From positions 319,583 to 383,582 of the forward strand of contig NZ_JACBYW010000004.1 of the NCBI RefSeq assembly GCF_013408175.1: DNA of 64,000 nt, written 5' to 3'. The notes beneath the pieces were generated by a model. That model was given only the letters and a program-made list of their open reading frames with translations, had not been told where the DNA came from and did no database searches. This DNA is from Actinopolyspora biskrensis. GTDB taxonomy: Bacteria > Actinomycetota > Actinomycetes > Mycobacteriales > Pseudonocardiaceae. Position numbers and translations under genes: made by a program. Of this stretch, positions 1 through 64,000 are shown piece after piece; position 1 is the stretch's first letter; each line of letters begins with the position of its first letter.

Positions 1-544
1 CGAGCCTGCGCGCCGACGCGTGCTGGTGCTCGGCCAGCCGGTGGGTGTGCTCCTCTCCGACCAGGTCGGTGCGCCCGGTGGTGCCGAACAGCAGCGAGCC
101 CCCGGTGAACGCTCCCACGGCGCCGCGTTCGCCCTCCAGCACGTAGGAGAGGTGGTGGTAGGTGTGTCCGGGCGTGAACACCGCGCGCACCCGCATTCCG
201 GGGGAGAGCTCGACGGTTTCGCCGTCGTGCAGCGGACGGCGTTCGAAGGCGACCTCGTCAGCGGCGGCGATGCCGTACTCCGCTCCGGTCAGCCGGGCCA
301 GCTCGAGTCCGCCCGAGACGTAGTCGTTGTGCACGTGCGTTTCCAGTACGAGAGTGATTCGTACGTTCAGTCGCCCTGCCGCGGCCAGGAAGCGGTCCAC
401 GTCCCGCTGGGGGTCGACCACCACGGCGACCGTTCCGTCGGTGGCGAGGTAGCTGCGATCTCCCAGCGAGGAAGTGGCGATGACTTGCGTGGTCAGGCCG
501 CCGGGAAGTTCCGTCGTGTCGTTCTCCTGCGTGATCCCGCTCAT
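1..544 (-). CDS. MBL-fold hydrolase, persulfide dioxygenase/glyoxalase II-like (3' end outside window)
   Basis: The reading frame opens with ATG at 544 behind an AGGAG motif and runs off the left edge, so only about 181 N-terminal residues are visible. It carries the metallo-beta-lactamase signature THVHNDYVSGG (HxHxDH-type, with the second metal His later in TPGHTYHH). This matches the ETHE1/BlaRH group, which oxidises glutathione or low-molecular-weight persulfides and is often followed by rhodanese domains; that region would lie outside the window. The adjacent CsoR-family gene and shared palindromes suggest a sulfide or persulfide detoxification operon. The exact substrate is inferred. 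Confidence 0.85.
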   Translation of the reverse strand, partial: MSGITQENDTTELPGGLTTQVIATSSLGDRSYLATDGTVAVVVDPQRDVDRFLAAAGRLNVRITLVLETHVHNDYVSGGLELARLTGAEYGIAAADEVAFERRPLHDGETVELSPGMRVRAVFTPGHTYHHLSYVLEGERGAVGAFTGGSLLFGTTGRTDLVGEEHTHRLAEHQHASARRL

Positions 545-591
545 GCCCGCTCCTGGAGTCGGAGAGTGTTCGTCCCGAAAGGAACGATTAT

Positions 592-605
592 TACCCCGGG
601 GGGTA
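592..605. promoter_or_regulatory. CsoR/CstR-type operator upstream of the MBL hydrolase
   Basis: TACCCC-GG-GGGGTA lies 47 bases upstream of the MBL-fold start. It is almost identical to the palindrome at 952-965 in front of the csoR-like gene. G/C-tract palindromes flanked by TA are typical targets of CsoR-family tetramers. Confidence 0.65.
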
Positions 606-649
606 TAAGAGTGCTTTGAGAGTGCGGAGCGCCGCTGTGGGGTCGGCGC

Positions 650-1009
<360 letters not shown>

Positions 1010-1044
1010 TCACCGGGGTGGGCCGCTCGTCGAGCGGAGATCGT

Positions 1045-1503
1045 TCACCGGTCGATCTCGGTGGACACGAGCGGTTCGCCGTCGCCGCACTCGACGGTGA
1101 TCTCCACTTCCGTGTCCTCGGACTCGAAGGTGAGCTCGGCCTCCTCGGCGGGACCGTCCTGCACGTCCTGGGCCTGGAACCCCTGCGCCGGGCTCCAGGA
1201 CAGCAGCGCGGCACGCCCGCCCGAGCAGCTGACGACCACCGTTCCTCCTGGGGTGTGTCGCAGGTCGCGCTGCCCGGAAGCGGGGGGACTGCTCTCCTCG
1301 GTGCCCTCGTCGTTCACGTTCGGCGCGGGGCGGGCCAGCTCGCGTCGCACCTCGTCCTGCCCGGTCATCGGAGGTCCCCCGTCGAGGATGCCGCGCCCGA
1401 GCGCGGACACGGCCGCGAGCCCCACCGCGACCGCCACCGCGGCGGCGGCCAGCCATCCCAGCACCGCGAGTGCCGTTCGGGTCCTTCCGGTGGGGGCTGC
1501 CAT
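1045..1503 (-). CDS. Hypothetical membrane-anchored extracytoplasmic protein
   Basis: A 152-residue protein I do not recognise. Residues about 10-35 form one hydrophobic segment (LAVLGWLAAAAVAVAVGLAAV) after a short positive N-terminus, consistent with an uncleaved signal anchor. The rest is polar and acidic, with two Cys (VVSCSGG and TVECGDG) about 70 residues apart that could form a disulfide. A GTG at 1512 is an alternative start. It is divergent from the response regulator at 1558 with only about 54 bases between, so the two may share a promoter region. Confidence 0.7.
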   Translation of the reverse strand: MAAPTGRTRTALAVLGWLAAAAVAVAVGLAAVSALGRGILDGGPPMTGQDEVRRELARPAPNVNDEGTEESSPPASGQRDLRHTPGGTVVVSCSGGRAALLSWSPAQGFQAQDVQDGPAEEAELTFESEDTEVEITVECGDGEPLVSTEIDR

Positions 1504-1557
1504 GCCCTCCACTATGCCAATCCGCGCGGCTCGCCGGGCGCCGGTTACCGTGCGACT

Positions 1558-2256
1558 GTGGCGCAGGTGCTGCTTGTCGAGGACGACTCGGCTCTTCGCA
1601 CGTCGTTGAGCAGGGGTTTGAGTGAGCGCGGACACGCGGTCACCTCCGCGGGGACCGCGATGGACGGGTTGAACCTGATCGTCTCGCGCAAGCCCGATCT
1701 CGTGGTGCTGGACATCGGGCTTCCCGACCTGGACGGGCGGGAGATGCTGCGGATGCTGCGCGCGGCGAGCCGGGTCCCCGTGATCGTGGGCACCGCGCGC
1801 GGCGGAGAGGACGAGATCGTGACCGTGCTGGACGCGGGCGCGGACGACTACGTGGTCAAACCGTTCAGCGCGGGCCAGCTGGACGCCCGGATCAGGGCGG
1901 TGCTGCGCCGGGGCGTTGGGGAGCAGCCGCGTCCGGAGGTTCTCGTGGTGGGAGGCCTGCGCCTCGACCCGGCGGCCCGTTCGGCCGCTTTGGATGGTTC
2001 GCGGCTGGACCTCAATCCGAAGGAGTTCGACATGCTGCACTACCTCGCCGTGCGCGCGGGGCAGGTGGTGAGCAAGCGCGAGCTGCTCACCGAGGTGTGG
2101 CAGCTGCCCTACGGAGGGGCGGACAAGACCGTCGACGTGCACGTCTCCTGGCTGCGGCGCAAGCTCGGCGAGACGGCGCGCGAGGCGCGCTACCTGCACA
2201 CGGTGCGCGGCGTGGGGGTGCGCCTGGCCGCACCGGACGAATCCGGTGCGGACTGA
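1558..2256 (+). CDS. OmpR/PhoB-family response regulator
   Basis: This has a receiver domain (phospho-acceptor Asp about 52 in VVLDIGLP; acidic pair EDD near the start; Lys about 101 in YVVKPF) followed by a winged-helix DNA-binding domain ending DVHVSWLRRKLGE...VRGVGVRL. The start is GTG at 1558, because VAQVLLVEDD is the usual N-terminus; upstream codons are in the opposite gene's leader. The stop overlaps the kinase start as ATGA, so the pair is translationally coupled. The signal is unknown. Confidence 0.92.
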   Translation: MAQVLLVEDDSALRTSLSRGLSERGHAVTSAGTAMDGLNLIVSRKPDLVVLDIGLPDLDGREMLRMLRAASRVPVIVGTARGGEDEIVTVLDAGADDYVVKPFSAGQLDARIRAVLRRGVGEQPRPEVLVVGGLRLDPAARSAALDGSRLDLNPKEFDMLHYLAVRAGQVVSKRELLTEVWQLPYGGADKTVDVHVSWLRRKLGETAREARYLHTVRGVGVRLAAPDESGAD

Positions 2257-3548
2257 TGCGGCGGCGTATCGCGCTGCTGGTGGCGGCCACCACGACCCTG
2301 GTGCTGGTGGCGTTCCTCATCCCGCTGGCCGTGCTGGTCCGAACAGTGGCCTTCGATCGGGCCGTGAACACCGCGACGACAGAGGCGCAGGCGTTGACCT
2401 CGGTGGTCAGCACGGCGGACAGGTCCACTCTGGAGTTGAGCGTCCAGCGGGCCAACGCGGAGGGGAGGTTCCCCGTGACCGTGTTCCTCGCCGACGGCGA
2501 CCGGCTCGGCGCGCAGGCCGAACGCACGCGGGCCGTGCGACTGGCCGCCAGGGGGCGCAGCCTCACCGTGGACACCGACGGCGGGGTGGCCGTGCTGATC
2601 TCGGTGGGTGACTCCTCGGGAGGGCAGGCGGTCATCCGGAGCGTGGTCGGGGAGCAGGAGCTCATGCGCGGGGTGCACCGCGCGTGGCTGTTGCTCGCCG
2701 GGCTCGGTCTGGTGCTGCTCGTGTTGAGCGTGCTGGTCGCCGACCGGATGGCCCGTTCGCTGGTGCGGCCGACCAAGGAGCTCTCCGCGGTGTCCCACCG
2801 GCTGGCGGGCGGGGAGCTGGACGCCAGGGCGCGGGTGGACGCTCCCGCCGAGATGCGCGACGTGGCGACCGCGCTGAACCACCTGGCCGGCCGGATCCGG
2901 GAGCTGCTGGCGGAGGAGCGCGAGTACGTGGCCGACCTCTCGCACCGGCTGCGGACCCCGCTGATGTCGCTGCGGCTGGACGCGGAGTCGTTGCGGGACG
3001 AGGCGGAGTCCCAGCGCATCACCGAGCACGTGGACGCGTTGCAGCGTGCTGTGACGCGGATAATCGAGCAGGCGGGCAGGCGCAGTTCGCAGACCCCGGT
3101 CTCGGACAGCTGCGACGCGGCGGCCGTGGTCTCCGAGCGGCTCGACTTCTGGTCGGTGCTGGCCGAGGACACCGAGCGCGAGATGCGCTCCGACATGGCG
3201 CCGGGGCCGCTGCGCGTGGCCGTGGGGGCTTCGGAGCTCTCCGACTGCGTGGACGCGCTGCTGGGCAACGTCTTCGCGCACACCGAGGAGGGCGTCGGGT
3301 TCGAGGTGCTGCTGTTCGCCGGTGACGGTTTCGTGCGGCTGGTGGTCACCGACGACGGGCCCGGGTTCGGCGGGGTGGAGTCCGGGAGCGGTCCCATGAG
3401 CCGAGGGGCCAGCGGCAGCGGGTCCAGCGGGCTCGGCCTGGACATCGCACGTCGCGCCGCCGGGGAGTCCGGCGGTTCGGTGACGCTGGACGCGGGCGAG
3501 GGCGGCGGTGCGCGCGTGGTCGTGGACTTCGGCGTGCCCGCGGAGTGA
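2256..3548 (+). CDS. Sensor histidine kinase, HAMP-type
   Basis: A 430-residue membrane kinase. Transmembrane segments lie at about residues 5-27 and 147-168 and bracket an extracytoplasmic sensor region of roughly 120 residues. A HAMP linker, an H-box (DLSHRLRTPL, His about 230) and an HATPase region with DDGPGFG and a GLGLDIARR G2-box follow. The N-box is weak (LGNVFAHT). It pairs with the regulator immediately upstream. The sensor region has no recognisable domain, so the stimulus cannot be named. Confidence 0.9.
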   Translation: MRRRIALLVAATTTLVLVAFLIPLAVLVRTVAFDRAVNTATTEAQALTSVVSTADRSTLELSVQRANAEGRFPVTVFLADGDRLGAQAERTRAVRLAARGRSLTVDTDGGVAVLISVGDSSGGQAVIRSVVGEQELMRGVHRAWLLLAGLGLVLLVLSVLVADRMARSLVRPTKELSAVSHRLAGGELDARARVDAPAEMRDVATALNHLAGRIRELLAEEREYVADLSHRLRTPLMSLRLDAESLRDEAESQRITEHVDALQRAVTRIIEQAGRRSSQTPVSDSCDAAAVVSERLDFWSVLAEDTEREMRSDMAPGPLRVAVGASELSDCVDALLGNVFAHTEEGVGFEVLLFAGDGFVRLVVTDDGPGFGGVESGSGPMSRGASGSGSSGLGLDIARRAAGESGGSVTLDAGEGGGARVVVDFGVPAE

Positions 3549-3707
3549 CCGCTCACGCGGGGGTGGTTTCGGCCCGTCCGGTTTTAACCTCGTCCTATGG
3601 GTTGAGGCTTCGCGTCGTCTGTCGTCGTTCTGTGTGGGAAAAGTGTGGCTGTGACTGGTTGAAGCGAATAGACCCCACCGTGCGGGTGGAATTCCTATGC
3701 TCTCGGC

Positions 3708-6137
3708 ATGGTCTCCGATGCGGTGCGGTTGCGGGATCGGTTGGTCGAAGCCGCGCGGGTGGGTGAACTGCTCGACGTCAGCGAGGAGTCGGACCGGAAG
3801 GTCCCGGCAGCCGCGATCCGGGCGCTGCTGTTCGGGCTGGACGCCGATGAGCTCGACCCGCGCGGTGTGCGACTGCGGGGTGCGCACGTCACTGGTCAGC
3901 TGGAGCTGACCGACGTGCGTGCCGCGGTGCCGCTGGTGCTGAGTCGGTGCGAGTTCGACGAGGGCGTCGCGGCCGTGCGGGCCCAGCTGCCGCACCTGGA
4001 CCTGTCCGGAAGCAGGTTCCCGCACCTGGACGCCGACGATTCCGGCTGCGAGCACGATGTGCGCCTGCACGGGGTCCGCTGCGAATGGGTGAGCCTGGTC
4101 GATGCCAATCTCGCCGGCGATCTCACGCTGCACGGAGCGTGGCTGGCCGCCTCCGACACGCCCGCCCTGGACCTGTCGGGAGCCACCATCGGCGGCGATC
4201 TGTGCCTCGACGACGAATTCACCGCCAGCTCCGAGAGCCACGGCGGCGCACTACGACTGCTCAGAGCCACCATCGGCGACACGCTCAGCCTGTCCCGAGC
4301 CCGGCTGACCGCCACCAACGGACCCGCCCTGCACGCCGACAACCTCACCGTCGGCAACAACCTGTTCCTCGGCGACGGGTTCACCGCCAACTCCGGCAGC
4401 AGCGACGGCACGCTGCGGCTGCCGGGCGGCAGCATCGCCGGAGAATTCTCCATGTCCGAAGCGCGATTGACCGCCACCAACGGCTCTGCCCTGTTCGCCG
4501 ATGGTCTCAGGGTCAGCAACGGCCTGTTTTTGAGGAAAGGTTTCCTCACCAGCTCCGACAGCCAGATCGGCACGCTGCGACTGTCCGGGGCCAGCATCGC
4601 CGGGCAGCTCAGCCTGAACGGGGCGCAACTGACCGCCACCAACGGGCCCGCCTTGCACGCCGATGGCCTTGCTCTTGAGGGTGATCTGTTCCTCAGCGAT
4701 GAGTTCACCGCCAGTTCTGACAGCCGGCTCGGCACGATAAGACTGCCCGGTGCTCACATCGCCGGGCAGCTCAGCCTGTCCGGGGCACAGCTGACCGCCA
4801 CCAACGGCCCCGCTTTGAACGTTGAGTACTTCAAGGTGGACAACAGCGCGTTTCTCGACGAGGGGTTTACCGCCAGTTCCGACGGTGAAGACACGGTTCG
4901 GCTGATCGGGGCCAGCATCACCGGACAGCTTGCTCTGCGTGGGGCGGAATTGACCGCCACCAACGGGGCTGCTTTGAACGCGGATGGCCTTACCGTTGGC
5001 AGCAGTCTGTCCCTCAACGAGGGGTTTACCGCCAGCTCCGACAGCCAGATCGGCACGCTGCGACTGAATGGGGCCAGCATCACCTGGCAGCTCAGCCTGT
5101 CCGGGGCCCAGTTGACCGCTACCAACGGGGCAGCCCTGCACGCCGAGCGGATCACCGTCGGCAACAACGTATTTCTCAATGAGGGCTTCACCGCCAGCAG
5201 TGACAGCAGCGACGGCGTTCTTCGGCTGTTCGGAGGTCAGATCGCGGGGCAGCTCAGCATGCGCGGGACCCAGTTGACCGCTACCAACGGACCCGCCCTG
5301 CACGCCGACAACCTCACCGTCGGCAACAACGTATTTCTCAATGAGGGCTTCACCGCCAGCTCCGACAGCAATGGCAGCACGCTGTACCTGGACGGGGCCA
5401 ACGTCTCGGGGGATCTGTTCGTGGAGCTGGTGAGTGTCAGCAATACCGGGCAGGAGGGGTTGGTGCTGGATCTGCAGAGTGCTCAGATTTCCGGTGATGT
5501 GGTCCTGCCGCTCGCGGAAGCTCTGGCGGAGTCCGGACAGGAGTGGGGGGTGGACGTGGACGGGTTGCGCTACCCCTTCATCCCGAGGGCGGGGACCTAT
5601 CGCCAGTGGCTGCGGCTGTTGAGCACCCACACCACTGCCTACGCGCCCCAGCCGTATCAGCAGTTGGCCGGTGTCTACCGGGCGGCCGGGCACGACCGGG
5701 AGGCCCGCGAGATCCTCATCGCCCAGCAGCGCGACCTGCGCCGCCGCGGCGAGCTCGACGGGTGGTTCCGCAGGCTGCTGCACCGGCTCAGCGGGGCCTT
5801 CATCGGCCACGGGCACCGCCCCTTCCGCGCCCTGGGCTATCTGGCCGGGCTCTGCGCGACCACCGTCGGGCTGGTGCTGCTGGCCGGAGCGCTCGGACTG
5901 GCCGTGCGGGCCCATCCCAACACCGGGCCGTGCTCGATGGCCGAAAGCATCGGACTCGGCATCGACACCGCCGTGCCCCTGTTGAAAACCGGCGGCGGGA
6001 AACGCTGCGAGATCGCCACCACCACCGGCTGGGGCCAGACCCTCTACCTCGGCAAGTACCTGCTCACCACCCTCGGCTGGGCCTTCGCCACCCTGTTCGT
6101 GGCCGGATACACCGGACTCGTCCGCCGAAACACCTGA
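3708..6137 (+). CDS. Pentapeptide-like beta-solenoid repeat protein with C-terminal membrane domain
   Basis: An 809-residue protein of the actinobacterial family often labelled membrane-associated oxidoreductase, a name without visible support. After about 145 residues of weaker repeats come eight tandem 53-54-residue units (about residues 146-577). Each reads roughly LTATNGPALHADGLTV, then FLNEGFTASS, then LRLSGASIAGQLSLSGA. The alternating small and hydrophobic pattern predicts a right-handed beta-solenoid. A helical linker (YQQLAGVYRAAGHDREAREILI) and two transmembrane segments near the C-terminus (YLAGLCATTVGLVLLAG; TLGWAFATLFVAGYTGL) follow. No catalytic motif is evident. It is the only gene left in the relic element, so it was probably cargo. 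Function unknown. Confidence 0.85.
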   Translation: MVSDAVRLRDRLVEAARVGELLDVSEESDRKVPAAAIRALLFGLDADELDPRGVRLRGAHVTGQLELTDVRAAVPLVLSRCEFDEGVAAVRAQLPHLDLSGSRFPHLDADDSGCEHDVRLHGVRCEWVSLVDANLAGDLTLHGAWLAASDTPALDLSGATIGGDLCLDDEFTASSESHGGALRLLRATIGDTLSLSRARLTATNGPALHADNLTVGNNLFLGDGFTANSGSSDGTLRLPGGSIAGEFSMSEARLTATNGSALFADGLRVSNGLFLRKGFLTSSDSQIGTLRLSGASIAGQLSLNGAQLTATNGPALHADGLALEGDLFLSDEFTASSDSRLGTIRLPGAHIAGQLSLSGAQLTATNGPALNVEYFKVDNSAFLDEGFTASSDGEDTVRLIGASITGQLALRGAELTATNGAALNADGLTVGSSLSLNEGFTASSDSQIGTLRLNGASITWQLSLSGAQLTATNGAALHAERITVGNNVFLNEGFTASSDSSDGVLRLFGGQIAGQLSMRGTQLTATNGPALHADNLTVGNNVFLNEGFTASSDSNGSTLYLDGANVSGDLFVELVSVSNTGQEGLVLDLQSAQISGDVVLPLAEALAESGQEWGVDVDGLRYPFIPRAGTYRQWLRLLSTHTTAYAPQPYQQLAGVYRAAGHDREAREILIAQQRDLRRRGELDGWFRRLLHRLSGAFIGHGHRPFRALGYLAGLCATTVGLVLLAGALGLAVRAHPNTGPCSMAESIGLGIDTAVPLLKTGGGKRCEIATTTGWGQTLYLGKYLLTTLGWAFATLFVAGYTGLVRRNT

Positions 6138-6189
6138 CCAACTACTGCACAGCAAAACGAGCCCAGCCAGGTGCGGGGCTACGTCGCGG

Positions 6190-6257
6190 CCACGGTGCTC
6201 GGCCCTCCGGTGGCCGCGCGGGCGAGTTCTCCTCGGCGGCCCCGGCAGGGACCACCA
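6190..6257 (+). repeat. Dispersed repeat, copy 1
   Basis: Bases 6190-6244 match 17469-17523 with about six differences, sharing GCGGGCGAGTTCTCCTCGGC. The following GGCGGCCCCGGCAGGG...TTGATGA segment matches 17701-17728. The roughly 180 bases between those two parts in the second copy are missing here. The repeat ends where the integrase fragment begins. Confidence 0.6.
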
Positions 6258-6403
6258 TTGATGAGGCCGGGTTGTCGGCTCGTGAGATCGCCGACTACCT
6301 CGGACACGACCGGGGGCGCATGACTCAAGACGTGTACATGAACCGCAAGACGGTCGGCGACACAGCGGCCCGGGCCTTGGATGACCTGCACGATCAGGGC
6401 TGA
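6258..6403 (+). pseudogene. Tyrosine integrase, C-terminal fragment
   Basis: The frame from about 6258 to the TGA at 6401-6403 encodes the last 48 residues of an integrase nearly identical to the intact one at 27590-28738. It includes LSAREIADYLGHD and the nucleophilic Tyr in QDVYMNRK. The N-terminal 330 residues, including the catalytic Arg and HxxR box, are gone. Sequence upstream is the dispersed repeat, so the 5' part was lost by deletion or replacement. It marks the right end of the relic element. Confidence 0.85.
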
Positions 6404-6409
6404 GCAAAA

Positions 6410-6426
6410 GTGGGGGTAAAGTGGGG
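6410..6426 (+). repeat. Tandem GTGGGG motif, putative integrase arm site (relic copy)
   Basis: GTGGGGGTAAAGTGGGG lies just downstream of the integrase fragment. The same motif occurs just inside both ends of the intact element (14222-14238 and 28745-28761). Confidence 0.5.
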
Positions 6427-6462
6427 GTCGATCTTGGTTGTGATCAGCTCCCACGTCTGTGC

Positions 6463-6486
6463 CCTGCCGGAAGGGTTCCCGGCAGG
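6463..6486. terminator. Hairpin within the relic right end
   Basis: CCTGCCGG and CCGGCAGG form a perfect 8-bp stem with an 8-base loop. There is no immediate T-run (AAATTTTT follows ten bases later). It overlaps the degenerate att-like sequence, so it could be a terminator or a by-product of att rearrangement. Confidence 0.4.
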
Positions 6487-6612
6487 ATTCGAAATTTTTA
6501 ACCTCGTCTTAGCGTTCGAGTAGCGCCGGTTTAGTTCCCGCGCTGCCACCTTGGTTCCCGTCAACGACAGCAAGCCGGGAGGTCCTCCCGCGCGAAGTCA
6601 GGAGGCAGCAGG

Positions 6613-7074
6613 TTGCCGGGAAACAAGAAACTGGTCGGAGCGCTCGCGATCGCCGGTGGGGTGCTCGCCCTGGGCAGCACCGCCGTGGCTTTCGGAAGCG
6701 GCGGAGATCCCGCCGCGGAGACTTCCGGGGACGCACCCGCCGCGGTGCGGTCGGCTTCCGAGGGGCACTACACGGGCCCGGACGAGGTCTACACCGGACC
6801 GGATCCCGACGAGGTCTACACCGGGCCGGGCGAGGGGTATCGCGGTCCGTGGCCGGAGCACTGCACGAAGGAGGAACCGGCGGTCAACGGTGACCGGGCG
6901 CGCGACATCGCGCTGGAGCGGGTGCCGCGGGCGAAGGTGATCGAGGTCGAACTCGACCGCTGCTACGGGCTCGAGTGGGAGCTCGAGCTGCGCAAGGGTC
7001 AGACGGAGTACGACGTCACCGTCGACGCGCGCAGCGGCGACGTCGTCGGTTACGAGGAGGACCGGGACGACTGA
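6613..7074 (+). CDS. PepSY-domain secreted or membrane-anchored protein
   Basis: A 153-residue protein starting at TTG 6613, chosen because AGGAGG ends eight bases upstream. The N-terminus is a signal or anchor segment (LVGALAIAGGVLALGSTAVAF). Residues about 50-80 hold degenerate tandem YTGPD/YTGPG units. The C-terminal half is a PepSY domain (GDRARDIALERVPRAKVIEVELDR...YDVTVDARSGDVVGYEED). PepSY domains are found in inhibitors and partners of extracellular peptidases; the partner here is unknown. Two Cys (EHCTK, DRCYG) could form a disulfide. Confidence 0.85.
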   Translation: MPGNKKLVGALAIAGGVLALGSTAVAFGSGGDPAAETSGDAPAAVRSASEGHYTGPDEVYTGPDPDEVYTGPGEGYRGPWPEHCTKEEPAVNGDRARDIALERVPRAKVIEVELDRCYGLEWELELRKGQTEYDVTVDARSGDVVGYEEDRDD

Positions 7075-7135
7075 GCGAGCTGGTAAGGAAGGGGCATCCG
7101 CGTGGGGGGCGCGGGTGTCCCGGCCGGTGCGCGGG

Positions 7136-7163
7136 ACCTAGCGGGCGGGTTCCCGCGCTAGGT
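7136..7163. terminator. Inverted repeat downstream of the PepSY gene
   Basis: ACCTAGCG and CGCTAGGT form a perfect 8-bp stem, with G/C-rich sequence in the loop able to extend it. It lies 62 bases after the stop. There is no T-run, as is common for actinobacterial terminators. Confidence 0.5.
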
Positions 7164-7261
7164 GGTTCCTCCCTCGCTCGTGAACGCGCAGAGTTGACCG
7201 ACTACCACCCAGTGGAGTGTTAACGTTCCCTCTCCGGAAGATCGGGTGCGCGGAGTCAGCG

Positions 7262-7363
7262 TTGTCCTTGCCGACGGAGCTGCCGGACGACCCGGCCTAC
7301 GAGGAGATGCTGGACGACTTCGCAGGCAAGGCCGCCACACACGCGGGTTGCCCGATGCCGTGA
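7262..7363 (+). CDS. Small hypothetical protein, 33 aa
   Basis: A short frame from TTG 7262 with GGAG seven bases upstream encodes an acidic peptide (LPTELPDDPAYEEMLDDFAGKAATHAGC). The composition looks more protein-like than the alternative frames, and third positions are G/C. I do not recognise it. It may be a remnant. The rest of 7075-7414 shows only the hairpin at 7136-7163. Confidence 0.35.
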   Translation: MSLPTELPDDPAYEEMLDDFAGKAATHAGCPMP

Positions 7364-7414
7364 GCAGTGGGCCCCGGCGAGGCCGTCTCCGGCACGGCCC
7401 GCCGGGGCGGGACG

Positions 7415-7633
7415 CTAGTGCTCCTGCCGGTTGGGCCCACGGCGTGCTCCGCGTCTGAGCAGTTCGCCGACGCTGACGAGCAGCAGTGCGGTGGCCAGCA
7501 CGAGCAGGATCCACCTGACGGGGTCCGGGAGCATCGAGTCGTGCTCCGAGACGATGCCGTTGACGAACGTCAGAACGACGAGGCAGAGCAACGCCGAGTT
7601 CGCCACGAGGAGCTTGGACGGTACCCGGGTCAT
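7415..7633 (-). CDS. Small two-TM membrane protein
   Basis: A 72-residue protein with two hydrophobic segments (residues about 8-28 and 41-60, WILLVLATALLLVSVGELL) and a strongly basic C-terminal tail. GAGGTG precedes ATG 7633 by six bases. It lies 25 bases downstream of the DUF397 gene on the same strand and probably shares its transcript. Function unknown. Confidence 0.7.
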   Translation of the reverse strand: MTRVPSKLLVANSALLCLVVLTFVNGIVSEHDSMLPDPVRWILLVLATALLLVSVGELLRRGARRGPNRQEH

Positions 7634-7658
7634 GTCGGCACCTCGGTGGGTGGTCGGT

Positions 7659-7847
7659 TCACGCGAAGCGGTCGGTCTTGACCGCCTGGATGAACGCCCG
7701 CCACTGCGCGCGGCCGGTGGTGAAGTAGCCGCCCGTACGATCCTTGGTGTCCCGAACGGCGGCGCCGTTGCCTAATCGTCCGATCTCGACACAGGCGGTC
7801 TCCTGCTGGGTGTAAGTGGACTTGCGCCATGCGCTCGGCTCGGTCAT
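7659..7847 (-). CDS. DUF397 protein, partner of the adjacent HTH regulator
   Basis: A 62-residue DUF397 protein with the family pattern WRKSTYT...ACVEIGRLGNGAAVRDTKDR...W.AFI.AVK. These small proteins are nearly always encoded beside a DUF5753-type XRE regulator and are thought to act with it, as in the streptomycete WhiJ/BldB-associated and AbaA-like loci. It begins five bases after the regulator's stop, so the two form an operon. Confidence 0.9.
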   Translation of the reverse strand: MTEPSAWRKSTYTQQETACVEIGRLGNGAAVRDTKDRTGGYFTTGRAQWRAFIQAVKTDRFA

Positions 7848-7852
7848 GGGTA

Positions 7853-8704
7853 TCAGCTCTCGCGTTCGATCGATTCCAGTCGACGTGCGATGGTCGCCTT
7901 CGACTCGTCGGGCGACATCGCACGCTGCCGCAGAGTATCCGCCGCCGTGCGGTAGTCGGCCACGTCTTTGATCTTCCGCAGGAAAGCCGACGTGCGGTAG
8001 TGCTCCAAATGCACGATCGGTTGTTGGTCCGCGAACTCGAAGAGGATGAACGGCCCCGCGTGAGCCGGGTGCCACGTTGTCGCTCCGGCAGCCAGCATCT
8101 GGATGGTCACGTTGTCGCGGTCCGCCATCTTCAGCAGGTGGCGCAGCTGCTCGGCCATCACCTCGTCACCGCCGATCCGCTCCTGGAGCGCTGCTTCGGC
8201 GATGATCGCGACGAAGTTCGGGCAGTCCTTCCGGTCGAGGACGTCGCGCCTGCTGAGTCGGAAGGCCAACCTGGCCTCGGCGTGTTCGGAGGGGACCGTG
8301 GCCATCACCGCGCGGGCGTAGTCGCTGGTCTGCAACAGCCCGGAGATCACCAGGGTGCACATCTCGGTGATGTGGCTGGCAGAACGTTCGAAGTCGATCA
8401 GGGTCGCGAGTTCCTCGCGCATCCCAGGAACTCCGGAGGAGAGCCAGTTCGGCTCGCGCACGTTGCGCGCCATGTCGATGATGCGATCGCGTTCCGCTCC
8501 GGTGGTGCCGAGCGCTGTGAGCAGACTGGCCGTGTCCTCGGGGGACGGTGACTTCGTTCCCGATTCGTAGCGCCAGACCGTGGTGTGCCCGATTCCCAGC
8601 CTCCGTCCCAACTCGCGAACACCGAGATTGGCTTCCTCGCGTAGTTGGCGCAGTTCAGCGCCGAGCGCACGAGCGCGTGGATTCACCTGAGTGGTTCGGG
8701 CCAT
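7853..8704 (-). CDS. XRE-family regulator with DUF5753 domain
   Basis: A 283-residue protein with an N-terminal helix-turn-helix (residues about 14-70: LRQLREEANLGVRELGRRLGIGHTTVWRYE). The DUF5753 sensor region that follows has the usual YE.LIPGLLQT-like stretch, here VISGLLQTSDYARA. It is the DNA-binding half of a DUF397 pair. The likely targets are the two palindromes at 8787-8819 between this gene and the divergent operon at 8851. Confidence 0.92.
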   Translation of the reverse strand: MARTTQVNPRARALGAELRQLREEANLGVRELGRRLGIGHTTVWRYESGTKSPSPEDTASLLTALGTTGAERDRIIDMARNVREPNWLSSGVPGMREELATLIDFERSASHITEMCTLVISGLLQTSDYARAVMATVPSEHAEARLAFRLSRRDVLDRKDCPNFVAIIAEAALQERIGGDEVMAEQLRHLLKMADRDNVTIQMLAAGATTWHPAHAGPFILFEFADQQPIVHLEHYRTSAFLRKIKDVADYRTAADTLRQRAMSPDESKATIARRLESIERES

Positions 8705-8786
8705 GAACCGGATCGTATCCAGCGCCCGCTGCGCTGGGCATTCCCTCGAAAGTGGAATTGCCTCCGGGTGTGCGTCGAGCCATAGT

Positions 8787-8819
8787 GGTTCTAGAACCAG
8801 TTATTGGTTCATTGAACCA
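8787..8819. promoter_or_regulatory. Twin palindromic operators between divergent genes
   Basis: Two related palindromes, GGTTCTAGAACC (8787-8798) and TGGTTCATTGAACCA (8805-8819), share GGTTC/GAACC half-sites. Their centres are about 20 bp apart, two helical turns. The position suggests binding by the XRE regulator to control its own gene and the operon starting at 8851. Confidence 0.65.
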
Positions 8820-8850
8820 GTCGTATTCGTCGGATCCGAGGGGAAGCGAC

Positions 8851-9102
8851 ATGTCTCATCCGTTCACCTGGGTTCCCGCGGCGTGGCAGCGGCACGCGAG
8901 CAGGGATCCGGTCCCACCTCCGGCGGCGGAGTTCCCGCGGGGAGTGGTCGTCTCGACGTTGTGCGGGCAGGAGGTGACCTCGGCCAGCGGCGAGTTGGCC
9001 TGGCTGTGGGGCACCTGCCCGGACTGCGACGACGTGACGCGGGAGATCGTGGGGGTGCCGTCGCGGGCGGAGACCGCTGCCGAGGGGAGGGGGCGGTCGT
9101 GA
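8851..9102 (+). CDS. Small zinc-finger-like protein of DUF397-associated operons
   Basis: An 83-residue protein with a HWVP-like N-terminus (FTWVPAAWQRHA), a Cys in TLCGQEV and a CPDC motif (WGTCPDCDDVTREI) that could bind zinc. The start at ATG 8851 follows GGGGAAG. Similar small zinc-finger proteins recur beside XRE/DUF397 genes in Pseudonocardiaceae. It is first in a three-gene run; its stop overlaps the GTG of the next gene. Confidence 0.75.
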   Translation: MSHPFTWVPAAWQRHASRDPVPPPAAEFPRGVVVSTLCGQEVTSASGELAWLWGTCPDCDDVTREIVGVPSRAETAAEGRGRS

Positions 9103-9335
9103 GCACGCGGCACGGAGAGCTGGCCACGTTCCTGGTGCACGAGCAGTGGCGGTTGGAGCAGTTGGCCTACGACATCGCGGGGCACCGGTGCACGGCGCGG
9201 CAGTGCGCCGAGACGGCCGCGGCCGTGGAGCGGGTCTCGGCGGTGCTGCGGGACTACGCGGCGTCGCTGCCGTTCGAGCGGTTCGCGGAGGAGCCCGGTT
9301 CGTCCACCGTGGTGGAAGGCGGCTCCGATGGCTGA
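9099..9335 (+). CDS. Small helical hypothetical protein
   Basis: A 78-residue protein from GTG 9099, overlapping the preceding stop by four bases and so translationally coupled. It is predicted helical, with two Cys/His residues (GHRCTARQC) that could bind metal. The next gene starts eight bases before its stop. Its presence in the same operon suggests a role with the zinc-finger protein. No known domain. Confidence 0.65.
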   Translation: MSTRHGELATFLVHEQWRLEQLAYDIAGHRCTARQCAETAAAVERVSAVLRDYAASLPFERFAEEPGSSTVVEGGSDG

Positions 9336-9642
9336 GCCGTTCGCCGTGGTGTCCACGGCGCTGGTGCTGGCCGTGACGGCGGTCGTGCTGGGGGTTTCCG
9401 GTCAGCGGGCCGAGCGCCGTCCCCGGCACGCGGGCGGTTCCGGGCCCGCGGCCCGCCGGGCGGCGGTGCTGCGGACGGAACGGCTCGCCGGGGCGGACCC
9501 GCCCACGGTCGAGCTGATCGCCTGGCCCGCCGTGGACCCGGACAGGTACTGGCGCTCCCGCTGCGCGGCTTCCCCGCCGGCCGGGGAGGACCCGACCCTG
9601 GCGCTGCTGCGCCGGGTGCGCGACGGGCTCCGCGAGTTGTGA
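9328..9642 (+). CDS. Small membrane-anchored hypothetical protein
   Basis: A 104-residue protein with one N-terminal transmembrane helix (VVSTALVLAVTAVVLGVSG) and a basic, Arg-rich cytoplasmic tail ending LLRRVRDGLREL. It overlaps the preceding gene, so it is the third member of the operon. The last 22 bases including the stop recur exactly at 11601-11622, evidence of a decayed paralogue. Function unknown. Confidence 0.65.
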   Translation: MAEPFAVVSTALVLAVTAVVLGVSGQRAERRPRHAGGSGPAARRAAVLRTERLAGADPPTVELIAWPAVDPDRYWRSRCAASPPAGEDPTLALLRRVRDGLREL

Positions 9643-9724
9643 CGTCCGCCGAACACCGGCTTTCCCGATCGCGGCCGTGGCTCCACGTTGAGCGGTAGGG
9701 TCGCGAGCCGTGGAAGGAGGAGCG

Positions 9725-10132
9725 ATGCGCATAGGCGAGCTGGCCGAACGAACCGGCGCGAGCCGCCGGTCCATCCGCTACTACGAGCAGCAGGGGCTGC
9801 TGAGCGCCACCCGCACCAGCAACGGGTGGCGCGAGTACGACGAGAAGGCCGTCAACCGGGTCTCGAACGTGCGGGAGCTGATCAGGGCCGGGCTGACCGT
9901 CGAGGACATCCAACACGTGGTGGCCTGCCTGGACAAGAAGACGGAGGACTTCATGTCCTGCGACGACCCGGGCGACGCGCTGTCGATGTACGAGGCCCGG
10001 CTGGCCGATGTGGACGAGAAGGCCGCTGAACTGCAACGGCAGCGCAGCGAGCTGAGCGCCAAGATCGCCCGGCTTCGCTCCGGTGCGCGCAGCACGGAGG
10101 AGTTCGTCGAGTCGCTGAGCTCGAGCGCGTGA
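9725..10132 (+). CDS. MerR-family transcriptional regulator
   Basis: A 135-residue MerR protein: winged HTH (MRIGELAERTGASRRSIRYYEQQGLL), then a dimerisation coiled coil. The start at ATG 9725 has GGAGGAG just upstream. It has one Cys (FMSCDD) and no metal-binding Cys cluster, so an organic effector or drug is more likely than a metal. It lies directly before an MFS exporter with a MerR-type promoter and probably activates that gene. Confidence 0.9.
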   Translation: MRIGELAERTGASRRSIRYYEQQGLLSATRTSNGWREYDEKAVNRVSNVRELIRAGLTVEDIQHVVACLDKKTEDFMSCDDPGDALSMYEARLADVDEKAAELQRQRSELSAKIARLRSGARSTEEFVESLSSSA

Positions 10133-10151
10133 AGGAACGCCGCACGCACGC

Positions 10152-10183
10152 TTGACCCTCACACGGGTGTCAGTACCTAGCGT
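10152..10183 (+). promoter_or_regulatory. MerR-type promoter with imperfect dyad
   Basis: TTGACC (10152-10157) and a possible -10 TAGCGT (10178-10183) are 20 bases apart, the stretched spacing of MerR-activated promoters. The spacer holds an imperfect dyad, CCTCACAC-GG-GTGTCAGT. Transcription would begin within about ten bases of the MFS start. Confidence 0.6.
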
Positions 10184-10191
10184 GCGCGCAC

Positions 10192-11484
10192 ATGAGCCGA
10201 AAAACGAGTTCCGGGCGGGCCACGGCGCTGCCCGGCTGGCTGTACGTGCTGTTCCTGGCCCTGCTGGCGACCGGCACCGACGAGTTCATCATCGCCGGGA
10301 TACTCCCGGAGGTCGCCTCCGACCTCGACGTCGGCACCTCGGCCGCGGGGCAGCTGGTCACCGCTTTCGCCGTGGTGTACGCGCTGAGCGCCCCCGTGCT
10401 CGCCGTGGTCTTCGGCCGCTTCGCGAAACGCTCCCTCATGGTGGGCGGCCTCGTGGTCTTCGTGCTGGCCAACGCGGGGGCGGCGCTCGCTCCGGGATAT
10501 CCCGAACTCATGGCGTGCCGCGTCGTGGCGGCGCTCGCCGCGGCCGTCGTCACCTCAGCCGCCTTCACCACGGCAGCGGAGGGAGCTCCGGACGGGATGA
10601 GCGGGCGGTACCTGAGCGTCGCCACGGCGGGAATGACCGCGGCCCTGTTCACGGGAGTTCCGCTGGGGTCCTGGCTGGGCGGAGTCCTCGGCTGGCGGGC
10701 CACGTTCTGGCTGATCGCGGTGGTGGCCGCCGTCGCCGCGGCCGGACTGCTCGGCACCGCTCCCCGGATCGGAGGCAGCGCACCGGCACCACTGCGGGAA
10801 CGGCTGGCCCCGCTGCGCAGCACGGCCGTGCTGCGCCTCGTGGCGGTGACCTTCCTCGCCGGCAGCGGCGGCCTCATGTTCTACACCTACCTGAGCGCCT
10901 ACGTCGCCAGGACCGCCTCCGAGTCCCACACCCTGCTGTCGCTGATGCTGCTCGTCGTGGGGGTGGCGGGCTTGGCCGGTGCGCTGCTGTCCGGACGGGC
11001 CAGTGACGCCCTCGGGCCTCGGCGGGGGCTGCACCTCGTGATCGGTGGGCACGTGATCGCGCTGGCGCTCGCCGCCGGAATCGGGTTCGGCGGCGTCGGC
11101 GGTCCGCTGGTCGTCGGGGCGGTAGTCGCGTTCTGGTCCGTCTTCGCGTGGGGACTCAATCCCCCCATCCAGGGCAGCATCATGCGAGCCGCCGGGCCCG
11201 AGGCGGGCATGCCCGCCCTCGCGCTCAACATATCGGGTCTCTACCTCGGGACCGGCGTGGCCGGAGCGCTGGGCGGAATCCTGGTCGCGGCCACCGACGT
11301 CCGCTTCGTTCCCCTGCTCGCCTCCGGGCTGCTGCTGGTCTCCTTCCTGCTCACGCTTCCGCGGTCGCCCGGCGCGGCGGGAGGCCGAGCTTCGAGGAGG
11401 GCGGAGCGGCCGGACGGATCGCCGTCCCGGTCTTCGGCTCCTCCCGACTCCACGGGCCGGGAACCGGCCGCGGTGGAGCAGTGA
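10192..11484 (+). CDS. MFS drug exporter, DHA1 family
   Basis: A 430-residue transporter with twelve hydrophobic segments and the DHA1/AraJ-like start LALLATGTDEFIIAGILPEVASDL (split here: TGTDEFIIAG, ILPEVASDL). The antiporter motif near segment five is present (GVPLGSWLGGVLGWRATF), and a conserved RRGL loop occurs in the middle. The C-terminal 45 residues are hydrophilic. The MerR gene and promoter upstream suggest inducible efflux of a small molecule; substrate unknown. Confidence 0.88.
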   Translation: MSRKTSSGRATALPGWLYVLFLALLATGTDEFIIAGILPEVASDLDVGTSAAGQLVTAFAVVYALSAPVLAVVFGRFAKRSLMVGGLVVFVLANAGAALAPGYPELMACRVVAALAAAVVTSAAFTTAAEGAPDGMSGRYLSVATAGMTAALFTGVPLGSWLGGVLGWRATFWLIAVVAAVAAAGLLGTAPRIGGSAPAPLRERLAPLRSTAVLRLVAVTFLAGSGGLMFYTYLSAYVARTASESHTLLSLMLLVVGVAGLAGALLSGRASDALGPRRGLHLVIGGHVIALALAAGIGFGGVGGPLVVGAVVAFWSVFAWGLNPPIQGSIMRAAGPEAGMPALALNISGLYLGTGVAGALGGILVAATDVRFVPLLASGLLLVSFLLTLPRSPGAAGGRASRRAERPDGSPSRSSAPPDSTGREPAAVEQ

Positions 11485-11568
11485 TCGGACCGAACTCGGC
11501 GGCCGGTTCCGGCGCTGTGCCGGGGCGGTGGGGTGGTGTCGCGGACGGGTGGGCTTGACCGGTGGGGA

Positions 11569-11622
11569 GTGCCCGTCCCGGCACTGCCGCACCGCGTCCG
11601 CGACGGGCTCCGCGAGTTGTGA
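11569..11622 (+). pseudogene. Remnant of a paralogue of the 9328-9642 gene
   Basis: In frame to the TGA at 11620 it reads VPALPHRVRDGLREL, against TLALLRRVRDGLREL at the end of the gene at 9328. Twenty-two bases are identical. No upstream homologous frame is intact. The rest of 11485-11808 shows no supported gene. Confidence 0.45.
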
Positions 11623-11808
11623 GCTGTGGGGTCGCCTCGGCCGCCCTGCCCGTGAGATGGGGGCATCCGTTCGGCTCCGAGCTCCCGGACATCGGAGATC
11701 CGGCCGCGTCCACGGAAGGAGAGATTCGAGAAGTCCCGCCGGGAGCGAGCAGCCTGCGGACGCGGGTGTGGTGACCGGCGGCGTCACGAGCACTTCCGCC
11801 CGGGAGGT

Positions 11809-12090
11809 TCAGCTTCGAGCGGCTCCGCGCTCGCGCAGCTCGTCGGCGAGCCGGAGGTTGTGGTCCCGGATCCAACCGGGGATGAGGAAGGCGTCGACGA
11901 TTATCCAGACGGCGGTGACGACGCTTCCGATGACGGTCACCGTGCACACCAGCTGCGCCACCGCGGTCCCCACGCGCTTTCCGTAGAACCGGTGAGCACC
12001 GAACATGCCCAGGAAGATCCACAGCACGTAACTGACCACCAGGGACTTCTGCCTGGCCTGGTACTCCATCAAGTCGTAGTCCGAGTTCAT
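11809..12090 (-). CDS. TM2-domain membrane protein
   Basis: A 93-residue TM2 protein: two transmembrane helices around the motif LGMFGAHRFYGKRVGTAVAQLV and a second segment ending in WIIVDAFLIPGWIRDHN. The start at ATG 12090 has AAGGAC upstream. TM2 proteins are small inner-membrane proteins without an assigned general function. It appears monocistronic. Confidence 0.9.
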   Translation of the reverse strand: MNSDYDLMEYQARQKSLVVSYVLWIFLGMFGAHRFYGKRVGTAVAQLVCTVTVIGSVVTAVWIIVDAFLIPGWIRDHNLRLADELRERGAARS

Positions 12091-12543
12091 CGGGGAAGGT
12101 CCTTTCGGAGCAGCTTGTGTTGAGCCGATTCATCGTAAGTGCTGCTCCGGACGGCGCCTTATCTAGGAGGGACCGCCCGGCTCCCCGGATGTGGTGGGCC
12201 GCTGCCGCAGGTGCCATGAGGAGTGATCACGAAGTAGTGTGGTGTTCGTCCGTTGTGGCCGTGATCATCGTTCGGTGCGGTGATCGCCGGTTTTTCCCGA
12301 GCGAGACCGGTGGTTCTTTCCGCGTGATCGCCCCGTGAACCGTCTCGGTTTGGCGCTGGTGGAGGACACCGTGCCCGAGGGGCGGCAAGCGGTGGGGCGT
12401 GGTTCGGCCGTGTCGGTGAGTCGAGCGCCGCGGACCTCCGTCGCCGCGTCGAGGCTGTTGAGGCGACCGCGCCGGTGACCGTACCGCGTGGTGCCGGTCG
12501 GTTGGCCGTTTTCGTCCGCCGGAGTGCCCGGAGGTCCGGGCCG
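12091..12543. other. Intergenic region, no gene seen
   Basis: Open frames on both strands have shadow-like composition and no ribosome site. It should contain the promoter of the TM2 gene at its left edge and the 3' end region of the PAS-GGDEF gene at its right. I see no structured RNA or strong inverted repeat. Confidence 0.5.
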
Positions 12544-13776
12544 TTACCCGAAGCGGGCGGGTTTGCGCGCGTACATGTCGCGGTCGGCGCTGGCAAGCAG
12601 GGCATGAGAGGTTGTCGACGGGTCGCACGTGGTGGTCAGCCCCACGCTGGCGCCCAACTTGACCCGTCGGCAGGAGGCCGGGGCCGCGGCGTTCAGCTGT
12701 TGGGCGATCCGGGTGCGCAGCTCCTCGGCTTGGGCGTGGTCGGCCAGGGCGGCGAGCACGACGAACTCGTCACCACCGATGCGGGCCACGGTGTCGCTGG
12801 AACGTACGGCGCTCGACACTTCGTGCGCGGCGGCTTGCAGGACACGGTCGCCGGTGTCGTGCCCGTAGCGGTCGTTGATCGGTTTGAACCCGTCGAGGTC
12901 GATCATGAGGACGGCGAGTACGCCGCCCTGCTCCGGGAGCTTCGTGAGTTCCTGCTGGAACCGGTCGAGAAGCAGGGAGCGGTTGGCCAGACCGGTCAGC
13001 GGGTCGTGCAGCGCCATGCGGGTCAGCTCGGCCAGCCGCCCCTCGTCCACCTGAGCATCGTCCCCGAGCGCCTCGTACTGGCTGACCACGTAGGCGGGCC
13101 GGTCGTCCAGTCCCTGGACCACGCCGATGCGGGTCAGGGTCCAGAACGGGTGTCCGTCCCGGTGCCGGAGGCAGAGCTCCAGGCTGGCCGACTCGGTGCG
13201 GCCCTCCCTGAACTGGGCGTACAGCGAGTCCATCTGCGCCTTGTCGCCGTTGTAGACCAGATCGCTGCCACGTTGCCCCAGCAGCTCGTCCCGGGGGTAC
13301 CCGACCAGCTCGCACAACCTGGCGTTGACCTCGGTGCAGCGCCCCTCCAAGTCCATCAGGGCCATGCCGATCGGGGCATCGCCCAGTGTCCGGCGCCAGA
13401 GCAGCTCGGCCCCGTACCGGTCGGTGATGTCGTGGAACTGGGAGACGATCAGGTGCGGGGTGTCGTCCGACGTTCTGAGCAGCGAGCTGGTGACGAGTAC
13501 CAGGACGACGTTGCCGTCCGAGCGCAGGAGCCGCTTCTCCGCCGAGAAGCTGTCGATCCTTCCCGCCTCCAAGTTCTGGATCGTCTCCTTGGCCAGAGCG
13601 TAGTCATCCGGATGGGTGACTTCCGCGGGCAGCAGTTCGAGCAGCCGCTCCCGTTCGTAACCGAGCAGGCGGCACATGGCCGGGTTGACGTCCACGTGCC
13701 GGCCGTGCAGGTCGATCAGCGCGATGGGACCGGCGAGCTGTTTCCACAGCGTCTCCCACGGCACCGTGTCGCTCAT
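12544..13776 (-). CDS. PAS-PAS-GGDEF diguanylate cyclase
   Basis: A 410-residue cytoplasmic protein. It has two PAS domains (about 5-125: IALIDLHGRHVDVNPAMCRLLGY; about 130-245: GMALMDLEGRCTEVNARLCELVGY), then a GGDEF domain (about 255-405) with DPLTGLANR, DLDGFKPINDRYGH and an intact GGDEF motif. It should make cyclic di-GMP in response to a ligand or redox signal sensed by the PAS domains. No EAL domain or RxxD inhibitory site is obvious. Monocistronic. Confidence 0.93.
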   Translation of the reverse strand: MSDTVPWETLWKQLAGPIALIDLHGRHVDVNPAMCRLLGYERERLLELLPAEVTHPDDYALAKETIQNLEAGRIDSFSAEKRLLRSDGNVVLVLVTSSLLRTSDDTPHLIVSQFHDITDRYGAELLWRRTLGDAPIGMALMDLEGRCTEVNARLCELVGYPRDELLGQRGSDLVYNGDKAQMDSLYAQFREGRTESASLELCLRHRDGHPFWTLTRIGVVQGLDDRPAYVVSQYEALGDDAQVDEGRLAELTRMALHDPLTGLANRSLLLDRFQQELTKLPEQGGVLAVLMIDLDGFKPINDRYGHDTGDRVLQAAAHEVSSAVRSSDTVARIGGDEFVVLAALADHAQAEELRTRIAQQLNAAAPASCRRVKLGASVGLTTTCDPSTTSHALLASADRDMYARKPARFG

Positions 13777-14049
13777 GTTCCGCCCCCGGTTTCCACGACT
13801 CCCACGCTAGCTGCCCCGGGAACACATCACGACCGGTGAGCTTCCCGGATCGGGCCCTGCCGAGTTCAAGATCCCAGCCTCCGGTGTGCGGAGCGCGGAG
13901 AGGTTCCGCGGGACCACTCGTCCGTGGTCGCTTGCCAGCGGGCGGACTTCGGCGGTCGGTTGCTCGTGCTCGGAGTATTCGCACCGGCGGTCCGAACGGA
14001 CGCATCTGATGAGGCCGGGCGTTCTACTAGCGGGATCGCGGCCTATAGC

Positions 14050-14104
14050 CGTGCGCTGGGGTGATGTGCCCTCGGCAGGATTCGAACCTGCGACACCCGC
14101 TTTA
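14050..14104. repeat. Left attachment site (att direct repeat)
   Basis: 55 bp identical to 28793-28847. It contains a truncated tRNA-Arg 3' half (14067-14104: acceptor, T-arm and part of the anticodon stem) that was displaced by integration. It stops at the T of the anticodon region and is followed by element sequence TGGGACGAGG. Confidence 0.95.
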
Positions 14105-14221
14105 TGGGACGAGGCTTCGCATCGTCTGTCGTCGTCGGTCAGTCCTTGGTGTGCGCTGGGGCGGAGCGCGTAGGTGAGGACTTGTTACATGGCGGTAGCA
14201 GTGGACGTTTGCCGTTGTTTT

Positions 14222-14238
14222 GTGGGGGTAAAGTGGGG
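14222..14238 (+). repeat. Tandem GTGGGG motif, putative integrase arm site (left)
   Basis: GTGGGGGTAAAGTGGGG, 118 bases inside the left att. It matches 28745-28761 near the right att with one difference, and is in the same orientation. The position fits arm-type binding sites of a tyrosine integrase. Confidence 0.5.
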
Positions 14239-14252
14239 ACGCTTTGAGGGGA

Positions 14253-14369
14253 TCACATCCTGAACTCGTGGAGTAATGATTCCTCTTCTGGGAGATCAAG
14301 AAGAGCTGGCCTCATAGCCTTCTTGGTGACGCTGGCCAGTGAAAACGCCACTTCTTTGGTCAGCGCCAT
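14253..14369 (-). CDS. Possible 38-aa peptide at the element's left end
   Basis: ATG at 14369 opens a frame reading MALTKEVAFSLASVTKKA and ending LPEEESLLHEFRM. The amphipathic, protein-like composition stands out from its surroundings, but no good ribosome site is visible and the opposite strand is also open. It could be the remnant of a longer gene. Not recognised. Confidence 0.3.
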   Translation of the reverse strand: MALTKEVAFSLASVTKKAMRPALLDLPEEESLLHEFRM

Positions 14370-14770
14370 TTTGTCGCTCGGCGGTGTCATACGGCCTGTA
14401 GGAGACCTGGCGACCACAGGCGACCACATTGACGGATGCGGGAGTTTGGGGCCAATGGGGGGTCTGAGTAGTAGCGGTACAGGATTTGGCGCTAGGCATG
14501 GCTTCGGCTGGTGATCGAGGTGTCGACACACAGCTGTGGAGCGGCTGGGACGGTCCCGGCCCCCTGTTCCCGCTGCTGTAACCAGGAAGGAAGGTCGTTA
14601 CCGGAGGATCCTGCACTCCTACTACTCAGACCCCGGAAGGATTGAACGATGCTGCTGGTCAGCAGGCTGATTTAGCTTGCTCTGGATGCCGGTCGAGTGC
14701 TGATCTCTGACGCTGTGAGCAGCATCGATACTCGCTGGCGTTTAATCTGTCATGACTGTTCCCCAGATCC

Positions 14771-16024
14771 TTACTCCGGGCGGAGGGCCATGCCATGCAA
14801 CTGATGCGGCCCTTCGAGAAGATCAGACATACCCGGCAGGCTCGTGTGCATGAGGCTCTCTCCGGTGCTCTGGTCGTAGATCCGTAGCTCCGGTTCGTCC
14901 TCGTCCGAGGTCTGTGTAATCAGGGCCAAGCGGTCGTCGTGGATGGTCGCGCTGACCTCGCTGCTGCGCGGCACGATCTCGTCTTCGAGAGGGAACTCTT
15001 CGACCGTCTTTCCCGTGTCGATGTCGGTCCGCATGAATGCCTGGCGATCGAGCGAAGCCCACAAAAAGCTCTGGCCGTCGTCCGAGAGAACTGTACTGTC
15101 GAGGATGGCGAGGCCGTAAGAACTGTTCGGCCGAACGCTTTTTCCGTTCGCATCAGTGAGTGGCGTCTCGACCACCTCACCAGTGGAGACGTCCCAGGCT
15201 CGAAGGGCAACCGGCCGCTCAGGATTCCCGCTGTCATCGGCAACCGCAGCCAAGTGGTACATCGTCCCCTCTCGACAGGGCGCATCATGGTTCTGCTGTG
15301 CGGAACCCGAGACCGGCGCCATCCCGACGAGTCGCTCGTTCTGGCCGGCAGCATCCGCTTCGGGCAAGTCTGATGAGTTGGAATCGTCACCGGAGAGACG
15401 AGTCAGCATGAACGACGCCGGCCCATGGGTGCCCCGGATTTCGAGTCCTTGTTTGGAGGCCACCTGCTCATAGTCTCCGGAGGGCTGAGCCAGACCGTAG
15501 ATCTCACCGTCGCAGGAGCTGGCTACTTGGTAGTAGCCCTCGACATTCTTCCGGCTCGATGCGCCGTCAGCATGGGTCACCAGCTGCTCGGTATAGCCGA
15601 CTCCTGTGGTTCCTTCATTGAACAGGCCGATGAAGCCGCCGTCGCCCGTCGGGAACAGCGCGTGCTGTGATGGGGCCTTGGGGCTGTCGGTGGTACGCAG
15701 TCCTTCATCGGTGAGCTGATAGTCCTGCTCAGTGTCGGAGAAGAACAGCCCGTCCTCCGACCACCCGATCGCCGCGGTATCCATGCCGGAGGTTTCGACG
15801 ACGCTGATCTCTCCCACCTCGTCGACCAGGACGAGGTGCCCCGCGGACGAATCCCCGACGTCCTGCGCCGGAGGACTAACGTAGGCGGCAGCCCGAACGC
15901 CGTCCAAGGTCACATCCTGCGGCTCCTCGACATCCGCCGAAGGACCAAAGCATGCCGACGTGGTCAGCAGGACTATGGCGAGCCCAACCGTTGCGCGTGT
16001 AGAAGAGAACGAAGATCGAGTCAT
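14771..16024 (-). CDS. Secreted lipoprotein, possibly beta-propeller
   Basis: A 417-residue protein. ATG 16024 with GGAG nearby gives a lipoprotein signal peptide (VGLAIVLLTTSAC, lipobox TSAC with the lipidated Cys at about residue 25). The mature part has repeating beta-strand blocks around D/S-W or D-G turns (IGWSEDGLFFSDTE; LSDDGQSFLWASLDR; RIYDQSTGESLMH), suggesting a beta-propeller-like fold. GC is visibly below neighbouring core genes. It is cargo of the element. It lies 108 bases downstream of the secreted NlpC/P60-type gene on the same strand and could be its partner. Function unknown. Confidence 0.8.
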   Translation of the reverse strand: MTRSSFSSTRATVGLAIVLLTTSACFGPSADVEEPQDVTLDGVRAAAYVSPPAQDVGDSSAGHLVLVDEVGEISVVETSGMDTAAIGWSEDGLFFSDTEQDYQLTDEGLRTTDSPKAPSQHALFPTGDGGFIGLFNEGTTGVGYTEQLVTHADGASSRKNVEGYYQVASSCDGEIYGLAQPSGDYEQVASKQGLEIRGTHGPASFMLTRLSGDDSNSSDLPEADAAGQNERLVGMAPVSGSAQQNHDAPCREGTMYHLAAVADDSGNPERPVALRAWDVSTGEVVETPLTDANGKSVRPNSSYGLAILDSTVLSDDGQSFLWASLDRQAFMRTDIDTGKTVEEFPLEDEIVPRSSEVSATIHDDRLALITQTSDEDEPELRIYDQSTGESLMHTSLPGMSDLLEGPHQLHGMALRPE

Positions 16025-16132
16025 GTGGCTCCCGAAATATACGAAGCTGCGGTAGAGCATCATCCGCAATTTCGCGGATGATACCCCACCGCATGGAATA
16101 CCTATTGCCCATTACCGGGCGAGCTGTGTCGA

Positions 16133-16924
16133 TCAGAGTGTCTGATAAGTGACGGTGAAGACGTCATCCCGGATGTTTCCTGGGTATACACCGGGTCCGC
16201 CATTGCTGTCGATATCGATGCCGGAAGTCGACTTATAGGCAGCCCAGACAAGCTGAGAACAATTCATATTGGCCGAGTCGGTGTATTTGTTGAACGCGAA
16301 GTTTGAGCGATAATCCTTGTGTCTGTAACTATTGTATGCCCGATCGGCCGCGCTATTCCTGTTCGACTGGGTTGTTGCTACTTTCTGCTTCTTGGTTCCT
16401 GGATCCGTGCTGTAGTTCCACGCGCTGTTGGCGCGACTTAAATCATCGCCGCCTGGAGCTTCGACAATGGTGGCTGTCGTGTAGTAGATGCCGTTGTGAC
16501 CGTGATTGAAGCCCCATGTGGTAGCTGGCGCGTAGAATACATCCCCCTTGTTCCGCCCATACCCCAATGTCCTGCTTCCACTCTCGCCGGGGCTGGACAT
16601 CAATTCTGGAGAGTTTGCGTCCTCCACAGAAGCTTCGGCTTCGTCGAGAGCGTCTTTCGCAGCTTCCTTTGCGCTGATCCCGTTACTCTCGGCGTAGTTG
16701 CGCGCTGCAGATCTCATCTCCTCGGCAGATGTTCCCGGGTTGAGCTCAACGAGGCGCTCGATCGTGTCCTTCTCGGCTGACTCTCCATTGGTTGCGGATG
16801 AAGCCTCCTCACCCGAGTTCTGGTGATTTGTCGGAGCAGCCCCTGCAACGTTGGCACCACCAAGGAGAAGAGCTCCTGCCGCCAAGACGCTGAGCGTCGA
16901 TTTGAACGCCATCCGTTCCGTCAT
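16133..16924 (-). CDS. Secreted permuted NlpC/P60 (YiiX-like) cysteine hydrolase
   Basis: A 263-residue protein with an N-terminal signal peptide (STLSVLAAGALLLGGANVAGAA, cleavage after AGAA). An acidic helical region about 100 residues long follows. The C-terminal domain has the permuted papain-fold order: His first (NHGHNGIYYTTATIVEAPG), then the nucleophile Cys (NMNCSQLVWAAYKS). Such enzymes cleave amide or ester bonds in peptidoglycan, lipids or proteins; the substrate is unknown. The start is ATG 16924; MAFKS a few codons later is an alternative, and neither has a strong ribosome site. Low GC and AT-rich upstream DNA mark recent acquisition. Confidence 0.8.
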   Translation of the reverse strand: MTERMAFKSTLSVLAAGALLLGGANVAGAAPTNHQNSGEEASSATNGESAEKDTIERLVELNPGTSAEEMRSAARNYAESNGISAKEAAKDALDEAEASVEDANSPELMSSPGESGSRTLGYGRNKGDVFYAPATTWGFNHGHNGIYYTTATIVEAPGGDDLSRANSAWNYSTDPGTKKQKVATTQSNRNSAADRAYNSYRHKDYRSNFAFNKYTDSANMNCSQLVWAAYKSTSGIDIDSNGGPGVYPGNIRDDVFTVTYQTL

Positions 16925-17341
16925 ACCGATAATCCAATACAGGTTGTCTTCTTTTATATATCGAACAGCAATCCGCAACATTACATACGCAACAAGCTTT
17001 TTTGTTACTTTTGTAGGAGTGGAATGCATGTTCAATTTTTCTGTTAACTGCCTGCAATAAAAAATTAGCAAACTCGAGCAAGGAGATCAAATATTCAACG
17101 AAAAGTATGATCCTGGTCACATATTTTTAAATTGGTTGCATGTGTGTCATATCTCTAATAAAGGGAAGTGTTTCCACTTGAAGCGGAATAAACAAAAATT
17201 TACTTGTGATATTAAATGCATCCAAATCGATTAATTGATGCAAAAGCACTAGTACCTGTTGCTCATCGATGCCGTATCGAAACAAGAAAAATGCAGGATA
17301 TAAAGGTATATCGGGTTCAATAGTATGAATGGCTTACCTTC
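16925..17341. other. AT-rich non-coding island upstream of the secreted hydrolase
   Basis: About 400 bases with GC far below the rest of the window and no supported gene. It contains several small inverted repeats, for example TGCATC/GATGCA (17217-17242) and AAGTG/CACTT (17166-17179). It must hold the promoter of the hydrolase gene. Such AT-rich stretches are typical targets of Lsr2-type silencing in actinobacteria (inference). Confidence 0.55.
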
Positions 17342-17468
17342 GTTTGCTCTAAGGAGCCCAGCTGGGTGAGTGGCTACGCAGCGGGCGCGGTGGGCTGTCC
17401 GTAGGAAGTGGCTGAGTGAGGGCGTCCACGGCGGAACCCCACCTGCTTCGTCACTGTTGCCCGACCAA

Positions 17469-17735
17469 CCACGGTGCCCGGACCTCCGATGGACGTGCGG
17501 GCGAGTTCTCCTCGGCGGCCCCTGCCGTGGTCTCGGGCCGCCTGCCTTCCGCTCCGCGTCCGGGAAGCCGCCCGCCCACCGCTCCGCGGTCGGCCGCCGG
17601 CGCCGGGACCGGGCTTGCCCGCACGCCCGGCCTCGGCCTGGCCGACCGCACCAGACAAGCGGGCGGGCGGCTCTCCCCGGACGCACCGGGCAAGTAGGCA
17701 GGCGGCCCCGGCAGGGGCCGCCCTTGATGAAGAAA
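17469..17735 (+). repeat. Dispersed repeat, copy 2, with perfect hairpin end
   Basis: Bases 17469-17523 match 6190-6244. Near its end GGCGGCCCC and GGGGCCGCC (17701-17722) form a perfect 9-bp hairpin, and the following TTGATGA also matches the first copy. The roughly 180 bases in between are very GC-rich and non-coding in appearance. The sharp switch from AT-rich DNA suggests an inserted unit. Confidence 0.55.
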
Positions 17736-17783
17736 AGAAACTCTAAACACACGCACGCTGAGACTGCGCGCGGCTCAACTCGT

Positions 17784-18722
17784 TCACTTGTTCAGTAGAC
17801 GCTCCATCGCGTCGGCTGACACAGCGCACCGGAATCCTGTGTCGTCGTCGCACATCGTCTCTGCCGCGTCGTTGAACGAAGACGGCGTGGCGCGATCGAA
17901 CGGACTCGTCCAGGCTCCACCGCGTAGTTCTCGGCGACCTGGTCGGGATGCTGTGGAGAACCACTCCCACACGTTGCCGCACATGTCGTAGGCGCCGTAC
18001 GGGCTCACACCGCTCTGGTATCGGTCGACGGGTGTGGTGGCGCCTATGCCGCTTTCCCGCACGTTGCACTTGGCCGGGGTCGGTTGATCGCCCCACGGGT
18101 AGACCATGCCGCGGGTGCCACGGGCTGCTTTCTCCCACTGCTGCGCTGTCGGAAGTTCCTTGTCCGCCCAATGTGCGTAGGCGATGGCATCCTTCCAAGT
18201 CACGAACACCACGGGATGGTTGGCGAGTTCGGCCGGATACTGCTCGTCCGGCCAGTGTTCCGGTGGCTTGTGTCCTGTCGCTGCGGTGAACCGCGCGTAT
18301 TCGGCATTGCTGACCGGGTGCACGTCGATGTAGTAGGCCGGAACCCAGACCGGCTCGTTGCTCGGTCCGGCGAGGAACACGCTCGCGTCGACCTTGACCA
18401 TCAGGCTGCCGTCGCTCGGGTGGCGTACCTGGGTGCTGCCGATCAGCTCGGTCGTTTCGGAGGAGCCACCGACCACGCGTCCGTCGGTGAGGTACTTGAA
18501 CCGGGCTTGCGTGTCGGAGTCGCTGCGCTGCATGCACGTATCCAGCGCTGCTTGATTCACTGGCCGCGGGGTGACGTTGCCCCCGGCTGCTTCCCACTTC
18601 GAGATCATGCGCTCGCTGACGCCGAGATGAGCGGCGAACTCCCGAAGGCTCATCCGCATGGCGTTACGTAGCGCGCGGACCTCGATTCCCGTCCACTGCT
18701 GAACTGTCGCCAATTGCCGCAT
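17784..18722 (-). CDS. HTH protein fused to an FGE/SUMF1-type domain
   Basis: A 312-residue fusion. Residues about 10-60 are an XRE-like helix-turn-helix (VRALRNAMRMSLREFAAHLGVSERMISKWE). Residues about 90-305 are a formylglycine-generating-enzyme fold (YYIDVHPVSNAEYARF; ELPTAQQWEKAARG; YPWGD; YGAYDMCGNVWEW; LRGGAW; GFRCAV). The Cys pair of true formylglycine generators, expected after LRGGAW, is absent (TSPFDRATPSSFNDAAE). The domain is therefore more likely a ligand sensor or another non-heme iron enzyme. ATG 18722 lies at the edge of a perfect hairpin with no spaced ribosome site, so translation may be leaderless or hairpin-controlled. Confidence 0.85.
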   Translation of the reverse strand: MRQLATVQQWTGIEVRALRNAMRMSLREFAAHLGVSERMISKWEAAGGNVTPRPVNQAALDTCMQRSDSDTQARFKYLTDGRVVGGSSETTELIGSTQVRHPSDGSLMVKVDASVFLAGPSNEPVWVPAYYIDVHPVSNAEYARFTAATGHKPPEHWPDEQYPAELANHPVVFVTWKDAIAYAHWADKELPTAQQWEKAARGTRGMVYPWGDQPTPAKCNVRESGIGATTPVDRYQSGVSPYGAYDMCGNVWEWFSTASRPGRRELRGGAWTSPFDRATPSSFNDAAETMCDDDTGFRCAVSADAMERLLNK

Positions 18723-18752
18723 CTCCCCTGTGCCGCTGTTCCACAGGGGAGA
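18722..18752. promoter_or_regulatory. Perfect 11-bp inverted repeat before the HTH-FGE gene
   Basis: TCTCCCCTGTG and CACAGGGGAGA flank a 9-base loop. It sits in the 51-base gap between the aminotransferase stop and the HTH-FGE start. It could be the regulator's own operator, a terminator for the aminotransferase, or a leader hairpin masking the start. Confidence 0.55.
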
Positions 18753-18773
18753 GTAACGGCTCCATCGCTCGCT

Positions 18774-19550
18774 TCACACCTGTTCAGGTGGGATATCGGC
18801 GTAAAGTTCGCGGAGCTCGTGAATCGCCTTGTGGTCGGTGTTCCACTCGACGCCTTCGATCGACGCTATCGGCCGAACACCGGTGGCCGCGTTGGTCGCG
18901 AAGGCGGCTTCCATGCTCTCGAGGTCGGCGAGGGTCACGGGCTCGGTGGTGATGGGTTGGTCGAGGGCCTGGTTGATCAGGCGCATGGTGGTTCCGGGGA
19001 GCATCTCGGAGCGTGGCCAGATGGTCTGTCCATCGCGGATGAACCCGATGTTCGACGTCGCGATTTCGGAGATCGTCCCGTTCGGGTTGAGGAACAGCAC
19101 ATCGTCGAAACCTTCGCGCTGCGCGGTCCGCCGGTGCCGCATCGCGCCGTAGAGCCCGACGTGCTTCACCTTCGGCTCCTCGCGGGAGTACGAAGCTGCT
19201 TGCAACCGCCAAGGGCTCGGTTCTCCGCGGCTGGCTTCGCGGACGGTCACGAGCACCTGGGGGTCGGCATCGGAGCCGATCGTTCCCAGATTGAGGGCGG
19301 GGTCGAAGACGGTCACTCGCGCCACGGTTCGCTCGTCTCCGGTAAGCACGTTTCGGACATAGGCGCGTACCCGGTCGGTGTCGAGTTCGGTGTTGAACAA
19401 ATGGCGGCAGTCATGTGCCAGGCGTTGCAGGTGGAGCGACAGACCGCGCACCTTGCCGCTTTCGACCAGCATCGATGTGAAGTGCCCGTAGTTCGTCAAC
19501 GCAAGGGTCTTGATCTGGTCAAGCGTGGCGGGGGTGCCGTTCAGTTCCAT
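18774..19550 (-). CDS. Class IV (PLP) aminotransferase-like protein
   Basis: A 258-residue fold-type IV PLP protein related to branched-chain aminotransferase and aminodeoxychorismate lyase. KHVGLYGAMRHRRTAQREGFDDVLFLNPNGTISEIATSNIGF is its core (cited in part: EGFDDVLFLN, ISEIATSNIGF), with PGTTMRLINQAL later. The Lys expected to bind PLP would be in VKHVGLYG. The start at ATG 19550 has AAGGTGG upstream. It is encoded just upstream of the HTH-FGE gene on the same strand, so the two form a cargo operon. Substrate unknown. Confidence 0.85.
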   Translation of the reverse strand: MELNGTPATLDQIKTLALTNYGHFTSMLVESGKVRGLSLHLQRLAHDCRHLFNTELDTDRVRAYVRNVLTGDERTVARVTVFDPALNLGTIGSDADPQVLVTVREASRGEPSPWRLQAASYSREEPKVKHVGLYGAMRHRRTAQREGFDDVLFLNPNGTISEIATSNIGFIRDGQTIWPRSEMLPGTTMRLINQALDQPITTEPVTLADLESMEAAFATNAATGVRPIASIEGVEWNTDHKAIHELRELYADIPPEQV

Positions 19551-19736
19551 ACCGGCCACCTTCCCACTCCACATGGGCTGACTGAAGCTGTGCTGCACCG
19601 AAGTTCAGGGAAAGTTCAGCAGGTCGGATTCGGCAGAAGTTCAGCGGAGGGGTGGGTGCAGGCCAGTACCCAACGGGCGGTTCATATCGCAATCTTGAAC
19701 CATGACAGCGCGATGGAACGACCTTCGGGAGCGGGC

Positions 19737-20075
19737 TTACCGCTGTTGCTCGAGAGCGTCCAGGCGGGCGGACAGGTCCGCGACGGTGGCGCGTAGTTCG
19801 GCGACGGCCGAAGCGAGGTCCTCACTCTTCTGTGCGGGTTCGGCAGGGACCGAGTTCACGAACGTTCCCACGGAGGGGGTTGTCGTGATCCAACCATCTT
19901 CCTCCAGGGCGCTCAACGCCTTCTGCGCGGTCCCGAGTGCCACCTCGTACTTCTCGGCGACTCCGCGGTTGCTGGGAAGGCGGTCGCCGGGACTCAACGC
20001 ACCTGAGCGGATCTCGCGCTTGATGGTCTCGGCGACACGCTGATACGCGGCAAGCCCTGGGGTTTCCTGCTCCAT
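19737..20075 (-). CDS. GntR-family regulator of the element (KorSA-like)
   Basis: A 112-residue protein with a winged HTH (YQRVAETIKREIRSGALSPGDRLPSNRGVAEKYEVALGTAQKALSALEEDGWI, shown in part by SGALSPGDRLPSN) and a short C-terminal coiled coil (LRATVADLSARLDALEQ) instead of an effector domain. The start at ATG 20075 gives the standard GntR N-terminus. It is divergent from the early-gene run, with palindromes between. By analogy with pSAM2 KorSA it should repress replication and transfer genes. Confidence 0.85.
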   Translation of the reverse strand: MEQETPGLAAYQRVAETIKREIRSGALSPGDRLPSNRGVAEKYEVALGTAQKALSALEEDGWITTTPSVGTFVNSVPAEPAQKSEDLASAVAELRATVADLSARLDALEQQR

Positions 20076-20140
20076 GGCAAACAGTCTAACCAAGGCGACC
20101 CACACCGACATAGCTCATCGGGGCACACCCCCTTGCAGAC

Positions 20141-20173
20141 CAATATAGTCCGATGTATATTGATTTATATCGG
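20141..20173. promoter_or_regulatory. Overlapping AT-rich palindromes, GntR operator
   Basis: CAATATA-N8-TATATTG (20141-20162) overlaps CCGATGTATA...TATATCGG (20150-20173) in the 123-base divergent region between the GntR gene and the early genes. The location and symmetry suit the element's GntR repressor. Confidence 0.65.
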
Positions 20174-20198
20174 CAACGAACAACGGAGGTATTGAGCC

Positions 20199-20549
20199 AT
20201 GCTGCGAAACATCCCGGTGCTTCTGGAGGGCTACAAGTTGCAGGTTTCCGAGGAGCCGACGATGAAGACTCGGTTGGATGAGCACGGCAACGAGGTGGTC
20301 GCTACCGATTACCACGGGGCCACGCAGTATGTGGTCAGTCTGTTCGCCAAGCCGCTGGACGAGAACGGCAAGGCTCGCGGCAAGGGCGAAGAGATCAAGG
20401 TGACTCTGGAGGCCGAGCCCGAGGAGATCGACGACGGCACGCGGGTGGAGTTGATCAACCCGCGGGTGTCGCACTGGCAGAACGATTTCGGCAACGGCAC
20501 CACGTCGGGCCTGTCGTGGAAGGCCACCGGGATCAAGCCGGTCCGCTGA
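20199..20549 (+). CDS. AICE conserved hypothetical protein A1
   Basis: A 116-residue protein, first of the early genes, with GGAGGT eight bases before ATG 20199. It shares a pattern with the protein at 20851: V.L..KP.D..G....G.E..VTL......I..G.RVEL..P.V.......G..T.GL..KA. The two are paralogues. It is predicted to be a small all-beta domain. Homologues occur early in Saccharopolyspora-type elements, but I know of no assigned function. Directly behind the GntR operator, so probably derepressed on induction. Confidence 0.75.
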   Translation: MLRNIPVLLEGYKLQVSEEPTMKTRLDEHGNEVVATDYHGATQYVVSLFAKPLDENGKARGKGEEIKVTLEAEPEEIDDGTRVELINPRVSHWQNDFGNGTTSGLSWKATGIKPVR

Positions 20550-20677
20550 TACGCCGATCCGGTTCACATTTCCCTGATTAGTCTTTCCGCCCGTTCGGGC
20601 ATGGTTGTTTGAGAATTCCATAGTGGGGCCGAGCTGTGTCTTTTTCCTGGCGCTTTGGGTGTCGGGGAATGGTGTTG

Positions 20678-20709
20678 ACCCCTGGCCGCGTGGTGTGGCC
20701 GGGGGTTTT
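20678..20709 (+). terminator. Probable intrinsic terminator after the first early gene
   Basis: ACCCCTGGCC pairs with GGCCGGGGG across a 9-base loop (one bulge), followed by TTTT. It lies in the 188-base gap between 20549 and 20738. Confidence 0.5.
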
Positions 20710-20737
20710 CAGGGTTTCCCGACGGAAAGGAGCTTCT

Positions 20738-20827
20738 GTGTCGTTGCGGTATTGCCCGGCGTGTCATTGCGACCGGTGGTTGTATGCGCACTCCGGTGAT
20801 GGTTTCTGTGAATGGAGCACGGTGTGA
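20738..20827 (+). CDS. 29-aa Cys-rich mini-protein
   Basis: GTG 20738 preceded by GGAAAGGAG at ideal spacing opens a 29-residue frame. YCPACHCDRWLY and a later GFCEW give four Cys and two His, enough for one zinc site. It ends 23 bases before the next gene. The strong ribosome site and Cys pattern argue that it is real although very short. Confidence 0.55.
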   Translation: MSLRYCPACHCDRWLYAHSGDGFCEWSTV

Positions 20828-20850
20828 GTGGCGCTCGGAAAGGGGCTTTG

Positions 20851-21168
20851 ATGACGTTGCGGCCGGGGCAGACGCAGAGTGTGCGTTTTGATGGCTTGTT
20901 GATGTGGGTGTCGGATTCTCCGCGTGAGGGATCCAGCGGGAAATTTCGAGTGAGGTTGATCGTCAAGCCGTTTGACGCGCAGGGGGTGGTTTCCCCGGGT
21001 GGGGATGAGGTTCGGGTGACGTTGGACAGTCCTCCGGAGTCGAGCATCGCTGCCGGGGATCGTGTGGAGCTGGTCGAGCCGTATGTGCAGGCTTACGAAT
21101 TCACCACGCACGGAGGGACAGCGACCGGGTTGATTTTCAAGGCGGCTGCGCTGCATCCGGCCTTGTGA
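20851..21168 (+). CDS. AICE conserved hypothetical protein A2, paralogue of A1
   Basis: A 105-residue protein from ATG 20851 (AAAGGGG upstream; a frame from 20812 would overlap the mini-protein). It shares with the 20199 protein the core VRLIVKPFDAQG...GDEVRVTLDSPP...AGDRVELVEP...GGTATGLIFKA. The duplication within one operon suggests related but distinct partners. Function unknown. Confidence 0.75.
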   Translation: MTLRPGQTQSVRFDGLLMWVSDSPREGSSGKFRVRLIVKPFDAQGVVSPGGDEVRVTLDSPPESSIAAGDRVELVEPYVQAYEFTTHGGTATGLIFKAAALHPAL

Positions 21169-21264
21169 GCCGCGTATCGAGCAACGAACGTCCGTGAGAA
21201 TTGTGCCCGGCCAGGTCGCCTACCAAGTTCCCTGGCCGGACTCTCCCAACAGTAGGAGGGCTTC

Positions 21265-21429
21265 ATGTTTATCACAGGTGACGACGAGATTGAAGATCTG
21301 GCCAAGCAGGTCGGGGTGCTGCGTCGTGCTCGGGGCGGTCTGTCGTTTGCGGCCACGTGGGCGGGTGGTTGTGGCACACCGCTTTCCGACTCGACACAGA
21401 TCATGTGCACCCGGTGTGCGCGGCAGTGA
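21265..21429 (+). CDS. Small protein with CxxC motif, 54 aa
   Basis: AGGAGGG six bases before ATG 21265 makes this start convincing. The protein begins MFITGDDEIEDLAKQVGVLRR and ends with IMCTRCARQ, a CxxC pair that with GGCG could bind zinc. The stop overlaps the next ATG (TGATG), so the genes are translationally coupled. Function unknown. Confidence 0.65.
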   Translation: MFITGDDEIEDLAKQVGVLRRARGGLSFAATWAGGCGTPLSDSTQIMCTRCARQ

Positions 21430-21683
21430 TGGTGGCGGAAAGGACGTGGTGGTTCGTGGTGATCTCGGCGGAGAATCCGGCGGTGCGATACCGGAAGCAG
21501 GTCTCGGACGCTCTCAGGCGGGCGCGGGAGTTGCGCACGGAGTTGGACCGGCTGGAGCGTCGGTTGCAGGCGGTGGCGCCAGAGGTGGCGACGTGGTTGC
21601 CATTCGCGGTCACCGATCAGGAGGCGGTGGTGCATCGCTTGTGGGGTGTGCTCGACGATATCGATAATCAGGAGTCGTACTAA
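21429..21683 (+). CDS. Coiled-coil hypothetical protein, 84 aa
   Basis: The start at ATG 21429 overlaps the previous stop. It begins MVAERTWWFVVISAENPAVRYRKQVSDALRRARELR (pattern only) and has a heptad-like stretch LRRARELRTELDRLERRLQAV predicted to form a coiled coil. The TAATG at its end couples it to the next mini-frame. Not recognised; part of the early-gene block. Confidence 0.65.
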   Translation: MVAERTWWFVVISAENPAVRYRKQVSDALRRARELRTELDRLERRLQAVAPEVATWLPFAVTDQEAVVHRLWGVLDDIDNQESY

Positions 21684-21745
21684 TGCCGATGGGTTGTCAC
21701 GGTCTGGGCTGTCTGTGCCTGAGTCGTTTCGGGAAGGAAGTGTAG
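21683..21745 (+). CDS. 20-aa Cys-rich mini-ORF
   Basis: TAATG overlap with the preceding gene and a stop three bases before the next start place this tiny frame exactly between two genes. It encodes MPMGCHGLGCLCLSRF plus four residues, with three Cys and one His. It may be a translated coupling leader or a micro-protein. Confidence 0.4.
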   Translation: MPMGCHGLGCLCLSRFGKEV

Positions 21746-21747
21746 GC

Positions 21748-21948
21748 ATGTCGAGCGCGGAAAGTGCCGAAGAGGAATTCATGGCGAGTGTGACGGCGGC
21801 CTGGCACAGCTATGTGCGTCGGGTTCATGCGGAAGACAACGAGCAGCGTGACTGTGTTCGGGCGGATGTGCGGTTGAGTCAGCGTGTGGCGGACGTGGTG
21901 GCGAGTTTCGCCGAGTACGACTGGCGCATCAAGTACGGGTGCAACTAA
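21748..21948 (+). CDS. Small helical hypothetical protein, 66 aa
   Basis: ATG 21748 has GGAAG nine bases upstream. The protein is acidic and helical (ESAEEEFMASVTAAWHSYVRRVHAED) and ends AEYDWRIKYGCN. It follows the coupled small-gene run and precedes two further small genes. No domain recognised. Confidence 0.65.
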   Translation: MSSAESAEEEFMASVTAAWHSYVRRVHAEDNEQRDCVRADVRLSQRVADVVASFAEYDWRIKYGCN

Positions 21949-21972
21949 GAAGGACACGAAGGAGGGTGACTG

Positions 21973-22236
21973 ATGGCGACGGTTCCGGTGGGCCGTGGGG
22001 TGCCGAAAATCAAGATGAACACTCCGGCGGTGAACAGGCTGCATTTGATCGGCAAGCTCATGGATGATCTGCACGGGCAGCTCAACCAGGTGTATTCACT
22101 GGAAGAGGAGTTCTCCGAAAAGCGCCAGTTCAACGAAGCTGTGGACATGGTGAGCAAGGCTCAGGACTCGATCAAACGCGTGCGGGACGCGATCGGAAAA
22201 AAGGGCGGACAGTCGGTAGCGAAGGGATACAAGTGA
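21973..22236 (+). CDS. Small hypothetical protein, 87 aa
   Basis: It starts at ATG 21973 with GGAGGGTG upstream and overlaps the next gene as ATGA. The sequence is lysine-rich and helical (LHLIGKLMDDLHGQLNQVYSLEEEF...MVSKAQDSIKRVRDAIGKKGG). The basic C-terminus could contact DNA or membrane. Function unknown. Confidence 0.65.
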   Translation: MATVPVGRGVPKIKMNTPAVNRLHLIGKLMDDLHGQLNQVYSLEEEFSEKRQFNEAVDMVSKAQDSIKRVRDAIGKKGGQSVAKGYK

Positions 22237-22418
22237 TGGGCCGCAACAGCGACGATATCCACAAGATGGCGAAACGGGTGGATGCCTCGATGGCCACACT
22301 CAATCAGGCGTTGCGTAAGTTCGGCGTTCCGAAGGGTCTCGGGAATTCGCTGAAGGGTTTGAAAACCCGGACCGGTGATGTGATCTCGCAGTTGGAAATG
22401 AGTCGACGGCGGCAGTAA
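22236..22418 (+). CDS. Small basic hypothetical protein, 60 aa
   Basis: ATG 22236 overlaps the preceding stop. It is basic and helical (DDIHKMAKRVDASMATLNQALRKFG...GLKTRTGDVISQLEMSRRRQ). It is last in the early-gene run and is followed 15 bases later by a clear terminator. It looks related in style to the preceding protein, perhaps as a partner. Confidence 0.65.
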   Translation: MGRNSDDIHKMAKRVDASMATLNQALRKFGVPKGLGNSLKGLKTRTGDVISQLEMSRRRQ

Positions 22419-22433
22419 CCGCCGATACGGAAC

Positions 22434-22474
22434 GGGGCGCTCGGTCTTCTTAGAAGGCTGGGTGCCCCTTTTTT
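22434..22474 (+). terminator. Intrinsic terminator after the early genes
   Basis: GGGGC...GCCCC with an imperfect inner stem (TCTTCTTAGAAGG) is followed by six T residues. It separates the early genes from the translocase gene. Confidence 0.75.
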
Positions 22475-22495
22475 CATGCGTGAGAAAGGATGTGG

Positions 22496-23995
22496 GTGAC
22501 GGTGCGGGAGACGCGCGTCAACGCTGGGGATACGGAGCGGACTCCGGCTCGGGTGGTGCTGCGGTTTCTGGCCCGTCACCCCCGGTCGGTGGGTTCGCTG
22601 GCCGCGGTCGGCATCACCGGCTGCTACATCGGGTTTCACACGATGCTGATCGGCGCCGGACTCGCCGCGGTGGCCGGGGCTTCGTGGGCGGTGCTGGACC
22701 GGCCCACCTTCGACCGGTTCGCCGGACGGTTGCTGCGGGCCTGGTGGCGCCGATGGCTGACCTATCACCGCAAGTGGCAACGGGTGATCTTCAGTTGTGG
22801 GCTGGTGCAGTCCTCCCCGAAAGGCGAGTCCCGAGCGCCTCGACTGCTGGCGGTGCGCTCGAGTTGGTGTTGGGACTCGGTGCGGGTGCGGCTGCTGGAT
22901 GGGCAAACCCCGGCCGATTTTGAGGGCGTGCTGGACCGGCTGGCCAGTGCCTACCGCGCCCGGCGGGCCACGCTGCGCACGCTGAAACCACACGTGATCA
23001 GTCTCGATTTCCAGAAGAAGGAGCCGTTCGAAGTGTTGCTGACACCCCTACCCGAGATGCCGCGCGAGGAGTCCGCGGTGGATCTCTCGCGGCTGCCGAT
23101 CGGCCAAGACGAATACGGCCGTGAGTTCGCCCTGAACTTCGTCGACGGGTTGCACCACCTGTTGGCCGGTGCTCCGGGCGCCGGAAAAGGCTCGTGGATG
23201 TGGGGCCTGTTGCGGGCGTTGGCTCCGTGGATCCGCTCCGGGCGGGTGCGGCTGTGGGTGATCGATCCCAAGGGCGGTATGGAGTTCGGCCAGGGCGAAG
23301 GGATGTTCCACCGACTGGCCACCGACGACACCAGCGGGCTGGACCTGGCCCGCGAATACGTCGACACCCTGGACGAGCGCAAAGAAACCATGGGACGCCA
23401 GGGGCGGCGCAACTGGACCCCGGGCGACTCCGCCGAATACCCGCTAGACCTGCTGGTCATCGATGAGTTGGCCTCGATGACCGAATACGCCGACCGTGAC
23501 ATCACCCGCGAGTTCGAACGGCTGCTGTCCAAGGCACTGGCCCAGTTCCGCGCGGTCGGCGGCCGGGTGGTCGGTGCCACCCAGGAACCGACCAAAGACG
23601 TGATCCCCATGCGGGGACTGTTCCCGACCAAGGTGGCCCTGCGGCTGGAAGAGGCCTCGTACGTGGACATGGCCCTCGGGGAAGGCGTGCGCGACCGGGG
23701 CGCCTTCGCCGATCAGATCCCCGACTACATGCCCGGCGTGGCCTACCTGACCCGCGAAGGACACCGCGAACCCCTGCGCGTGCGGGCGGCCTACACCACC
23801 GACGACGACATCACCGAATTGGTCCGCTTCGCCACCAGCCACGACGCCACCGTCCTCGACTTCCCCACCGGCACCGACTCCGCGGACTCCGCGGAGGCCG
23901 CCGACACGGAACAGACAGAGACCGAGACCGACTCGCTCGATGTCGAATACATCGAGGATGACGGCGACGAGGACGAGGACTTCGACGCCGCGTAA
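22496..23995 (+). CDS. traB: FtsK/SpoIIIE-family DNA translocase (TraB-type transfer protein)
   Basis: A 499-residue transfer ATPase. Two hydrophobic segments near the N-terminus (about 25-65) should anchor it. The FtsK domain has Walker A GAPGAGKGS (Lys about 231), VIDPKGGMEF and Walker B LLVIDELA. A characteristic GGRVVGATQEPTKD loop follows. The C-terminal tail is strongly acidic (EDDGDEDEDFDAA). GTG 22496 is preferred because AAAGGA lies five bases upstream; ATG 22490 would be too close. In AICEs this single protein moves double-stranded DNA between hyphae at mating. Confidence 0.92.
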   Translation: MTVRETRVNAGDTERTPARVVLRFLARHPRSVGSLAAVGITGCYIGFHTMLIGAGLAAVAGASWAVLDRPTFDRFAGRLLRAWWRRWLTYHRKWQRVIFSCGLVQSSPKGESRAPRLLAVRSSWCWDSVRVRLLDGQTPADFEGVLDRLASAYRARRATLRTLKPHVISLDFQKKEPFEVLLTPLPEMPREESAVDLSRLPIGQDEYGREFALNFVDGLHHLLAGAPGAGKGSWMWGLLRALAPWIRSGRVRLWVIDPKGGMEFGQGEGMFHRLATDDTSGLDLAREYVDTLDERKETMGRQGRRNWTPGDSAEYPLDLLVIDELASMTEYADRDITREFERLLSKALAQFRAVGGRVVGATQEPTKDVIPMRGLFPTKVALRLEEASYVDMALGEGVRDRGAFADQIPDYMPGVAYLTREGHREPLRVRAAYTTDDDITELVRFATSHDATVLDFPTGTDSADSAEAADTEQTETETDSLDVEYIEDDGDEDEDFDAA

Positions 23996-24014
23996 CCCGC
24001 TCGAACACGGAAAC

Positions 24015-24057
24015 GGCCCCGCTCCTACCTCCGGCAAGAGAACTCAGGAGCGGGGCC
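24015..24057 (+). terminator. Perfect 12-bp hairpin after traB
   Basis: GGCCCCGCTCCT and AGGAGCGGGGCC are perfect complements around a 19-base loop in the gap between traB and the GGDEF-like gene. No T-run follows. Confidence 0.6.
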
Positions 24058-24082
24058 TACCTCACTCATGGAGGCAGGTTTC

Positions 24083-24643
24083 ATGTTGGCAGAACTCGCC
24101 CTGGGCGCAACCACCCTCTCCAGTTCCGGGCTCGGACTCTGGGCACACCGGCTGTGGCACCGGCTGCACACCGACCCGCTGACCGGGCTGGCCAACCGTG
24201 CCCGGATGCACCGGGCCTTCCACCGGGCCCGGCGGCTGCGCCGCTCGAATAGCCCACTCGGGGTGCTGTTGATCGACGTGGACCGGTTCAAACACGTCAA
24301 CGACACCCACGGACACCGCACCGGCGACCAGGTGCTGACCACCATAGCGACCGAATTACAGGCGGCCACCGGGCCGGGAGAGCTCCCCGTCCGGCTGCAC
24401 GGCGACGAACTGGCCGTACTCCTCACTCGCCCGGATGCGGGCGACGTGGCCGAGAAGAGAGCGGCCGAGATCCGCCGCACCGTCCGCGGTACTCGGGTGA
24501 TCGACGGGCACCCGATCGAGCTGTCCCTGTCGGTCGGGGCGGCCACCACCACCCCGGGCGACGGCGCCTTATCCGACCTGCTCGCGCTGGCCGATCAGCG
24601 CATGTACCACACCAAACCGTCCCGAAAGGCGGTCACACGATGA
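24083..24643 (+). CDS. GGDEF-like protein with degenerate active site
   Basis: A 186-residue protein. The start at ATG 24083 is chosen because GGAGG lies eight bases upstream, whereas ATG 24068 has none. A short N-terminal hydrophobic stretch leads into a GGDEF fold: DPLTGLANRARM, LLIDVDRFKHVNDTHGH, LADQRMYHTK. The signature itself reads HGDEL instead of GGDEF, so cyclase activity is doubtful. It overlaps the next gene by four bases. GGDEF proteins on conjugative elements can link c-di-GMP to transfer; here it may instead sense nucleotide. Confidence 0.85.
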   Translation: MLAELALGATTLSSSGLGLWAHRLWHRLHTDPLTGLANRARMHRAFHRARRLRRSNSPLGVLLIDVDRFKHVNDTHGHRTGDQVLTTIATELQAATGPGELPVRLHGDELAVLLTRPDAGDVAEKRAAEIRRTVRGTRVIDGHPIELSLSVGAATTTPGDGALSDLLALADQRMYHTKPSRKAVTR

Positions 24644-24822
24644 TCCTGTTTCACCTCTCCGGCCGTGGCTTCGCCGGGCTGCTGCTGTCCACTCTGGCCG
24701 TGCTCGGCGTGCTGGCGCTGCTGTGGGCCCTGGCCGGGCCCGCCTGGTCCATCGGGATCGGGCTGGTCCTGGTCCTGCTTATCCGGGGCGTGCTCGCCCT
24801 GCTCACCCCGAACAGCGAATAG
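24640..24822 (+). CDS. Small Spd-type membrane protein, 60 aa
   Basis: Two hydrophobic helices fill most of this 60-residue protein (GLLLSTLAVLGVLALLWALAG and SIGIGLVLVLLIRGVLALL). It overlaps the GGDEF-like gene (ATGA) and is followed 17 bases later by the DUF2637 gene. Small membrane proteins at this position in AICEs belong to the spread (Spd) functions that help plasmid movement within the recipient mycelium (inference). Confidence 0.7.
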   Translation: MILFHLSGRGFAGLLLSTLAVLGVLALLWALAGPAWSIGIGLVLVLLIRGVLALLTPNSE

Positions 24823-24839
24823 GGAAGGGAGTCGCTGGC

Positions 24840-25802
24840 ATGTCGGCACAGACCGAATCGGACGGGCCGTCGACCTCGGGCGCGCACCGCTGGTTGGCTC
24901 CGGTCTCGCTGGTGATCGTGGCCCTGGCGGCGGTGATGGGCTGGGCGGCCTCCTTCGTGGGGCTACACGACTACGGGCATACCGACATGGTCGGGTTCAC
25001 CGTGCTGACCGCGTGGTTGCTGCCCTCCACCTTCGACGGGGCCGCCTTCGCGTGCAGCCTGATGACCTACCGGGCCTCGATCCACGGGCGCTCGGCCCTG
25101 CGCGGCCGGATCCTGATGTGGGCCTTCACCGGCGTGAGCGCCTGGATCAACTGGATCCACCAACCCACCGTGGAAACACGCCTGGTCGCGGCCGGGCTGC
25201 CCGTAGCGGCGGTGGCCGTGTTCGACGTGGTGCTTAGCGAGCTGCGGGCCGACTACGAAACCCGCCACGGGCGCACCAACTTCCGCCTCCGCCCCGGACT
25301 GCTGCTGTTGCGGTGGCTGGTCGACCGGGCCGGCACCTCGGCAGCGTTCCGCGACCGCATCACCAGCATCCCCGTGCACCAACTCGCCGGACTCGCCCAA
25401 ACCCCCACACAGCCCGAACCACCGGCGGACACGGCCGCGCCCTCGCCGGTGCCGGACTCGGACACTCCCGAACCCTCCGAGGCTGCTTCGGAAGACTCCG
25501 AGGCTGCTTCGGAAGACTCCGCGGAACCGGAAACAGACGAACCGGCCGGTGAGGCTCCGGGGCCCGCGCTGCAGGAAACGGCCTCGGAACCGGCCCCGTT
25601 GGGTCCGGTGCGGCCTTCGTCGGTGCGGCTGCCCGAGTCCGTGTTGAACACGCTCACCACAGCACGCGATGAGGCCTACTCCTCGGGACGTTCGCTGAGT
25701 GCGACCGATATTCAGCGGCTGACCAAACTGCCCGAGAGAACCTCCGCTCAGCTGGCCGAGGAACTCGCGATGCCCGACACCAACGGGCACGCGATGTCCT
25801 GA
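24840..25802 (+). CDS. DUF2637 membrane protein, transfer/spread-associated
   Basis: A 320-residue protein. Four transmembrane helices (about residues 20-135) form the DUF2637 domain, including MGWAASFVGLHDYGHTDMVGF and the conserved STFDGAAF. A cytoplasmic tail then has a 21-base tandem duplication encoding SEAASED twice (25480-25521), followed by a helical C-terminal domain resembling a winged helix (SLSATDIQRLTKLPERTSAQL). DUF2637 genes are standard AICE and streptomycete plasmid members linked to spread. A terminator follows. Confidence 0.88.
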   Translation: MSAQTESDGPSTSGAHRWLAPVSLVIVALAAVMGWAASFVGLHDYGHTDMVGFTVLTAWLLPSTFDGAAFACSLMTYRASIHGRSALRGRILMWAFTGVSAWINWIHQPTVETRLVAAGLPVAAVAVFDVVLSELRADYETRHGRTNFRLRPGLLLLRWLVDRAGTSAAFRDRITSIPVHQLAGLAQTPTQPEPPADTAAPSPVPDSDTPEPSEAASEDSEAASEDSAEPETDEPAGEAPGPALQETASEPAPLGPVRPSSVRLPESVLNTLTTARDEAYSSGRSLSATDIQRLTKLPERTSAQLAEELAMPDTNGHAMS

Positions 25803-25829
25803 TCCCGTACTCGTCTCTGATCACTGCTC

Positions 25830-25874
25830 GGCGGAAACCCCGTGGTCTTCGTGCCCTGGGGTTTCCGCCTTTTT
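25830..25874 (+). terminator. Strong intrinsic terminator
   Basis: GGCGGAAACCCC and GGGGTTTCCGCC form a perfect 12-bp stem with a 16-base loop followed by TTTTT. It separates the spread genes from rep. Confidence 0.85.
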
Positions 25875-25893
25875 CATGCTGGGAGGTGGCTGC

Positions 25894-27408
25894 ATGGTTC
25901 TTCCCGTCTCCCCGGAAGTGGACCGGCTGACCCGCCGGATGCGCTCGCCGGACTTCGAGGACTGGAAACGCAAAGTCAAGTCGGTGGCCGGCTGCACTCG
26001 CCCGGTGCACCTGTCCGGCCGGTGGGCCATCCAGGACACCCACAGCGGGGCGGAGCTGGCCGCGCGCTCGGGCCAGATCATGACCCCCTGCGGCAACCGC
26101 CGTGAATCGGTCTGCCCGGCCTGCTCGGACCGCTACGCCGCCGACGCGTTCCACCTGCTGCGCGCGGGCCTGTCGGGGGGCTCCAAAGGTGTTCCCGACA
26201 CCGTGGCCGAGGCTCCGCGGGTGTTCGTCACCCTGACCGCGCCCTCCTTCGGTGCCGTGCACAACCGACGGGTGAGCCCGACAACGGGCAAGACCATGCC
26301 GTGTGCCTGCGGCTCGTTTCACCACGAGCACGACCCGGCCCGCGGGCAACCGATCGAGCCCGACTCCTACGACTACCTCGGGCACGTGCTCTGGCAAGCC
26401 CACGTCGGCCCGCTCTGGAACCGGTTCACCACCTATCTCAAGCGGCATCTGGCCCGGGCCGCCGGGATCGGCTCCCGCGAGTTCGGCCACCACGCTCGCG
26501 TGTCGTATGCCAAAGTCGCCGAGTACCAGCGCCGCGGCGTGATCCACCTGCACGCGGTGCTCCGCCTCGACGGGCCAGCCGGTCCCACCGACACGCCCCC
26601 GGCCTGGGCCACCACCGAACTCCTCACCGAGACGATACAGACTGCGGCGCGGGCAGTGTCGGTCACCGCCCCCGAAGTCGAGGGGCAGCGGCGCGTACTC
26701 ACCTGGGGCGAGCAACTCGACGTGCGCCCCATCCGCGCGGCCAACGCCTCCCAGCTCGAAAACGAGCGGGGTGAGATCACCGAGGATCGGCTGTCGTCCT
26801 ACGTGGCCAAATACGCCACCAAAGGCACCTCAACGAGCGAGGCAATCGACAAGCCGATCCGCTCACAAGGACACCTCGACCTGCTCGCCATCAACCCGCA
26901 CCACCGGCGCATCATCCAAACCGCCTGGAACCTCGGCGCCCCAGTGGCCTGCCCGGACTGCCACCCGAACCACCCGCACGCCGGGGACGGCTGCCCCTGC
27001 CACTCCAGGACCGGTAGCTGCCCGACCTGCCACGGCGGCGGCCAGGTGGCCCGCACCACCCGCGAGCACTACCTACGTCCCGACACGGCCCTCGAGGTGG
27101 ACCCGCTCGACGCGCTCAAAACCCGCCGGTGGGCCCACATGCTCGGCTTCCGCGGGCACTTCCTGTCCAAGTCCAAGCACTACAGCACGACCTTCACCCA
27201 GATCCGGGCCGACCGGCGCCAATACCGGCACGACTCGGTGCTCGACGAACTCGGCGTGACCGACGACCAGATCACCGTGATCAACCACTGGGACATGGTC
27301 TCCGTCGGCCACGACTCACCGGAGGAAACCGAACTCGCCGAAGCCATCGCCCACCGGATCCGGCTGGACCGCCAGCAACGCTACGAACACGAGAAACGGA
27401 GGAACTAA
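25894..27408 (+). CDS. repSA: Replication initiator, RepSA family (HUH endonuclease)
   Basis: A 504-residue rolling-circle initiator. ATG 25894 has GGAGG seven bases upstream, which decides against ATG 25876. It has Cys-rich regions (CGNRRESVCPACSDRY; CPDCHPNHPH...CPCHSRTGSCPTCHGGG), an HUH motif in VIHLHAVLRLDG (His 218 and 220), and the candidate tyrosines in YVAKYATK (303 and 307). It replicates the excised circle before transfer. It is followed by xis and int in the pSAM2 order, with two bases to xis. Confidence 0.92.
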   Translation: MVLPVSPEVDRLTRRMRSPDFEDWKRKVKSVAGCTRPVHLSGRWAIQDTHSGAELAARSGQIMTPCGNRRESVCPACSDRYAADAFHLLRAGLSGGSKGVPDTVAEAPRVFVTLTAPSFGAVHNRRVSPTTGKTMPCACGSFHHEHDPARGQPIEPDSYDYLGHVLWQAHVGPLWNRFTTYLKRHLARAAGIGSREFGHHARVSYAKVAEYQRRGVIHLHAVLRLDGPAGPTDTPPAWATTELLTETIQTAARAVSVTAPEVEGQRRVLTWGEQLDVRPIRAANASQLENERGEITEDRLSSYVAKYATKGTSTSEAIDKPIRSQGHLDLLAINPHHRRIIQTAWNLGAPVACPDCHPNHPHAGDGCPCHSRTGSCPTCHGGGQVARTTREHYLRPDTALEVDPLDALKTRRWAHMLGFRGHFLSKSKHYSTTFTQIRADRRQYRHDSVLDELGVTDDQITVINHWDMVSVGHDSPEETELAEAIAHRIRLDRQQRYEHEKRRN

Positions 27409-27410
27409 CC

Positions 27411-27590
27411 ATGCGCAACCTCTGGGGCCCCTCCGACGTGGCCGACTACCTCGGCATCCCCGTGCAAACCCTCTACCAATGGCGCAGCCGCGGGGCCGGG
27501 CCACCCGGCCGCCGCGTCGGCAAACACCTGCGCTTCAAACCCGACGACGTCGAAACCTGGTTCGACCAACAACCCGCGGAGGTGAGCTGA
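27411..27590 (+). CDS. xis: Excisionase, MerR-like HTH
   Basis: A 59-residue protein with a winged-helix excisionase fold (WGPSDVADYLGIPVQTLYQWRSRGAGPPGRRVGKHLRFKPDDVETWF; key parts DVADYLGIP and LYQWR). It starts two bases after rep and overlaps int by one base (TGATG), so rep-xis-int are translationally coupled. It binds near att to direct the integrase towards excision. Confidence 0.92.
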   Translation: MRNLWGPSDVADYLGIPVQTLYQWRSRGAGPPGRRVGKHLRFKPDDVETWFDQQPAEVS

Positions 27591-28738
27591 TGCCACGCCC
27601 ACCGCTGCCGTTGGGTACGCATGGTGAGATTCGGTGCTACAAGGTCGCCGAGAAGAAGTTCCGAGCGCGGACCAAGTATCGCGACTATGACGGTACCGTG
27701 CGACACGTCGAGCGCATGGGGACGAGTAAGACCGGTGCCAAGGAGAACCTGAAGCAAGCGTTGCGGGACCGTGCGCGGGCTGTGGCCGGTGATGAGGTCA
27801 CCGCGCGAAGCAAGCTCGTCGACTTGGCGCAGATGTGGCTTCGGGAGTTGGACGAGTCAGACAAGGCGATGCGGACCAAGCGCACCTACCGCGATGCGTG
27901 GGAGCGGGATCTGGCTCAACCGGTGGGAGCGCTTCGGGTGTCCGAGGTGACGGTCTCGGTAGCCACTCGGGTGCTCCGGGCGATTCACGACAATGCCGGA
28001 TCGGGCAGCGCCAAGCACGCCAAGGTGGTGCTGTCGGGAGTGCTGGCGATCGCGGTCCGTCACGACGCGCTCCCGAGCAATCCGGTCAACGAAGTGACCT
28101 TGCCGAAGGCGAGCGGCTCGCGGTCGAGTAATCAGAAGACCGTGATCACGCGGGCGGAATACCTCGGCCTGCGCAAGCATCTCGCTGCCTCGACGAAGGC
28201 GAACCGACGTGACCTGCCGGACGTGGTGGACGCGTTGGCCGCGCTCGGCTGTCGCATCGGCGAATTGCTCGCGCTGGACTGGTCCAAGATCGACCTACAA
28301 GCGGGCACGATCAGGATCGAAGGGACCGTGATCCGGGAGAAGGGCGTGGGCCTGTTCGTGCAGGAGCACACGAAGTCCTCGGCGGGCATGCGCACGGTCA
28401 CCGTTCCCGCGTGGTTCGTGGATCTGCTGCGGCGGCGTCGTGATGCCGCGGAAACCGAGTGGGTGTTTCCGACCGCCTCGGGCACGCTGCGCGATCCCGA
28501 CAACACCCGGGCGGATCTCCGCGCAGTGCTGACGGATACCGAGTGGCTTGGGCTGCACCCGCACGCCTTTCGGCACCTGGTCGCCACTCGTCTCGATGAG
28601 GCCGGGCTGTCGGCTCGCGAGATCGCGGATTACCTCGGGCATGATCGTGTCAGCATGACTCAAGACGTGTACATGAACCGCAAGACGGTCGGGGACTCGG
28701 CGGCCCGAGCCCTGGACGACCTGCACGATCAGGGCTGA
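27590..28738 (+). CDS. int: Site-specific tyrosine integrase
   Basis: A 382-residue recombinase. The N-terminal arm-binding and core-binding domains lead to a catalytic domain with Arg 222 (GCRIGELLALDW), HxxR (HPHAFRHLVAT, His 325, Arg 328), LGHD and the nucleophile Tyr 361 (VYMNRK). All catalytic residues are present. It ends 72 bases from the tRNA att site, with the tandem GTGGGG motif between. The last 48 codons are duplicated in the relic at 6258-6403. Confidence 0.96.
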   Translation: MPRPPLPLGTHGEIRCYKVAEKKFRARTKYRDYDGTVRHVERMGTSKTGAKENLKQALRDRARAVAGDEVTARSKLVDLAQMWLRELDESDKAMRTKRTYRDAWERDLAQPVGALRVSEVTVSVATRVLRAIHDNAGSGSAKHAKVVLSGVLAIAVRHDALPSNPVNEVTLPKASGSRSSNQKTVITRAEYLGLRKHLAASTKANRRDLPDVVDALAALGCRIGELLALDWSKIDLQAGTIRIEGTVIREKGVGLFVQEHTKSSAGMRTVTVPAWFVDLLRRRRDAAETEWVFPTASGTLRDPDNTRADLRAVLTDTEWLGLHPHAFRHLVATRLDEAGLSAREIADYLGHDRVSMTQDVYMNRKTVGDSAARALDDLHDQG

Positions 28739-28744
28739 GCAAAA

Positions 28745-28761
28745 GTGGGGATAAAGTGGGG
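28745..28761 (+). repeat. Tandem GTGGGG motif, putative integrase arm site (right)
   Basis: GTGGGGATAAAGTGGGG, six bases after int and 31 bases before the right att repeat. It matches 14222-14238 and 6410-6426. Confidence 0.5.
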
Positions 28762-28792
28762 ATCGATCTTGCTCGAGATCCCTGCTCGCCCA

Positions 28793-28847
28793 CGTGCGCT
28801 GGGGTGATGTGCCCTCGGCAGGATTCGAACCTGCGACACCCGCTTTA
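28793..28847. repeat. Right attachment site (att direct repeat)
   Basis: 55 bp identical to 14050-14104. It overlaps the 3' 38 bases of tRNA-Arg, so the element supplies the tRNA end that restores the gene. Confidence 0.95.
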
Positions 28848-28882
28848 GGAGAGCGGTGCTCTATCCCCTGAGCTACGAGGGC
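28810..28882 (-). tRNA. tRNA-Arg (anticodon CCU)
   Basis: 73 bases fold as a standard cloverleaf: acceptor GCCCTCG/CGAGGGC, D-arm GCTC/GAGC, anticodon stem CCGCT/AGCGG with loop CTCCTAA, T-arm GCAGG-TTCGAAT-CCTGC, discriminator A. CCA is not encoded. It reads the AGG codon and is the integration target of the upstream element. Confidence 0.97.
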
Positions 28883-29089
28883 TTCGGTTGTTCGTCCCGG
28901 CTCGTCGAAGCCGATCCGTCAACGAGGATACCGCTCCGGTGCGTGCCGCCGAACACCGGGCCGGTGCTGGGAGCGGGGAGCGGCACTCGGCGCGCTGGCC
29001 GGGCCTTCTCGCCGGGCCGAGCGGAAAGCCCCTTCCCCGCACGGTCAACTGATCGTTACCGTGTGCTCCGAGACGGCACTGGGGTGGCG

Positions 29090-31198
29090 ATGACGAACGA
29101 GTTCCACGGCGACGCGCACAACGCGGTGCAGGCGGCGCACATCGAACAAGTGACACTGCACTACCACCAGGCGCGGGAGGAGTCTCCCGCACGTCGCCGG
29201 AACAGCCTTCCACCCGGCCCGAGACTGCTGGTCGACCGCCGGAGCGACAACCGCAGGCTGCACGAGGCGCTCGACCGGGCGGCCGACGACGGCGAGACCA
29301 CCGGCACGGTCCTCATCGCGCTCTGCGGCATCAGCGGAGTCGGCAAGAGCACGCTGGCCAGGAGCTTCTCCTGGGAAGTCCAGGACCGCTTCGAGGACGG
29401 CTTCCACTACGTCGACTGCCACGGGCTGGCCCCGTCCGGCCCCGGCGAGCTGGCCCTGCTGTGCCTGCGCCGGCTGGGCACGGCCGAGCGCGACCTGCCC
29501 GCCTCCGGTGGGGAAGCGCTGGTCCTGCTGCACGAGCTGACCCGCGACCGCCGGATGGGCTTCGTCTTCGACGGGCTGGTGCACCCGCGCCACCTGCTGC
29601 AGCTCCGGATCGCCGCCCCGGAGAGCCTGATCCTGTTCACCAGCCAGTACAGCGCGGACGAATTCTCCTCCGACGGGGTGAGCTCGATCGACCTCGAACC
29701 GCTCTCCGACGAACACGCGATCGAGCTGCTCGCCCGGATCACCGAAACGCGGCTCGACGCGGAGGACCCCGACGCGAAGCGGCTCGTCGAGCTGTGCGGG
29801 AACATGCCGCTGGCGCTGGAGTCCGTGGGCAAGAAGATCAAGCGGCTCAAGCACTGGACACCGCGCCGCGCCGCCGACTGGCTCGCCGACCCGTCCCACA
29901 AGCCCGAGTTCCTGCGCGACAACCCCCGCGTGCGCGACACCCTGGAGCTCGTGGTCACCGACCTGCCCGCCGACCAGACCGAGCTCTACCGCCTGCTCGG
30001 TACCGTCCCCTGCCGCACCTTCGACGTCGCGACCACGGCCGCGCTGCTGGACACCGCACCGACCGAGGCCGAGGACCTGCTCTACGAGCTGCACGCCGCG
30101 AACCTGCTGCGCGAGTCCGAACCGGGACGCTTCCACCTCCACGACCTGGTGCGCGCCCACGCAGGCGAACACGCCAAGGCGCTGGACCGGGAGCACTCCG
30201 AACGGGCCCACCGGCGCCTGGTCACCCGCTACCGCAGGCTGGGCGCCCACGCCGACCGCGCCGTGATGGAGGCGAACAGGCTGCGCGTGGCCGGTGACGA
30301 GGACCTGGTGGCGCCCGAGCGGAACCCGTTCACCAAGCGGACCGCGCTGCGCTGGCTGGAAACCGAACTCCCCAACATCCTCGCGCTGCTGCACGACGCG
30401 GAGCTGCGCGGCGACGACGAAACGGTCCTCGCGCTCTGCGACGGTGCACTGTGGACGCTGCACAACTACCACAAGCACTACGACGAGACGCTGCGCGCCT
30501 TCGGAACCGCGGTCGAGGCGGCCGAGCGCCGGGCCGACACGCTCGCCCTGGCCAGGATGCGCATCCTGCGCACCCGCGTGCTGATGGAACTCCACCACTT
30601 CACCGCGGCCCACGAGCAGGCGCGCGAAGCCGTCGAAACCGCCGTGAACTCCGGACACCGCCAGGTGCTGGCCTCGGCCCACGAGTTCCACGGGCGGGTC
30701 TACCTGGAGGAGGAGAGCTACGAGTCGGCGATCGAGCCGCTCGTCCGCTCCTGGGAGATCAACAGCGCCCTGGGCAAACAGCGCGGCATGGCCCTGGTGG
30801 AGCACTTCGCCGCCCAGGCCCACAGTGGACTCGGCGACCAGGGAACGGCACTGGAACGCCTGGAAACCGCGACCGCGCGCCTGAAGGACTTCCCGAACGA
30901 CTGGCGCACCCCGGCCCGGATCAGGCTCACCAGGGGGATCGTGTACCAGCGGCTGGGCCGTCACGAGGAAGCCGTCGAGCAGCTGGGCGCGGCGGTGCGC
31001 GAGATGAGCGCGCACCAGTCCGATTCGGACGACGAGCGGCTGCTCTTCGACCTGGCCCAGCCCTTCGAACGGCTCGCGCCGTCACTGCGCGAGCTGGGTG
31101 AGGACGACCGAGCCGCGCAGTGCCTGCGGGAGGCCGCCGCGATCTACGAGCATGCGGGCAGCCCCCGAGCCGCGAGGTTGCGCGCCGAACTCGGGTAA
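29090..31198 (+). CDS. STAND NTPase (NB-ARC) with TPR-like repeats
   Basis: A 702-residue protein. The first 25 residues (NEFHGDAHNAVQAAHIEQVTLH) match the short V-Q-A-x-x-I motif seen at the N-terminus of many actinobacterial STAND proteins. The NB-ARC domain follows, with Walker A CGISGVGKST (Lys about 86), Walker B-like MGFVFDGL and GNMPLAL. A winged-helix region comes next. The C-terminal 350 residues are helical TPR-like repeats that would sense a ligand. ATG 29090 is used; GTG 29084 is also possible. It has no DNA-binding or toxin domain, so it may be a signalling or defence switch. Confidence 0.88.
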   Translation: MTNEFHGDAHNAVQAAHIEQVTLHYHQAREESPARRRNSLPPGPRLLVDRRSDNRRLHEALDRAADDGETTGTVLIALCGISGVGKSTLARSFSWEVQDRFEDGFHYVDCHGLAPSGPGELALLCLRRLGTAERDLPASGGEALVLLHELTRDRRMGFVFDGLVHPRHLLQLRIAAPESLILFTSQYSADEFSSDGVSSIDLEPLSDEHAIELLARITETRLDAEDPDAKRLVELCGNMPLALESVGKKIKRLKHWTPRRAADWLADPSHKPEFLRDNPRVRDTLELVVTDLPADQTELYRLLGTVPCRTFDVATTAALLDTAPTEAEDLLYELHAANLLRESEPGRFHLHDLVRAHAGEHAKALDREHSERAHRRLVTRYRRLGAHADRAVMEANRLRVAGDEDLVAPERNPFTKRTALRWLETELPNILALLHDAELRGDDETVLALCDGALWTLHNYHKHYDETLRAFGTAVEAAERRADTLALARMRILRTRVLMELHHFTAAHEQAREAVETAVNSGHRQVLASAHEFHGRVYLEEESYESAIEPLVRSWEINSALGKQRGMALVEHFAAQAHSGLGDQGTALERLETATARLKDFPNDWRTPARIRLTRGIVYQRLGRHEEAVEQLGAAVREMSAHQSDSDDERLLFDLAQPFERLAPSLRELGEDDRAAQCLREAAAIYEHAGSPRAARLRAELG

Positions 31199-31232
31199 TC
31201 GACTGCTCCGTGCTTCCTCGTCGTAGGTGGTT

Positions 31233-31275
31233 GCTTGGCGGAACCTCTCGCGGGCTCTCGCTGCGGTGCCCCGAC
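31233..31275 (+). repeat. Dispersed intergenic repeat (GCTTGGCGGA family)
   Basis: GCTTGGCGGAACCTCTCGCG followed by GGCTCTCGCTGCGGTGCCCCGAC. A copy with a few changes lies inverted at 52106-52149, and a partial copy at about 42351-42385. All are beside stop codons in intergenic DNA. Confidence 0.55.
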
Positions 31276-31337
31276 CTCCGGCGCCGAAGGAAACCCTGAA
31301 TCGCCTACGCAAAAAGAGCCGCGGAAACTCCGAGCGC

Positions 31338-32465
31338 TCACTCGGGGACGAAGGGGTCCACGGGCCGCGCCACCGCCCGCCACGAGGGCTCGGTGATTCC
31401 GAGCTGCTCGTAGATAACCCGGCGCAGGGCATCGGCGGCTCCTCCGGGCCGCGCGAAGGCCGCGCTCACGAGCTCGGCGTACCCCTCCACCGGAGCGGCC
31501 CGCTCGAGCTGCTCGCGCAGCGGGAGACCACGATCCAGGTAGGCGGCGCGCCTGCCCAGCTCCTCCCGCGGGGTGCCCGCCACCACCTCCCGGCGGCCGA
31601 ACTCCGCCAGCAGCAGTCGTTTTCCCAGCGCAGCCGCGTACATCCCCAGTGATCCGTGGTCGGAGACCACGGTGTCGGCGGCGACGAGGGCGGCCTTCCA
31701 CCCGTGCTCGGGCGGAACCAGCACCAGCCCGGAGTCCCGGGCCCGGTCGGTCCACTGCCGGATCTGCCAGGGACCGTGCCGGTCCCAGACGTTGGGGTGC
31801 AGCACCAGGGCGACCTGGTGATTCCGCCCCGGCAGCGCGTCCACCAGCTCCCCGGCCAGTTCCGGCGCGCGGCCGAACAGCGCACGCGGCCCCCAGGTGG
31901 ACGCCAGCAGCACGAGCTCGCGGTCCCCGGTCCCGAGGGAGTCCCGGTAGCTCTCCCGGGACGGCGTGCTGATCCGCAACCGGTCGAAGCACGGGTCCCC
32001 GACCACCTCGGCCCGGTCCTTGGCGAGCGGGCACTCGCGGGCCAGCAGCTCGAACTGGTCCCGATGGGACAGGCACACGACCGAGGGCACGACCCTTCCG
32101 TTCCGCACGAGCTGCTCGTGCGCCAGACCGGCCACCTCCGAGCCGAACCCCTGCCCGGAGGGGAGGTGCTTGTGGTGGCCCGCGCCGTGGGAGAGGGTCA
32201 GCACCGGCACGTCCAGCTCGTGCAGCGCGCCGTTGCCGCTGGGGGAGATGGCCAGGTCGAAGTTCCGCCCGCTCGCCTCCGCCCACGGGACCACGTGCAT
32301 CCCCGCGCGGCGGAAGTGCCCGGACAGGTCGGCGTCGAACTCCGAACCGGCGGCGTGGGTGAACCGGGTCTCCACCCGGAAGTCATCGGCGAGCACCGTG
32401 AGCACGTCGGCGAGCCGGTCCAGGGCGGTCAGGTTGCGAACGACCCCGAGAACCCGCCTGCGCAC
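31338..32465 (-). CDS. CDP-glycerol glycerophosphotransferase-like protein
   Basis: About 375 residues from GTG 32465 (GGGGGA eight bases upstream), beginning VRRRVLGVVRNLTALDRL as in actinobacterial homologues. It has the two-Rossmann GT-B-like pattern of teichoic-acid CDP-glycerol transferases (FDLAISPSGNGALHELDVPVLTLSHGAG; VVGDPCFDRL; VVSDHGSLGMYAAALGKRLLL). Some relatives are mislabelled translation initiation factor 2. The frame stays open upstream through a heptanucleotide repeat to GTG 32657, which would add 64 residues including repeated SREPGAG. Acceptor and donor are unknown. Confidence 0.8.
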   Translation of the reverse strand: MRRRVLGVVRNLTALDRLADVLTVLADDFRVETRFTHAAGSEFDADLSGHFRRAGMHVVPWAEASGRNFDLAISPSGNGALHELDVPVLTLSHGAGHHKHLPSGQGFGSEVAGLAHEQLVRNGRVVPSVVCLSHRDQFELLARECPLAKDRAEVVGDPCFDRLRISTPSRESYRDSLGTGDRELVLLASTWGPRALFGRAPELAGELVDALPGRNHQVALVLHPNVWDRHGPWQIRQWTDRARDSGLVLVPPEHGWKAALVAADTVVSDHGSLGMYAAALGKRLLLAEFGRREVVAGTPREELGRRAAYLDRGLPLREQLERAAPVEGYAELVSAAFARPGGAADALRRVIYEQLGITEPSWRAVARPVDPFVPE

Positions 32466-32490
32466 GGGCGCGGTCCCCCAGGGATCACCC

Positions 32491-32588
32491 CGGCTCCCGG
32501 CTCCCGGCTCCCGGCTCCCGGCTCCCGGCTCCCGGCTCCCGGCTCCCGGCTCCCGGCTCCCGGCTCCCGGCTCCCGGCTCCCGGCTCC
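32491..32588. repeat. Heptanucleotide tandem repeat, 14 copies of CGGCTCC
   Basis: 98 bases of uninterrupted CGGCTCC units. It lies 26 bases upstream of the preferred GTG start of the transferase gene and inside the longer possible reading frame. Seven is not a multiple of three, so gain or loss of a unit shifts any frame that crosses it. Confidence 0.95.
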
Positions 32589-32694
32589 ATCCACATTGTA
32601 CCCATCGACGTTTCCTCGGCCGGACGGTCCGCCGCGGGACTGCTGAGCCGTCGACACGGGCCCGATCCTATCGCCACGAACCGGTTGGCGGGAC

Positions 32695-34188
32695 TCACTC
32701 GACGGTCTGGGGCTCGCGCCGCTCGGAATCGTTGATCTCCACCCGGTTCCGCCCGCCGTGCTTGGCCCGGTACAGCGCGACGTCGGCCGCGGTGAACAGG
32801 TCCTCCAACCGCGCCGGTCCCGCGGCGGCCCCGATGCTGACGGTGGGGAGGCGCTCCAACTCGCCCAGAACCTGGGACCAGTCGTGGCCGTCGACGGCTG
32901 CTCGGATGCGCTCGGCGACCACGGGGCCCGCGGACCGGCCGTCACCGGTCGAGTCGACGAGCAGTATCACGAACTCGTCCCCGGCCCACCGGCAGAGCAG
33001 GTCGTCACCGCGGCACTCGTTGCGCAGCAGCCCGGCCACCTCGCGCAGCGCCGTGTCGCCCATCGAGTGCCCGGCCCTGTCGTTGACGTCCTTGAACCAG
33101 TCGACGTCCAGCAGCAGCAGCCAGGGAATGCACCCCCTGGAGGCGCTCCGCTCGATCAGCCCCGGCCCGTAGCGCTCCAGGCCGAGCCTGTTGGCCAGCC
33201 CGGTCAGCGGGTCCCGCAGCGCCGCGGCCTCGGCCGCGTTGGCCTTGCGCTGGGCGTGCACCGCGATGCGCCGCTGCTCCAGCGCCTGGGCGAGCCCTTC
33301 CCGCAGCACGCTCACGGTGCTTCCGGAGGCACGCAGCGCCCTGCGCAACGCGGTGGCCTCACCCACGTGGTCGCCGAGCTGCTGGCAGATGGACCCCAGA
33401 TCGGTGGAGATCCGCGTGATCAGCAGCGTGTCCTTGCTGAGCTCGGCCCCGTGCAGCGCTCGACTGGCCGCGGTCCTGGACTTGTCCAGCTCGCCCCGCC
33501 TGCGGTGCACCTCGGCGAGGGTCCAGTAGGAGAGCGACTCGCCGAACAGGTCGTCGGTGCGCCGGGAGTCCTCGAGAGCCTCGAGGACCCGTGCATGGGC
33601 GGTTCGGAGGCTTCCCAGCTCCACCAGCGTGCGTGCGCTGCTGGCCATCGCCCGCCTCCGCAGCGCCCCGTACGAGCTCAGGCTGATCGTCTCGTTGAAC
33701 TTCTCCAGCCCGTCGGAGAGGTAGCGTTCGGAGGCCATTTCGTGCACCAGCACACGCGCCACCAGCGTGGTCCCCTCGCGCAGCAGGCAGTGCGCGAGCG
33801 TCTCCGGGTCGTCGGACTCCCGTGCGATCCGCACGGCGCGGCTGAGCAGCTCGAGCGCCGGTGTGCTGTGCCCCTCGAGCAGATAGCCGAGCATGCTCAG
33901 GGCGTGCGCGGTGGAGGCGTCGTTGCGCCACTCCGCGTCCAGCTCGCTCCACGCGTCGGCCGCGAGTTCCAGCGCGAGCGACACCCGCCCCAGCCTCCAG
34001 GCGAGCAGTGCCCGGTGCACGATCACGACCGGGCGGCTCCACTCGTTGCCGACGAGGTTGGGAGCGCTGGCTATGGAGTCGTCGAAGGCGGCCTCGCACT
34101 CCTCGATCCGCCCGGAGTCGAGTAACAGACGCACATGACGGTCCTGCTCGGGTATCCGGCCCACCAGCATCGGATCGTCTTGTTCCAC
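32695..34188 (-). CDS. TPR-GGDEF diguanylate cyclase
   Basis: A 497-residue protein starting at GTG 34188 (GAGGA upstream). About 310 residues of helical TPR-like repeats precede a GGDEF domain with DPLTGLANRLGLERYG, LLDVDWFKDVNDRAGHSMGD and the signature AGDEF, a variant compatible with activity. It should make cyclic di-GMP under control of a protein partner bound by the TPR region. This organisation is typical of actinobacterial cytoplasmic cyclases. It is one of three GGDEF-type genes within 22 kb. Confidence 0.9.
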   Translation of the reverse strand: MEQDDPMLVGRIPEQDRHVRLLLDSGRIEECEAAFDDSIASAPNLVGNEWSRPVVIVHRALLAWRLGRVSLALELAADAWSELDAEWRNDASTAHALSMLGYLLEGHSTPALELLSRAVRIARESDDPETLAHCLLREGTTLVARVLVHEMASERYLSDGLEKFNETISLSSYGALRRRAMASSARTLVELGSLRTAHARVLEALEDSRRTDDLFGESLSYWTLAEVHRRRGELDKSRTAASRALHGAELSKDTLLITRISTDLGSICQQLGDHVGEATALRRALRASGSTVSVLREGLAQALEQRRIAVHAQRKANAAEAAALRDPLTGLANRLGLERYGPGLIERSASRGCIPWLLLLDVDWFKDVNDRAGHSMGDTALREVAGLLRNECRGDDLLCRWAGDEFVILLVDSTGDGRSAGPVVAERIRAAVDGHDWSQVLGELERLPTVSIGAAAGPARLEDLFTAADVALYRAKHGGRNRVEINDSERREPQTVE

Positions 34189-34292
34189 GGCGTCCTCGCA
34201 CTCCGAGATCGCGAAGTCACCGGGTCGGGCCGAACCGGCGTGGTTCGGTCCCCGGGGAGTCCGCGTCGATTACGCGACCTTCGCGCATCAGG

Positions 34293-34982
34293 CTACCGGG
34301 TGAAATCGTGCCGGTACTTGCCGTCATGCACAACATCGTCCAGTTGCAGCCTGCTGCGCCAGCCGTGCCGTTCCAGGTCGGGCTCCTGCGCGAGCTCCTT
34401 CACCGTGCCGAGGCACAGCCAGGCGACCGGCCGCACTCCCGACGGGATGTCCAGCAGCCTGCGCAGGAAGTCCTCCCGGTAGAAGCTGACCCAGCCCACG
34501 CCGAGCCCTTCGGCGGTGGCGGACAGCCACAGGTTCTGGATGGCCAGGCAGACGGAGTACAGGCCCGCGTCGGCGATGGCGTGGCGCCCGAGCACGTCGG
34601 GGGAACCGCGTTCGGGGTCGTAGGTGACCGTGATCCCGATGGAGGACTCCACGATTCCCTCGACCTTGATCTTGGAGAACGTCTCGGCGCGCTCCCCGCT
34701 CAGCTCGGCGGCGAAGACGCTGCGCTCCGCGAGCACGTGCTCGCGGAAGGACCTGCGAGTGGCCTCGTCGCGGACGAGGACGAAGTCCCACGGCTGGGAC
34801 AGCCCCACGCTGGGCGCACTGTGCGCCGCGCCGAGTACCCGCCGGAGCACCTCGGGGGGGATCTCCTCCCCGGTGAACTCGGAACGCACGTCGCGACGTC
34901 GGTTGATCACGTCGTAGAGATCGGATGTCGGTTGCGAGGAGTGAGCCCCTCGTGGTTGTCCGGCCGTTGTCATCCTCGCCAT
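34293..34982 (-). CDS. bluB: BluB-type nitroreductase (5,6-dimethylbenzimidazole synthase)
   Basis: A 229-residue flavin enzyme: YDVINRRRDVRSEFTGEEIPPEVLRRVLGAAHSAPSVGLSQPWDF is the BluB-style N-terminal core (short parts RRRDVRSEF and APSVGLSQPWDF). IGITVTYDP and a GVGWVSF...RRLLDIPSGVRPVAWLCLG segment follow. BluB breaks down FMNH2 to form the lower ligand of cobalamin. ATG 34982 is used; ATG 34973 is an alternative. No cobalamin riboswitch is visible upstream. Related nitroreductases share the fold. Confidence 0.85.
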   Translation of the reverse strand: MARMTTAGQPRGAHSSQPTSDLYDVINRRRDVRSEFTGEEIPPEVLRRVLGAAHSAPSVGLSQPWDFVLVRDEATRRSFREHVLAERSVFAAELSGERAETFSKIKVEGIVESSIGITVTYDPERGSPDVLGRHAIADAGLYSVCLAIQNLWLSATAEGLGVGWVSFYREDFLRRLLDIPSGVRPVAWLCLGTVKELAQEPDLERHGWRSRLQLDDVVHDGKYRHDFTR

Positions 34983-35127
34983 CCTGCCGTGCGTGCGGCG
35001 GGTCTTCCCAGAGGGCCGAGATGTGAATGATCCCGCGCACTTTTCCGATAGCTCGTGCGGTGGGGAACCTCCGGGCGGGTGTGACCCCGGTCATAGATTT
35101 TTCGACACGCCGGTGATCCCGGCCCGC

Positions 35128-35145
35128 TTCTCAGTCTGTTCTCAG
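35128..35145 (+). promoter_or_regulatory. MprA-box-like direct repeat upstream of mprA
   Basis: TTCTCAG at 35128-35134 and again at 35139-35145, start to start 11 bases. This is the architecture described for mycobacterial MprA boxes (two 8-mers separated by 3). It lies 23 bases before the mprA ATG and fits autoregulation. A matching pair precedes pepD. Confidence 0.75.
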
Positions 35146-35168
35146 GGCTTCGGGTAAGACTGGGGGAC

Positions 35169-35861
35169 ATGCGCATTCTCGTCGTCGACGACGACCGTGC
35201 CGTGCGGGAGTCCCTGCGGAGGTCCTTGGAGTTCAACGGTTATCAGGTCGAGCTGGCCTCGGACGGTCAGCAGGCCCTGGAGTCGCTCACCGCGGCACGT
35301 CCGGATGCGATGGTTCTCGACGTCATGATGCCCAAGGTCGACGGGCTGGAGGTCGCCCGCAGGCTCCGCGGCACCGGGGACGACCTGCCGATCCTGGTGC
35401 TCACCGCGCGGGAGGCCGTTTCCGACCGGGTCGCCGGGCTGGACGCGGGAGCCGATGACTACCTGCCCAAGCCCTTCGCGCTCGAGGAGCTGCTCGCCCG
35501 GATGCGGGCCCTGCTGCGCAGGGCCTCGGCTCCCGAGCCGGGAGCCGAGGAGCCGGAGCCGCTGCGCTTCTCCGACCTGGAGCTGGACCCGGGAACCAGG
35601 GAGGTGCGCCGGGGGGAGCGCGGGATCAGCCTGACGCGGACCGAGTTCGCGCTGCTCGAGCTGCTGATGGCGCACCCGAAGCAGGTCCTGACGCGCAGCA
35701 GGCTGCTCGAGGACGTGTGGGGCTACGATTTCCCGACCACGGGCAACGCGCTCGAGGTCTACGTCGGCTATCTGCGACGCAAGACCGAGGCCTCGGGGGA
35801 ACCGCGTTTGATTCACACCGTCCGTGGAGTCGGATACGTGCTTCGGGAGACTCCGCCGTGA
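35169..35861 (+). CDS. mprA: Two-component response regulator MprA
   Basis: A 230-residue OmpR-type regulator: receiver domain with DDD, phospho-acceptor Asp 51 ([12 protein letters not shown]) and Lys 101 (YLPKPF), then a winged helix ([12 protein letters not shown]...[12 protein letters not shown]...VRGVGYVLR). Gene order with mprB, pepD and moaB2 matches the mycobacterial envelope-stress locus. The stop overlaps the mprB GTG. It is expected to bind the direct repeats before itself and pepD. Confidence 0.93.
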
Positions 35862-37300
35862 CAGCACCGGCACCACCACCGCCCGATCTGATCGAGGCGC
35901 AGCCCACCGACGAGAGGACCGGCAGATGGCAGCGCGTCTCGCTGCGCAGCAGGGTGACGTTGTTGGCGGCCATCTGCGTGGCGGGAACGGTCGCGCTGGT
36001 CTCCATCGGGGCCTTCGTGACCGTCCGGGAGAGCCTCTACGAGCAGGTGGACCAGAACCTGCAGGAACGCGCGAGTCAGGCCGTGTCGGGGCCGCAGGTG
36101 CTGGAGCCGAACCTGCGGTCGGTCCCGGCCGCTTTCTACGCCGCTGCCAACCTGCGGATCTGCCTGGTCTCGGCCGACGGGAAGTCGGTGACCGGCCCGG
36201 GGGAGGCACCGCCGTGGGGCGGGGACGAACTCTCCGTCGCCAGAGGCGAGTCCCCCTCGTCGCTGCGCACCGACGAGTCCACCAACAACAGGGTGATCGC
36301 GTTGCCCGCGGGCGACGACATGGCACTGGTGATGTCGCAGTCCTTGGCCCCGACGAAGGCGACCCTGGCGCAGCTGAGCGTGGTCCTGGTCGTGATAGGC
36401 GGCGCGGGGATCCTGCTGGCCGCCGCGGCGGGGACCGCCGTGGCGCGTCCGGCGCTGCGTCCGGTGCAGCGGCTGACCGCGGCGACCGAACGTGTCGCGC
36501 GGACGGGTGACCTGCGTCCGATCCCGGTCAGCGGTGACGACGAGCTGGCCCGCTTGACCACCAGTTTCAACAAGATGCTCGGCGCGCTGGCCGAGTCGCA
36601 GGAACAGCAGCGCAGGCTGGTGGCCGACGCGGGGCACGAGCTGCGCACCCCGCTCACCTCGCTGCGGACGAACCTGGAGTTGTTGATCGCCTCCGACAAG
36701 CCCGACACCCCCCGGTTGTCCGATGAGGACCGCGCCGAGATGCTGGACGACGTGCAGGCCCAGCTCACGGAGCTCTCCGCCCTGGTGGGGGACCTGGTGG
36801 AGCTCGCGAGGGAGGACGCCCCGAACGCCGTGCACGAGTCCGTGGAGCTCGTCGACATCGTCGAGCGGGCCTCGAGCAGGGCCAGGAGGCGCACTTCCGA
36901 GGTCGAGTTCGACGTGCGGCTGCGGCCGTGGACGCTGCTCGGCGATGCCACGGCGCTCGAACGGGCCGTGCTGAACCTGTTGGACAACGCGGCCAAGTGG
37001 AGCCCGGCCGGGGGAACCGTCCGGGTGGAGTCGCGCCAGCACGACGCCGGGTTCGCCGTGCTGGAGGTGGCCGACAGCGGGCCGGGGATCCCGGAGGAGG
37101 ACCGGCCGCACGTGTTCGAGCGGTTCTACCGCTCCACCGAGGCCCGCCCGCTGCGTGGTTCGGGGCTCGGACTGGCGATCGTCAAGCAGGTCGCCGAGCG
37201 GCACGGGGGCAGCGTGCGCGTGGGGGACGCCCCCGAGGGGGGGACGTTGCTCTCGATGTACCTGCCCGGCCGCCCGAGCGCCTCCACCGAGAACGGCTGA
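35858..37300 (+). CDS. mprB: Sensor histidine kinase MprB
   Basis: A 480-residue kinase starting at GTG 35858, overlapping mprA by four bases. Transmembrane helices lie near 33-53 and 170-192 around an extracytoplasmic domain. A HAMP region, an H-box ([13 protein letters not shown]), an N-box ([12 protein letters not shown]) and G-boxes ([19 protein letters not shown]) follow. In mycobacteria MprB senses envelope stress and is restrained by DnaK. The canonical neighbours support the name. Confidence 0.93.
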
Positions 37301-37380
37301 CCGCGCGGCGGCGAACGCGGATGTCGTGTTGGAGCCGACACGCTTGGCTTCGACGCGTAGTCTTGTAGGATGTTGTTGCT

Positions 37381-37399
37381 TTGTGTTGTTTTTGTGTGG
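37381..37399 (+). promoter_or_regulatory. T/G-rich putative DeoR operator and promoter
   Basis: TTGTGTTGTTTTTGTGTGG is a low-GC stretch (extending left to about 37363) in the 248-base gap before the DeoR gene. It contains a repeated TTGTGT...TTTGTGTG. DeoR-family proteins often bind T/G-rich direct repeats of this kind, and the region must hold the deoR-galT promoter. Confidence 0.45.
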
Positions 37400-37548
37400 A
37401 CTTGCGGGTAACCGGGCCGACTCGGCGGTGCTGAACGGCCTCGCGAGGACGCGTGAAGGCCGGTGCTTTCGCGGGGCGGAGACCCGCCCCGTGCGGTGCG
37501 CACCGCACGGCCCGCGGAACCCGGCGCACCCGGTGGGTTGGAGAGACG

Positions 37549-38388
37549 ATGCTGGCACGTCAGCGCCAGGACATGATATTGGACGAAGTGCGCCGGACAG
37601 GTGCCGTGCAGGTGAGTGACCTGGTTCAGCGGTTGGGTGTCTCGGACATGACCATCCGCAGGGACCTCGACGCACTGGCGTCCCGCGGGGAGGTCGAGAA
37701 GGTCTACGGCGGAGCCACCTCGGTGCTCGACCGCAGCACGGACGAACCGGGGTTCGAGGCCAAATCGGTCTACCAGCCCGAGGAGAAGAAGGCCATAGCC
37801 CTGCGCGCGGCCGAGATGATCCGCCCCGGAACGGCCATGGGGCTGTCCGCCGGTACGACCACCTGGACCCTGGCTCGTCACCTCGACGACGTCGCCGACC
37901 TGACCGTGGTGACGAACTCGGTGCGGATCGCCGACGTGCTGCAACAGCGCGGACGCACCGACCGCACGGTGATCCTCACCGGAGGAGTCCGGACCCCCTC
38001 CGACGCGCTCGTCGGGCCGGTGGCCGTCCGCGCGCTGCAGTCGCTGCACCTGGACGTCGTTTTCCTCGGGGTGCACGGGATGAGCACCAGGGCGGGATTC
38101 ACCACCCCGAACCTGGACGAGAGCGAGACGAACCGCGCACTGGCCCGCACCGGCAACCGCCTCGTCGTGCTGGCCGACCACGCCAAGTGGTCCACCGTCG
38201 GGATCTCCACCATCGTCGGGCTCGACGAAGCGGACGTGCTGGTGACCGACGACGGGCTGCCGGACGAAGCCCGCGCCACGCTGAACGACCACGTCTCCGA
38301 GCTCGCGATCGCACCCGTCGCCGCGGCGGGTGGCGCAGCGGCCGGCTCCTCGGAGGAAACGAATCCGAAGGAGGATGACGGGAAGTGA
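37549..38388 (+). CDS. DeoR-family sugar regulator
   Basis: A 279-residue protein. An N-terminal HTH (RQRQDMILDEVRRTGAVQVSDLVQRLGVSDMTIRRDLDALASRG, motif DMTIRRDL) and a DeoR sensor domain with sugar-phosphate-binding features (GLSAGTTTWTLA; VVTNS; VILTGG; GVHGMSTRAGFTTPN) are present. ATG 37549 has GGAGA upstream. It overlaps galT (GTGA), so it is probably the local repressor of galactose metabolism, responding to a galactose phosphate. Confidence 0.9.
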   Translation: MLARQRQDMILDEVRRTGAVQVSDLVQRLGVSDMTIRRDLDALASRGEVEKVYGGATSVLDRSTDEPGFEAKSVYQPEEKKAIALRAAEMIRPGTAMGLSAGTTTWTLARHLDDVADLTVVTNSVRIADVLQQRGRTDRTVILTGGVRTPSDALVGPVAVRALQSLHLDVVFLGVHGMSTRAGFTTPNLDESETNRALARTGNRLVVLADHAKWSTVGISTIVGLDEADVLVTDDGLPDEARATLNDHVSELAIAPVAAAGGAAAGSSEETNPKEDDGK

Positions 38389-39479
38389 GGCGGACCGCGC
38401 GGCGACTGGCCGACGGCAGGGAGATCATCTACTTCGACGCGGACTCCTCGGCGCCGCCGAGGCGGGCCGAGGACGACCGTGAGCTGCCTCCGCAGCCGGG
38501 CCCCTCGGAGATGCGCAGGGATCCGCTGAGCGGTGAGTGGATCGCGATGGCGGCGCATCGCCAGACACGTACGTACAAGCCACCTGCCGACCTGTGCCCG
38601 CTGTGCCCCAGCTCCCCCGGCAGGCTCAGCGAGATCCCGGAAACCGACTACGAGGTGGCGGTCTTCGAGAACCGCTTCCCCTCGTTCACCCGCTTCCCAG
38701 GGGAGGACTACCCGGAGGACTCCGCGGGCCTGCCGACGGACGCGCTGGTGGAGCGGGCCCCCGCGCGCGGGCGCTGCGAGGTGGTCTGCTTCACCTCCGA
38801 GCACAGCGGTTCCTTCGCGGAACTGAGCAGGCGGCAGGCGCGCACCGTGGTGGACGCCTGGGCGGACCGGACCGCGGAGCTCGCCGCGCAGGGGGGTGTG
38901 GAGCAGGTCTTCTGCTTCGAGAACAGGGGTGAGGAGATCGGCGTGACCCTGCACCACCCGCACGGGCAGATCTACGCCTACCCCTTCGTCACCCCGAGAA
39001 CGGCCCAGCACCTGCGCGTCGCCGAGGAGTACGAGAAGCGGCACGGCGGGAACGTCTTCGGCGACGTGCTCGCCGCGGAACGTGCCGGGGGGCAGCGGGT
39101 GATCGTCGATTCCGAGCACTGGACGGCGTTCGTGCCCCCGGCCGCGCGCTGGCCGGTGGAGGTCATGCTGGCTCCGCGCCGGAAAGTGCCCGACCTGGTC
39201 GAGCTCACCGATGAGGAGCGCGACGACTTCGCAGCCGTGTACCTGGACGTGCTGGGCAGGTTCGACCGGCTCCACGACGGCCCGCTGCCGTACATAGCCG
39301 CCTGGAACCAGGCGCCGGTCAACACGGGCAGGAGCCTCTCCTGGCTGCACCTGAACGTGTTCTCGGTGCGCCGTTCGGCCGACAAGCTCAAGTACCTGGC
39401 GGGATCCGAGTCGGGCATGGGAGTCTGGGTCAGCGACGTGACCCCCGAGCAGGTGGCCGAACGCCTGCGGGAGGTGTGA
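38385..39479 (+). CDS. galT: Galactose-1-phosphate uridylyltransferase
   Basis: A 364-residue GalT. It has the zinc-type CPLCPSSP motif near residue 80, the active-site HPH in TLHHPHGQIYAYPF, and the C-terminal WLHLNVFSVRR with another conserved His. It transfers UMP from UDP-glucose to galactose 1-phosphate in the Leloir pathway; galU at 44683 supplies UDP-glucose. galK and galE are not in the window. It starts at GTG 38385, overlapping the DeoR stop. Confidence 0.94.
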   Translation: MRRTARRLADGREIIYFDADSSAPPRRAEDDRELPPQPGPSEMRRDPLSGEWIAMAAHRQTRTYKPPADLCPLCPSSPGRLSEIPETDYEVAVFENRFPSFTRFPGEDYPEDSAGLPTDALVERAPARGRCEVVCFTSEHSGSFAELSRRQARTVVDAWADRTAELAAQGGVEQVFCFENRGEEIGVTLHHPHGQIYAYPFVTPRTAQHLRVAEEYEKRHGGNVFGDVLAAERAGGQRVIVDSEHWTAFVPPAARWPVEVMLAPRRKVPDLVELTDEERDDFAAVYLDVLGRFDRLHDGPLPYIAAWNQAPVNTGRSLSWLHLNVFSVRRSADKLKYLAGSESGMGVWVSDVTPEQVAERLREV

Positions 39480-39644
39480 CGTCCCTCCCGGACACCGACT
39501 GGGCGGGGCGGCGCCGAAACGTCCACCCGAGCAGCCGGTGCCGCCGTGGGATCCCGATCCGGCCCCCGTGGCTTCGCCGCGGGAACCACCCGCGCGAACC
39601 GGGGTGGTGAGTCTTTCGGCAATCATCGTCCGACTCCCAGTCTG

Positions 39645-39662
39645 ATCTCAGGCGGTTCTCAG
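39645..39662 (+). promoter_or_regulatory. MprA-box-like direct repeat upstream of pepD
   Basis: ATCTCAG (39645-39651) and TTCTCAG (39656-39662), start to start 11 bases, the same spacing as before mprA. It ends four bases before the first possible pepD start. Confidence 0.75.
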
Positions 39663-39666
39663 TCGC

Positions 39667-41457
39667 ATGACGCAGGGTGGAGACATGACCGAACAGAACA
39701 ACGGTTTCTCCGAGGGAAGACAGGAGGAGCCGCAAGCACCGGGGGACGACGGCTCGCAGCGGGAAGCCGCGGGCGAGAGCGGTACCACCGGCGCCGTTCC
39801 CCCCGAGCAGAGCTCTTCCGGTTCCGCCGGGGAACAGCAGTCCCCGGAACAGGCACGGCAGGACACCCCGTGGGGAAGCGCCCCGAGCTCCGAGCCGCAG
39901 GGCCCCGCGGAGGAAACGCGGGACGCGGGCGGAGCGCCTCCGCAGCACCCGCGGGACGAGCAACGGGCCCCGGAACAGCAGCCGGGGGGCGCACCGGAGT
40001 CCGGAGGGGAGCCGGAAGCCACGACGGGGGGCGCGTGGCCCCGGTCGCCCTATGCTCCGCAGCAGCCCCAACCGCCCCAGCAACCTCAACAGCCCCAGCA
40101 GCCGTACGGCGTGGGACAGCCGCCGCCCTCGTGGCAGCAGCATCCCGCTGAGCAGCCCGGAGCGCAGCAACCCGGTTACGCCACGGGCCCGCAGCAGGGG
40201 TACCCCACCCAGCGGATGCCGCAGGGCGCCGCGCAGTACGGCACCTATCCGCAGGGACAGCAGCCCCAGGACCCGCACCAGCAGGGGCAGTACGCGGCGT
40301 ACCAGTACCAGGGGATGGCCGCGGCGCAGAACGAGTCCGCACCGCCGAACCAGCGGGGCGGGCGCGGCGGTCGCGGCAGGTTCGTGGTGGGGGTGACCGC
40401 CCTGGCGGCCGTGGTCAGCCTGATCGGGGGCGGTGTCGGCAGCTACGCCGTGAACCAGTTCACCGACGACTCCTCCGCGGTCACCTCGTTCGACCAGCCG
40501 AAACCCGCTTCCAACACCGGCACGGCCGAGCCGGGATCGGCGCAGGCCGTCGCGAACAGCGTGCTGCCGAGCGTGGTGCAGATTCAGTCCGGTGGCGCGG
40601 GCGGCTCCTCCTCATCCGGTTCGGGCTCGGGGATCGTGATCAGCGAGGACGGCTACATCCTCACCAACAACCACGTGGCCACGGCCGGGGGGACGGGCGG
40701 AGAGCTCGTCGCCCGGTTCAACGACGGCAGCTCGAAGCAGCTGCGGGTGGTCGGCACCGCGCCGTGGGCCGATCTGGCCGTGGTGAAGGCCGACGCCGAA
40801 GGGCTCACCCCGGCGACCCTGGGACGTTCGGACGACGTCGAGGTCGGTTCGGGAGCGGTGGCCATCGGTTCGCCCTACGGACTCTCCGGGACCGTCACCA
40901 GCGGCATCATCAGTGCCACGGACCGCCCGGTTCGGGCCGGTGGCGAGAGCGGGAGCCAGGCCACGGTGCTCAACGCCCTGCAGACCGACGCGGCCATCAA
41001 CCCGGGCAACTCCGGGGGGCCGTTGGTCAACATGGACGGCCAGGTGATCGGTATCAACTCGGCTATCTACAGTCCCGGTTCGGGAACCGGACAGGCCGGT
41101 TCGGTCGGTCTCGGGTTCGCCATACCGGTCGATCAGGCCAAGCGGATCGGCAAGCAGCTCATCGAGGACGGAACGGCCGCCAAGACCACCCTCGGCGTGA
41201 CGGTCGACATCACCGGGCGTTCCTCCGCCGGGGCGCTGATAGTCGACGTGCCCTCCGACGGGCCTGCCGCCAAGGCGGGCGTCGAGAAGGGCGACGTCAT
41301 CACCAAGGTCAACGATCGGACCATCACCAGCGGTGACGAACTGGTGGCGGCCGTCCGTTCCTACTCCCCGGGGACGACCGTCACTCTCACGATGACCGAC
41401 AGGCAGGGCAACAACGAGCACACTGTAGAGGCGACTCTCGCCGGCCAGGAGCAGTGA
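39667..41457 (+). CDS. pepD: HtrA-like serine protease PepD
   Basis: A 596-residue envelope protease. A long Pro/Gln-rich cytoplasmic N-terminus (about 235 residues) leads to one transmembrane helix (VVGVTALAAVVSLIGGGVGSYAV). The trypsin-like domain has His 336 (TNNHVAT), Asp 369 (WADLAVVK) and Ser 449 (NPGNSGGPL), all present. A C-terminal PDZ domain (VDVPSDGPAAKAGVEKGDVI) completes it. It degrades damaged exported proteins and in mycobacteria feeds back on MprAB and SigE signalling. ATG 39685, with GGTGGAG upstream, is an alternative start. Confidence 0.94.
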   Translation: MTQGGDMTEQNNGFSEGRQEEPQAPGDDGSQREAAGESGTTGAVPPEQSSSGSAGEQQSPEQARQDTPWGSAPSSEPQGPAEETRDAGGAPPQHPRDEQRAPEQQPGGAPESGGEPEATTGGAWPRSPYAPQQPQPPQQPQQPQQPYGVGQPPPSWQQHPAEQPGAQQPGYATGPQQGYPTQRMPQGAAQYGTYPQGQQPQDPHQQGQYAAYQYQGMAAAQNESAPPNQRGGRGGRGRFVVGVTALAAVVSLIGGGVGSYAVNQFTDDSSAVTSFDQPKPASNTGTAEPGSAQAVANSVLPSVVQIQSGGAGGSSSSGSGSGIVISEDGYILTNNHVATAGGTGGELVARFNDGSSKQLRVVGTAPWADLAVVKADAEGLTPATLGRSDDVEVGSGAVAIGSPYGLSGTVTSGIISATDRPVRAGGESGSQATVLNALQTDAAINPGNSGGPLVNMDGQVIGINSAIYSPGSGTGQAGSVGLGFAIPVDQAKRIGKQLIEDGTAAKTTLGVTVDITGRSSAGALIVDVPSDGPAAKAGVEKGDVITKVNDRTITSGDELVAAVRSYSPGTTVTLTMTDRQGNNEHTVEATLAGQEQ

Positions 41458-41657
41458 CCGCTCCCGGTCCTTCCGCTCGCAGAACGAGGCGAGCCGGGCA
41501 GTGCGTGTGCGGGCCGGGCCGCATCCACGCCCCGTCACCGACGTGCGAGGCGGGACCTCCCCGCGAGGCGCGCGTGGACAGGGGTGCACAGGACGGGACG
41601 CACGTAGTCGGGGGACGCGGAAAGCCCGTGGAACGCACGACAAGCAGGAGACAACAC

Positions 41658-42263
41658 ATGGACGGTCGAGGTAACCGTGTCGTCGATCACCCACTGCGCG
41701 ATGTCAGCTTCTCCGAGCCACTGGATCCGGACTTCGACTCGCTGAACGCTACGGTGACCGGCATGGAACGCAACGCGCAGCGGTTGGGGCGGGCTCTGGT
41801 GGTCGTGGTCGACGACCGGGTCGCGCAGAGCGAGCACGAGGACACCACCGGTCCGCTGGTGACCGAATTGTTGGAGGAGGCCGGCTTCATCGTCGACGGC
41901 AACGTCGCCGTCGCGGGGGAGGCGGTCGAGATCAGGAACGCGTTGAACACGGCCGTGATCGGCGGTGTCGACGTGGTGATCACGGTCGGAGGGACCGGCG
42001 TCTCGCCACGCGACGTCACACCGGACGCGACCTCCGGTGTGCTGGACCGTCCGGTTCCGGGGATAGCGGAGGCGTTGCGGGCGTCCGGCTTGGCCGCGGG
42101 TGCCGTCGACGCCGGGGTCTCCCGGGGGCTCGTCGGTGTTTCCGGCAGCACGCTGGTCGTCAATCTGGCCGGGTCCCGCGCCGCTATCAGGGACGGCATG
42201 GCCACCCTCACGCCGCTGGTGACGCATGTGATCGAGCAGCTCTCCGGGATGGACGAGATCTAG
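41658..42263 (+). CDS. moaB2: MoaB/Mog-type molybdopterin-binding protein
   Basis: A 201-residue protein with the MoaB/Mog domain: VVVVDDRVAQSEHEDTTGPLVTELLEEAGF, ITVGGTGVSPRDVTPDATSGVLDRPVPG and SRGLVGVSGSTLVVNLAGS (key parts TVGGTGVSPRDVTPDAT and GSTLVVNLAGS). ATG 41658 with AGGAG upstream is chosen. Its position after pepD matches mycobacterial moaB2. MPT adenylylation is the family role, but related actinobacterial copies may have other functions. Confidence 0.9.
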   Translation: MDGRGNRVVDHPLRDVSFSEPLDPDFDSLNATVTGMERNAQRLGRALVVVVDDRVAQSEHEDTTGPLVTELLEEAGFIVDGNVAVAGEAVEIRNALNTAVIGGVDVVITVGGTGVSPRDVTPDATSGVLDRPVPGIAEALRASGLAAGAVDAGVSRGLVGVSGSTLVVNLAGSRAAIRDGMATLTPLVTHVIEQLSGMDEI

Positions 42264-42382
42264 TGCGCGGGTCGGCGGTGCTGACCGCGTAGGCTCGGAG
42301 CGCTTGCGTCGATGCGGAGGATTTCCGGGGACTCGGCTGGCCCCGGGGGCGCTGAGCTGAACCTCTCGCGGACTCGGGAGCG

Positions 42383-42583
42383 GTGAACGACGTGGAGGTT
42401 GATTTCGTGTCCGAGGGGCGACATCCGGCTTCCGGGGAACCGGAGCGACCGCGCCGGTCCCGGAAGCTCGCGGAGGTCTTCGGCGACGTGCTGCCGGACA
42501 CCACCGGCGACGAACGTGATCGGCAGGAGGGCGAGGCCGGGGACTCGTGGTACCGGGAGAACCGCCCTCCGCACCACGGCTGA
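42383..42583 (+). CDS. Small acidic conserved protein, 66 aa
   Basis: A 66-residue polar protein starting at GTG 42383 (GGGAG four bases upstream). It ends in WYRENRPPHHG, a tail I recall from short proteins in related actinomycetes. The middle is charged (RRSRKLAEVFGDVLPDTTGDERD). No domain. A partial copy of the dispersed repeat overlaps its start region. Confidence 0.65.
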   Translation: MNDVEVDFVSEGRHPASGEPERPRRSRKLAEVFGDVLPDTTGDERDRQEGEAGDSWYRENRPPHHG

Positions 42584-42632
42584 TCGAGGTTTTCCGCTCG
42601 TTTCGCCGTAGCGGGGTTCCACCTTCGGAGCC

Positions 42633-43298
42633 CTACCGCAGTGTCAGTGTCAGCGGGCCGCTCAGCTTCGCCGAAGCCACTTTCGCGGCCCGCGCACGAT
42701 CGAGGCCCACCACGACGAGGGCGGTGTGCTCCCCGCTCGCTTCCGGTGGGTGCGTGGCGACTACGGCGGCGCGTTCGGCCAGCACGGCTGCCCGGCCGTC
42801 CCGCTCGGTGACGATGTCGACGCGTGCCCCGGGACGGAGGAGTTCCGCGATCGCGCTCTCCGCGGGACGCAGCACGACGGCGGCCCGGTCGTCGTCTCCC
42901 GCCGTGACGCGGGCCAGCGTGTCGTCGAGCAGACTCAGATCGGTCAGGGGCACGCCGTCCCGGACGGCGTGCGCGAGGACCTCGCCGACGACTCGTTCCC
43001 GGTCGCGCAGGGCGCCCTCCGGCACGAGCTCACGCGGCATCCTCCGGACGGCGAGATCGCTCGCCGCGAGTTCCGTACCGGGGTCCAGCTCGTGAGCCGC
43101 GGTCAGCACGGGCTCGCCTCGCGGCCCGGACGCCGGGGCGAGGGGCAGGGCGAGCGCCACCGCCGTGAGCAGCAGCGCCCCCGCCGTGAAACGGCGCAGC
43201 AGCGCGACCCTGCGTCCGCCGAGCGGCAGAGCGCCGCGGATCCGGTCCCGCAGCCGTGCACCGAGCCGTGGTTCGGCCCCTCCCGTTCGGCTCGCCAT
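42633..43298 (-). CDS. SAF-domain protein (CpaB/RcpC-like)
   Basis: A 221-residue protein with one transmembrane helix (FTAGALLLTAVALALPLAP). An extracytoplasmic SAF domain follows (VLTAAHELDPGTELAASDLAVRRMP...GEVLAHAVRDGVPLTDLSLL), then an RcpC-like region (RPGARVDIVTERDG). CpaB/RcpC proteins assemble Flp pili, but no pilus genes are nearby. It is encoded downstream of ruc, the position of Rv0990c in M. tuberculosis, so it may be co-regulated by heat shock (inference). Confidence 0.82.
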   Translation of the reverse strand: MASRTGGAEPRLGARLRDRIRGALPLGGRRVALLRRFTAGALLLTAVALALPLAPASGPRGEPVLTAAHELDPGTELAASDLAVRRMPRELVPEGALRDRERVVGEVLAHAVRDGVPLTDLSLLDDTLARVTAGDDDRAAVVLRPAESAIAELLRPGARVDIVTERDGRAAVLAERAAVVATHPPEASGEHTALVVVGLDRARAAKVASAKLSGPLTLTLR

Positions 43299-43471
43299 GA
43301 CGCTCCCCTTCGTTCACCGCTGTGAAGAACACACCGCGGAGCGTAGGGCGGTGTGGGAAGCGTCGAAGCCCCCGATCTTCCGGCCCGTGGACTGATCGGA
43401 GTCCTGTGGACGGATGGTGGCTCCGTGCGTGTGCGCGCCCCTCGGGGCTCGGAGCCCCCCGGGAGCGGTCC

Positions 43472-43819
43472 TCAGCTCGACGCGGCGGAGGCCTGCGTCT
43501 GAGCACCGGAAGTGCCGGAGTCCCCGGAGGAAGAGGAACCGGAGGATTCGGAGGAACCCGAGCCCCCGTCGGAGGAGCCCGAACCGCCGGAGGAGTCCCC
43601 GGAGGAGCTCGTGGAGGAAGCGGACTCGCTGGACGAGTTGGAGTTCCGGCTGTCGGTGCGGTAGAACCCGCTGCCCTTGAAAACGACCCCCACCGCGTTG
43701 AACAGCTTGCGCAGCCTGCCGGAGCACTCCGGGCACTCGGTCAGCGAGTTCTCACTGAGCGATTGGAAGGTCTCGAAATCGTGCCCGCACTCGGTGCAGG
43801 CATACTGATAGGTGGGCAC
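43472..43819 (-). CDS. ruc: Redox-regulated chaperone Ruc (FmdB-type zinc ribbon)
   Basis: A 115-residue protein. GTG 43819 is preferred, with GGAGG ten bases upstream and the canonical PTYQYACTECGHDFE start. The zinc ribbon has CTEC and CPEC pairs. The C-terminal half is a disordered Ser/Gly-rich tail. The M. tuberculosis homologue Rv0991c is a chaperone activated by oxidation of these cysteines. The CIRCE operator at 43912-43938 supports the heat-shock assignment. The gene lies beside the 5-formyl-THF cyclo-ligase, as in mycobacteria. Confidence 0.88.
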   Translation of the reverse strand: MPTYQYACTECGHDFETFQSLSENSLTECPECSGRLRKLFNAVGVVFKGSGFYRTDSRNSNSSSESASSTSSSGDSSGGSGSSDGGSGSSESSGSSSSGDSGTSGAQTQASAASS

Positions 43820-43911
43820 GGGTCTCATACCTCCGGAATCGGACGGCGACGTGCGGACGTCGCGCGTGGCGGCACACTGTGCCGGTCCCCGGACACTGAC
43901 ATCGACGTACT

Positions 43912-43938
43912 TTGGCACTCTCGAAATCCGAGTGCCAA
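43912..43938. promoter_or_regulatory. CIRCE operator (HrcA-binding site)
   Basis: TTGGCACTC-N9-GAGTGCCAA, a perfect 9-9-9 inverted repeat one base per arm from the classical TTAGCACTC consensus. It is 93 bases upstream of the ruc start. Confidence 0.9.
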
Positions 43939-44046
43939 TACGATAATGCGTGACACCGGGCTACCGGCGCAAACGGGTCTGCGTCACAGTGCGCCGCACG
44001 AGCATGTCACGCCCCGTGTCCGCGCCCTCGGGTGGCCGGGCGGGTC

Positions 44047-44643
44047 TCACCGGGGAAGCCGGATCAGTCCTCCGCTCGGGGTGAACACGCCGTGCACCCG
44101 CACGTCGTGCTCCTCGGCGGGGAGGTCCTCGACGAGCTCCTCGTCCCGGACCACGGCCAGCAACTCGGCCGTCCCGGACGCCAGTGGCAGCGACCTGTCG
44201 TAGTAGCCCGCGCCCTTGCCCAGGCGGACTCCGCGCCGGTCGACGGCGAGAGCCGGGACCAGCACCAGCTCGGCCGTCGAGATCGCATCGATTCCGAGCG
44301 GGGGGTTGTTCGGCTCCAGCAGGCCGAATCCGGCGCGGTTCAGGGAGTCGGGCCCGGTGTACTCGGCCCACTCCAGCGGCTGCCTGCCCGCCACGACGGG
44401 CAGCAGTACGCGACAGCCGCGCTCACGGATGCCGTCGACCAGTTCCAGCGACCCCGGTTCGGAGCCGACGGGGACATAGGCGCACACGGTGGTTTCCCCC
44501 GAGTGCGCCAGATGGCTCAGCACGGCCGTGCGCAGGGCGTCGTTCGTGTTCGCGCGAGCGGTTTCCGAGGTGGCGGACCGCCCCGCGGTCAGCTCGCGGC
44601 GCCACTGCTCTTTTCGGTCCATTTCGTCAGCGGAGAGCGTCAC
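44047..44643 (-). CDS. 5-formyltetrahydrofolate cyclo-ligase
   Basis: A 198-residue enzyme that converts 5-formyl-THF to 5,10-methenyl-THF using ATP. It has the N-terminal basic region (MDRKEQWRREL), AYVPVGSEPGSLELVDGIRERGC, and the nucleotide-binding motif RLGKGAGYYDRSLPL. GTG 44643 is listed; ATG 44622 (MDRKEQW) is an alternative and neither has a clear ribosome site. It is divergent from galU, 39 bases apart, as in Rv0992c-Rv0993. Confidence 0.93.
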   Translation of the reverse strand: MTLSADEMDRKEQWRRELTAGRSATSETARANTNDALRTAVLSHLAHSGETTVCAYVPVGSEPGSLELVDGIRERGCRVLLPVVAGRQPLEWAEYTGPDSLNRAGFGLLEPNNPPLGIDAISTAELVLVPALAVDRRGVRLGKGAGYYDRSLPLASGTAELLAVVRDEELVEDLPAEEHDVRVHGVFTPSGGLIRLPR

Positions 44644-44682
44644 AGCGACGAAGGGTAGCTAATATCGCTAGGCTCGCGTGTT

Positions 44683-45606
44683 ATGAGTAGCCAGACAAAC
44701 TCGCGGACGGCTGCGGCCTTCCGCACCGTGATCGTGCCCGCGGCCGGGCTGGGGACTCGTTTCCTGCCGACGACGAAGTCGGTGCCCAAGGAACTGCTCC
44801 CGGTGATCGACACCCCCGGAATCGAACTGGTCGCCGCGGAAGCAGCCGGAGCGGGAGCGGGCAGGATGGTGGTGGTCACGGCGCCGGACAAGCGATCGGT
44901 CATCGATCACTTCCAGCGCTCCCCGGAGCTCGAGGCGACACTGGAGGAACGGGGCAAGGACGAGCTGCTGCGCAAGGTGCGCAGGGCCCCCGAACTGATC
45001 GACGCCGAGGTGGCTTTCCAGGAGAAGGCGCTGGGCCTGGGGCACGCCGTCGGGTGCGCGGAGGACAACCTCGACGACTCCGACGAGGCCGTCGCCGTGC
45101 TGCTCCCGGACGACCTGGTCTACCCGGAGCAGGAGGACGAGCAGGACGTGCTCACGAGGATGTCCGAGGTACGCGCCCGGTACGGCGGCAGCGTCCTGTG
45201 CGCTTTCGACGTGCCACCGGAACGCACCACCTCCTACGGGATCTTCGAGGTCTCCGAGACGGACGACCCCGGCGTCAAACGGGTGCACGGGATGGTCGAG
45301 AAGCCCGATCCCGCGGATGCCCCCTCCAAGCTGGCCGCGGCGGGGCGCTACCTGCTGGACCGGGAGGTCTTCGACGCGCTGCGGCGCATCGAGCCGGGTG
45401 CCGGCGGTGAACTGCAGCTGACCGATGCCGTAGCGTTGCTGATCGCCGAGGGGCACCCGGTACACGTTGTGGTCCATCGAGGTGCGCGACACGACCTGGG
45501 AAATCCTGGCGGATTCCTGAAGGCTGCGGTGGACTTCGCCCTGCGGGATTCCGAGTACGCGTCGGAACTGCGGGAGTGGTTGGGGCAGCGGTTGGATCGG
45601 AGCTGA
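44683..45606 (+). CDS. galU: UTP-glucose-1-phosphate uridylyltransferase
   Basis: A 307-residue GalU with the nucleotide-binding start VIVPAAGLGTRFLPTTKSVPKELLPV, FQEKALGLGHAV, VLLPDDLVYP and GVKRVHGMVEKPD (each cited as separate short motifs). It makes UDP-glucose for glycan synthesis and for GalT. It is followed 67 bases later by the moeA/glp gene, the conserved actinobacterial order. Confidence 0.96.
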   Translation: MSSQTNSRTAAAFRTVIVPAAGLGTRFLPTTKSVPKELLPVIDTPGIELVAAEAAGAGAGRMVVVTAPDKRSVIDHFQRSPELEATLEERGKDELLRKVRRAPELIDAEVAFQEKALGLGHAVGCAEDNLDDSDEAVAVLLPDDLVYPEQEDEQDVLTRMSEVRARYGGSVLCAFDVPPERTTSYGIFEVSETDDPGVKRVHGMVEKPDPADAPSKLAAAGRYLLDREVFDALRRIEPGAGGELQLTDAVALLIAEGHPVHVVVHRGARHDLGNPGGFLKAAVDFALRDSEYASELREWLGQRLDRS

Positions 45607-45673
45607 TTTCCGCCGCACCGTGCCGGTTCCGGCTCGCGCGGCAACAGCGTCTTCGCGGAAGAGGTCGACAGCC

Positions 45674-46897
45674 ATGAGATCAGTGGATGAGCAGCTTGCA
45701 CGGATACTCGCGGCCGCCGTGCGGCCTTCACCTGTTCGGGTGGCGATAGCGGAGGCGCAGGGATTGTCGTGCGCGGAGGAGGTGCTGGCCGAGCGGGCGC
45801 TGCCGATGGCGGACCAGGCCGCCGTGGACGGTTACGCCGTCCGGAGCGTCGACGTCAAGCACGCGGACACCGAGCCCGCCGTGCTCCCCGTGGCGGGAGA
45901 CACCGCGGCGGGCTCGCGGCAGTCCCGCAGGCTCCAGCCCGGACAGGCCGTCCACGTCGGAACCGGTGCGCCGCTGCCGACACTGGCGGATGCCGTCGTC
46001 CCGGTCGAGGACACGGAGTGGGGCTCGGACCGGATCACCGTGCTGCGTTCGGTTCCCTCCGCCGCCTTCGTCCGGCGCGAGGGCGACGATGTGCGGGAGG
46101 GTGACGTCGCCGTGCGGCGGGGGACCGCGATCGGCCCCGCGCAGGTGGCCATGCTGGCCGCCGTCGGCCGGGACAAGGTGCTCGTGCAGCCGAAGCCGCG
46201 CGTCTCGGTGATCTCGCTGGGTGACGAGCTGGTGGACCTGGGCGGCACTCCCGGTTCGGAGCAGGTCTACGACGTGAACTCCTACGCGCTGGCCGCCGCG
46301 GCCAGGGACGCGGGAGCGGAGGTCACGCGAGTGGGGATCGTCGGCTTCGACCCGAAGCGCCTCAGGGAGGTGATCGAGGGCAGGCTGCTGCTCTCCGAGA
46401 TCGTCGTCATAGCGGGCGGCGCGGGGGGATCAGTGGGAAGCCGGGTTCGTTCCTGCCTGGCCGAGCTCGGGGAGCTGGACACCGAGCGGGTGGCGATGCA
46501 TCCCGGGTCCGCGCAGGGATTCGGCCTGCTGGGCCCCGACCGGGTTCCGACCTTCCTGCTTCCGGCCAACCCCGTGGGCGCGTTCGTGGGGTTCGAAGTG
46601 CTCGTGCGTCCTATCATCCGTTCGGCGCTGGGCAAGACCAATCCGCATCGCCGGGTCATCACGGCCGAGCTCGTCTCGCCGGTCTCCTCCACGAAGGGAC
46701 GACGTGGTTTCGTGCGCGGCAGGTTGCTGCGGGACTCCGAGGGCGGGGATTATCTGGTGCAACCGGTCGGCGGTTCGGAGGAGCACCTGCTGGCTCCGTT
46801 GGCCGAGGCCAACTGTCTCATGACGCTCGACGAGGAGGTCAGCGAAGCCACGCCCGGCGAACGTCTCCGGGTCAGTTTCCTGTCCCAGCGTTCCTGA
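45674..46897 (+). CDS. glp: MoeA/Glp-type molybdotransferase-like protein
   Basis: A 407-residue MoeA-fold protein: N-terminal MADQAAVDGYAV, GTGAPLPTLADAVVPVED, RREGDDVREGDV, then the MogA-like domain and a C-terminal barrel. Canonical residues of that domain are changed. The usual GGVSVG-x-x-D reads GGAGGSVGSRVRS, KPGKP reads HPGSAQ, and GNPVS reads ANPVG. Loss of the Asp and Lys argues against normal molybdenum insertion. With the membrane protein at 47849 it resembles the Glp-GlpR pair that links FtsZ and polar growth in Corynebacterium (inference from order and sequence). Confidence 0.88.
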   Translation: MRSVDEQLARILAAAVRPSPVRVAIAEAQGLSCAEEVLAERALPMADQAAVDGYAVRSVDVKHADTEPAVLPVAGDTAAGSRQSRRLQPGQAVHVGTGAPLPTLADAVVPVEDTEWGSDRITVLRSVPSAAFVRREGDDVREGDVAVRRGTAIGPAQVAMLAAVGRDKVLVQPKPRVSVISLGDELVDLGGTPGSEQVYDVNSYALAAAARDAGAEVTRVGIVGFDPKRLREVIEGRLLLSEIVVIAGGAGGSVGSRVRSCLAELGELDTERVAMHPGSAQGFGLLGPDRVPTFLLPANPVGAFVGFEVLVRPIIRSALGKTNPHRRVITAELVSPVSSTKGRRGFVRGRLLRDSEGGDYLVQPVGGSEEHLLAPLAEANCLMTLDEEVSEATPGERLRVSFLSQRS

Positions 46898-46985
46898 ACG
46901 AGTCGCCGCGGGGGAGCCGGTGTCGCCGGCTTCGCGGCGTTGATCCGAGTAGCAGTGCTTCGTCCGATGGGAGCGCAGGCAAGCC

Positions 46986-47651
46986 ATGGCGGGACCCGTC
47001 CCGAGACCCGAGCCGACCGAAGGCAGGCACCCGGGGTGGCCCGCCCGCCTCGGACCGCTGGTCGTAGAAGGGGGCGGGGTGGCCCTGCGTCCGCCGCGGC
47101 TGCGGGACGCCACCGACTGGAGCGGTATACGACTGCGGGACAGGGAGTACCTGCGCCGCTGGGAGCCCTCGGGTGGTGACTGGCAACAGCGCAACGCGGC
47201 CTCGGCGTGGTTCGGCCAGTGGGCCTCGTTGCGCGGGATGGCCCGGCGGGGGCACGTGCTGCCCTTCGTGATCACCCTGGACGGTGTGCTGGTCGGACAG
47301 TTGACAGTGGGCAACATCATCCGGGGGGCGCTTCGCTCCGGATGGGTCGGTTACTGGGTTTCCAGTGCCGCGGCGGGGAACGGCGTGGCCACGGCGGCGC
47401 TGGCGCTGGCCGCCGATCACTGCTTCGGCCCCGTCGGGCTGCACCGGCTGGAGGCGACGGTGCGTCCGGAGAACGCGTCGAGCGTTCGCGTGCTGGAGAA
47501 GGCGGCTTTCCGTCGCGAGGGGCTGTTCGAGCGGTATCTCGACGTGGCCGGGGCGTGGCGGGACCACCTGGTTTACGCGTTGACGGCGGAGGAGGTCCCC
47601 GAAGGGGTGGAGAGTGCGCTGATCCGTTCCGGGCGGGTGCGGCGGCCCTGA
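46986..47651 (+). CDS. rimJ: GNAT N-acetyltransferase, RimJ/RimL-like
   Basis: A 221-residue GNAT protein: VALRPPRLRDATDWSGIRLRDREYL, VGYWVSSAAAGNGVATAALALAADHCF (the acetyl-CoA loop AAGNGVATAAL), LHRLEATVRPENASSVRVLEKAAFRREG. RimJ/RimL enzymes acetylate N-termini of ribosomal or other proteins. Its place between glp and glpR is the standard actinobacterial order (Rv0994-Rv0996). ATG 46986. Confidence 0.92.
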   Translation: MAGPVPRPEPTEGRHPGWPARLGPLVVEGGGVALRPPRLRDATDWSGIRLRDREYLRRWEPSGGDWQQRNAASAWFGQWASLRGMARRGHVLPFVITLDGVLVGQLTVGNIIRGALRSGWVGYWVSSAAAGNGVATAALALAADHCFGPVGLHRLEATVRPENASSVRVLEKAAFRREGLFERYLDVAGAWRDHLVYALTAEEVPEGVESALIRSGRVRRP

Positions 47652-47848
47652 CTTCGTGCTCCTCCGTTCGGGTGGGGACAAATCCGGTTCATTGCGCGAT
47701 CGGAGTCCTGTGTTGCCTCCTTCGTGGGATTGTCGTTGTTCGGGGGAACCGATCGTCGGCGGCGTGTCTCCAAGACAGGGATGAACGTTCTGGATAACGT
47801 GGACAGTGCAGGTGTGTGCCGCCGTTTGCCAGGGGGAGGTGGCGAGGT

Positions 47849-48697
47849 GTGCTCAGCTCGCTGATTTTCGTGGCGCTGGCGGCGGCATGGCTCATCGTTC
47901 TGGTGCCCATGTTCGCGCGTCGTAGGCAGGAGGTTTCCCGTACGACGGACACCGCCCTGTCCGCACGGGTGATTCGTCGCGGTGGGGAACGGCACTCCGC
48001 GTCGACCGGCGGTTCGAGCGGGAACAAGGGCAAGGAGGCGCTCGCGATGCCCGACAGTGAAGGCAAGGTCGATCCGAACACGGCGCACGACGACGCGGAC
48101 GGCGCCGAGCTCGACGAGGAGCTCGACGAGGAGTTCGACGCGCCCGACGAGGAGCAGTGGCGCGGTGTGCGTGGCGAGGAGGTTCGTTCCGGTCGTCGTT
48201 ACCGCCCCGGACGCGGTGGGTTCGACCCGGACGCCGCCGCGCTGGCCGCGCGGACCAAGTACGCGCGCAGACAGCGGATCGTGCTCGTGATGCTCGTCGT
48301 GGCCGTGCTGACCGCTTTGCTGGCCGGGTTCTCCTGGTCGGTGCTGTGGTGGTTCCACGGGATCGCCGATCTGTCGTTGGTCGGCTACCTGGGATATCTG
48401 CGGCGGCAGGTGCGGATCGAGGAGGACGTGCGCAACCGCAGGCTGGCCCGGATGAACGGGGAGACGGGGCGCTCCGAGGACGAGAACCCCCGCTCCGAGC
48501 CCTCCCGTGCGGAGACCTCCGCCGCCGACGGGGGAGAGGAGGGCTCCGAGGACGTCGGCCCCAGGTGGGCCGCCGGGGGCTCCCGAGTCCGGAACGGTTC
48601 CGGGGTGGAGGTTCTGGACATCGACGACGAGGACCCGGAGTTCGACGAGCTGGACGACCGACTTTGGCAGCCGTACCGCCGTGCGGTGGGAGAATGA
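47849..48697 (+). CDS. glpR: GlpR-like divisome-associated membrane protein
   Basis: A 282-residue protein from GTG 47849 (GGAGGTGG upstream). One transmembrane helix lies at the very N-terminus (LIFVALAAAWLIVLVPMF) and two near residues 147-187 (LVMLVVAVLTALLAGFSW; GIADLSLVGYLGYL). Acidic cytoplasmic loops (DEELDEEFDAPDEEQW) and an acidic C-terminal tail ending DLDDRLWQPYRRAVGE-like (LDDRLWQPYRRAV) are present. The architecture and position match Rv0996/GlpR, the membrane receptor of Glp. Confidence 0.8.
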   Translation: MLSSLIFVALAAAWLIVLVPMFARRRQEVSRTTDTALSARVIRRGGERHSASTGGSSGNKGKEALAMPDSEGKVDPNTAHDDADGAELDEELDEEFDAPDEEQWRGVRGEEVRSGRRYRPGRGGFDPDAAALAARTKYARRQRIVLVMLVVAVLTALLAGFSWSVLWWFHGIADLSLVGYLGYLRRQVRIEEDVRNRRLARMNGETGRSEDENPRSEPSRAETSAADGGEEGSEDVGPRWAAGGSRVRNGSGVEVLDIDDEDPEFDELDDRLWQPYRRAVGE

Positions 48698-48785
48698 TGC
48701 GCCCTGTTGTTGTGGAGGGGGGTGTCCACGCCCCGCTGAGACGGTTGTTACGCTGTACAAGCACTCGGTGAGACAGCCGGGGTGC

Positions 48786-48858
48786 GGGGCTGTAGCGCAG
48801 TTGGTAGCGCGTCTCGTTCGCATCGAGAAGGTCCGGGGTTCGATTCCCCGCAGCTCCA
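48786..48858 (+). tRNA. tRNA-Ala (anticodon CGC)
   Basis: 73 bases: acceptor GGGGCTG/CAGCTCC (one G-U pair), anticodon stem TCTCG/CGAGA with loop TTCGCAT, T-arm CGGGG-TTCGATT-CCCCG, discriminator A. CCA is not encoded. It reads GCG. Confidence 0.96.
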
Positions 48859-48890
48859 CCGACTGGGTTTTGGTGAGTACCAATCCTTCC

Positions 48891-48930
48891 GGGGCCGTCT
48901 CCGCTCGCCAGCGGAGACGGCCCCGTTTTT
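48891..48930 (+). terminator. Strong intrinsic terminator after tRNA-Ala
   Basis: GGGGCCGTCTCCGCT and AGCGGAGACGGCCCC form a perfect 15-bp stem with a 4-base loop, followed by GTTTTT. Confidence 0.92.
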
Positions 48931-49015
48931 GTCACGAGGCGGGAGTCCCGCCGGGATCCGGTCCGCTTCGGTGATCCCCGCCGGGGCGGTCCTCCGACGG
49001 GAGCCCCGCGCCGGG

Positions 49016-49436
49016 TCACCCCAAGGCCCGATGACCCGGCCGCGTCTCGCGAGGTGCCTGCCCGAGGAGAGCCGCCATGGTGAGCAGGAGCGCGGCGCCC
49101 AGTGCGATCGCCGCCCACGGCGGGAGGACGAGGAGCCGTGTGCCGCCGTCCGGGAACCAACCGGTGAGCACGGTCATACCGACCAGGGCCGGTGCCACGC
49201 AGGCGCCTGCGGCGCCCAGAACGACTCGACTGGCGCTCGCGGTGGCCACGCGGACAGGCAGCAGGCGCTCGCGGTGATCACCGCGAGCAGGGCGAGCAGC
49301 GACGCGACGTGCGCGATGGTGAACGCCACGGCCCGCTCGTGCGCCATCAGCCCGTCGATCAGCAGGCGGGCGCCGATCAGTGCGCAGGCGCCGACTGAGA
49401 GCCCGGCGCCCACGGCGGCCGACACCTCCGGTGTCC
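49016..49436 (-). pseudogene. Broken multi-pass membrane protein gene
   Basis: Two minus-strand frames join into one plausible membrane protein: VSAAVGAGLSVGACALIGARLL...HVASLLALLAVITASACCLS in one frame, then VATASASRVVLGAAGACVAPALVG...PPWAAIALGAALLLTMAALLG in the next. The shift lies near 49255-49270. The 5' end is also missing: upstream codons belong to the antisense of the helicase fragment that begins at about 49440. So this is a truncated and frameshifted remnant. Confidence 0.7.
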
Positions 49437-49439
49437 GCA

Positions 49440-50370
49440 GGCAGGTCCGCGCCATGTTCGCCCACAAGGACGCGCTGGCCATGTACAAGGCGTTCTACCG
49501 GGACTCCTCACGCCGCGACATGTTCAAGCCGCTCGGCCGGAAGAAGATCGAGTACGCCGATGTGTTCCCGCTGATCTACACCATGATCAGGACGGCGCGG
49601 CAGGAGAGCTACAGCCACATCCGTCATCTGCTGGTCGACGAGATGCAGGACTACACCCCCGTCCAGTACGCCGTGCTGCGCGAGCTCTTCTCCTGCGACA
49701 TGACGATCCTCGGCGACTCCAACCAGTCGGTCAACCCGTTCAGCTCCTCGTCGCTGCCGACGATCCGCAGCATCTTCCCGGAGGCCGACTCGCTGGAGCT
49801 GTGCAAGAGCTACCGCTCCACGATCGAGATCACGGATTTCGCCCAGCACATCTCCAGGAACGACAAGCTCGTCCCGATCGAGCGCCACGGACCGCCGCCC
49901 CGGATCACCGCCTGCGCGGACCATCGGGGGAGGAGGAGCGGATCCTGACCGTCATCGAGCAGCACGCAAGCAGCGAAAACCGCTCCCTCGGCATCATCTG
50001 CAAGACCGTCCCCCAGGCGGAGAAGCTCCATCGTGCCTTGTCCGAGGCCGGTGTCGAGCTGACCCTGCTCGACTACGACAGCACGGCGTTCGCAGGAGGC
50101 ATCGTCGTCACCTCGGCGCACATCTCCAAGGGACTGGAGTTCGACGCCGTGGTCGTACCGTACGCGGACGAGGAGAACTACTCCGACGAGATGGACAGGT
50201 GCATGCTCTACATCGCGTGCACCAGGGCCATGCACGAACTCCACCTGACCCACGAAGGGCCCGTCTCGCGCTTCTTGGAGTTCACCCGGGATCACGGGAA
50301 CCGCCCCGATGTCGTCCACACCGAGTTGGCGGAGCCCCGGGATCACGCCGCGGACGCACGAGTGGGGTGA
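49440..50370 (+). pseudogene. HelD/UvrD-like helicase, 3' fragment with frameshift
   Basis: Only the C-terminal ~300 residues remain. They hold the helicase signatures LLVDEMQDYTPVQYAVL (Walker B, DEMQD), TILGDSNQSVNP, CKSYRSTIEI, VVTSAHISKGLEFDAVVVPYAD and MLYIACTRAMHELHL. The frame shifts by one base at about 49922-49930, where ITACADHRGR changes to the EEERILTVIEQ frame. No start or Walker A region exists upstream. The parent family is the RNA polymerase-recycling ATPase HelD/HelR or a related superfamily 1 helicase. Confidence 0.85.
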
Positions 50371-50507
50371 TCCCGCGAGGGATGCCCGGTGGACGCCCCG
50401 AACCGCTCGGGGGCCGGTTCCGGTCGCGCGGGCGGGTCTTCCCGTGCGGCCGGCGGGTTCTCGCGGAGAACCCGCCGTGGAGGTCCGTGCTGGTCTACTG
50501 TGGGCAC

Positions 50508-51311
50508 ATGAGTGCACTGGATCACGAGCGCTACTGCGCGGAGATCGTCCGGCAGGCCGGGCTGCTGGGGGAGGCGGTCGACGGCGCCGCTCCGAGCGCG
50601 CGCGTGCCGACCTGCCCGGACTGGAGTCTGGAGCAGCTGATGCTGCACCTCGGCGGGGAGCACCGCTGGGTCGAACGGATCGTGCGGACTCGGGACGAGG
50701 TGGAGGTCTGCGCGGCGCAGGCGAGCGGGAACCTCGAATCCGCCGGGCAGGACCCCGCGGTGCTCGGTACCTGGCTCGTCGAGGGTGCCGAGGGACTGGC
50801 CGACGTGCTGCGCAGCGCCGGTCCGGAAGCCGCGGTGTGGAACCCGGTGGAAGGGGTGCGGCCGGTGGCGCTGTCGTGGGCGCGCCGGATGACCCACGAG
50901 ACGCTGGTGCACCGGGCCGACGCCGGGTTCGCGCTCGGGAAGGAGTTCACCCCCGAACCGGAGCTCGCGGTGGACGCGCTGGACGAGTGGATGCAACTGT
51001 GCTCGTTGCCGCAGCTGCTCGAAGCCGATCCGGAAGCGATCCGGTTGCCGGGCAGCGGCGGCACGGTTCACCTGCACGCCACCGACGCGGGGGTGGAACT
51101 CGCCGCGGAATGGGCGGTCGATCTCACCGGGGACCCGATCACGTGGCGTCGCGCGCACGAGAAGGCGGCGGTGGCGCTGCGGGGGCCGCTGAACGAGCTG
51201 CTGCTCGTCGCCTACCGGCGGAAGGAACTGTCCGAAGCGGACGTCGAGGTCCGCGGCGACGCCGAGCTGCTGGAAACCTGGTTGGACCGCGTCACGGGCT
51301 GGTTCAGGTAG
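50508..51311 (+). CDS. Maleylpyruvate isomerase-family (DinB-like) mycothiol-dependent protein
   Basis: A 267-residue protein of the mycothiol-dependent MDMPI_N/DinB_2 superfamily. The N-terminal domain has PTCPDWSLEQLMLHLGGEHRWVERIV with metal His and Glu (LHLGGEHRW). A later RMTHETLVHRADAGFALG supplies further His residues. A C-terminal SCP2-like domain follows. Family members carry out mycothiol-dependent isomerisation or thiol transfer; this substrate is unknown. ATG 50508. Monocistronic. Confidence 0.88.
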   Translation: MSALDHERYCAEIVRQAGLLGEAVDGAAPSARVPTCPDWSLEQLMLHLGGEHRWVERIVRTRDEVEVCAAQASGNLESAGQDPAVLGTWLVEGAEGLADVLRSAGPEAAVWNPVEGVRPVALSWARRMTHETLVHRADAGFALGKEFTPEPELAVDALDEWMQLCSLPQLLEADPEAIRLPGSGGTVHLHATDAGVELAAEWAVDLTGDPITWRRAHEKAAVALRGPLNELLLVAYRRKELSEADVEVRGDAELLETWLDRVTGWFR

Positions 51312-51392
51312 TTCCCGCCGGCGCGGCCCGGGAGCTCGACGACGGACACCGTGCTCTCCCGGCGCGCGATCCCGGGACCGGATCGGGTGCGT

Positions 51393-52016
51393 TCACCCGC
51401 GCGCGGTCCTGATCCGTGTGCGCAGGTCGGATATCCTGGCGGTGGCCTCGTCGGTGCTGCCCCTGGACAGGGCCGATCCCATCCCCACCGCGACGGCCCC
51501 GGCGGCTATCCAGTCGGGAGCGTTCTCCAGCGACACGCCACCGGTCGGCACCAGCGGCGCCTGGGGCAGCGCGGCCAGCACGTCGCGCATGCTCTCGGGA
51601 GTCCACCTGCTCGCCGGGAACAGCTTGATCGCGTCCGCGCCCGCCGACAGCGCGCGGACGATCTCGCCGGGGGTGTCGGTCCCCGGGATCACCGCCGCTC
51701 CGTAGCGGTGCCCCGTGCTGACCACGTCCTCGTGCAGCGACGGCGACACGAGGAATCCGGCACCGGCTGCTATGGCCGTCCACGCGGAAGCGGCGTCGAG
51801 CACGGTCCCGGCCCCGAGCAGCGCCGACGGGTACTCCCGGCGGAGCTCCTTGATCAGCTCGGGGGCGTCGGGGGTGGTCAGCGAGATCTCCAGCACGGAC
51901 AGTCCGGAGTCCAGGCAGGTCCTGGCCCGCAGACCGGCCTGCTGAGCCGTTTCCGCGCGAATGATGCCCACCACGCCGTGCTCGGCGATGACGTTCATCG
52001 CTTGCCAGCGATACAT
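51393..52016 (-). CDS. KDPG/KDPGal aldolase
   Basis: A 207-residue class I aldolase. It has the catalytic Glu in VLEISLTTPD, the Schiff-base Lys in DAIKLFPASRW, and phosphate-binding VPTGGVSLENAPDWIAAGAVAVGMGSAL (short motif VPTGGV). ATG 52016 has GGGAGG six bases upstream. With the kinase and galactonate dehydratase nearby, it should split 2-keto-3-deoxy-6-phosphogalactonate (dgoA-type) into pyruvate and glyceraldehyde 3-phosphate. Confidence 0.9.
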   Translation of the reverse strand: MYRWQAMNVIAEHGVVGIIRAETAQQAGLRARTCLDSGLSVLEISLTTPDAPELIKELRREYPSALLGAGTVLDAASAWTAIAAGAGFLVSPSLHEDVVSTGHRYGAAVIPGTDTPGEIVRALSAGADAIKLFPASRWTPESMRDVLAALPQAPLVPTGGVSLENAPDWIAAGAVAVGMGSALSRGSTDEATARISDLRTRIRTARG

Positions 52017-52105
52017 CCCGTACCTCCCGGTAATCTCCGCTTCCGCGCCGATGCTTTCCGTCCGACTCGTCGGTCGGCTCGGGTGCTCGATCGTGGCCAC
52101 CCGGT

Positions 52106-52177
52106 GTCGGGGCACCCGCGGCGAGAGCCCGCGGGAGGCTCCGCCAAGCGAGCACCCGTGCGAACCGAGCTGCCGAC
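52106..52177 (-). repeat. Composite dispersed repeat between aldolase and kinase genes
   Basis: On the minus strand 52149-52106 reads GCTTGGCGGAGCCTCCCGCG followed by GGCTCTCGCCGCGG, a near copy of 31233-31275. Adjacent 52156-52177 (CCGTGCGAACCGAGCTGCCG plus AC) is identical to 54119-54140. It fills most of the 164-base gap. Confidence 0.6.
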
Positions 52178-52180
52178 CCT

Positions 52181-53131
52181 CTAACGGGTGGTGACCTGTT
52201 CGGAGTCGCGGGTCAGCTCCAGCATCCTCGAGTTCGGCAACCCGTCCATGTCCCCGGCCACCTGGACCACGTTGCCCGCGACGACCACCCCCTCGGCCAG
52301 TGCCTCCGGCACGGGCAGCCCGCGCAGTCGTGCGGACAGGAAACCAGCGTTGAAGGCGTCCCCTGCCCCGACAGGGTCCACGATCGGCACCTCGGCAGCG
52401 CGCTGGAACCACTCCTCGGTTCCGTCGGTGGCCCAGGCTCCCTCGGAGCCCAGTTTGAGCACCACCAGCCCGGCTCCCCGTTCGAGGAACCACGCGGCCG
52501 TGTCCCGCACGTCGGTGTGGCCGTTGATCTCCCTGGCCTCGTCCAGCCCGGTCAGCACCAGGTCGGCGTATCCGGTCAGCGGCCGCAGCAGTTCCCGCCA
52601 CCGCGGTCCGTCGGCCAGCTTCCGGCGGATGTTCGGGTCCACGCTCACCGGGACTCCCGCCTCGCGGGCCACGTGCGCGGCTTTTTCGGAGGCGGCGCGG
52701 GCGTCCTCGGAAAGCGCGGCCGTGATGCCGGTGAAGTGCAGCGAGCGGGCCGAGGCGATCCACTGCTCGTCCACGTCCGCGGGACGCAGCGAGCTGCCCG
52801 CGGACCCGGAGCGGTAGTAGCAGACCTCGATCGGGCGCTGCGCGTGCGCGTCCCGGACCAGGAGTCCGGTGGGGCGGGTGTCGTCGACCACGGCCCTGGA
52901 CACGTCCACCCCTTCGCCGCGCATCATGCGCAGCGCCGCGTGCCCGAAGGGGTCGTCGCCGACCCGGCCGAACCAGCCGACGGAATGGCCGAGCCGGGCC
53001 ATGCCGACGGCGGTGTTCGACTCGGCTCCGGCGACGGAACGCCGGAAGCCGTCCGCGTGCTCCAGCGGCAGGCCGGGCTGTGCCAGCAGCAGCCCCATCG
53101 TCTCGCCGAAGGTGATCAGATCCGGGCTCAC
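52181..53131 (-). CDS. PfkB-family 2-keto-3-deoxy sugar-acid kinase
   Basis: A 316-residue ribokinase-family enzyme: ITFGETMGLLL and GAESNTAVGMARLG near the N-terminus, a GDDPFG loop, and the catalytic C-terminal signature DPVGAGDAFNAGFL with Asp as base. Sequence style fits 2-dehydro-3-deoxygluconokinase. In this cluster it should phosphorylate 2-keto-3-deoxygalactonate. It overlaps the lactonase gene by four bases, so the two are coupled. Confidence 0.9.
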   Translation of the reverse strand: MSPDLITFGETMGLLLAQPGLPLEHADGFRRSVAGAESNTAVGMARLGHSVGWFGRVGDDPFGHAALRMMRGEGVDVSRAVVDDTRPTGLLVRDAHAQRPIEVCYYRSGSAGSSLRPADVDEQWIASARSLHFTGITAALSEDARAASEKAAHVAREAGVPVSVDPNIRRKLADGPRWRELLRPLTGYADLVLTGLDEAREINGHTDVRDTAAWFLERGAGLVVLKLGSEGAWATDGTEEWFQRAAEVPIVDPVGAGDAFNAGFLSARLRGLPVPEALAEGVVVAGNVVQVAGDMDGLPNSRMLELTRDSEQVTTR

Positions 53132-54021
53132 TCGCCGACCTCCGGACGGAACGGGTGCACGGGCGTCCCGCGAACACCGGGTGTCACTCGGAAGAGAGCC
53201 CCGGACGAGCCGTCGTCACGATCGTCCCGTCCCTGGCGGGACGTGGTGATGTAGAGGGTCTCCATCCGGGGGCCGCCGAACGCGCAGGCGGTCACCTGCG
53301 GGGTGGGCACGCGTACCCGCGTGAGCAGTTGTCCGTCGGGCGAGTAGCGGTGCACGGCACCGCCCTGCCACAGCGCGACCCACAGACACCCCTCGGCGTC
53401 CAGCGCCAAGCCGTCGGGACTGCCGAGCTCGTTCGGGATGCGCACGGCGGGACGCCTGTTGTGCGGTTCGCCGGTGCGCTCGTCGACGTCGAACCGGTCG
53501 ACACGTCCGGTCGGGGTGTCCACGTAGAACGCGCTCCCGCCCTCTTCGGTCCACACCAGACCGTTGGAGATGGTCACTCCGTCGAGGACTCTCGTGGCGC
53601 GCAGCGCCCCGTCCAGTCGCCAGAGAGCGCCCTTGCCCGGGCTCTCGTCGTAGGCCATGGAACCCGCGTAGAACCGCCCGAGCGCGTCACAGCCGCCGTC
53701 GTTCATCCGGATCGACGGGTCGCTCCACAGCTGGGGCAGCGACTCCGGGGTCTGCTTGCCGGGGCGCAGCAGCGCGAACCCCCGCTCCAGCGCCAGCACG
53801 AGACCACCGCCGACCACGGGGCGGGCCACCGCGGCGACGGTGCCGAGCTTGGTGCGGCCGATGACGCCACCGGGGACCATCGTGAGCAGCTCACCCGCGA
53901 GCATGTCCACCCAGTGCAGTTGCCCCGTGTCCGGATCCCAGACGGGGCCTTCGCCGTGCTCGGCGCAGACTTCGGTCGCCCGCTCCGCGTCCAGTTGCAG
54001 CACTGCGGATTCACCGGTCAT
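53128..54021 (-). CDS. SMP-30/gluconolactonase-family sugar lactonase
   Basis: A 297-residue six-bladed propeller lactonase. Metal-binding positions are recognisable: Glu in EHGEGPVWD, Asn in IRMNDGGCD, Asn in TISNGLVW and Asp in GSPDGLALD. It hydrolyses an aldonolactone, here probably galactonolactone, to the acid used by the dehydratase. It is first in the operon with the kinase and aldolase. Confidence 0.9.
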   Translation of the reverse strand: MTGESAVLQLDAERATEVCAEHGEGPVWDPDTGQLHWVDMLAGELLTMVPGGVIGRTKLGTVAAVARPVVGGGLVLALERGFALLRPGKQTPESLPQLWSDPSIRMNDGGCDALGRFYAGSMAYDESPGKGALWRLDGALRATRVLDGVTISNGLVWTEEGGSAFYVDTPTGRVDRFDVDERTGEPHNRRPAVRIPNELGSPDGLALDAEGCLWVALWQGGAVHRYSPDGQLLTRVRVPTPQVTACAFGGPRMETLYITTSRQGRDDRDDGSSGALFRVTPGVRGTPVHPFRPEVGE

Positions 54022-54118
54022 TCGTCCTGCTCCTTAGTTGGCGAGTCCAGTGGGTTGGTTCGCGTAGGTGGTCACAAGCGGATGCGCCGTTTACGGTCCG
54101 CGCTTGCCTCCCGCACCG

Positions 54119-54140
54119 CCGTGCGAACCGAGCTGCCGAC
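54119..54140. repeat. 22-bp dispersed repeat
   Basis: Identical to 52156-52177. Both copies lie a few bases beyond the stop codon of a minus-strand gene. Confidence 0.6.
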
Positions 54141-54144
54141 GCTC

Positions 54145-54867
54145 TCATGAGTCCTCAGCGGGTGGGGTGGCGAACGTGGCGCGCAGGTCGCGCTCGGTCG
54201 TGCGCAGGTGCTTGCGCATGGCTGCCGCTGCCGCTGCCGGGTCGTTCTCCCGGACGCGTTCGAGTACCTCGCGGTGTTGTCGCGCGGCGTCCTCGGGGGA
54301 GCCGCCGAGACTGCGATGACCCCGGTAACTCGCGATCATGCTGTTGCGCAGGCTGCCGGCCAGCGCCTCTATCAGCAGGGCCAGTATCCGGTTGCCGGAA
54401 GCGCGTGCGAGCAGCTCGTGAAAGCGCAGATCGGCTTCGTGGTACTCCTCCGAGGTGGTGGCCCGGGTCATCGCCTGTATGGAGTGCTCCAGGTCCGAGA
54501 TGTCGCCCGCTCCCGCGTTGCTCGCGGCGAGGGTGCTGGTCTGCACTTCGAGACCGTGACGTACTTCGAGCAGCTCGAAAACCGAGCTCGGCCGGAAGCG
54601 CAGCAGCGTGCTGAAGAAGTCCCCCACCTGGTCACCGCTCGGCGCGGTCACTCGTGGACGGCGTCCCTTGCGGATCTCCACGATGCCTCGTGCCTGCAAC
54701 GAGCGGATCGCCTCGCGAACGGTGAGCCTGCTGACCTCCAGGCGTGTCGCGAGCGCGGACTCGGACGGGAGCAGGGAGCCGATCTCGAACTCCTCGAAGA
54801 TCAGCTCTTCGAGTTCGGTCGCGGCGTCCCCGGGTTCGGCGCCCTCCGCGTCTCCGGTGTGGGTCAT
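54145..54867 (-). CDS. FadR-type GntR regulator of the galactonate cluster
   Basis: A 240-residue GntR/FadR protein: winged HTH (SLLPSESALATRLEVSRLTVREAIRSLQARGIVEIRKGRRPRV, motif RLTVREAIRSL) and a helical FCD domain with candidate metal ligands (EYHEADLRFHELLARASGN; AARQHREVL). ATG 54867 is preferred; GTG 54894 would add nine residues. It is divergent from dgoD, with a perfect palindrome at 54932-54948. By analogy with DgoR it should be released by galactonate. Confidence 0.9.
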   Translation of the reverse strand: MTHTGDAEGAEPGDAATELEELIFEEFEIGSLLPSESALATRLEVSRLTVREAIRSLQARGIVEIRKGRRPRVTAPSGDQVGDFFSTLLRFRPSSVFELLEVRHGLEVQTSTLAASNAGAGDISDLEHSIQAMTRATTSEEYHEADLRFHELLARASGNRILALLIEALAGSLRNSMIASYRGHRSLGGSPEDAARQHREVLERVRENDPAAAAAAMRKHLRTTERDLRATFATPPAEDS

Positions 54868-54931
54868 CCGGCGCCCTCGTCTGCTCGTCGTCACTCGGTC
54901 CCGGGTGAGCGTCCCCGGCTGTTGGGGGGAA

Positions 54932-54948
54932 AACCTATCAGATAGGTT
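54932..54948. promoter_or_regulatory. Perfect 17-bp palindrome, GntR operator
   Basis: AACCTATCAGATAGGTT is perfectly symmetrical. It lies 64 bases upstream of the GntR start and 294 bases upstream of dgoD, in the divergent region. FadR-subfamily operators have this size and form. Confidence 0.8.
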
Positions 54949-55241
54949 CCGGTTTGGGTAGCCGGTGCCAACGGATGCCCGGAAAAAGGAAACTCCCAGT
55001 TCAAAGTGCGTCTACTGGTCCGTCTGCCGCCGGTTTGGTGCGCCGGGTGGCGTGTTGTCCGAGGTGCACCTGTCATACAAAAATTTCCCGCTCGTGCGCG
55101 TGCCGGACGGGTGTCCCGGACAACGGGCGAGGACGACCGGTGCGCGGGCGGCCCCGCGCTGAACCGGGGCCCCGCACGGTCGGGAGCCGCGTTGACCACC
55201 GGGTGGTCGGCCGCGGGCTCCGACGAATGGAAGGAACGACG

Positions 55242-56387
55242 ATGCGAATCACGGCGCTCGAGACCTTTCCGGTCCCTCCGCGTTGGCTGTTTCTCAAGAT
55301 CACCACCGACGAAGGCGTCGTCGGGTGGGGCGAACCCGTGGTCGAGGGGCGCGCGCACACCGTGGCCACGGCGGTGGAGGAACTGTCCGAACTGCTGGTC
55401 GGGCGTGATCCGCTCGCCATCGAGGACCACTGGCAGGTGATGACCAAGGGCGGTTTCTACCGCGGGGGGCCGGTGCTGTCCAGCGCGGTGGCCGGGATCG
55501 ACCAGGCGCTGTGGGACATCGCGGGCAAGACCTACGGGGTTCCCGTCCACCGGTTGCTCGGCGGTCCGCTGCGCGACCGCGTGCGGGTGTACCAGTGGAT
55601 CGGCGGTGACGAGCCGTCGGAAGTGGCGGAAGCGGCAGCCGAACAGGTCGAGGCCGGCTTCACGGCCGTGAAGATGAACGCCAGCGGCAGGATGCGCCAC
55701 ATAGACACACCGGCCGAAGTGGAGGGTGTGGTGCGCCGCGTCGAGGCCGTGCGCGAAGTGCTCGGGGACCGACGCGACGTGGCCGTGGACTTCCACGGCC
55801 GCTTCTCCACGGCCATGGCCCGCAGGGTGGTGCCGCGGCTGGAACCGCTGCTGCCCCTGTTCGTCGAGGAGCCGGTCCTTCCGGAGAACACCTCGAAGGT
55901 GCGTGAGGTGACCGCGGCGACCTCCGTTCCCGTGGCGCTGGGCGAGCGCCTGTTCTCCCGGTGGGACTTCCGTGACGTGCTCGGTGCGGGGATCGCGGTG
56001 GCCCAGCCGGACCTCTCCCACGCGGGAGGGATCTCCGAGGTGCGGCGCATCGCGGCGATGGCGGAGGCCCACGACGTGACGATGGCTCCGCACTGTCCGC
56101 TCGGGCCCATCGCGCTGGCCGCGAGCCTGCAGATCGCGTTCTCCACCCCCAACTTCCTCATCCAGGAGCAGAGCAGGGGGATCCACTACAACGTGGGGTC
56201 AGATCTGCTGGACTACCTCGTGGATCCGAGCCCGTTCCGCTTCGAGGAGGGCCGGGTTCGTGCCCCCGAGGCCCCCGGGCTGGGGATCGAGATCGACGAG
56301 GCGGCCGTGCGCAGGGCGGCCGAGCTCGGTCACCGGTGGCGTTCGCCGATCTGGCGCGACGACGACGGTTCCTTCGCCGAGTGGTGA
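55242..56387 (+). CDS. dgoD: D-galactonate dehydratase
   Basis: A 381-residue enolase-superfamily enzyme, the same length as E. coli DgoD. It has RGGPVLSSAVAGIDQALWDIAGK, VKMNASG, the metal ligands in DFHGRFS, FVEEPV and GERLFSRWDF, and the catalytic His in APHCPLGPIALAA. It converts D-galactonate to 2-keto-3-deoxygalactonate. ATG 55242 has GGAAGGAA upstream. The aldolase, kinase and lactonase lie on the other side of the regulator, so the whole pathway except transport is present. Confidence 0.93.
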   Translation: MRITALETFPVPPRWLFLKITTDEGVVGWGEPVVEGRAHTVATAVEELSELLVGRDPLAIEDHWQVMTKGGFYRGGPVLSSAVAGIDQALWDIAGKTYGVPVHRLLGGPLRDRVRVYQWIGGDEPSEVAEAAAEQVEAGFTAVKMNASGRMRHIDTPAEVEGVVRRVEAVREVLGDRRDVAVDFHGRFSTAMARRVVPRLEPLLPLFVEEPVLPENTSKVREVTAATSVPVALGERLFSRWDFRDVLGAGIAVAQPDLSHAGGISEVRRIAAMAEAHDVTMAPHCPLGPIALAASLQIAFSTPNFLIQEQSRGIHYNVGSDLLDYLVDPSPFRFEEGRVRAPEAPGLGIEIDEAAVRRAAELGHRWRSPIWRDDDGSFAEW

Positions 56388-56463
56388 CGGGCTTTCGGTG
56401 AGCTGCGCGGTTCTTCGTCCGCCCGGTCCCGGCCCGTGAACCGGGCGGGGCGGAGAACCGCCG

Positions 56464-58197
56464 TCAGCGGACCTTGGGGCCAGTCCTGGCGGCGGCCCGC
56501 AGCATTCCGGGTGCGAACCGGGACAGCAGCAGACCGATCCGCGCCTCGGTGGTGACGGGGACGACCGGGGCGGGGTGACCGGCCGCGCGCAGCACGGCAG
56601 CGGCGGCCTTCTCCGGGCCGAAACCGCGCAGCCGGTACAGCCTGGTCGCGGTCTCCCTGCGTTGTCGCTGCCGCGCGGCGTCCACTCCCACGAAGCGGGC
56701 GGTTCCGGTGATGCCGGTGTGCACCGCACCGGGGCAGACGGCGGTGACCGAGATGCCGTGCTCGGCCAGCTCGGCGTCGAGGCGTTCCGAGAGGGTCAGC
56801 ACGGCGGACTTGCTCGTCGAGTAGACGGACAACCCCTTGACGGGGAGGTAAGCGGCGGCCGAGGAGATGTTGATGATCCGGCCTCCCTGCCCGTGTTCGA
56901 TCTGCTGCTCGGTGAAGGCCAGGCAACCGTGGACGACTCCCAACAGGTTCACGCCGAGCACCTCGCGCCAGTCGGCCCCCGTCGTGTCGGAGAACTTCCC
57001 CGCCAAGCCGACACCGGCGTTGTTCACGACGATGTCGGCCACGCCGTGTTCCTCGCGGACTCGGTCGGCCAGTCGGTACGTCGCCGCCTCGTCGGAGACG
57101 TCCAGGGCGTGGGCCGTGGCCGTTCCGCCCGCGGCGCGGGCCTGGTGCGCAGTGCGCCGCGCCGCCTGCTCGTCCACATCGGTCACCACGACCTCGGCGC
57201 CGTTCGCGGCGAAGGCGAGCGCGGTCGCCCTTCCGATCCCGTTGCCCGCTCCGGTAACCACGACGAGCCGGTGCTCGAATCCGGAGTCGTCGTCCGAGAC
57301 CCGTGCCCGGAGCAGCTCGCGTTTCCGCGTCCCGTTCTCGAGATGCTCGACGAGTTCGGCAGCGCAGCGGGCGACCTGCTCGGGCCGTTGCCGCGGAATC
57401 CAGTGTCCGCCCGCGAGCCCGCGCACGAAGAGCTCGGAGACGTGGGCCCGGACCTCGGTCTGCAGCGCCGCGGTGACGAAGGCGTCCCTGTTCGGCGCCA
57501 GCACCTGGACCGGCACTTCGGTCCGCGGGAGCCGGGTGCCGCGCGGCCGGGACGACATGTTCTCCCGGTACAGCTCGAGCCCGGCCACGGCGTCGGAGGT
57601 CCGCGGGGAGCAGTACCGGGCGCTGTCGTCCAACCCGCGAAGGACCTTCCGGAGCATCCCGCTGCGCCACGCCAGCTCCGGCAGGACGGGGAGTTGGAAG
57701 AATCCGATGTAGCCGGAACGTGCCAGCTGGCGGAAGAGCTTGCCCAGCCGCTTCGGGGTGGGTTTGCGCAACTGTTCGCGCACCCAGGACGCGGCGTGGT
57801 CCAGGCTCGGGCCGGAGATGCTGGTGAGGGACCGGATCCTGGTCCGCAGGCGCTGGTCGGTGAGCGCGTGCCAGGACTGGATCGATCCCCAGTCGTGCGC
57901 CAGCAGGTGCACCGCCTTCTCCGGGGCGACCGCGTTCACCACCTCGGCGAGGTCGTCCACGAGCCGGTCCAGCCGGTAGCCGTCCCGCTCCGCGGGGCGC
58001 TCGGACTCACCGGCACCGCGGACGTCGTAGGTGACCACGTGGTAGCTCTCGGCCAGCCGGGTGACGACCTCGTCCCACACCGAGCGGTTGTCGGGGTAGC
58101 CGTGTACGCAGACCACGCACGGGTTGGACGGATCGCCGTGTTGCTCGACCGCGAGTCGGAGGCCGTCTTCGGTGGTCACCGTTTTGGTGGTGCTCAT
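56464..58197 (-). CDS. ephD: EphD-like alpha/beta hydrolase-SDR fusion
   Basis: A 577-residue fusion. Residues about 1-290 are an epoxide-hydrolase-type alpha/beta hydrolase (VHGYPDN oxyanion motif; nucleophile Asp in LLAHDWGSIQSW; late GGHWIPRQRPE with the catalytic His). Residues about 305-545 are a short-chain dehydrogenase (VVTGAGNGIG; NNAG; SSAAAYLPVKGLSVYSTSK with catalytic Tyr and Lys). M. tuberculosis EphD has the same architecture and modifies mycolic-acid precursors. The substrate here is unknown. Both active sites look intact. Confidence 0.93.
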   Translation of the reverse strand: MSTTKTVTTEDGLRLAVEQHGDPSNPCVVCVHGYPDNRSVWDEVVTRLAESYHVVTYDVRGAGESERPAERDGYRLDRLVDDLAEVVNAVAPEKAVHLLAHDWGSIQSWHALTDQRLRTRIRSLTSISGPSLDHAASWVREQLRKPTPKRLGKLFRQLARSGYIGFFQLPVLPELAWRSGMLRKVLRGLDDSARYCSPRTSDAVAGLELYRENMSSRPRGTRLPRTEVPVQVLAPNRDAFVTAALQTEVRAHVSELFVRGLAGGHWIPRQRPEQVARCAAELVEHLENGTRKRELLRARVSDDDSGFEHRLVVVTGAGNGIGRATALAFAANGAEVVVTDVDEQAARRTAHQARAAGGTATAHALDVSDEAATYRLADRVREEHGVADIVVNNAGVGLAGKFSDTTGADWREVLGVNLLGVVHGCLAFTEQQIEHGQGGRIINISSAAAYLPVKGLSVYSTSKSAVLTLSERLDAELAEHGISVTAVCPGAVHTGITGTARFVGVDAARQRQRRETATRLYRLRGFGPEKAAAAVLRAAGHPAPVVPVTTEARIGLLLSRFAPGMLRAAARTGPKVR

Positions 58198-58381
58198 GTT
58201 CGCCGTCCCTCGGGTGCGCTTGCGCGGCGCTGTGCGCCCTGTCGTGGGTCCGCCCGGAGTCCGGTCCGGGGCACGCTTTGAGTGTTACCAGCGGTAACGG
58301 GATCTTGGCACCGGGGTGCGACGCGGCGCAACAGTGGAACCGGGAGCCGAAGGCGGTGCGGGCGGGAGCGGACCGTCCGGC

Positions 58382-60412
58382 TCACTCGACCCGGAAACTG
58401 TCCGAAGTGCCCGAGAAGCTCCTGACCCGTCCCCCCGGTTCCTTGGCGTCGCCCCGGTGCACGATCCGGTACTCGCCGCTCTCGGCCCCGGAGGGGACGG
58501 TCCAGGCGACCGTCGCGGTCGAAGCGGCCAGCCCCTTCCTGGCCCAGTGGTACTCGGTCGACCAGTCCCCGTCGTCGGCCACGGTGCTCCAGCCTCCGGG
58601 GACGCGGCGTTGAACCAGCAGGAAGCTGTCACCCCCGCGCCGGTCGTTGTTGGGGTGCGCCGAGGCGAAGACCACCCGCGCCCGCTCGCCGCGGGCGTAG
58701 CCCCTTCCGGGCGGTTCCAGGACGTCCCCGAAGTCCCCGCCCGGGGGTGGTGCGTCGACGACCACTCCGGGTTGCAGCCGCACCCGGCCGCCTCCGGGGT
58801 TCAGTTCGGCGGAGGGGCCGTCCGCGCTCTCCGCGCCCGCGGCCAGATCGGAGGCGATGCGGGCGAATTCCTGCTGGTAAGCGGGTAGTGACCAGCGGCC
58901 GAACATCGTGTGCCCGCCCTCGTAGGCCTGCCGGTCGTACTCCTCCGGGGTGGTCAGGTAGCCCGCGTAGTCGTTGGCGTAACCGGCCACGACCACGTTC
59001 TCCGGCGCAGTGCCGAGCCGTTCGGCCACGGTTCGGCGCAGCCGCAGCCCGCCCACGACGCTGACTTCCTGCGGGAGGGCCACCAGGTGCAGCTCGCCGA
59101 TGCGCACCAGCTGGATCGGCAGCACCCGCGGCACCCAGCCCAGCGGCCCGACCGGCAGCAGGATCTCTTTCGGTGCCTGCCGTTCGCGCAGTTCCGGCGA
59201 AGCCCGGTACAGCGCTTCGCTGATCGTGCCGAAGAAGGGGTTGTTGCCCGCCCCCTCGTCTAAGAAGGAGGGACCGGGGCCGTCCTCCGCGCCTGCCGCG
59301 AAGGAGGCTCCCAGCGCCGCCGCGCAGGTCGTGTGTTTCCGGCCGTCGCCGGTGAACTCGGGGGCCACCGCCACCCCGGACATGTCCACACGGCTCATCC
59401 GGTGGTCGATCCCCCCGGTCACGGGCCGCGCACTGCTCACGAGCCGGGCGGCCGCCGCGTACTGCCGCGTGCCGATGATCCTGGTGTTGGCGAACTCGTC
59501 GTCGGTGGGGCCCGTGCCGGGGCGGAGTTCCAGGTTCGGGGACATGTCCGCCGCGTTGGACTGCGCGAAGGCGGCCACGAAGCCGGGGTCGGGCTCGCGG
59601 TAGTCCACGCCGGACACCTCGCGTTCCCAGTGGTACGCGGCGTAGCCCTTGTTGTCCCCGCTGACGAGGGTGTTGTCCGGGCTGAGGCTGGTGGCGTGGG
59701 TGGGGAACCAGTTGATCGCCCCCACCGGGTGGCCGCCGCGCTCGAAGGTCAGCAGCACCGTGCTCGGGTCGACGGCGCCGGGGAAGTGCCGCTTCTCCTC
59801 CGCGGGGTTGCGTTCGAACGCCTCGCGGGAGCGGTTGACACTGGCCCCGGTCAGCTCACCGCGGGCCAGTCCCAGTCGCCCCGGGGCCAGGTCCGCGTCG
59901 GCGCGCTCGACCGCTTCGGCCGTCCCGGTGACCAGTGCTTCGAAGGTGCCGGGCTGGAAGCCGATCGTGGTGACGTTGTAGAGGGTGTGGCAGGAGAAAC
60001 CACCCGGGGCCGCGTGGGTGTGCGTGGCGGCCAGCAGCAGGTTCCGCTCGGTGTAGCGGTCTCCGAGGCGCTCGGCCAGCCTCGCGAGGACGGCCTCGCG
60101 CACGCAGCCGAAGATCATTCCCGCGTCGACGACGACCACGGCGACCCGGCGGTCCGGCCTGTCGTGCTCGGCGACGACGAAGGCGCGTGCCCGTTGCCGT
60201 TGGTGGATCCCTGTGGTGCGTTGTCCGATGCGGGCATAGCCCATCATGCCGTTCTCCGCGGGCTGTCCGGTGACGTCGCCGATGCCGCGCCCCAGCAGGT
60301 ACCGCTCGTGCCGTCGCTCCGCGCGGGCGGGGGCTGCCGACGCGGTGGTCAGCAGCGTGGCCAGCCCCGCTTTCAGCAGCGGGCGCCTTCCGAGTGCCCC
60401 TTGGCCGTCCAT
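58382..60412 (-). CDS. Neutral/alkaline ceramidase
   Basis: A 676-residue secreted amidase. The N-terminus has a twin-arginine-like signal (GRRPLLKAGLATLLTTASAAPARA). The catalytic core shows GIGDVTGQPAENGMMGYA, the zinc motif THTHAAPGG, and the nucleophile Ser in NRSREAFERNP. The C-terminal immunoglobulin-like domain is present (SFLLVQRR...ATVAWTVPSGAESGEYRIVHRGD). It hydrolyses ceramide to sphingosine and fatty acid. Actinomycetes usually lack sphingolipids, so the target is probably environmental or host lipid. Confidence 0.93.
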   Translation of the reverse strand: MDGQGALGRRPLLKAGLATLLTTASAAPARAERRHERYLLGRGIGDVTGQPAENGMMGYARIGQRTTGIHQRQRARAFVVAEHDRPDRRVAVVVVDAGMIFGCVREAVLARLAERLGDRYTERNLLLAATHTHAAPGGFSCHTLYNVTTIGFQPGTFEALVTGTAEAVERADADLAPGRLGLARGELTGASVNRSREAFERNPAEEKRHFPGAVDPSTVLLTFERGGHPVGAINWFPTHATSLSPDNTLVSGDNKGYAAYHWEREVSGVDYREPDPGFVAAFAQSNAADMSPNLELRPGTGPTDDEFANTRIIGTRQYAAAARLVSSARPVTGGIDHRMSRVDMSGVAVAPEFTGDGRKHTTCAAALGASFAAGAEDGPGPSFLDEGAGNNPFFGTISEALYRASPELRERQAPKEILLPVGPLGWVPRVLPIQLVRIGELHLVALPQEVSVVGGLRLRRTVAERLGTAPENVVVAGYANDYAGYLTTPEEYDRQAYEGGHTMFGRWSLPAYQQEFARIASDLAAGAESADGPSAELNPGGGRVRLQPGVVVDAPPPGGDFGDVLEPPGRGYARGERARVVFASAHPNNDRRGGDSFLLVQRRVPGGWSTVADDGDWSTEYHWARKGLAASTATVAWTVPSGAESGEYRIVHRGDAKEPGGRVRSFSGTSDSFRVE

Positions 60413-60640
60413 TCCGCCCCTCCGCTCCGCGGGTGTCGTTGATCACTTTACCGTGACCACACAGGAAAATGAAACTTTCTCACTTAATCGGGTGACGGCG
60501 GGGCCCGCTGGGAACAAGCGGAGCTTAAGAGAAAAATTTTCGTCTGTGTACTGATATCGCAACAAAATATTGCCTGTTTGTGGACTTTGGGGGTATTAAT
60601 TCCTTTAGGTGAGGAAGTTGTGGCCCACAGGAGGCTGAAC

Positions 60641-61990
60641 ATGACCGCACAGCGACAGGCATCTGTCGAAGGGTTCCGCACCCCGGACGCGGACGTGGTC
60701 GAAGAACTGCGTTCCCGCGTGACGGGAGACCTGCTCGACGTGGTGGTCGATCTCGACTCCGGGAGGGGGTGCCGAGTACGGGATCTGCGGGACGGAACGG
60801 AATACCTCGACATGACGATGTACTTCAGCTCCGCGCCCCTCGGGCACGGTCATCCCGGGCTGCACACCTCCGAGTTCGAGGCGGAACTGGTGCGTGCCGC
60901 GCGGACCAAGCCCGCGAACCCGGACTTCGCCACCGTGCAGCAGGCACGTTTCGTCGAGACGCTGCGCCGCGTGTTCGGCGACCCGCAGCTACCCCGGCTG
61001 TTCCTCATCGAAGGGGGCGGGCCTGCCGTCGAGAACGCGCTCAAGGTGGCGTTCGACTGGAAGACCAAGCACAACGCCCGGCGCGGTGTCGCGGTGCGCG
61101 GGTCGAGGGCCCTGCACCTGGAGTGGGCGTTCCACGGGCGTACCGGCTACACCATGTCCCTGACCAACACGGACCCGCGAAAGATCCGCGACTACCCGAA
61201 GTTCGACTGGCCGCGCGTGCCCAGCCCCGCCGTGCCTCCGGGGGAGGACTGGGAGGCCGCCGAGTTGCTGCCCGCCGAACGCGCGGCGGTGCGCGCCGCC
61301 GAGGCCGCGCTGGACCGCTACGGGGACGAGATCGCCTGCTTCGTCTACGAACCCGTCCAGGGTGAGGGCGGGGACAGGCATCTGCGTCCGGCCTTCCTGC
61401 GCGAGATGCAACGCATCTGCCGCGAGCACGACGTGCTGACCGTCGCCGACGAGGTGCAGAGCGGCGGAGGGATCACCGGCCGTCCCTGGGCGCATCAGGC
61501 GCTGGGGCTGGAACCGGACCTGCTCGCCTTCGGGAAGCGGCTCCAGGTGTGCGGGGTCATGGGAGGGCGGAAAGTCGAGGAGATCGAGGACAACGCCTTC
61601 CTGGAACCGAGCAGGATCAGTTCCACCTGGGGCGGTTCGCTGGTGGACATGGTGCGCGCGACGCGGATCCTCGAGGTCGTCGAGTCGGAGGAGCTGCTGG
61701 ACAACGCCGCGCGGATGGGCGAGTTGCTGCTTTCCGAGCTGCACGGGCTGGAAGCGGAGTACCCCGGGGTGATCAGCGCTGCTCGGGGACGCGGGCTGAT
61801 GGCCGCCGTGGACTTCCCGGACGGGGCGCTGCGCGACCGGGCCGTCGAGCTGGCCCGCGAGCACCACCGGACGATCTTCCTGCCCTCGGGGCCTCGCTCC
61901 CTGCGTTGGCGCCCGGCGCTCTCGGTGCGGTCCGATGAGCTCACCGACGCCGTGGTGGCACTGCGCAAGACGTTGGCCGAACTGAGCTGA
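60641..61990 (+). CDS. lat: L-lysine 6-aminotransferase
   Basis: A 449-residue class III aminotransferase starting at ATG 60641 (AGGAGG six bases upstream; the frame from 60578 has none). Lat-specific stretches are YLDMTMYFSSAPLGHGHP and FIEGGG-like LFLIEGGGPAVENALK. The PLP Lys is in LLAFGKRLQVCG. It converts lysine to 2-aminoadipate semialdehyde (piperideine-6-carboxylate), used in lysine catabolism, osmolytes or beta-lactam precursors. The 228-base leader is AT-rich and should contain its promoter. No partner dehydrogenase is adjacent. Confidence 0.93.
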   Translation: MTAQRQASVEGFRTPDADVVEELRSRVTGDLLDVVVDLDSGRGCRVRDLRDGTEYLDMTMYFSSAPLGHGHPGLHTSEFEAELVRAARTKPANPDFATVQQARFVETLRRVFGDPQLPRLFLIEGGGPAVENALKVAFDWKTKHNARRGVAVRGSRALHLEWAFHGRTGYTMSLTNTDPRKIRDYPKFDWPRVPSPAVPPGEDWEAAELLPAERAAVRAAEAALDRYGDEIACFVYEPVQGEGGDRHLRPAFLREMQRICREHDVLTVADEVQSGGGITGRPWAHQALGLEPDLLAFGKRLQVCGVMGGRKVEEIEDNAFLEPSRISSTWGGSLVDMVRATRILEVVESEELLDNAARMGELLLSELHGLEAEYPGVISAARGRGLMAAVDFPDGALRDRAVELAREHHRTIFLPSGPRSLRWRPALSVRSDELTDAVVALRKTLAELS

Positions 61991-62019
61991 TCCGCCGCAC
62001 CACGCCGGCCCCGCCGGAC

Positions 62020-62087
62020 GTTTCGCGCGAAACCGTCACTCCGGAATGGCTCCGGGAGGAACGTTTCGCGCGAAACGTTCCTCCCGG
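62020..62087. terminator. Bidirectional terminator with 36-bp perfect palindrome
   Basis: Bases 62052-62087 are a perfect palindrome centred in TTTCGCGCGAAA, with outer arms CCGGGAGGAACG/CGTTCCTCCCGG. A second GTTTCGCGCGAAAC lies at 62020-62033. The location between convergent lat and pmt makes a two-way terminator the simplest reading. Confidence 0.65.
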
Positions 62088-62093
62088 CGGGGA

Positions 62094-63677
62094 TCAACGC
62101 CAGGAGGGCAACCAGAGCTCGGCCTGCCAGTGCGCCTCGGTGATCGAAAAGCCGTTGAGTATCGGCCACAGCCACACGAAGTTCGCCACCACCAGCCCCA
62201 CGTACAGCGCGATGGCCAGCATGCCCGTCTTCCGGCGCTCGGGGGAGGCGTTCGCCCGCCCGAGAACCTCACCGAGCACGAGCACGATCCCCAGCACGAG
62301 GAACGGCGCGAGCGGGGTCGCGTAGAAGTAGTACATCTGCCTGGCGAGGTTGCCGAACCACGGGAGGAAACCGGCGCAGTACCCGACCAGCACCGCCGCG
62401 TAGCGCCAGTCCATGCGGGCGGTCGCCCGCCACACGGCCCATCCGGCCACCGGAAGCGCCAACCACCACAGCGCCGGGGTGCCCAGCAGCATCGTGGCCT
62501 GGACGCAGTCACCCTGCCCGCACCCGGGCATGCCGGACTCGTAGTAGTACAGCATCGGACGCATGCCCATCGGCCACGCCCAGGGCTTGGACTCCCACGG
62601 GTGCGGGTCGTCGCCGGTGACCAGGTGGGTGTGGAACTCCAGCACGTTGAAGTGGTAGTACAGCAGCGAGCGGAGCACGTCCGGCAGGAAGCCGAAGCCC
62701 ACGTCGTCGGCGATCTCCGCCGCGTGGCGGTCGGTGGCGGTCTCACTGGCGTACCAGCCCGCCCAGGTGGCGAAGTAGACGCCGAGCGCGAGCACCAGCA
62801 GCGACCCCAGGCCGGGGACGGTGTCGCGTACCAGGGCTCCGAGCCAGGGGCGGCGCACCCCGGCGCCGCGCCGGGCCAGCGCGTCCCAGACGATGCTCAG
62901 CAGGAGGAACGCCGCGACGTAGTAGATGCCGCTCCACTTCACCCCGCAGGAGATGCCGAGCAGCACGCCCGCGCCGAAGCGCCACCAGCGGAAGCCGAGC
63001 CGGGGCCCGAACACCGAGTCCTCGGCGCGGTTCTCGGTGACCACCAGCGCCATCCTGGCGCGCACCCGGTCGCGATCGACCAGCAGGCAGGAGAACGCCG
63101 CGAGCACGAACAGCGCGTGGAAAACGTCGAGCATCCCCACGCGCGCCTGCACGTGGCTGACCCCGTCGCAGATCAGCAGCACCCCGGCCAGCGCGCCGAG
63201 CAGGGTGGAACGGGTCATGCGGCGCGCGATCCGGATGATCAGCAGCACCATCAGGGTGCCCGCCAGCGCGGCACTCACCCTCCAACCCCAGGGGGTGTAC
63301 CCGAACAGCCACTCCCCGGCGGCGATGAGCTGTTTGCCCACCGGCGGGTGAGCGACCAGCTCGTAGCCGGGGTTGTCCTCGAACCCGCCGTTGCGCAGCA
63401 TTTGCCACGCCTGGGGGACGTAGTGCTTCTCGTCGAAGACGGGGGTTCCCTCGTCGGTGGCGTGTCCCAGCCGCCAGAAGCGGACGACGCCCGCGACGAG
63501 GGTCACCACGAGGGTGACGATCCACCCGCGGAGCCGGTCCGCGGGTTCCCGCGGGGTGAGCAGTGCGGCCCGGTCGTGCTCACCCGGATACCGAACCGGC
63601 GGAACCTGACCGTCGCGAACCGTTCCGTCGCGGACGGCGTTGCCACCTGAGCTCGGCACGAGGACGTTCACACCCAA
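62094..63677 (-). CDS. pmt: Protein O-mannosyltransferase
   Basis: A 527-residue GT39 membrane enzyme with about eleven transmembrane segments. The first loop holds the acidic pair FDEKHYVPQAW (DE motif), and further family signatures are HPPVGKQLI, ARVGMLDVFHALF, GVKWSGIYY and YYFYATPLAPF. It moves mannose from polyprenyl-phosphate-mannose to exported proteins at the outer face of the membrane. The start may be TTG 63677 or GTG 63673; no ribosome site is clear. The divergent rsmI matches Rv1002c-Rv1003. Confidence 0.94.
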   Translation of the reverse strand: MGVNVLVPSSGGNAVRDGTVRDGQVPPVRYPGEHDRAALLTPREPADRLRGWIVTLVVTLVAGVVRFWRLGHATDEGTPVFDEKHYVPQAWQMLRNGGFEDNPGYELVAHPPVGKQLIAAGEWLFGYTPWGWRVSAALAGTLMVLLIIRIARRMTRSTLLGALAGVLLICDGVSHVQARVGMLDVFHALFVLAAFSCLLVDRDRVRARMALVVTENRAEDSVFGPRLGFRWWRFGAGVLLGISCGVKWSGIYYVAAFLLLSIVWDALARRGAGVRRPWLGALVRDTVPGLGSLLVLALGVYFATWAGWYASETATDRHAAEIADDVGFGFLPDVLRSLLYYHFNVLEFHTHLVTGDDPHPWESKPWAWPMGMRPMLYYYESGMPGCGQGDCVQATMLLGTPALWWLALPVAGWAVWRATARMDWRYAAVLVGYCAGFLPWFGNLARQMYYFYATPLAPFLVLGIVLVLGEVLGRANASPERRKTGMLAIALYVGLVVANFVWLWPILNGFSITEAHWQAELWLPSWR

Positions 63678-63682
63678 ATCGT

Positions 63683-64000
63683 ATGGTGGTCGTTGTGACT
63701 GACGAATCCGGACCGGGCACGTTGTTGCTCGCGGCCACTCCGCTAGGTGACGCGCGGGACGCGTCCCCCCGACTGACCGAGGCTCTCGCCACCGCGGACG
63801 TGGTGGCCGCCGAGGACACCAGGAGGGTTCGTGCCCTGGCCACCGCCCTCGACGTCGATCCGGGAGGCAGGGTACTCAGTTACTACGACGCCGTGGAAGC
63901 GGCACGCGAGCCCGCGCTGCTGGAGGCGTTGCGCGGCGGTTCCACCGTCCTGTTGGTCACCGACGCGGGAATGCCCAGCGTCTCGGACCCCGGGTACCGG
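63683..64000 (+). CDS. rsmI: 16S rRNA (cytidine-2'-O)-methyltransferase RsmI (3' end outside window)
   Basis: The visible 106 residues match the RsmI N-terminus: LLLAATPLGDARDASPRL, VVAAEDTRRVRAL, SYYDAVEA and VLLVTDAGMPSVSDPGYR (cofactor-binding region). It methylates C1402 of 16S rRNA with SAM. ATG 63683 is listed; GTG 63695 (VTDESGPG) is equally possible. Divergent from pmt with only a few bases between the starts, suggesting leaderless transcripts. Confidence 0.92.
   Translation, partial: MVVVVTDESGPGTLLLAATPLGDARDASPRLTEALATADVVAAEDTRRVRALATALDVDPGGRVLSYYDAVEAAREPALLEALRGGSTVLLVTDAGMPSVSDPGYR

Follow-up and report, generated by a model that had tools for sequence, protein, structure and literature searches.

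Actinomycete integrative and conjugative elements (AICEs) of the pSAM2 type combine a RepSA replication initiator, an FtsK-type transfer protein, and a tyrosine integrase, as outlined in the available text of PMC3218068. Decayed AICEs are described in excerpts of a Streptomyces study (PMC9513070), where they lie within a glycosyltransferase gene. Two direct repeats enclose a partial integrase and cargo there, and related strains have the site empty. Cis-mobilizable elements (CIMEs), according to the accessible part of PMC5704250, have lost their integration and transfer genes and kept attL and attR. The window analyzed here, a stretch of 64,000 nt from Actinopolyspora biskrensis, contains an intact AICE (14050-28847) with all three pSAM2-type modules, located at the 3' end of a tRNA gene. 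Its order is left end, cargo, module, core genes, and integrase (Table 1). An Rfam search of window positions 1 to 30000 found only the tRNA. The separation from its left att site to the second element is 7.5 kb, close to the 8 kb given in the preliminary description. This second element (3582-6511), hereafter element A, is the shrunken relic of an AICE. In contrast to the pSAM2-type AICEs, it is not in a tRNA gene and keeps only the ends, a stub of the module, and an integrase tail, with no rep or tra gene. Since the decay of AICEs to this same anatomy has been published, element A is of a known kind. Nevertheless, the portion of PMC9513070 available describes no origin-anchored deletion, mixed tRNA-Arg ends, or target-derived core, and we found no origin-to-integrase deletion route in print in the literature on AICE decay. 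Unlike the CIMEs of PMC5704250, element A stands alone and its arm repeats are unlike at the two ends.

Table 1. Coordinates of the features of element A and of the intact neighboring AICE in the window.
Feature	Positions	Strand	Remarks
Left 16-bp direct repeat (attL core), C variant	3582-3597	+	Single copy at the G003 empty site
Left end, tRNA-Arg(CCT) type	3596-3628	+	30/33 (91%) to 14103-14135
Left arm-type repeat pair GTGTGGGAAAAGTGTGGC	3632-3649	+	Pairs of this type also precede the L047 and L051 solenoid genes
Cargo gene, predicted beta-solenoid protein with helical C-terminal part	3708-6137	+	Intact ORF, 809 aa
Collapsed origin-like module	6156-6264	+	Hairpin center lost
Deletion joint ATTG^ATGAGG	6257-6266	+	CTTG^ATGAAG of the module foot fused to TCGATGAGG of the integrase
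Integrase remnant, 47 terminal codons plus stop	6260-6403	+	Catalytic Tyr region kept, upstream part missing
Right arm-type repeat pair GTGGGGGTAAAGTGGGGG, tandem GTGGGG	6410-6427	+	
Right end spacer, tRNA-Arg(TCT) type	6428-6493	+	Like L134, L128, and L124
Right 16-bp direct repeat (attR core), T variant	6496-6511	+	T as in the empty site
Insertion target	6497-6540	+	Set of four 11-bp units, upstream of PepSY
attL core of the intact AICE, 55 bp	14050-14104	+	
Uncollapsed module, large hairpin then CTTG^ATGAAGAAAAGAAACTC	17341-17745	+	Candidate RepSA double-strand origin
RepSA replication initiator, intact AICE	25876-27408	+	PF20199, E 1.6e-145
Tyrosine integrase, intact AICE	27593-28738	+	Reference for the remnant
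attR core of the intact AICE	28793-28847	+	In tRNA-Arg(CCT), 28809-28882

Element A is an insertion with a two-component system on one side and a PepSY gene on the other. The flank could be located in six relatives, and all six lack the element. In the closest of these (G003, locus L010), the left flank aligns to window position 3597 and the right flank from 6496, and the two overlap by exactly 16 bp, so that this empty site carries one copy of the repeat. This is the allele whose search the preliminary description had proposed. Joined flanks free of the element were also found in G008, G002, G005, G009, and G006. The three other relatives are uninformative because the flank search gave no match (G001 and G004) or only matches at E 8.9e-4 (G007). 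The spacing of the 11-bp units of the target, which may form a response-regulator operator, is unchanged in all seven sites read.

From end to end, element A consists of core, arm sites, solenoid gene, collapsed origin-like module, integrase tail, arm sites, and core. As in AICEs, the insert is missing from relatives, has direct repeats on both sides, and carries a tyrosine integrase gene beside one att site, here in the form of a nonfunctional remnant. The ORF list for 3582-6511 contained only the solenoid gene, already described as the one large surviving cargo gene, and frames overlapping it; RepSA, RepAM, Prim-Pol, and FtsK-type transfer genes were all missing from it. The single RepSA found in the genome belongs to the intact neighbor. 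Lacking replication and transfer genes, element A is therefore a remnant rather than an AICE, and it has the makeup of a CIME, with integration and transfer genes lost and attL and attR retained.

It is very improbable that the solenoid gene is native to the locus and the integrase tail a later arrival. The intact frame and a dN/dS of 0.31 to 0.49 would suit a resident gene, but the gene is absent here in all six informative relatives, and elsewhere in the genus (L047, L048, L049, and L051) its relatives are neighbors of an att site or of what is left of an integrase. The empty sites contradict this origin unless several precise losses occurred in parallel. Neither outcome named beforehand as damaging to the preliminary description, a solenoid gene at this locus without integrase sequence or the lack of any empty-site allele, was encountered. 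Near a further relative of the gene (L050), no att site or integrase remnant was detected.

The preliminary description was correct on the 30-of-33 match between the left ends, the 16-bp direct repeat with its single C/T difference, and the tandem GTGGGG motif; the retained integrase end comprises 47 codons plus the stop. The repeat has only two matches in the window at up to three mismatches, compared with 0.02 in shuffles, and a 25-bp part of the left end has two, with 0.00 expected. The left arm-type repeat is probably an integrase arm site. The outermost 31 bp on the left are of the tRNA-Arg(CCT) type, like those of the intact AICE, whereas the right end resembles elements of the tRNA-Arg(TCT) type and its spacer terminates in the tRNA 3'-end sequence CGGCAGGATTCGAA (6480-6493). 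Of 36 matches to CGGCAGGATTCGAA listed in the genus, 30 were read as loci. In 29 of these the sequence continues into a tRNA-Arg; ARAGORN called a tRNA-Arg gene in 19, and the 10 others were taken as att copies. Element A alone differs. On this side, 18 nt of the tRNA-derived core have been replaced, 16 of them by chromosomal target sequence. What had been called a damaged att-like sequence is thus att-like but not just damaged. Similarly, element A is decayed and of the same broad kind as the intact AICE, as claimed, but with its mixed ends it is not a simple sibling. These ends may come from exchange with other tRNA-Arg elements. Another repeat (14007-14045, 74% over 39 nt) was considered as a further integrase remnant and set aside as too weak.

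How the 16-bp repeat arose bears on the mode of insertion. SGI1, an integrase-bearing element, can likewise occupy a nonprimary intergenic site, and its left and right repeats then differ (PMC2297512, in the section available). Plain insertion of element A by a tRNA attP at such a secondary site, with the repeat an accidental overlap, seems distinctly unlikely: the core does terminate in TTA like tRNA-Arg cores, 16 nt separate GGATTCGAA from the crossover TA, a distance shared with tRNA-type sites, and one integrase family (89% identical) is found in and uses both tRNA-Arg(CCT) and tRNA-Arg(TCT), but a plain event leaves unlike repeats, as for SGI1, whereas here target sequence stands at both junctions (15/16 identical) and the right junction is without CCTGCGACCTAGAGATTA. 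An active relative with TTTTAACCTCGTCTTA already in its attP would point to retargeting instead. It is possible, albeit rather doubtful, that the repeat is a target-site duplication, made when a staggered break was repaired with element DNA, or that attR was converted by an empty allele after insertion. Among 249 family genomes the 16-mer occurs only in element A (twice) and at the G003 empty site (once), so the right copy probably derives from this locus, and it shares its T with the empty site while the left copy has C. Against both versions, the left boundary lies at the expected crossover (TA|TGGG, as in the intact AICE), which suggests integrase action.

The preliminary description included neither the origin-like module, here collapsed, nor the deletion joint (6235-6266). 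Module positions 129 to 185 are kept at 6190-6246 and positions 361 to 390 at 6235-6264, and the nick equivalent falls between 6260 and 6261 (17726/17727 in the intact AICE). The integrase remnant corresponds to residues 335 to 381 of the intact integrase and is 86.5% identical to it over the tblastn stretch. Element A was probably shortened by a deletion from the origin nick site to the integrase in a RepSA-type AICE with solenoid cargo. Such an AICE, with the solenoid gene in the left cargo slot, would have inserted at the 16-bp core and, before or after this insertion, a deletion would have fused integrase codon 335 to the rolling-circle nick site, CTTG^AT in the foot of the module's hairpin. 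Judging by the intact neighbor, about 10.9 kb would have been removed, comprising transfer, replication, and most of the integrase, and attL, cargo, module stub, integrase tail, and attR would have been left. The deletion may have been made by RepSA nicking or by aborted rolling-circle synthesis.

Illegitimate recombination at rolling-circle origins, such as those of pC194 and M13, produces deletions that have the nick site as a constant endpoint. The present cases differ in that the elements are integrated, belong to several genera, and have the other end in the integrase gene where it is identifiable. A related statement linking single-strand DNA and illegitimate recombination appears in the consulted part of PMC5703833.

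Related elements elsewhere in the family show similar cuts. Inspection by eye placed the joint at CTTG, or at a sequence close to it, in element A, L070/L072 (one joint in two species), L163, L164, L087, and L099, with L070, L087, and L099 added by eye after failing the automatic criterion. In an automated scan of 26 integrase remnants, which are a selection and mostly show no module at the break, a hairpin plus xTTG was found at 7 breaks, compared to a background of 4.6% (P = 1.4e-4); two of the seven (L078 and L166) seem to be chance matches, and a third (L156) is ambiguous. Thirteen noncanonical followers (L204 to L216) were picked by eye among the matches listed, and L216 is a tail variant. 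Integrase sequence lies directly at the nick in 7 of 12 followers: L204, L205, L206 (through Pfam, with no tblastn match to the integrase queries), L207 (its truncation less certain because the integrase frame is long), L209, L210 (matched by eye only), and L211. Four of the 12 show no integrase, and L212 stops about 140 nt before a tRNA. In L217, the foot is intact and a truncated integrase follows about 450 nt beyond.

Integrase codon ~335 was rejected as a special break codon: element A, L078, L087, and L099 break near it, yet other partial C-terminal matches start at many positions (e.g., 100, 142, 183, 215, 246, 277, 300, and 331). Given these varied positions, the module seems to be the fixed side. 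One possible reason why the joints are observed within integrase genes is that a break further to the left would leave transfer or replication genes unregulated, whereas one further to the right would harm attR and the tRNA.

Ordinary decay, with the hairpin acting as an unstable palindrome or terminator and foot deletions arising by slippage or microhomology without RepSA, is an unlikely explanation for these joints. An ordinary microhomology deletion would also fit element A, since its foot reads ATTG, its hairpin is collapsed, and its joint lies within a shared TGATGA. The module folds as a very stable hairpin (z −8.2), is collapsed in L049 and L053 as well and truncated in L048, and in L120/L121 meets the integrase at the hairpin's left base, where a different 9-bp homology, upstream of the nick, forms the joint. 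However, slippage predicts ends scattered over the stem, whereas L072, L163, L164, L087, L204, and L211 keep the foot to CTTG and diverge from the canonical tails 0 to 1 nt later. In addition, the tail after CTTG is conserved between genera, which would be needless for a mere terminator.

A match to the 405-bp module was present in 53 of 150 family genomes, belonging to 23 of 46 genera; frequently only the 3' foot matched, and in some genomes only other parts did. The hairpin-plus-CTTG pattern was found in 134 of 386 genomes and in 26 of the 46 genera sampled, with 9 matches in the reversed control, and provides a candidate RepSA origin motif. Among 72 typed module matches reaching the foot, 20 had a listed integrase 0 to 16 kb downstream on the same strand (18 of them at 7.5 to 12.1 kb) and none had one on the wrong side or strand. 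For 33 of the 47 typed canonical motifs, a same-strand RepSA was located 2.0 to 13.4 kb downstream. In no case was it wrongly placed; the other 14 had no RepSA in the typed list. The motif shares two features with pC194-type origins, the sequence CTTG^AT in a conserved region and linkage to a rolling-circle initiator gene (the same 33 motifs), and the complemented pC194 double-strand origin reads TCTTTCTTATCTTG^ATAATA (PMC5037232). In many genera, CTTGA is followed by A or C. According to the accessible text of PMC3218068, te Poele et al. grouped pSAM2 with pC194 by Rep motifs and nick site, and pSAM2-type RepSA motifs are nearer to the phiX174 Rep than to that of pC194. We infer that the hairpin-CTTGAT motif is the RepSA origin, and RepSA would be a candidate to cleave the hairpin plus CTTGATGAAG between G and A.

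Integrative elements that have decayed are commonly portrayed as wreckage. As a tentative extension, RepSA-type elements may routinely prune themselves by abortive rolling-circle events from nick site to integrase; element A could then be a one-step product, possibly integrated already shortened with an integrase from a resident relative and its right core taken from the target. If many decayed elements were made by one reaction at their own origin, loss of mobility would have a specific cause and a single step would convert self-transmissible elements into stable cargo islands. A short signature, with an integrase tail directly after hairpin-CTTG, would make such islands recognizable, and the fixation of mobile cargo in actinobacterial chromosomes would become directly testable.

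The solenoid protein had no relatives in PADLOC, PHROGs, or PDB sequences and no NCBIfam match; two of its three Pfam matches look spurious, and the pentapeptide match was below its cutoff. The best Foldseek matches of its predicted structure were mainly beta-helices, none at E ≤ 0.001. A weak Foldseek match to KCNQ4 prompted a reading of the predicted C-terminal helices as a possible two-transmembrane pore-loop arrangement.

As the preliminary description had claimed, the decayed AICE (actinomycete integrative and conjugative element) remnant at 3582-6511, element A, is framed by a 16-bp direct repeat (3582-3597 and 6496-6511), which is above chance expectation. The left flank was searched against 10 genus genomes, and the insert was absent from all six relatives with an informative locus (G001, G004 and G007 lacked a usable flank match and are outside this count). 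In the closest relative, G003, the left and right flanks overlap by exactly 16 bp, showing that the empty allele carries one repeat copy, which has the T of element A's right-hand copy. Among 249 family genomes, the 16-mer was found only at these two loci. The insertion target lies within four 11-bp units (TTTAACCTCGT CTTAGCGTTCG AGTAGCGCCGG TTTAGTTCCCG), a pattern that occurs once in the window and whose spacing is kept at all seven sites read (own locus and six relatives). Owing to the duplication, the full set remains 5' of the PepSY gene. OmpR-type regulators use sites with direct-repeat spacing, and from this analogy we infer that the units may be response-regulator sites, making them a candidate operator of the neighboring two-component system.

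Element A starts with a core (att crossover repeat), a CCT-type left end, the arm pair GTGTGGGAAAAGTGTGGC, the solenoid gene and a collapsed hairpin module, followed by the integrase tail, the arm pair GTGGGGGTAAAGTGGGGG, a TCT-type spacer with tRNA 3' sequence and the second core. The left end is identical to that of the intact neighboring AICE at 30 of 33 positions, as had been noted; the integrase tail is also present, with 47 codons and a stop rather than 48 codons. The left arm type also occurs 5' of solenoid genes at two other loci (L047 and L051), and the right spacer CACGTCTGTGCCCTGCYGGAAGG is shared with tRNA-Arg(TCT)-type remnants of element A's own genome and of G003 and G008. The whole 200-nt right end is equally close to the intact CCT element (78%) and to the TCT remnant of its own genome (76%). 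Element A is therefore a mosaic. At L047, L049 and L053, two elements meet end to end (right end against left end) at tRNA-derived cores, and their arm repeats are unlike. At L087/L100 (G009:C19 near 236 kb), the integrase tail passes through the arm repeat directly into element left-end sequence, as though recombination between the arm repeats of adjoining elements had deleted the att site.

Of 36 genus matches listed for CGGCAGGATTCGAA, 30 loci were read; it runs on as tRNA-Arg in 29 of them and as ATTTTTAACCTCGTCTTA in element A. To judge from SGI1, plain secondary-site integration does not produce this core arrangement. Possible sources of the right core are conversion of attR by the empty allele, a staggered break giving a duplication, or an attP that an earlier visit had retargeted. 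Integrases 89% identical were found at tRNA-Arg(CCT) (window 27593-28738) and tRNA-Arg(TCT) (G007:C7:233614-234750), so target choice moves between isoacceptors within one integrase family.

The intact AICE (14050-28847) lies in tRNA-Arg(CCT) with 55-bp att cores and encodes RepSA (PF20199), an FtsK/SpoIIIE-type protein, a GntR regulator and a tyrosine integrase. Between its left cargo and core genes lies the module, whose hairpin and CTTGATGAAGAAAAGAAACTC are a candidate RepSA double-strand origin. Near-full copies were found at L047, L052 and L054, and positions 154-405 at L103; the hairpin is collapsed in element A, L049 and L053, and the first part alone is left at L048. The most widely kept piece is the 3' part, in most matches listed GCGGCCCC-loop-GGGGCCGC(C)CTTGA(TGA/ACA)AGWARAGAAAC. 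Matches to the module query came from 53 of 150 genomes and 23 of 46 genera; in some of these genomes they lay entirely outside the foot, the 3' end with CTTG^AT (^, putative nick). The pattern of hairpin plus CTTG occurred in 26 of 46 genera (134 of 386 genomes), and the reversed control gave 9 matches by our count. For 33 of 47 canonical motifs among the matches listed, a listed RepSA lay 2.0 to 13.4 kb downstream in the same orientation; no motif had one wrongly placed, and for 14 the RepSA listing had none. Listed integrases were correctly placed relative to 20 of 72 foot hits and never wrongly. CTTG^AT is the pC194-type nick sequence as printed in PMC5037232; te Poele et al. placed pSAM2 with pC194 by nick site and Rep motifs, as reported in PMC3218068, whose own result puts pSAM2-type Rep motifs closer to phiX174.

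In element A the module foot (CCGCCCTTG^ATGAAG) is fused to integrase codon 335 (...GGCAGGGACCACCATTG^ATGAGGCC...), two points that the intact element holds about 10.9 kb apart. In other remnants, too, the integrase directly adjoins this foot or a comparable hairpin that carries CTTG or a near match to it (see table). In an automated scan of 26 remnants of our choosing, 7 breaks had a hairpin with xTTG, versus a 4.6% background (P = 1.4e-4). These comprise the named joints of A, L072, L163 and L164, two that look like chance (L078 and L166) and the unclear L156; the criterion did not pick up L070, L087 and L099. L120 and L121 carry module-integrase joints of another kind and gave no tblastn match in the joint search. 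A 115-codon open frame at L078 (G008:C2 near 1837 kb) joins, by eye, a small ORF (MTKTEDDR...) in frame to an integrase tail.

Positions in the window and integrase joints at individual loci
Feature or locus	Position	Integrase codon	Remark
Sensor kinase gene	ends 3548		left flank of element A
Integrase remnant	6260-6403		last 47 codons + stop
Right arm-type repeat pair	6410-6427		
tRNA-derived CGGCAGGATTCGAA	6480-6493		
Four 11-bp tandem units	6497-6540		upstream of PepSY gene
PepSY-domain gene	6613-7074		right flank of element A
Module, 405 bp	17341-17745		one long, very stable hairpin makes up most of it (z = -8.2), then CTTGATGAAGAAAAGAAACTC
L070/L072		193	one joint, two species
L163 and L164		231	joint
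L087 and L099		near 335	joint, by eye
L204		231	integrase from 8 nt past nick
L205		109	integrase from 15 nt past nick
L211		about 290	integrase from 0-12 nt past nick
L206, L207, L209			open frame up to nick, PF00589 support
L210			by-eye match, integrase tail as in L074

A forward test used 13 non-canonical tails and 3 controls, chosen by eye among the hairpin-CTTG matches listed. One of the 13 (L216) was a tail variant; in 7 of the remaining 12, integrase sequence was entered at the nick, L206 giving no tblastn match to the integrase queries and L207 carrying an integrase that may be almost whole. At L212 the sequence stops about 140 nt short of a tRNA, and no integrase followed the nick in L208, L213, L214 and L215 (4 of 12). 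In the control L217 the foot is intact and a truncated integrase lies about 450 nt further, which is a counter-example to strict anchoring of joints at the nick.

In the mechanism that we propose, RepSA would nick CTTG^AT, and the 3' end or attached strand would then join a site further along the element. The second joint end lies in an integrase gene in the survivors seen, plausibly through selection, as shorter deletions would leave transfer or replication genes uncontrolled and longer ones would damage attR and the tRNA. Decayed AICEs in which direct repeats enclose cargo and a partial integrase, with sister strains showing the empty site, have already been published (PMC9513070), and CIMEs are defined in PMC5704250; the accessible portions of the open-licence literature searched contained no account of AICE deletions running from origin to integrase.

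The predicted model of the cargo protein (809 aa; mean pLDDT, 89.3) shows a long beta-solenoid spanning about residues 30-600, with helices C-terminal to it. A sequence search for solved structures found no relative, and Foldseek gave no match to the model at E <= 0.001. From the predicted C-terminal helices, one might guess at a membrane-anchored scaffold or sensor. The dN/dS values of 0.31 to 0.49 against aligned relatives (five comparisons, four covering gene parts only), a rough estimate owing to the repeats, point to a gene in use; some copies elsewhere in the genus are broken. In the genus, a solenoid gene often has an integrase remnant or att site next to it (L047, L048, L049 and L051); neither was detected beside that of L050. 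The solenoid gene of L048 adjoins tRNA-Met, and that of L049 lies in an array with tRNA-Lys.
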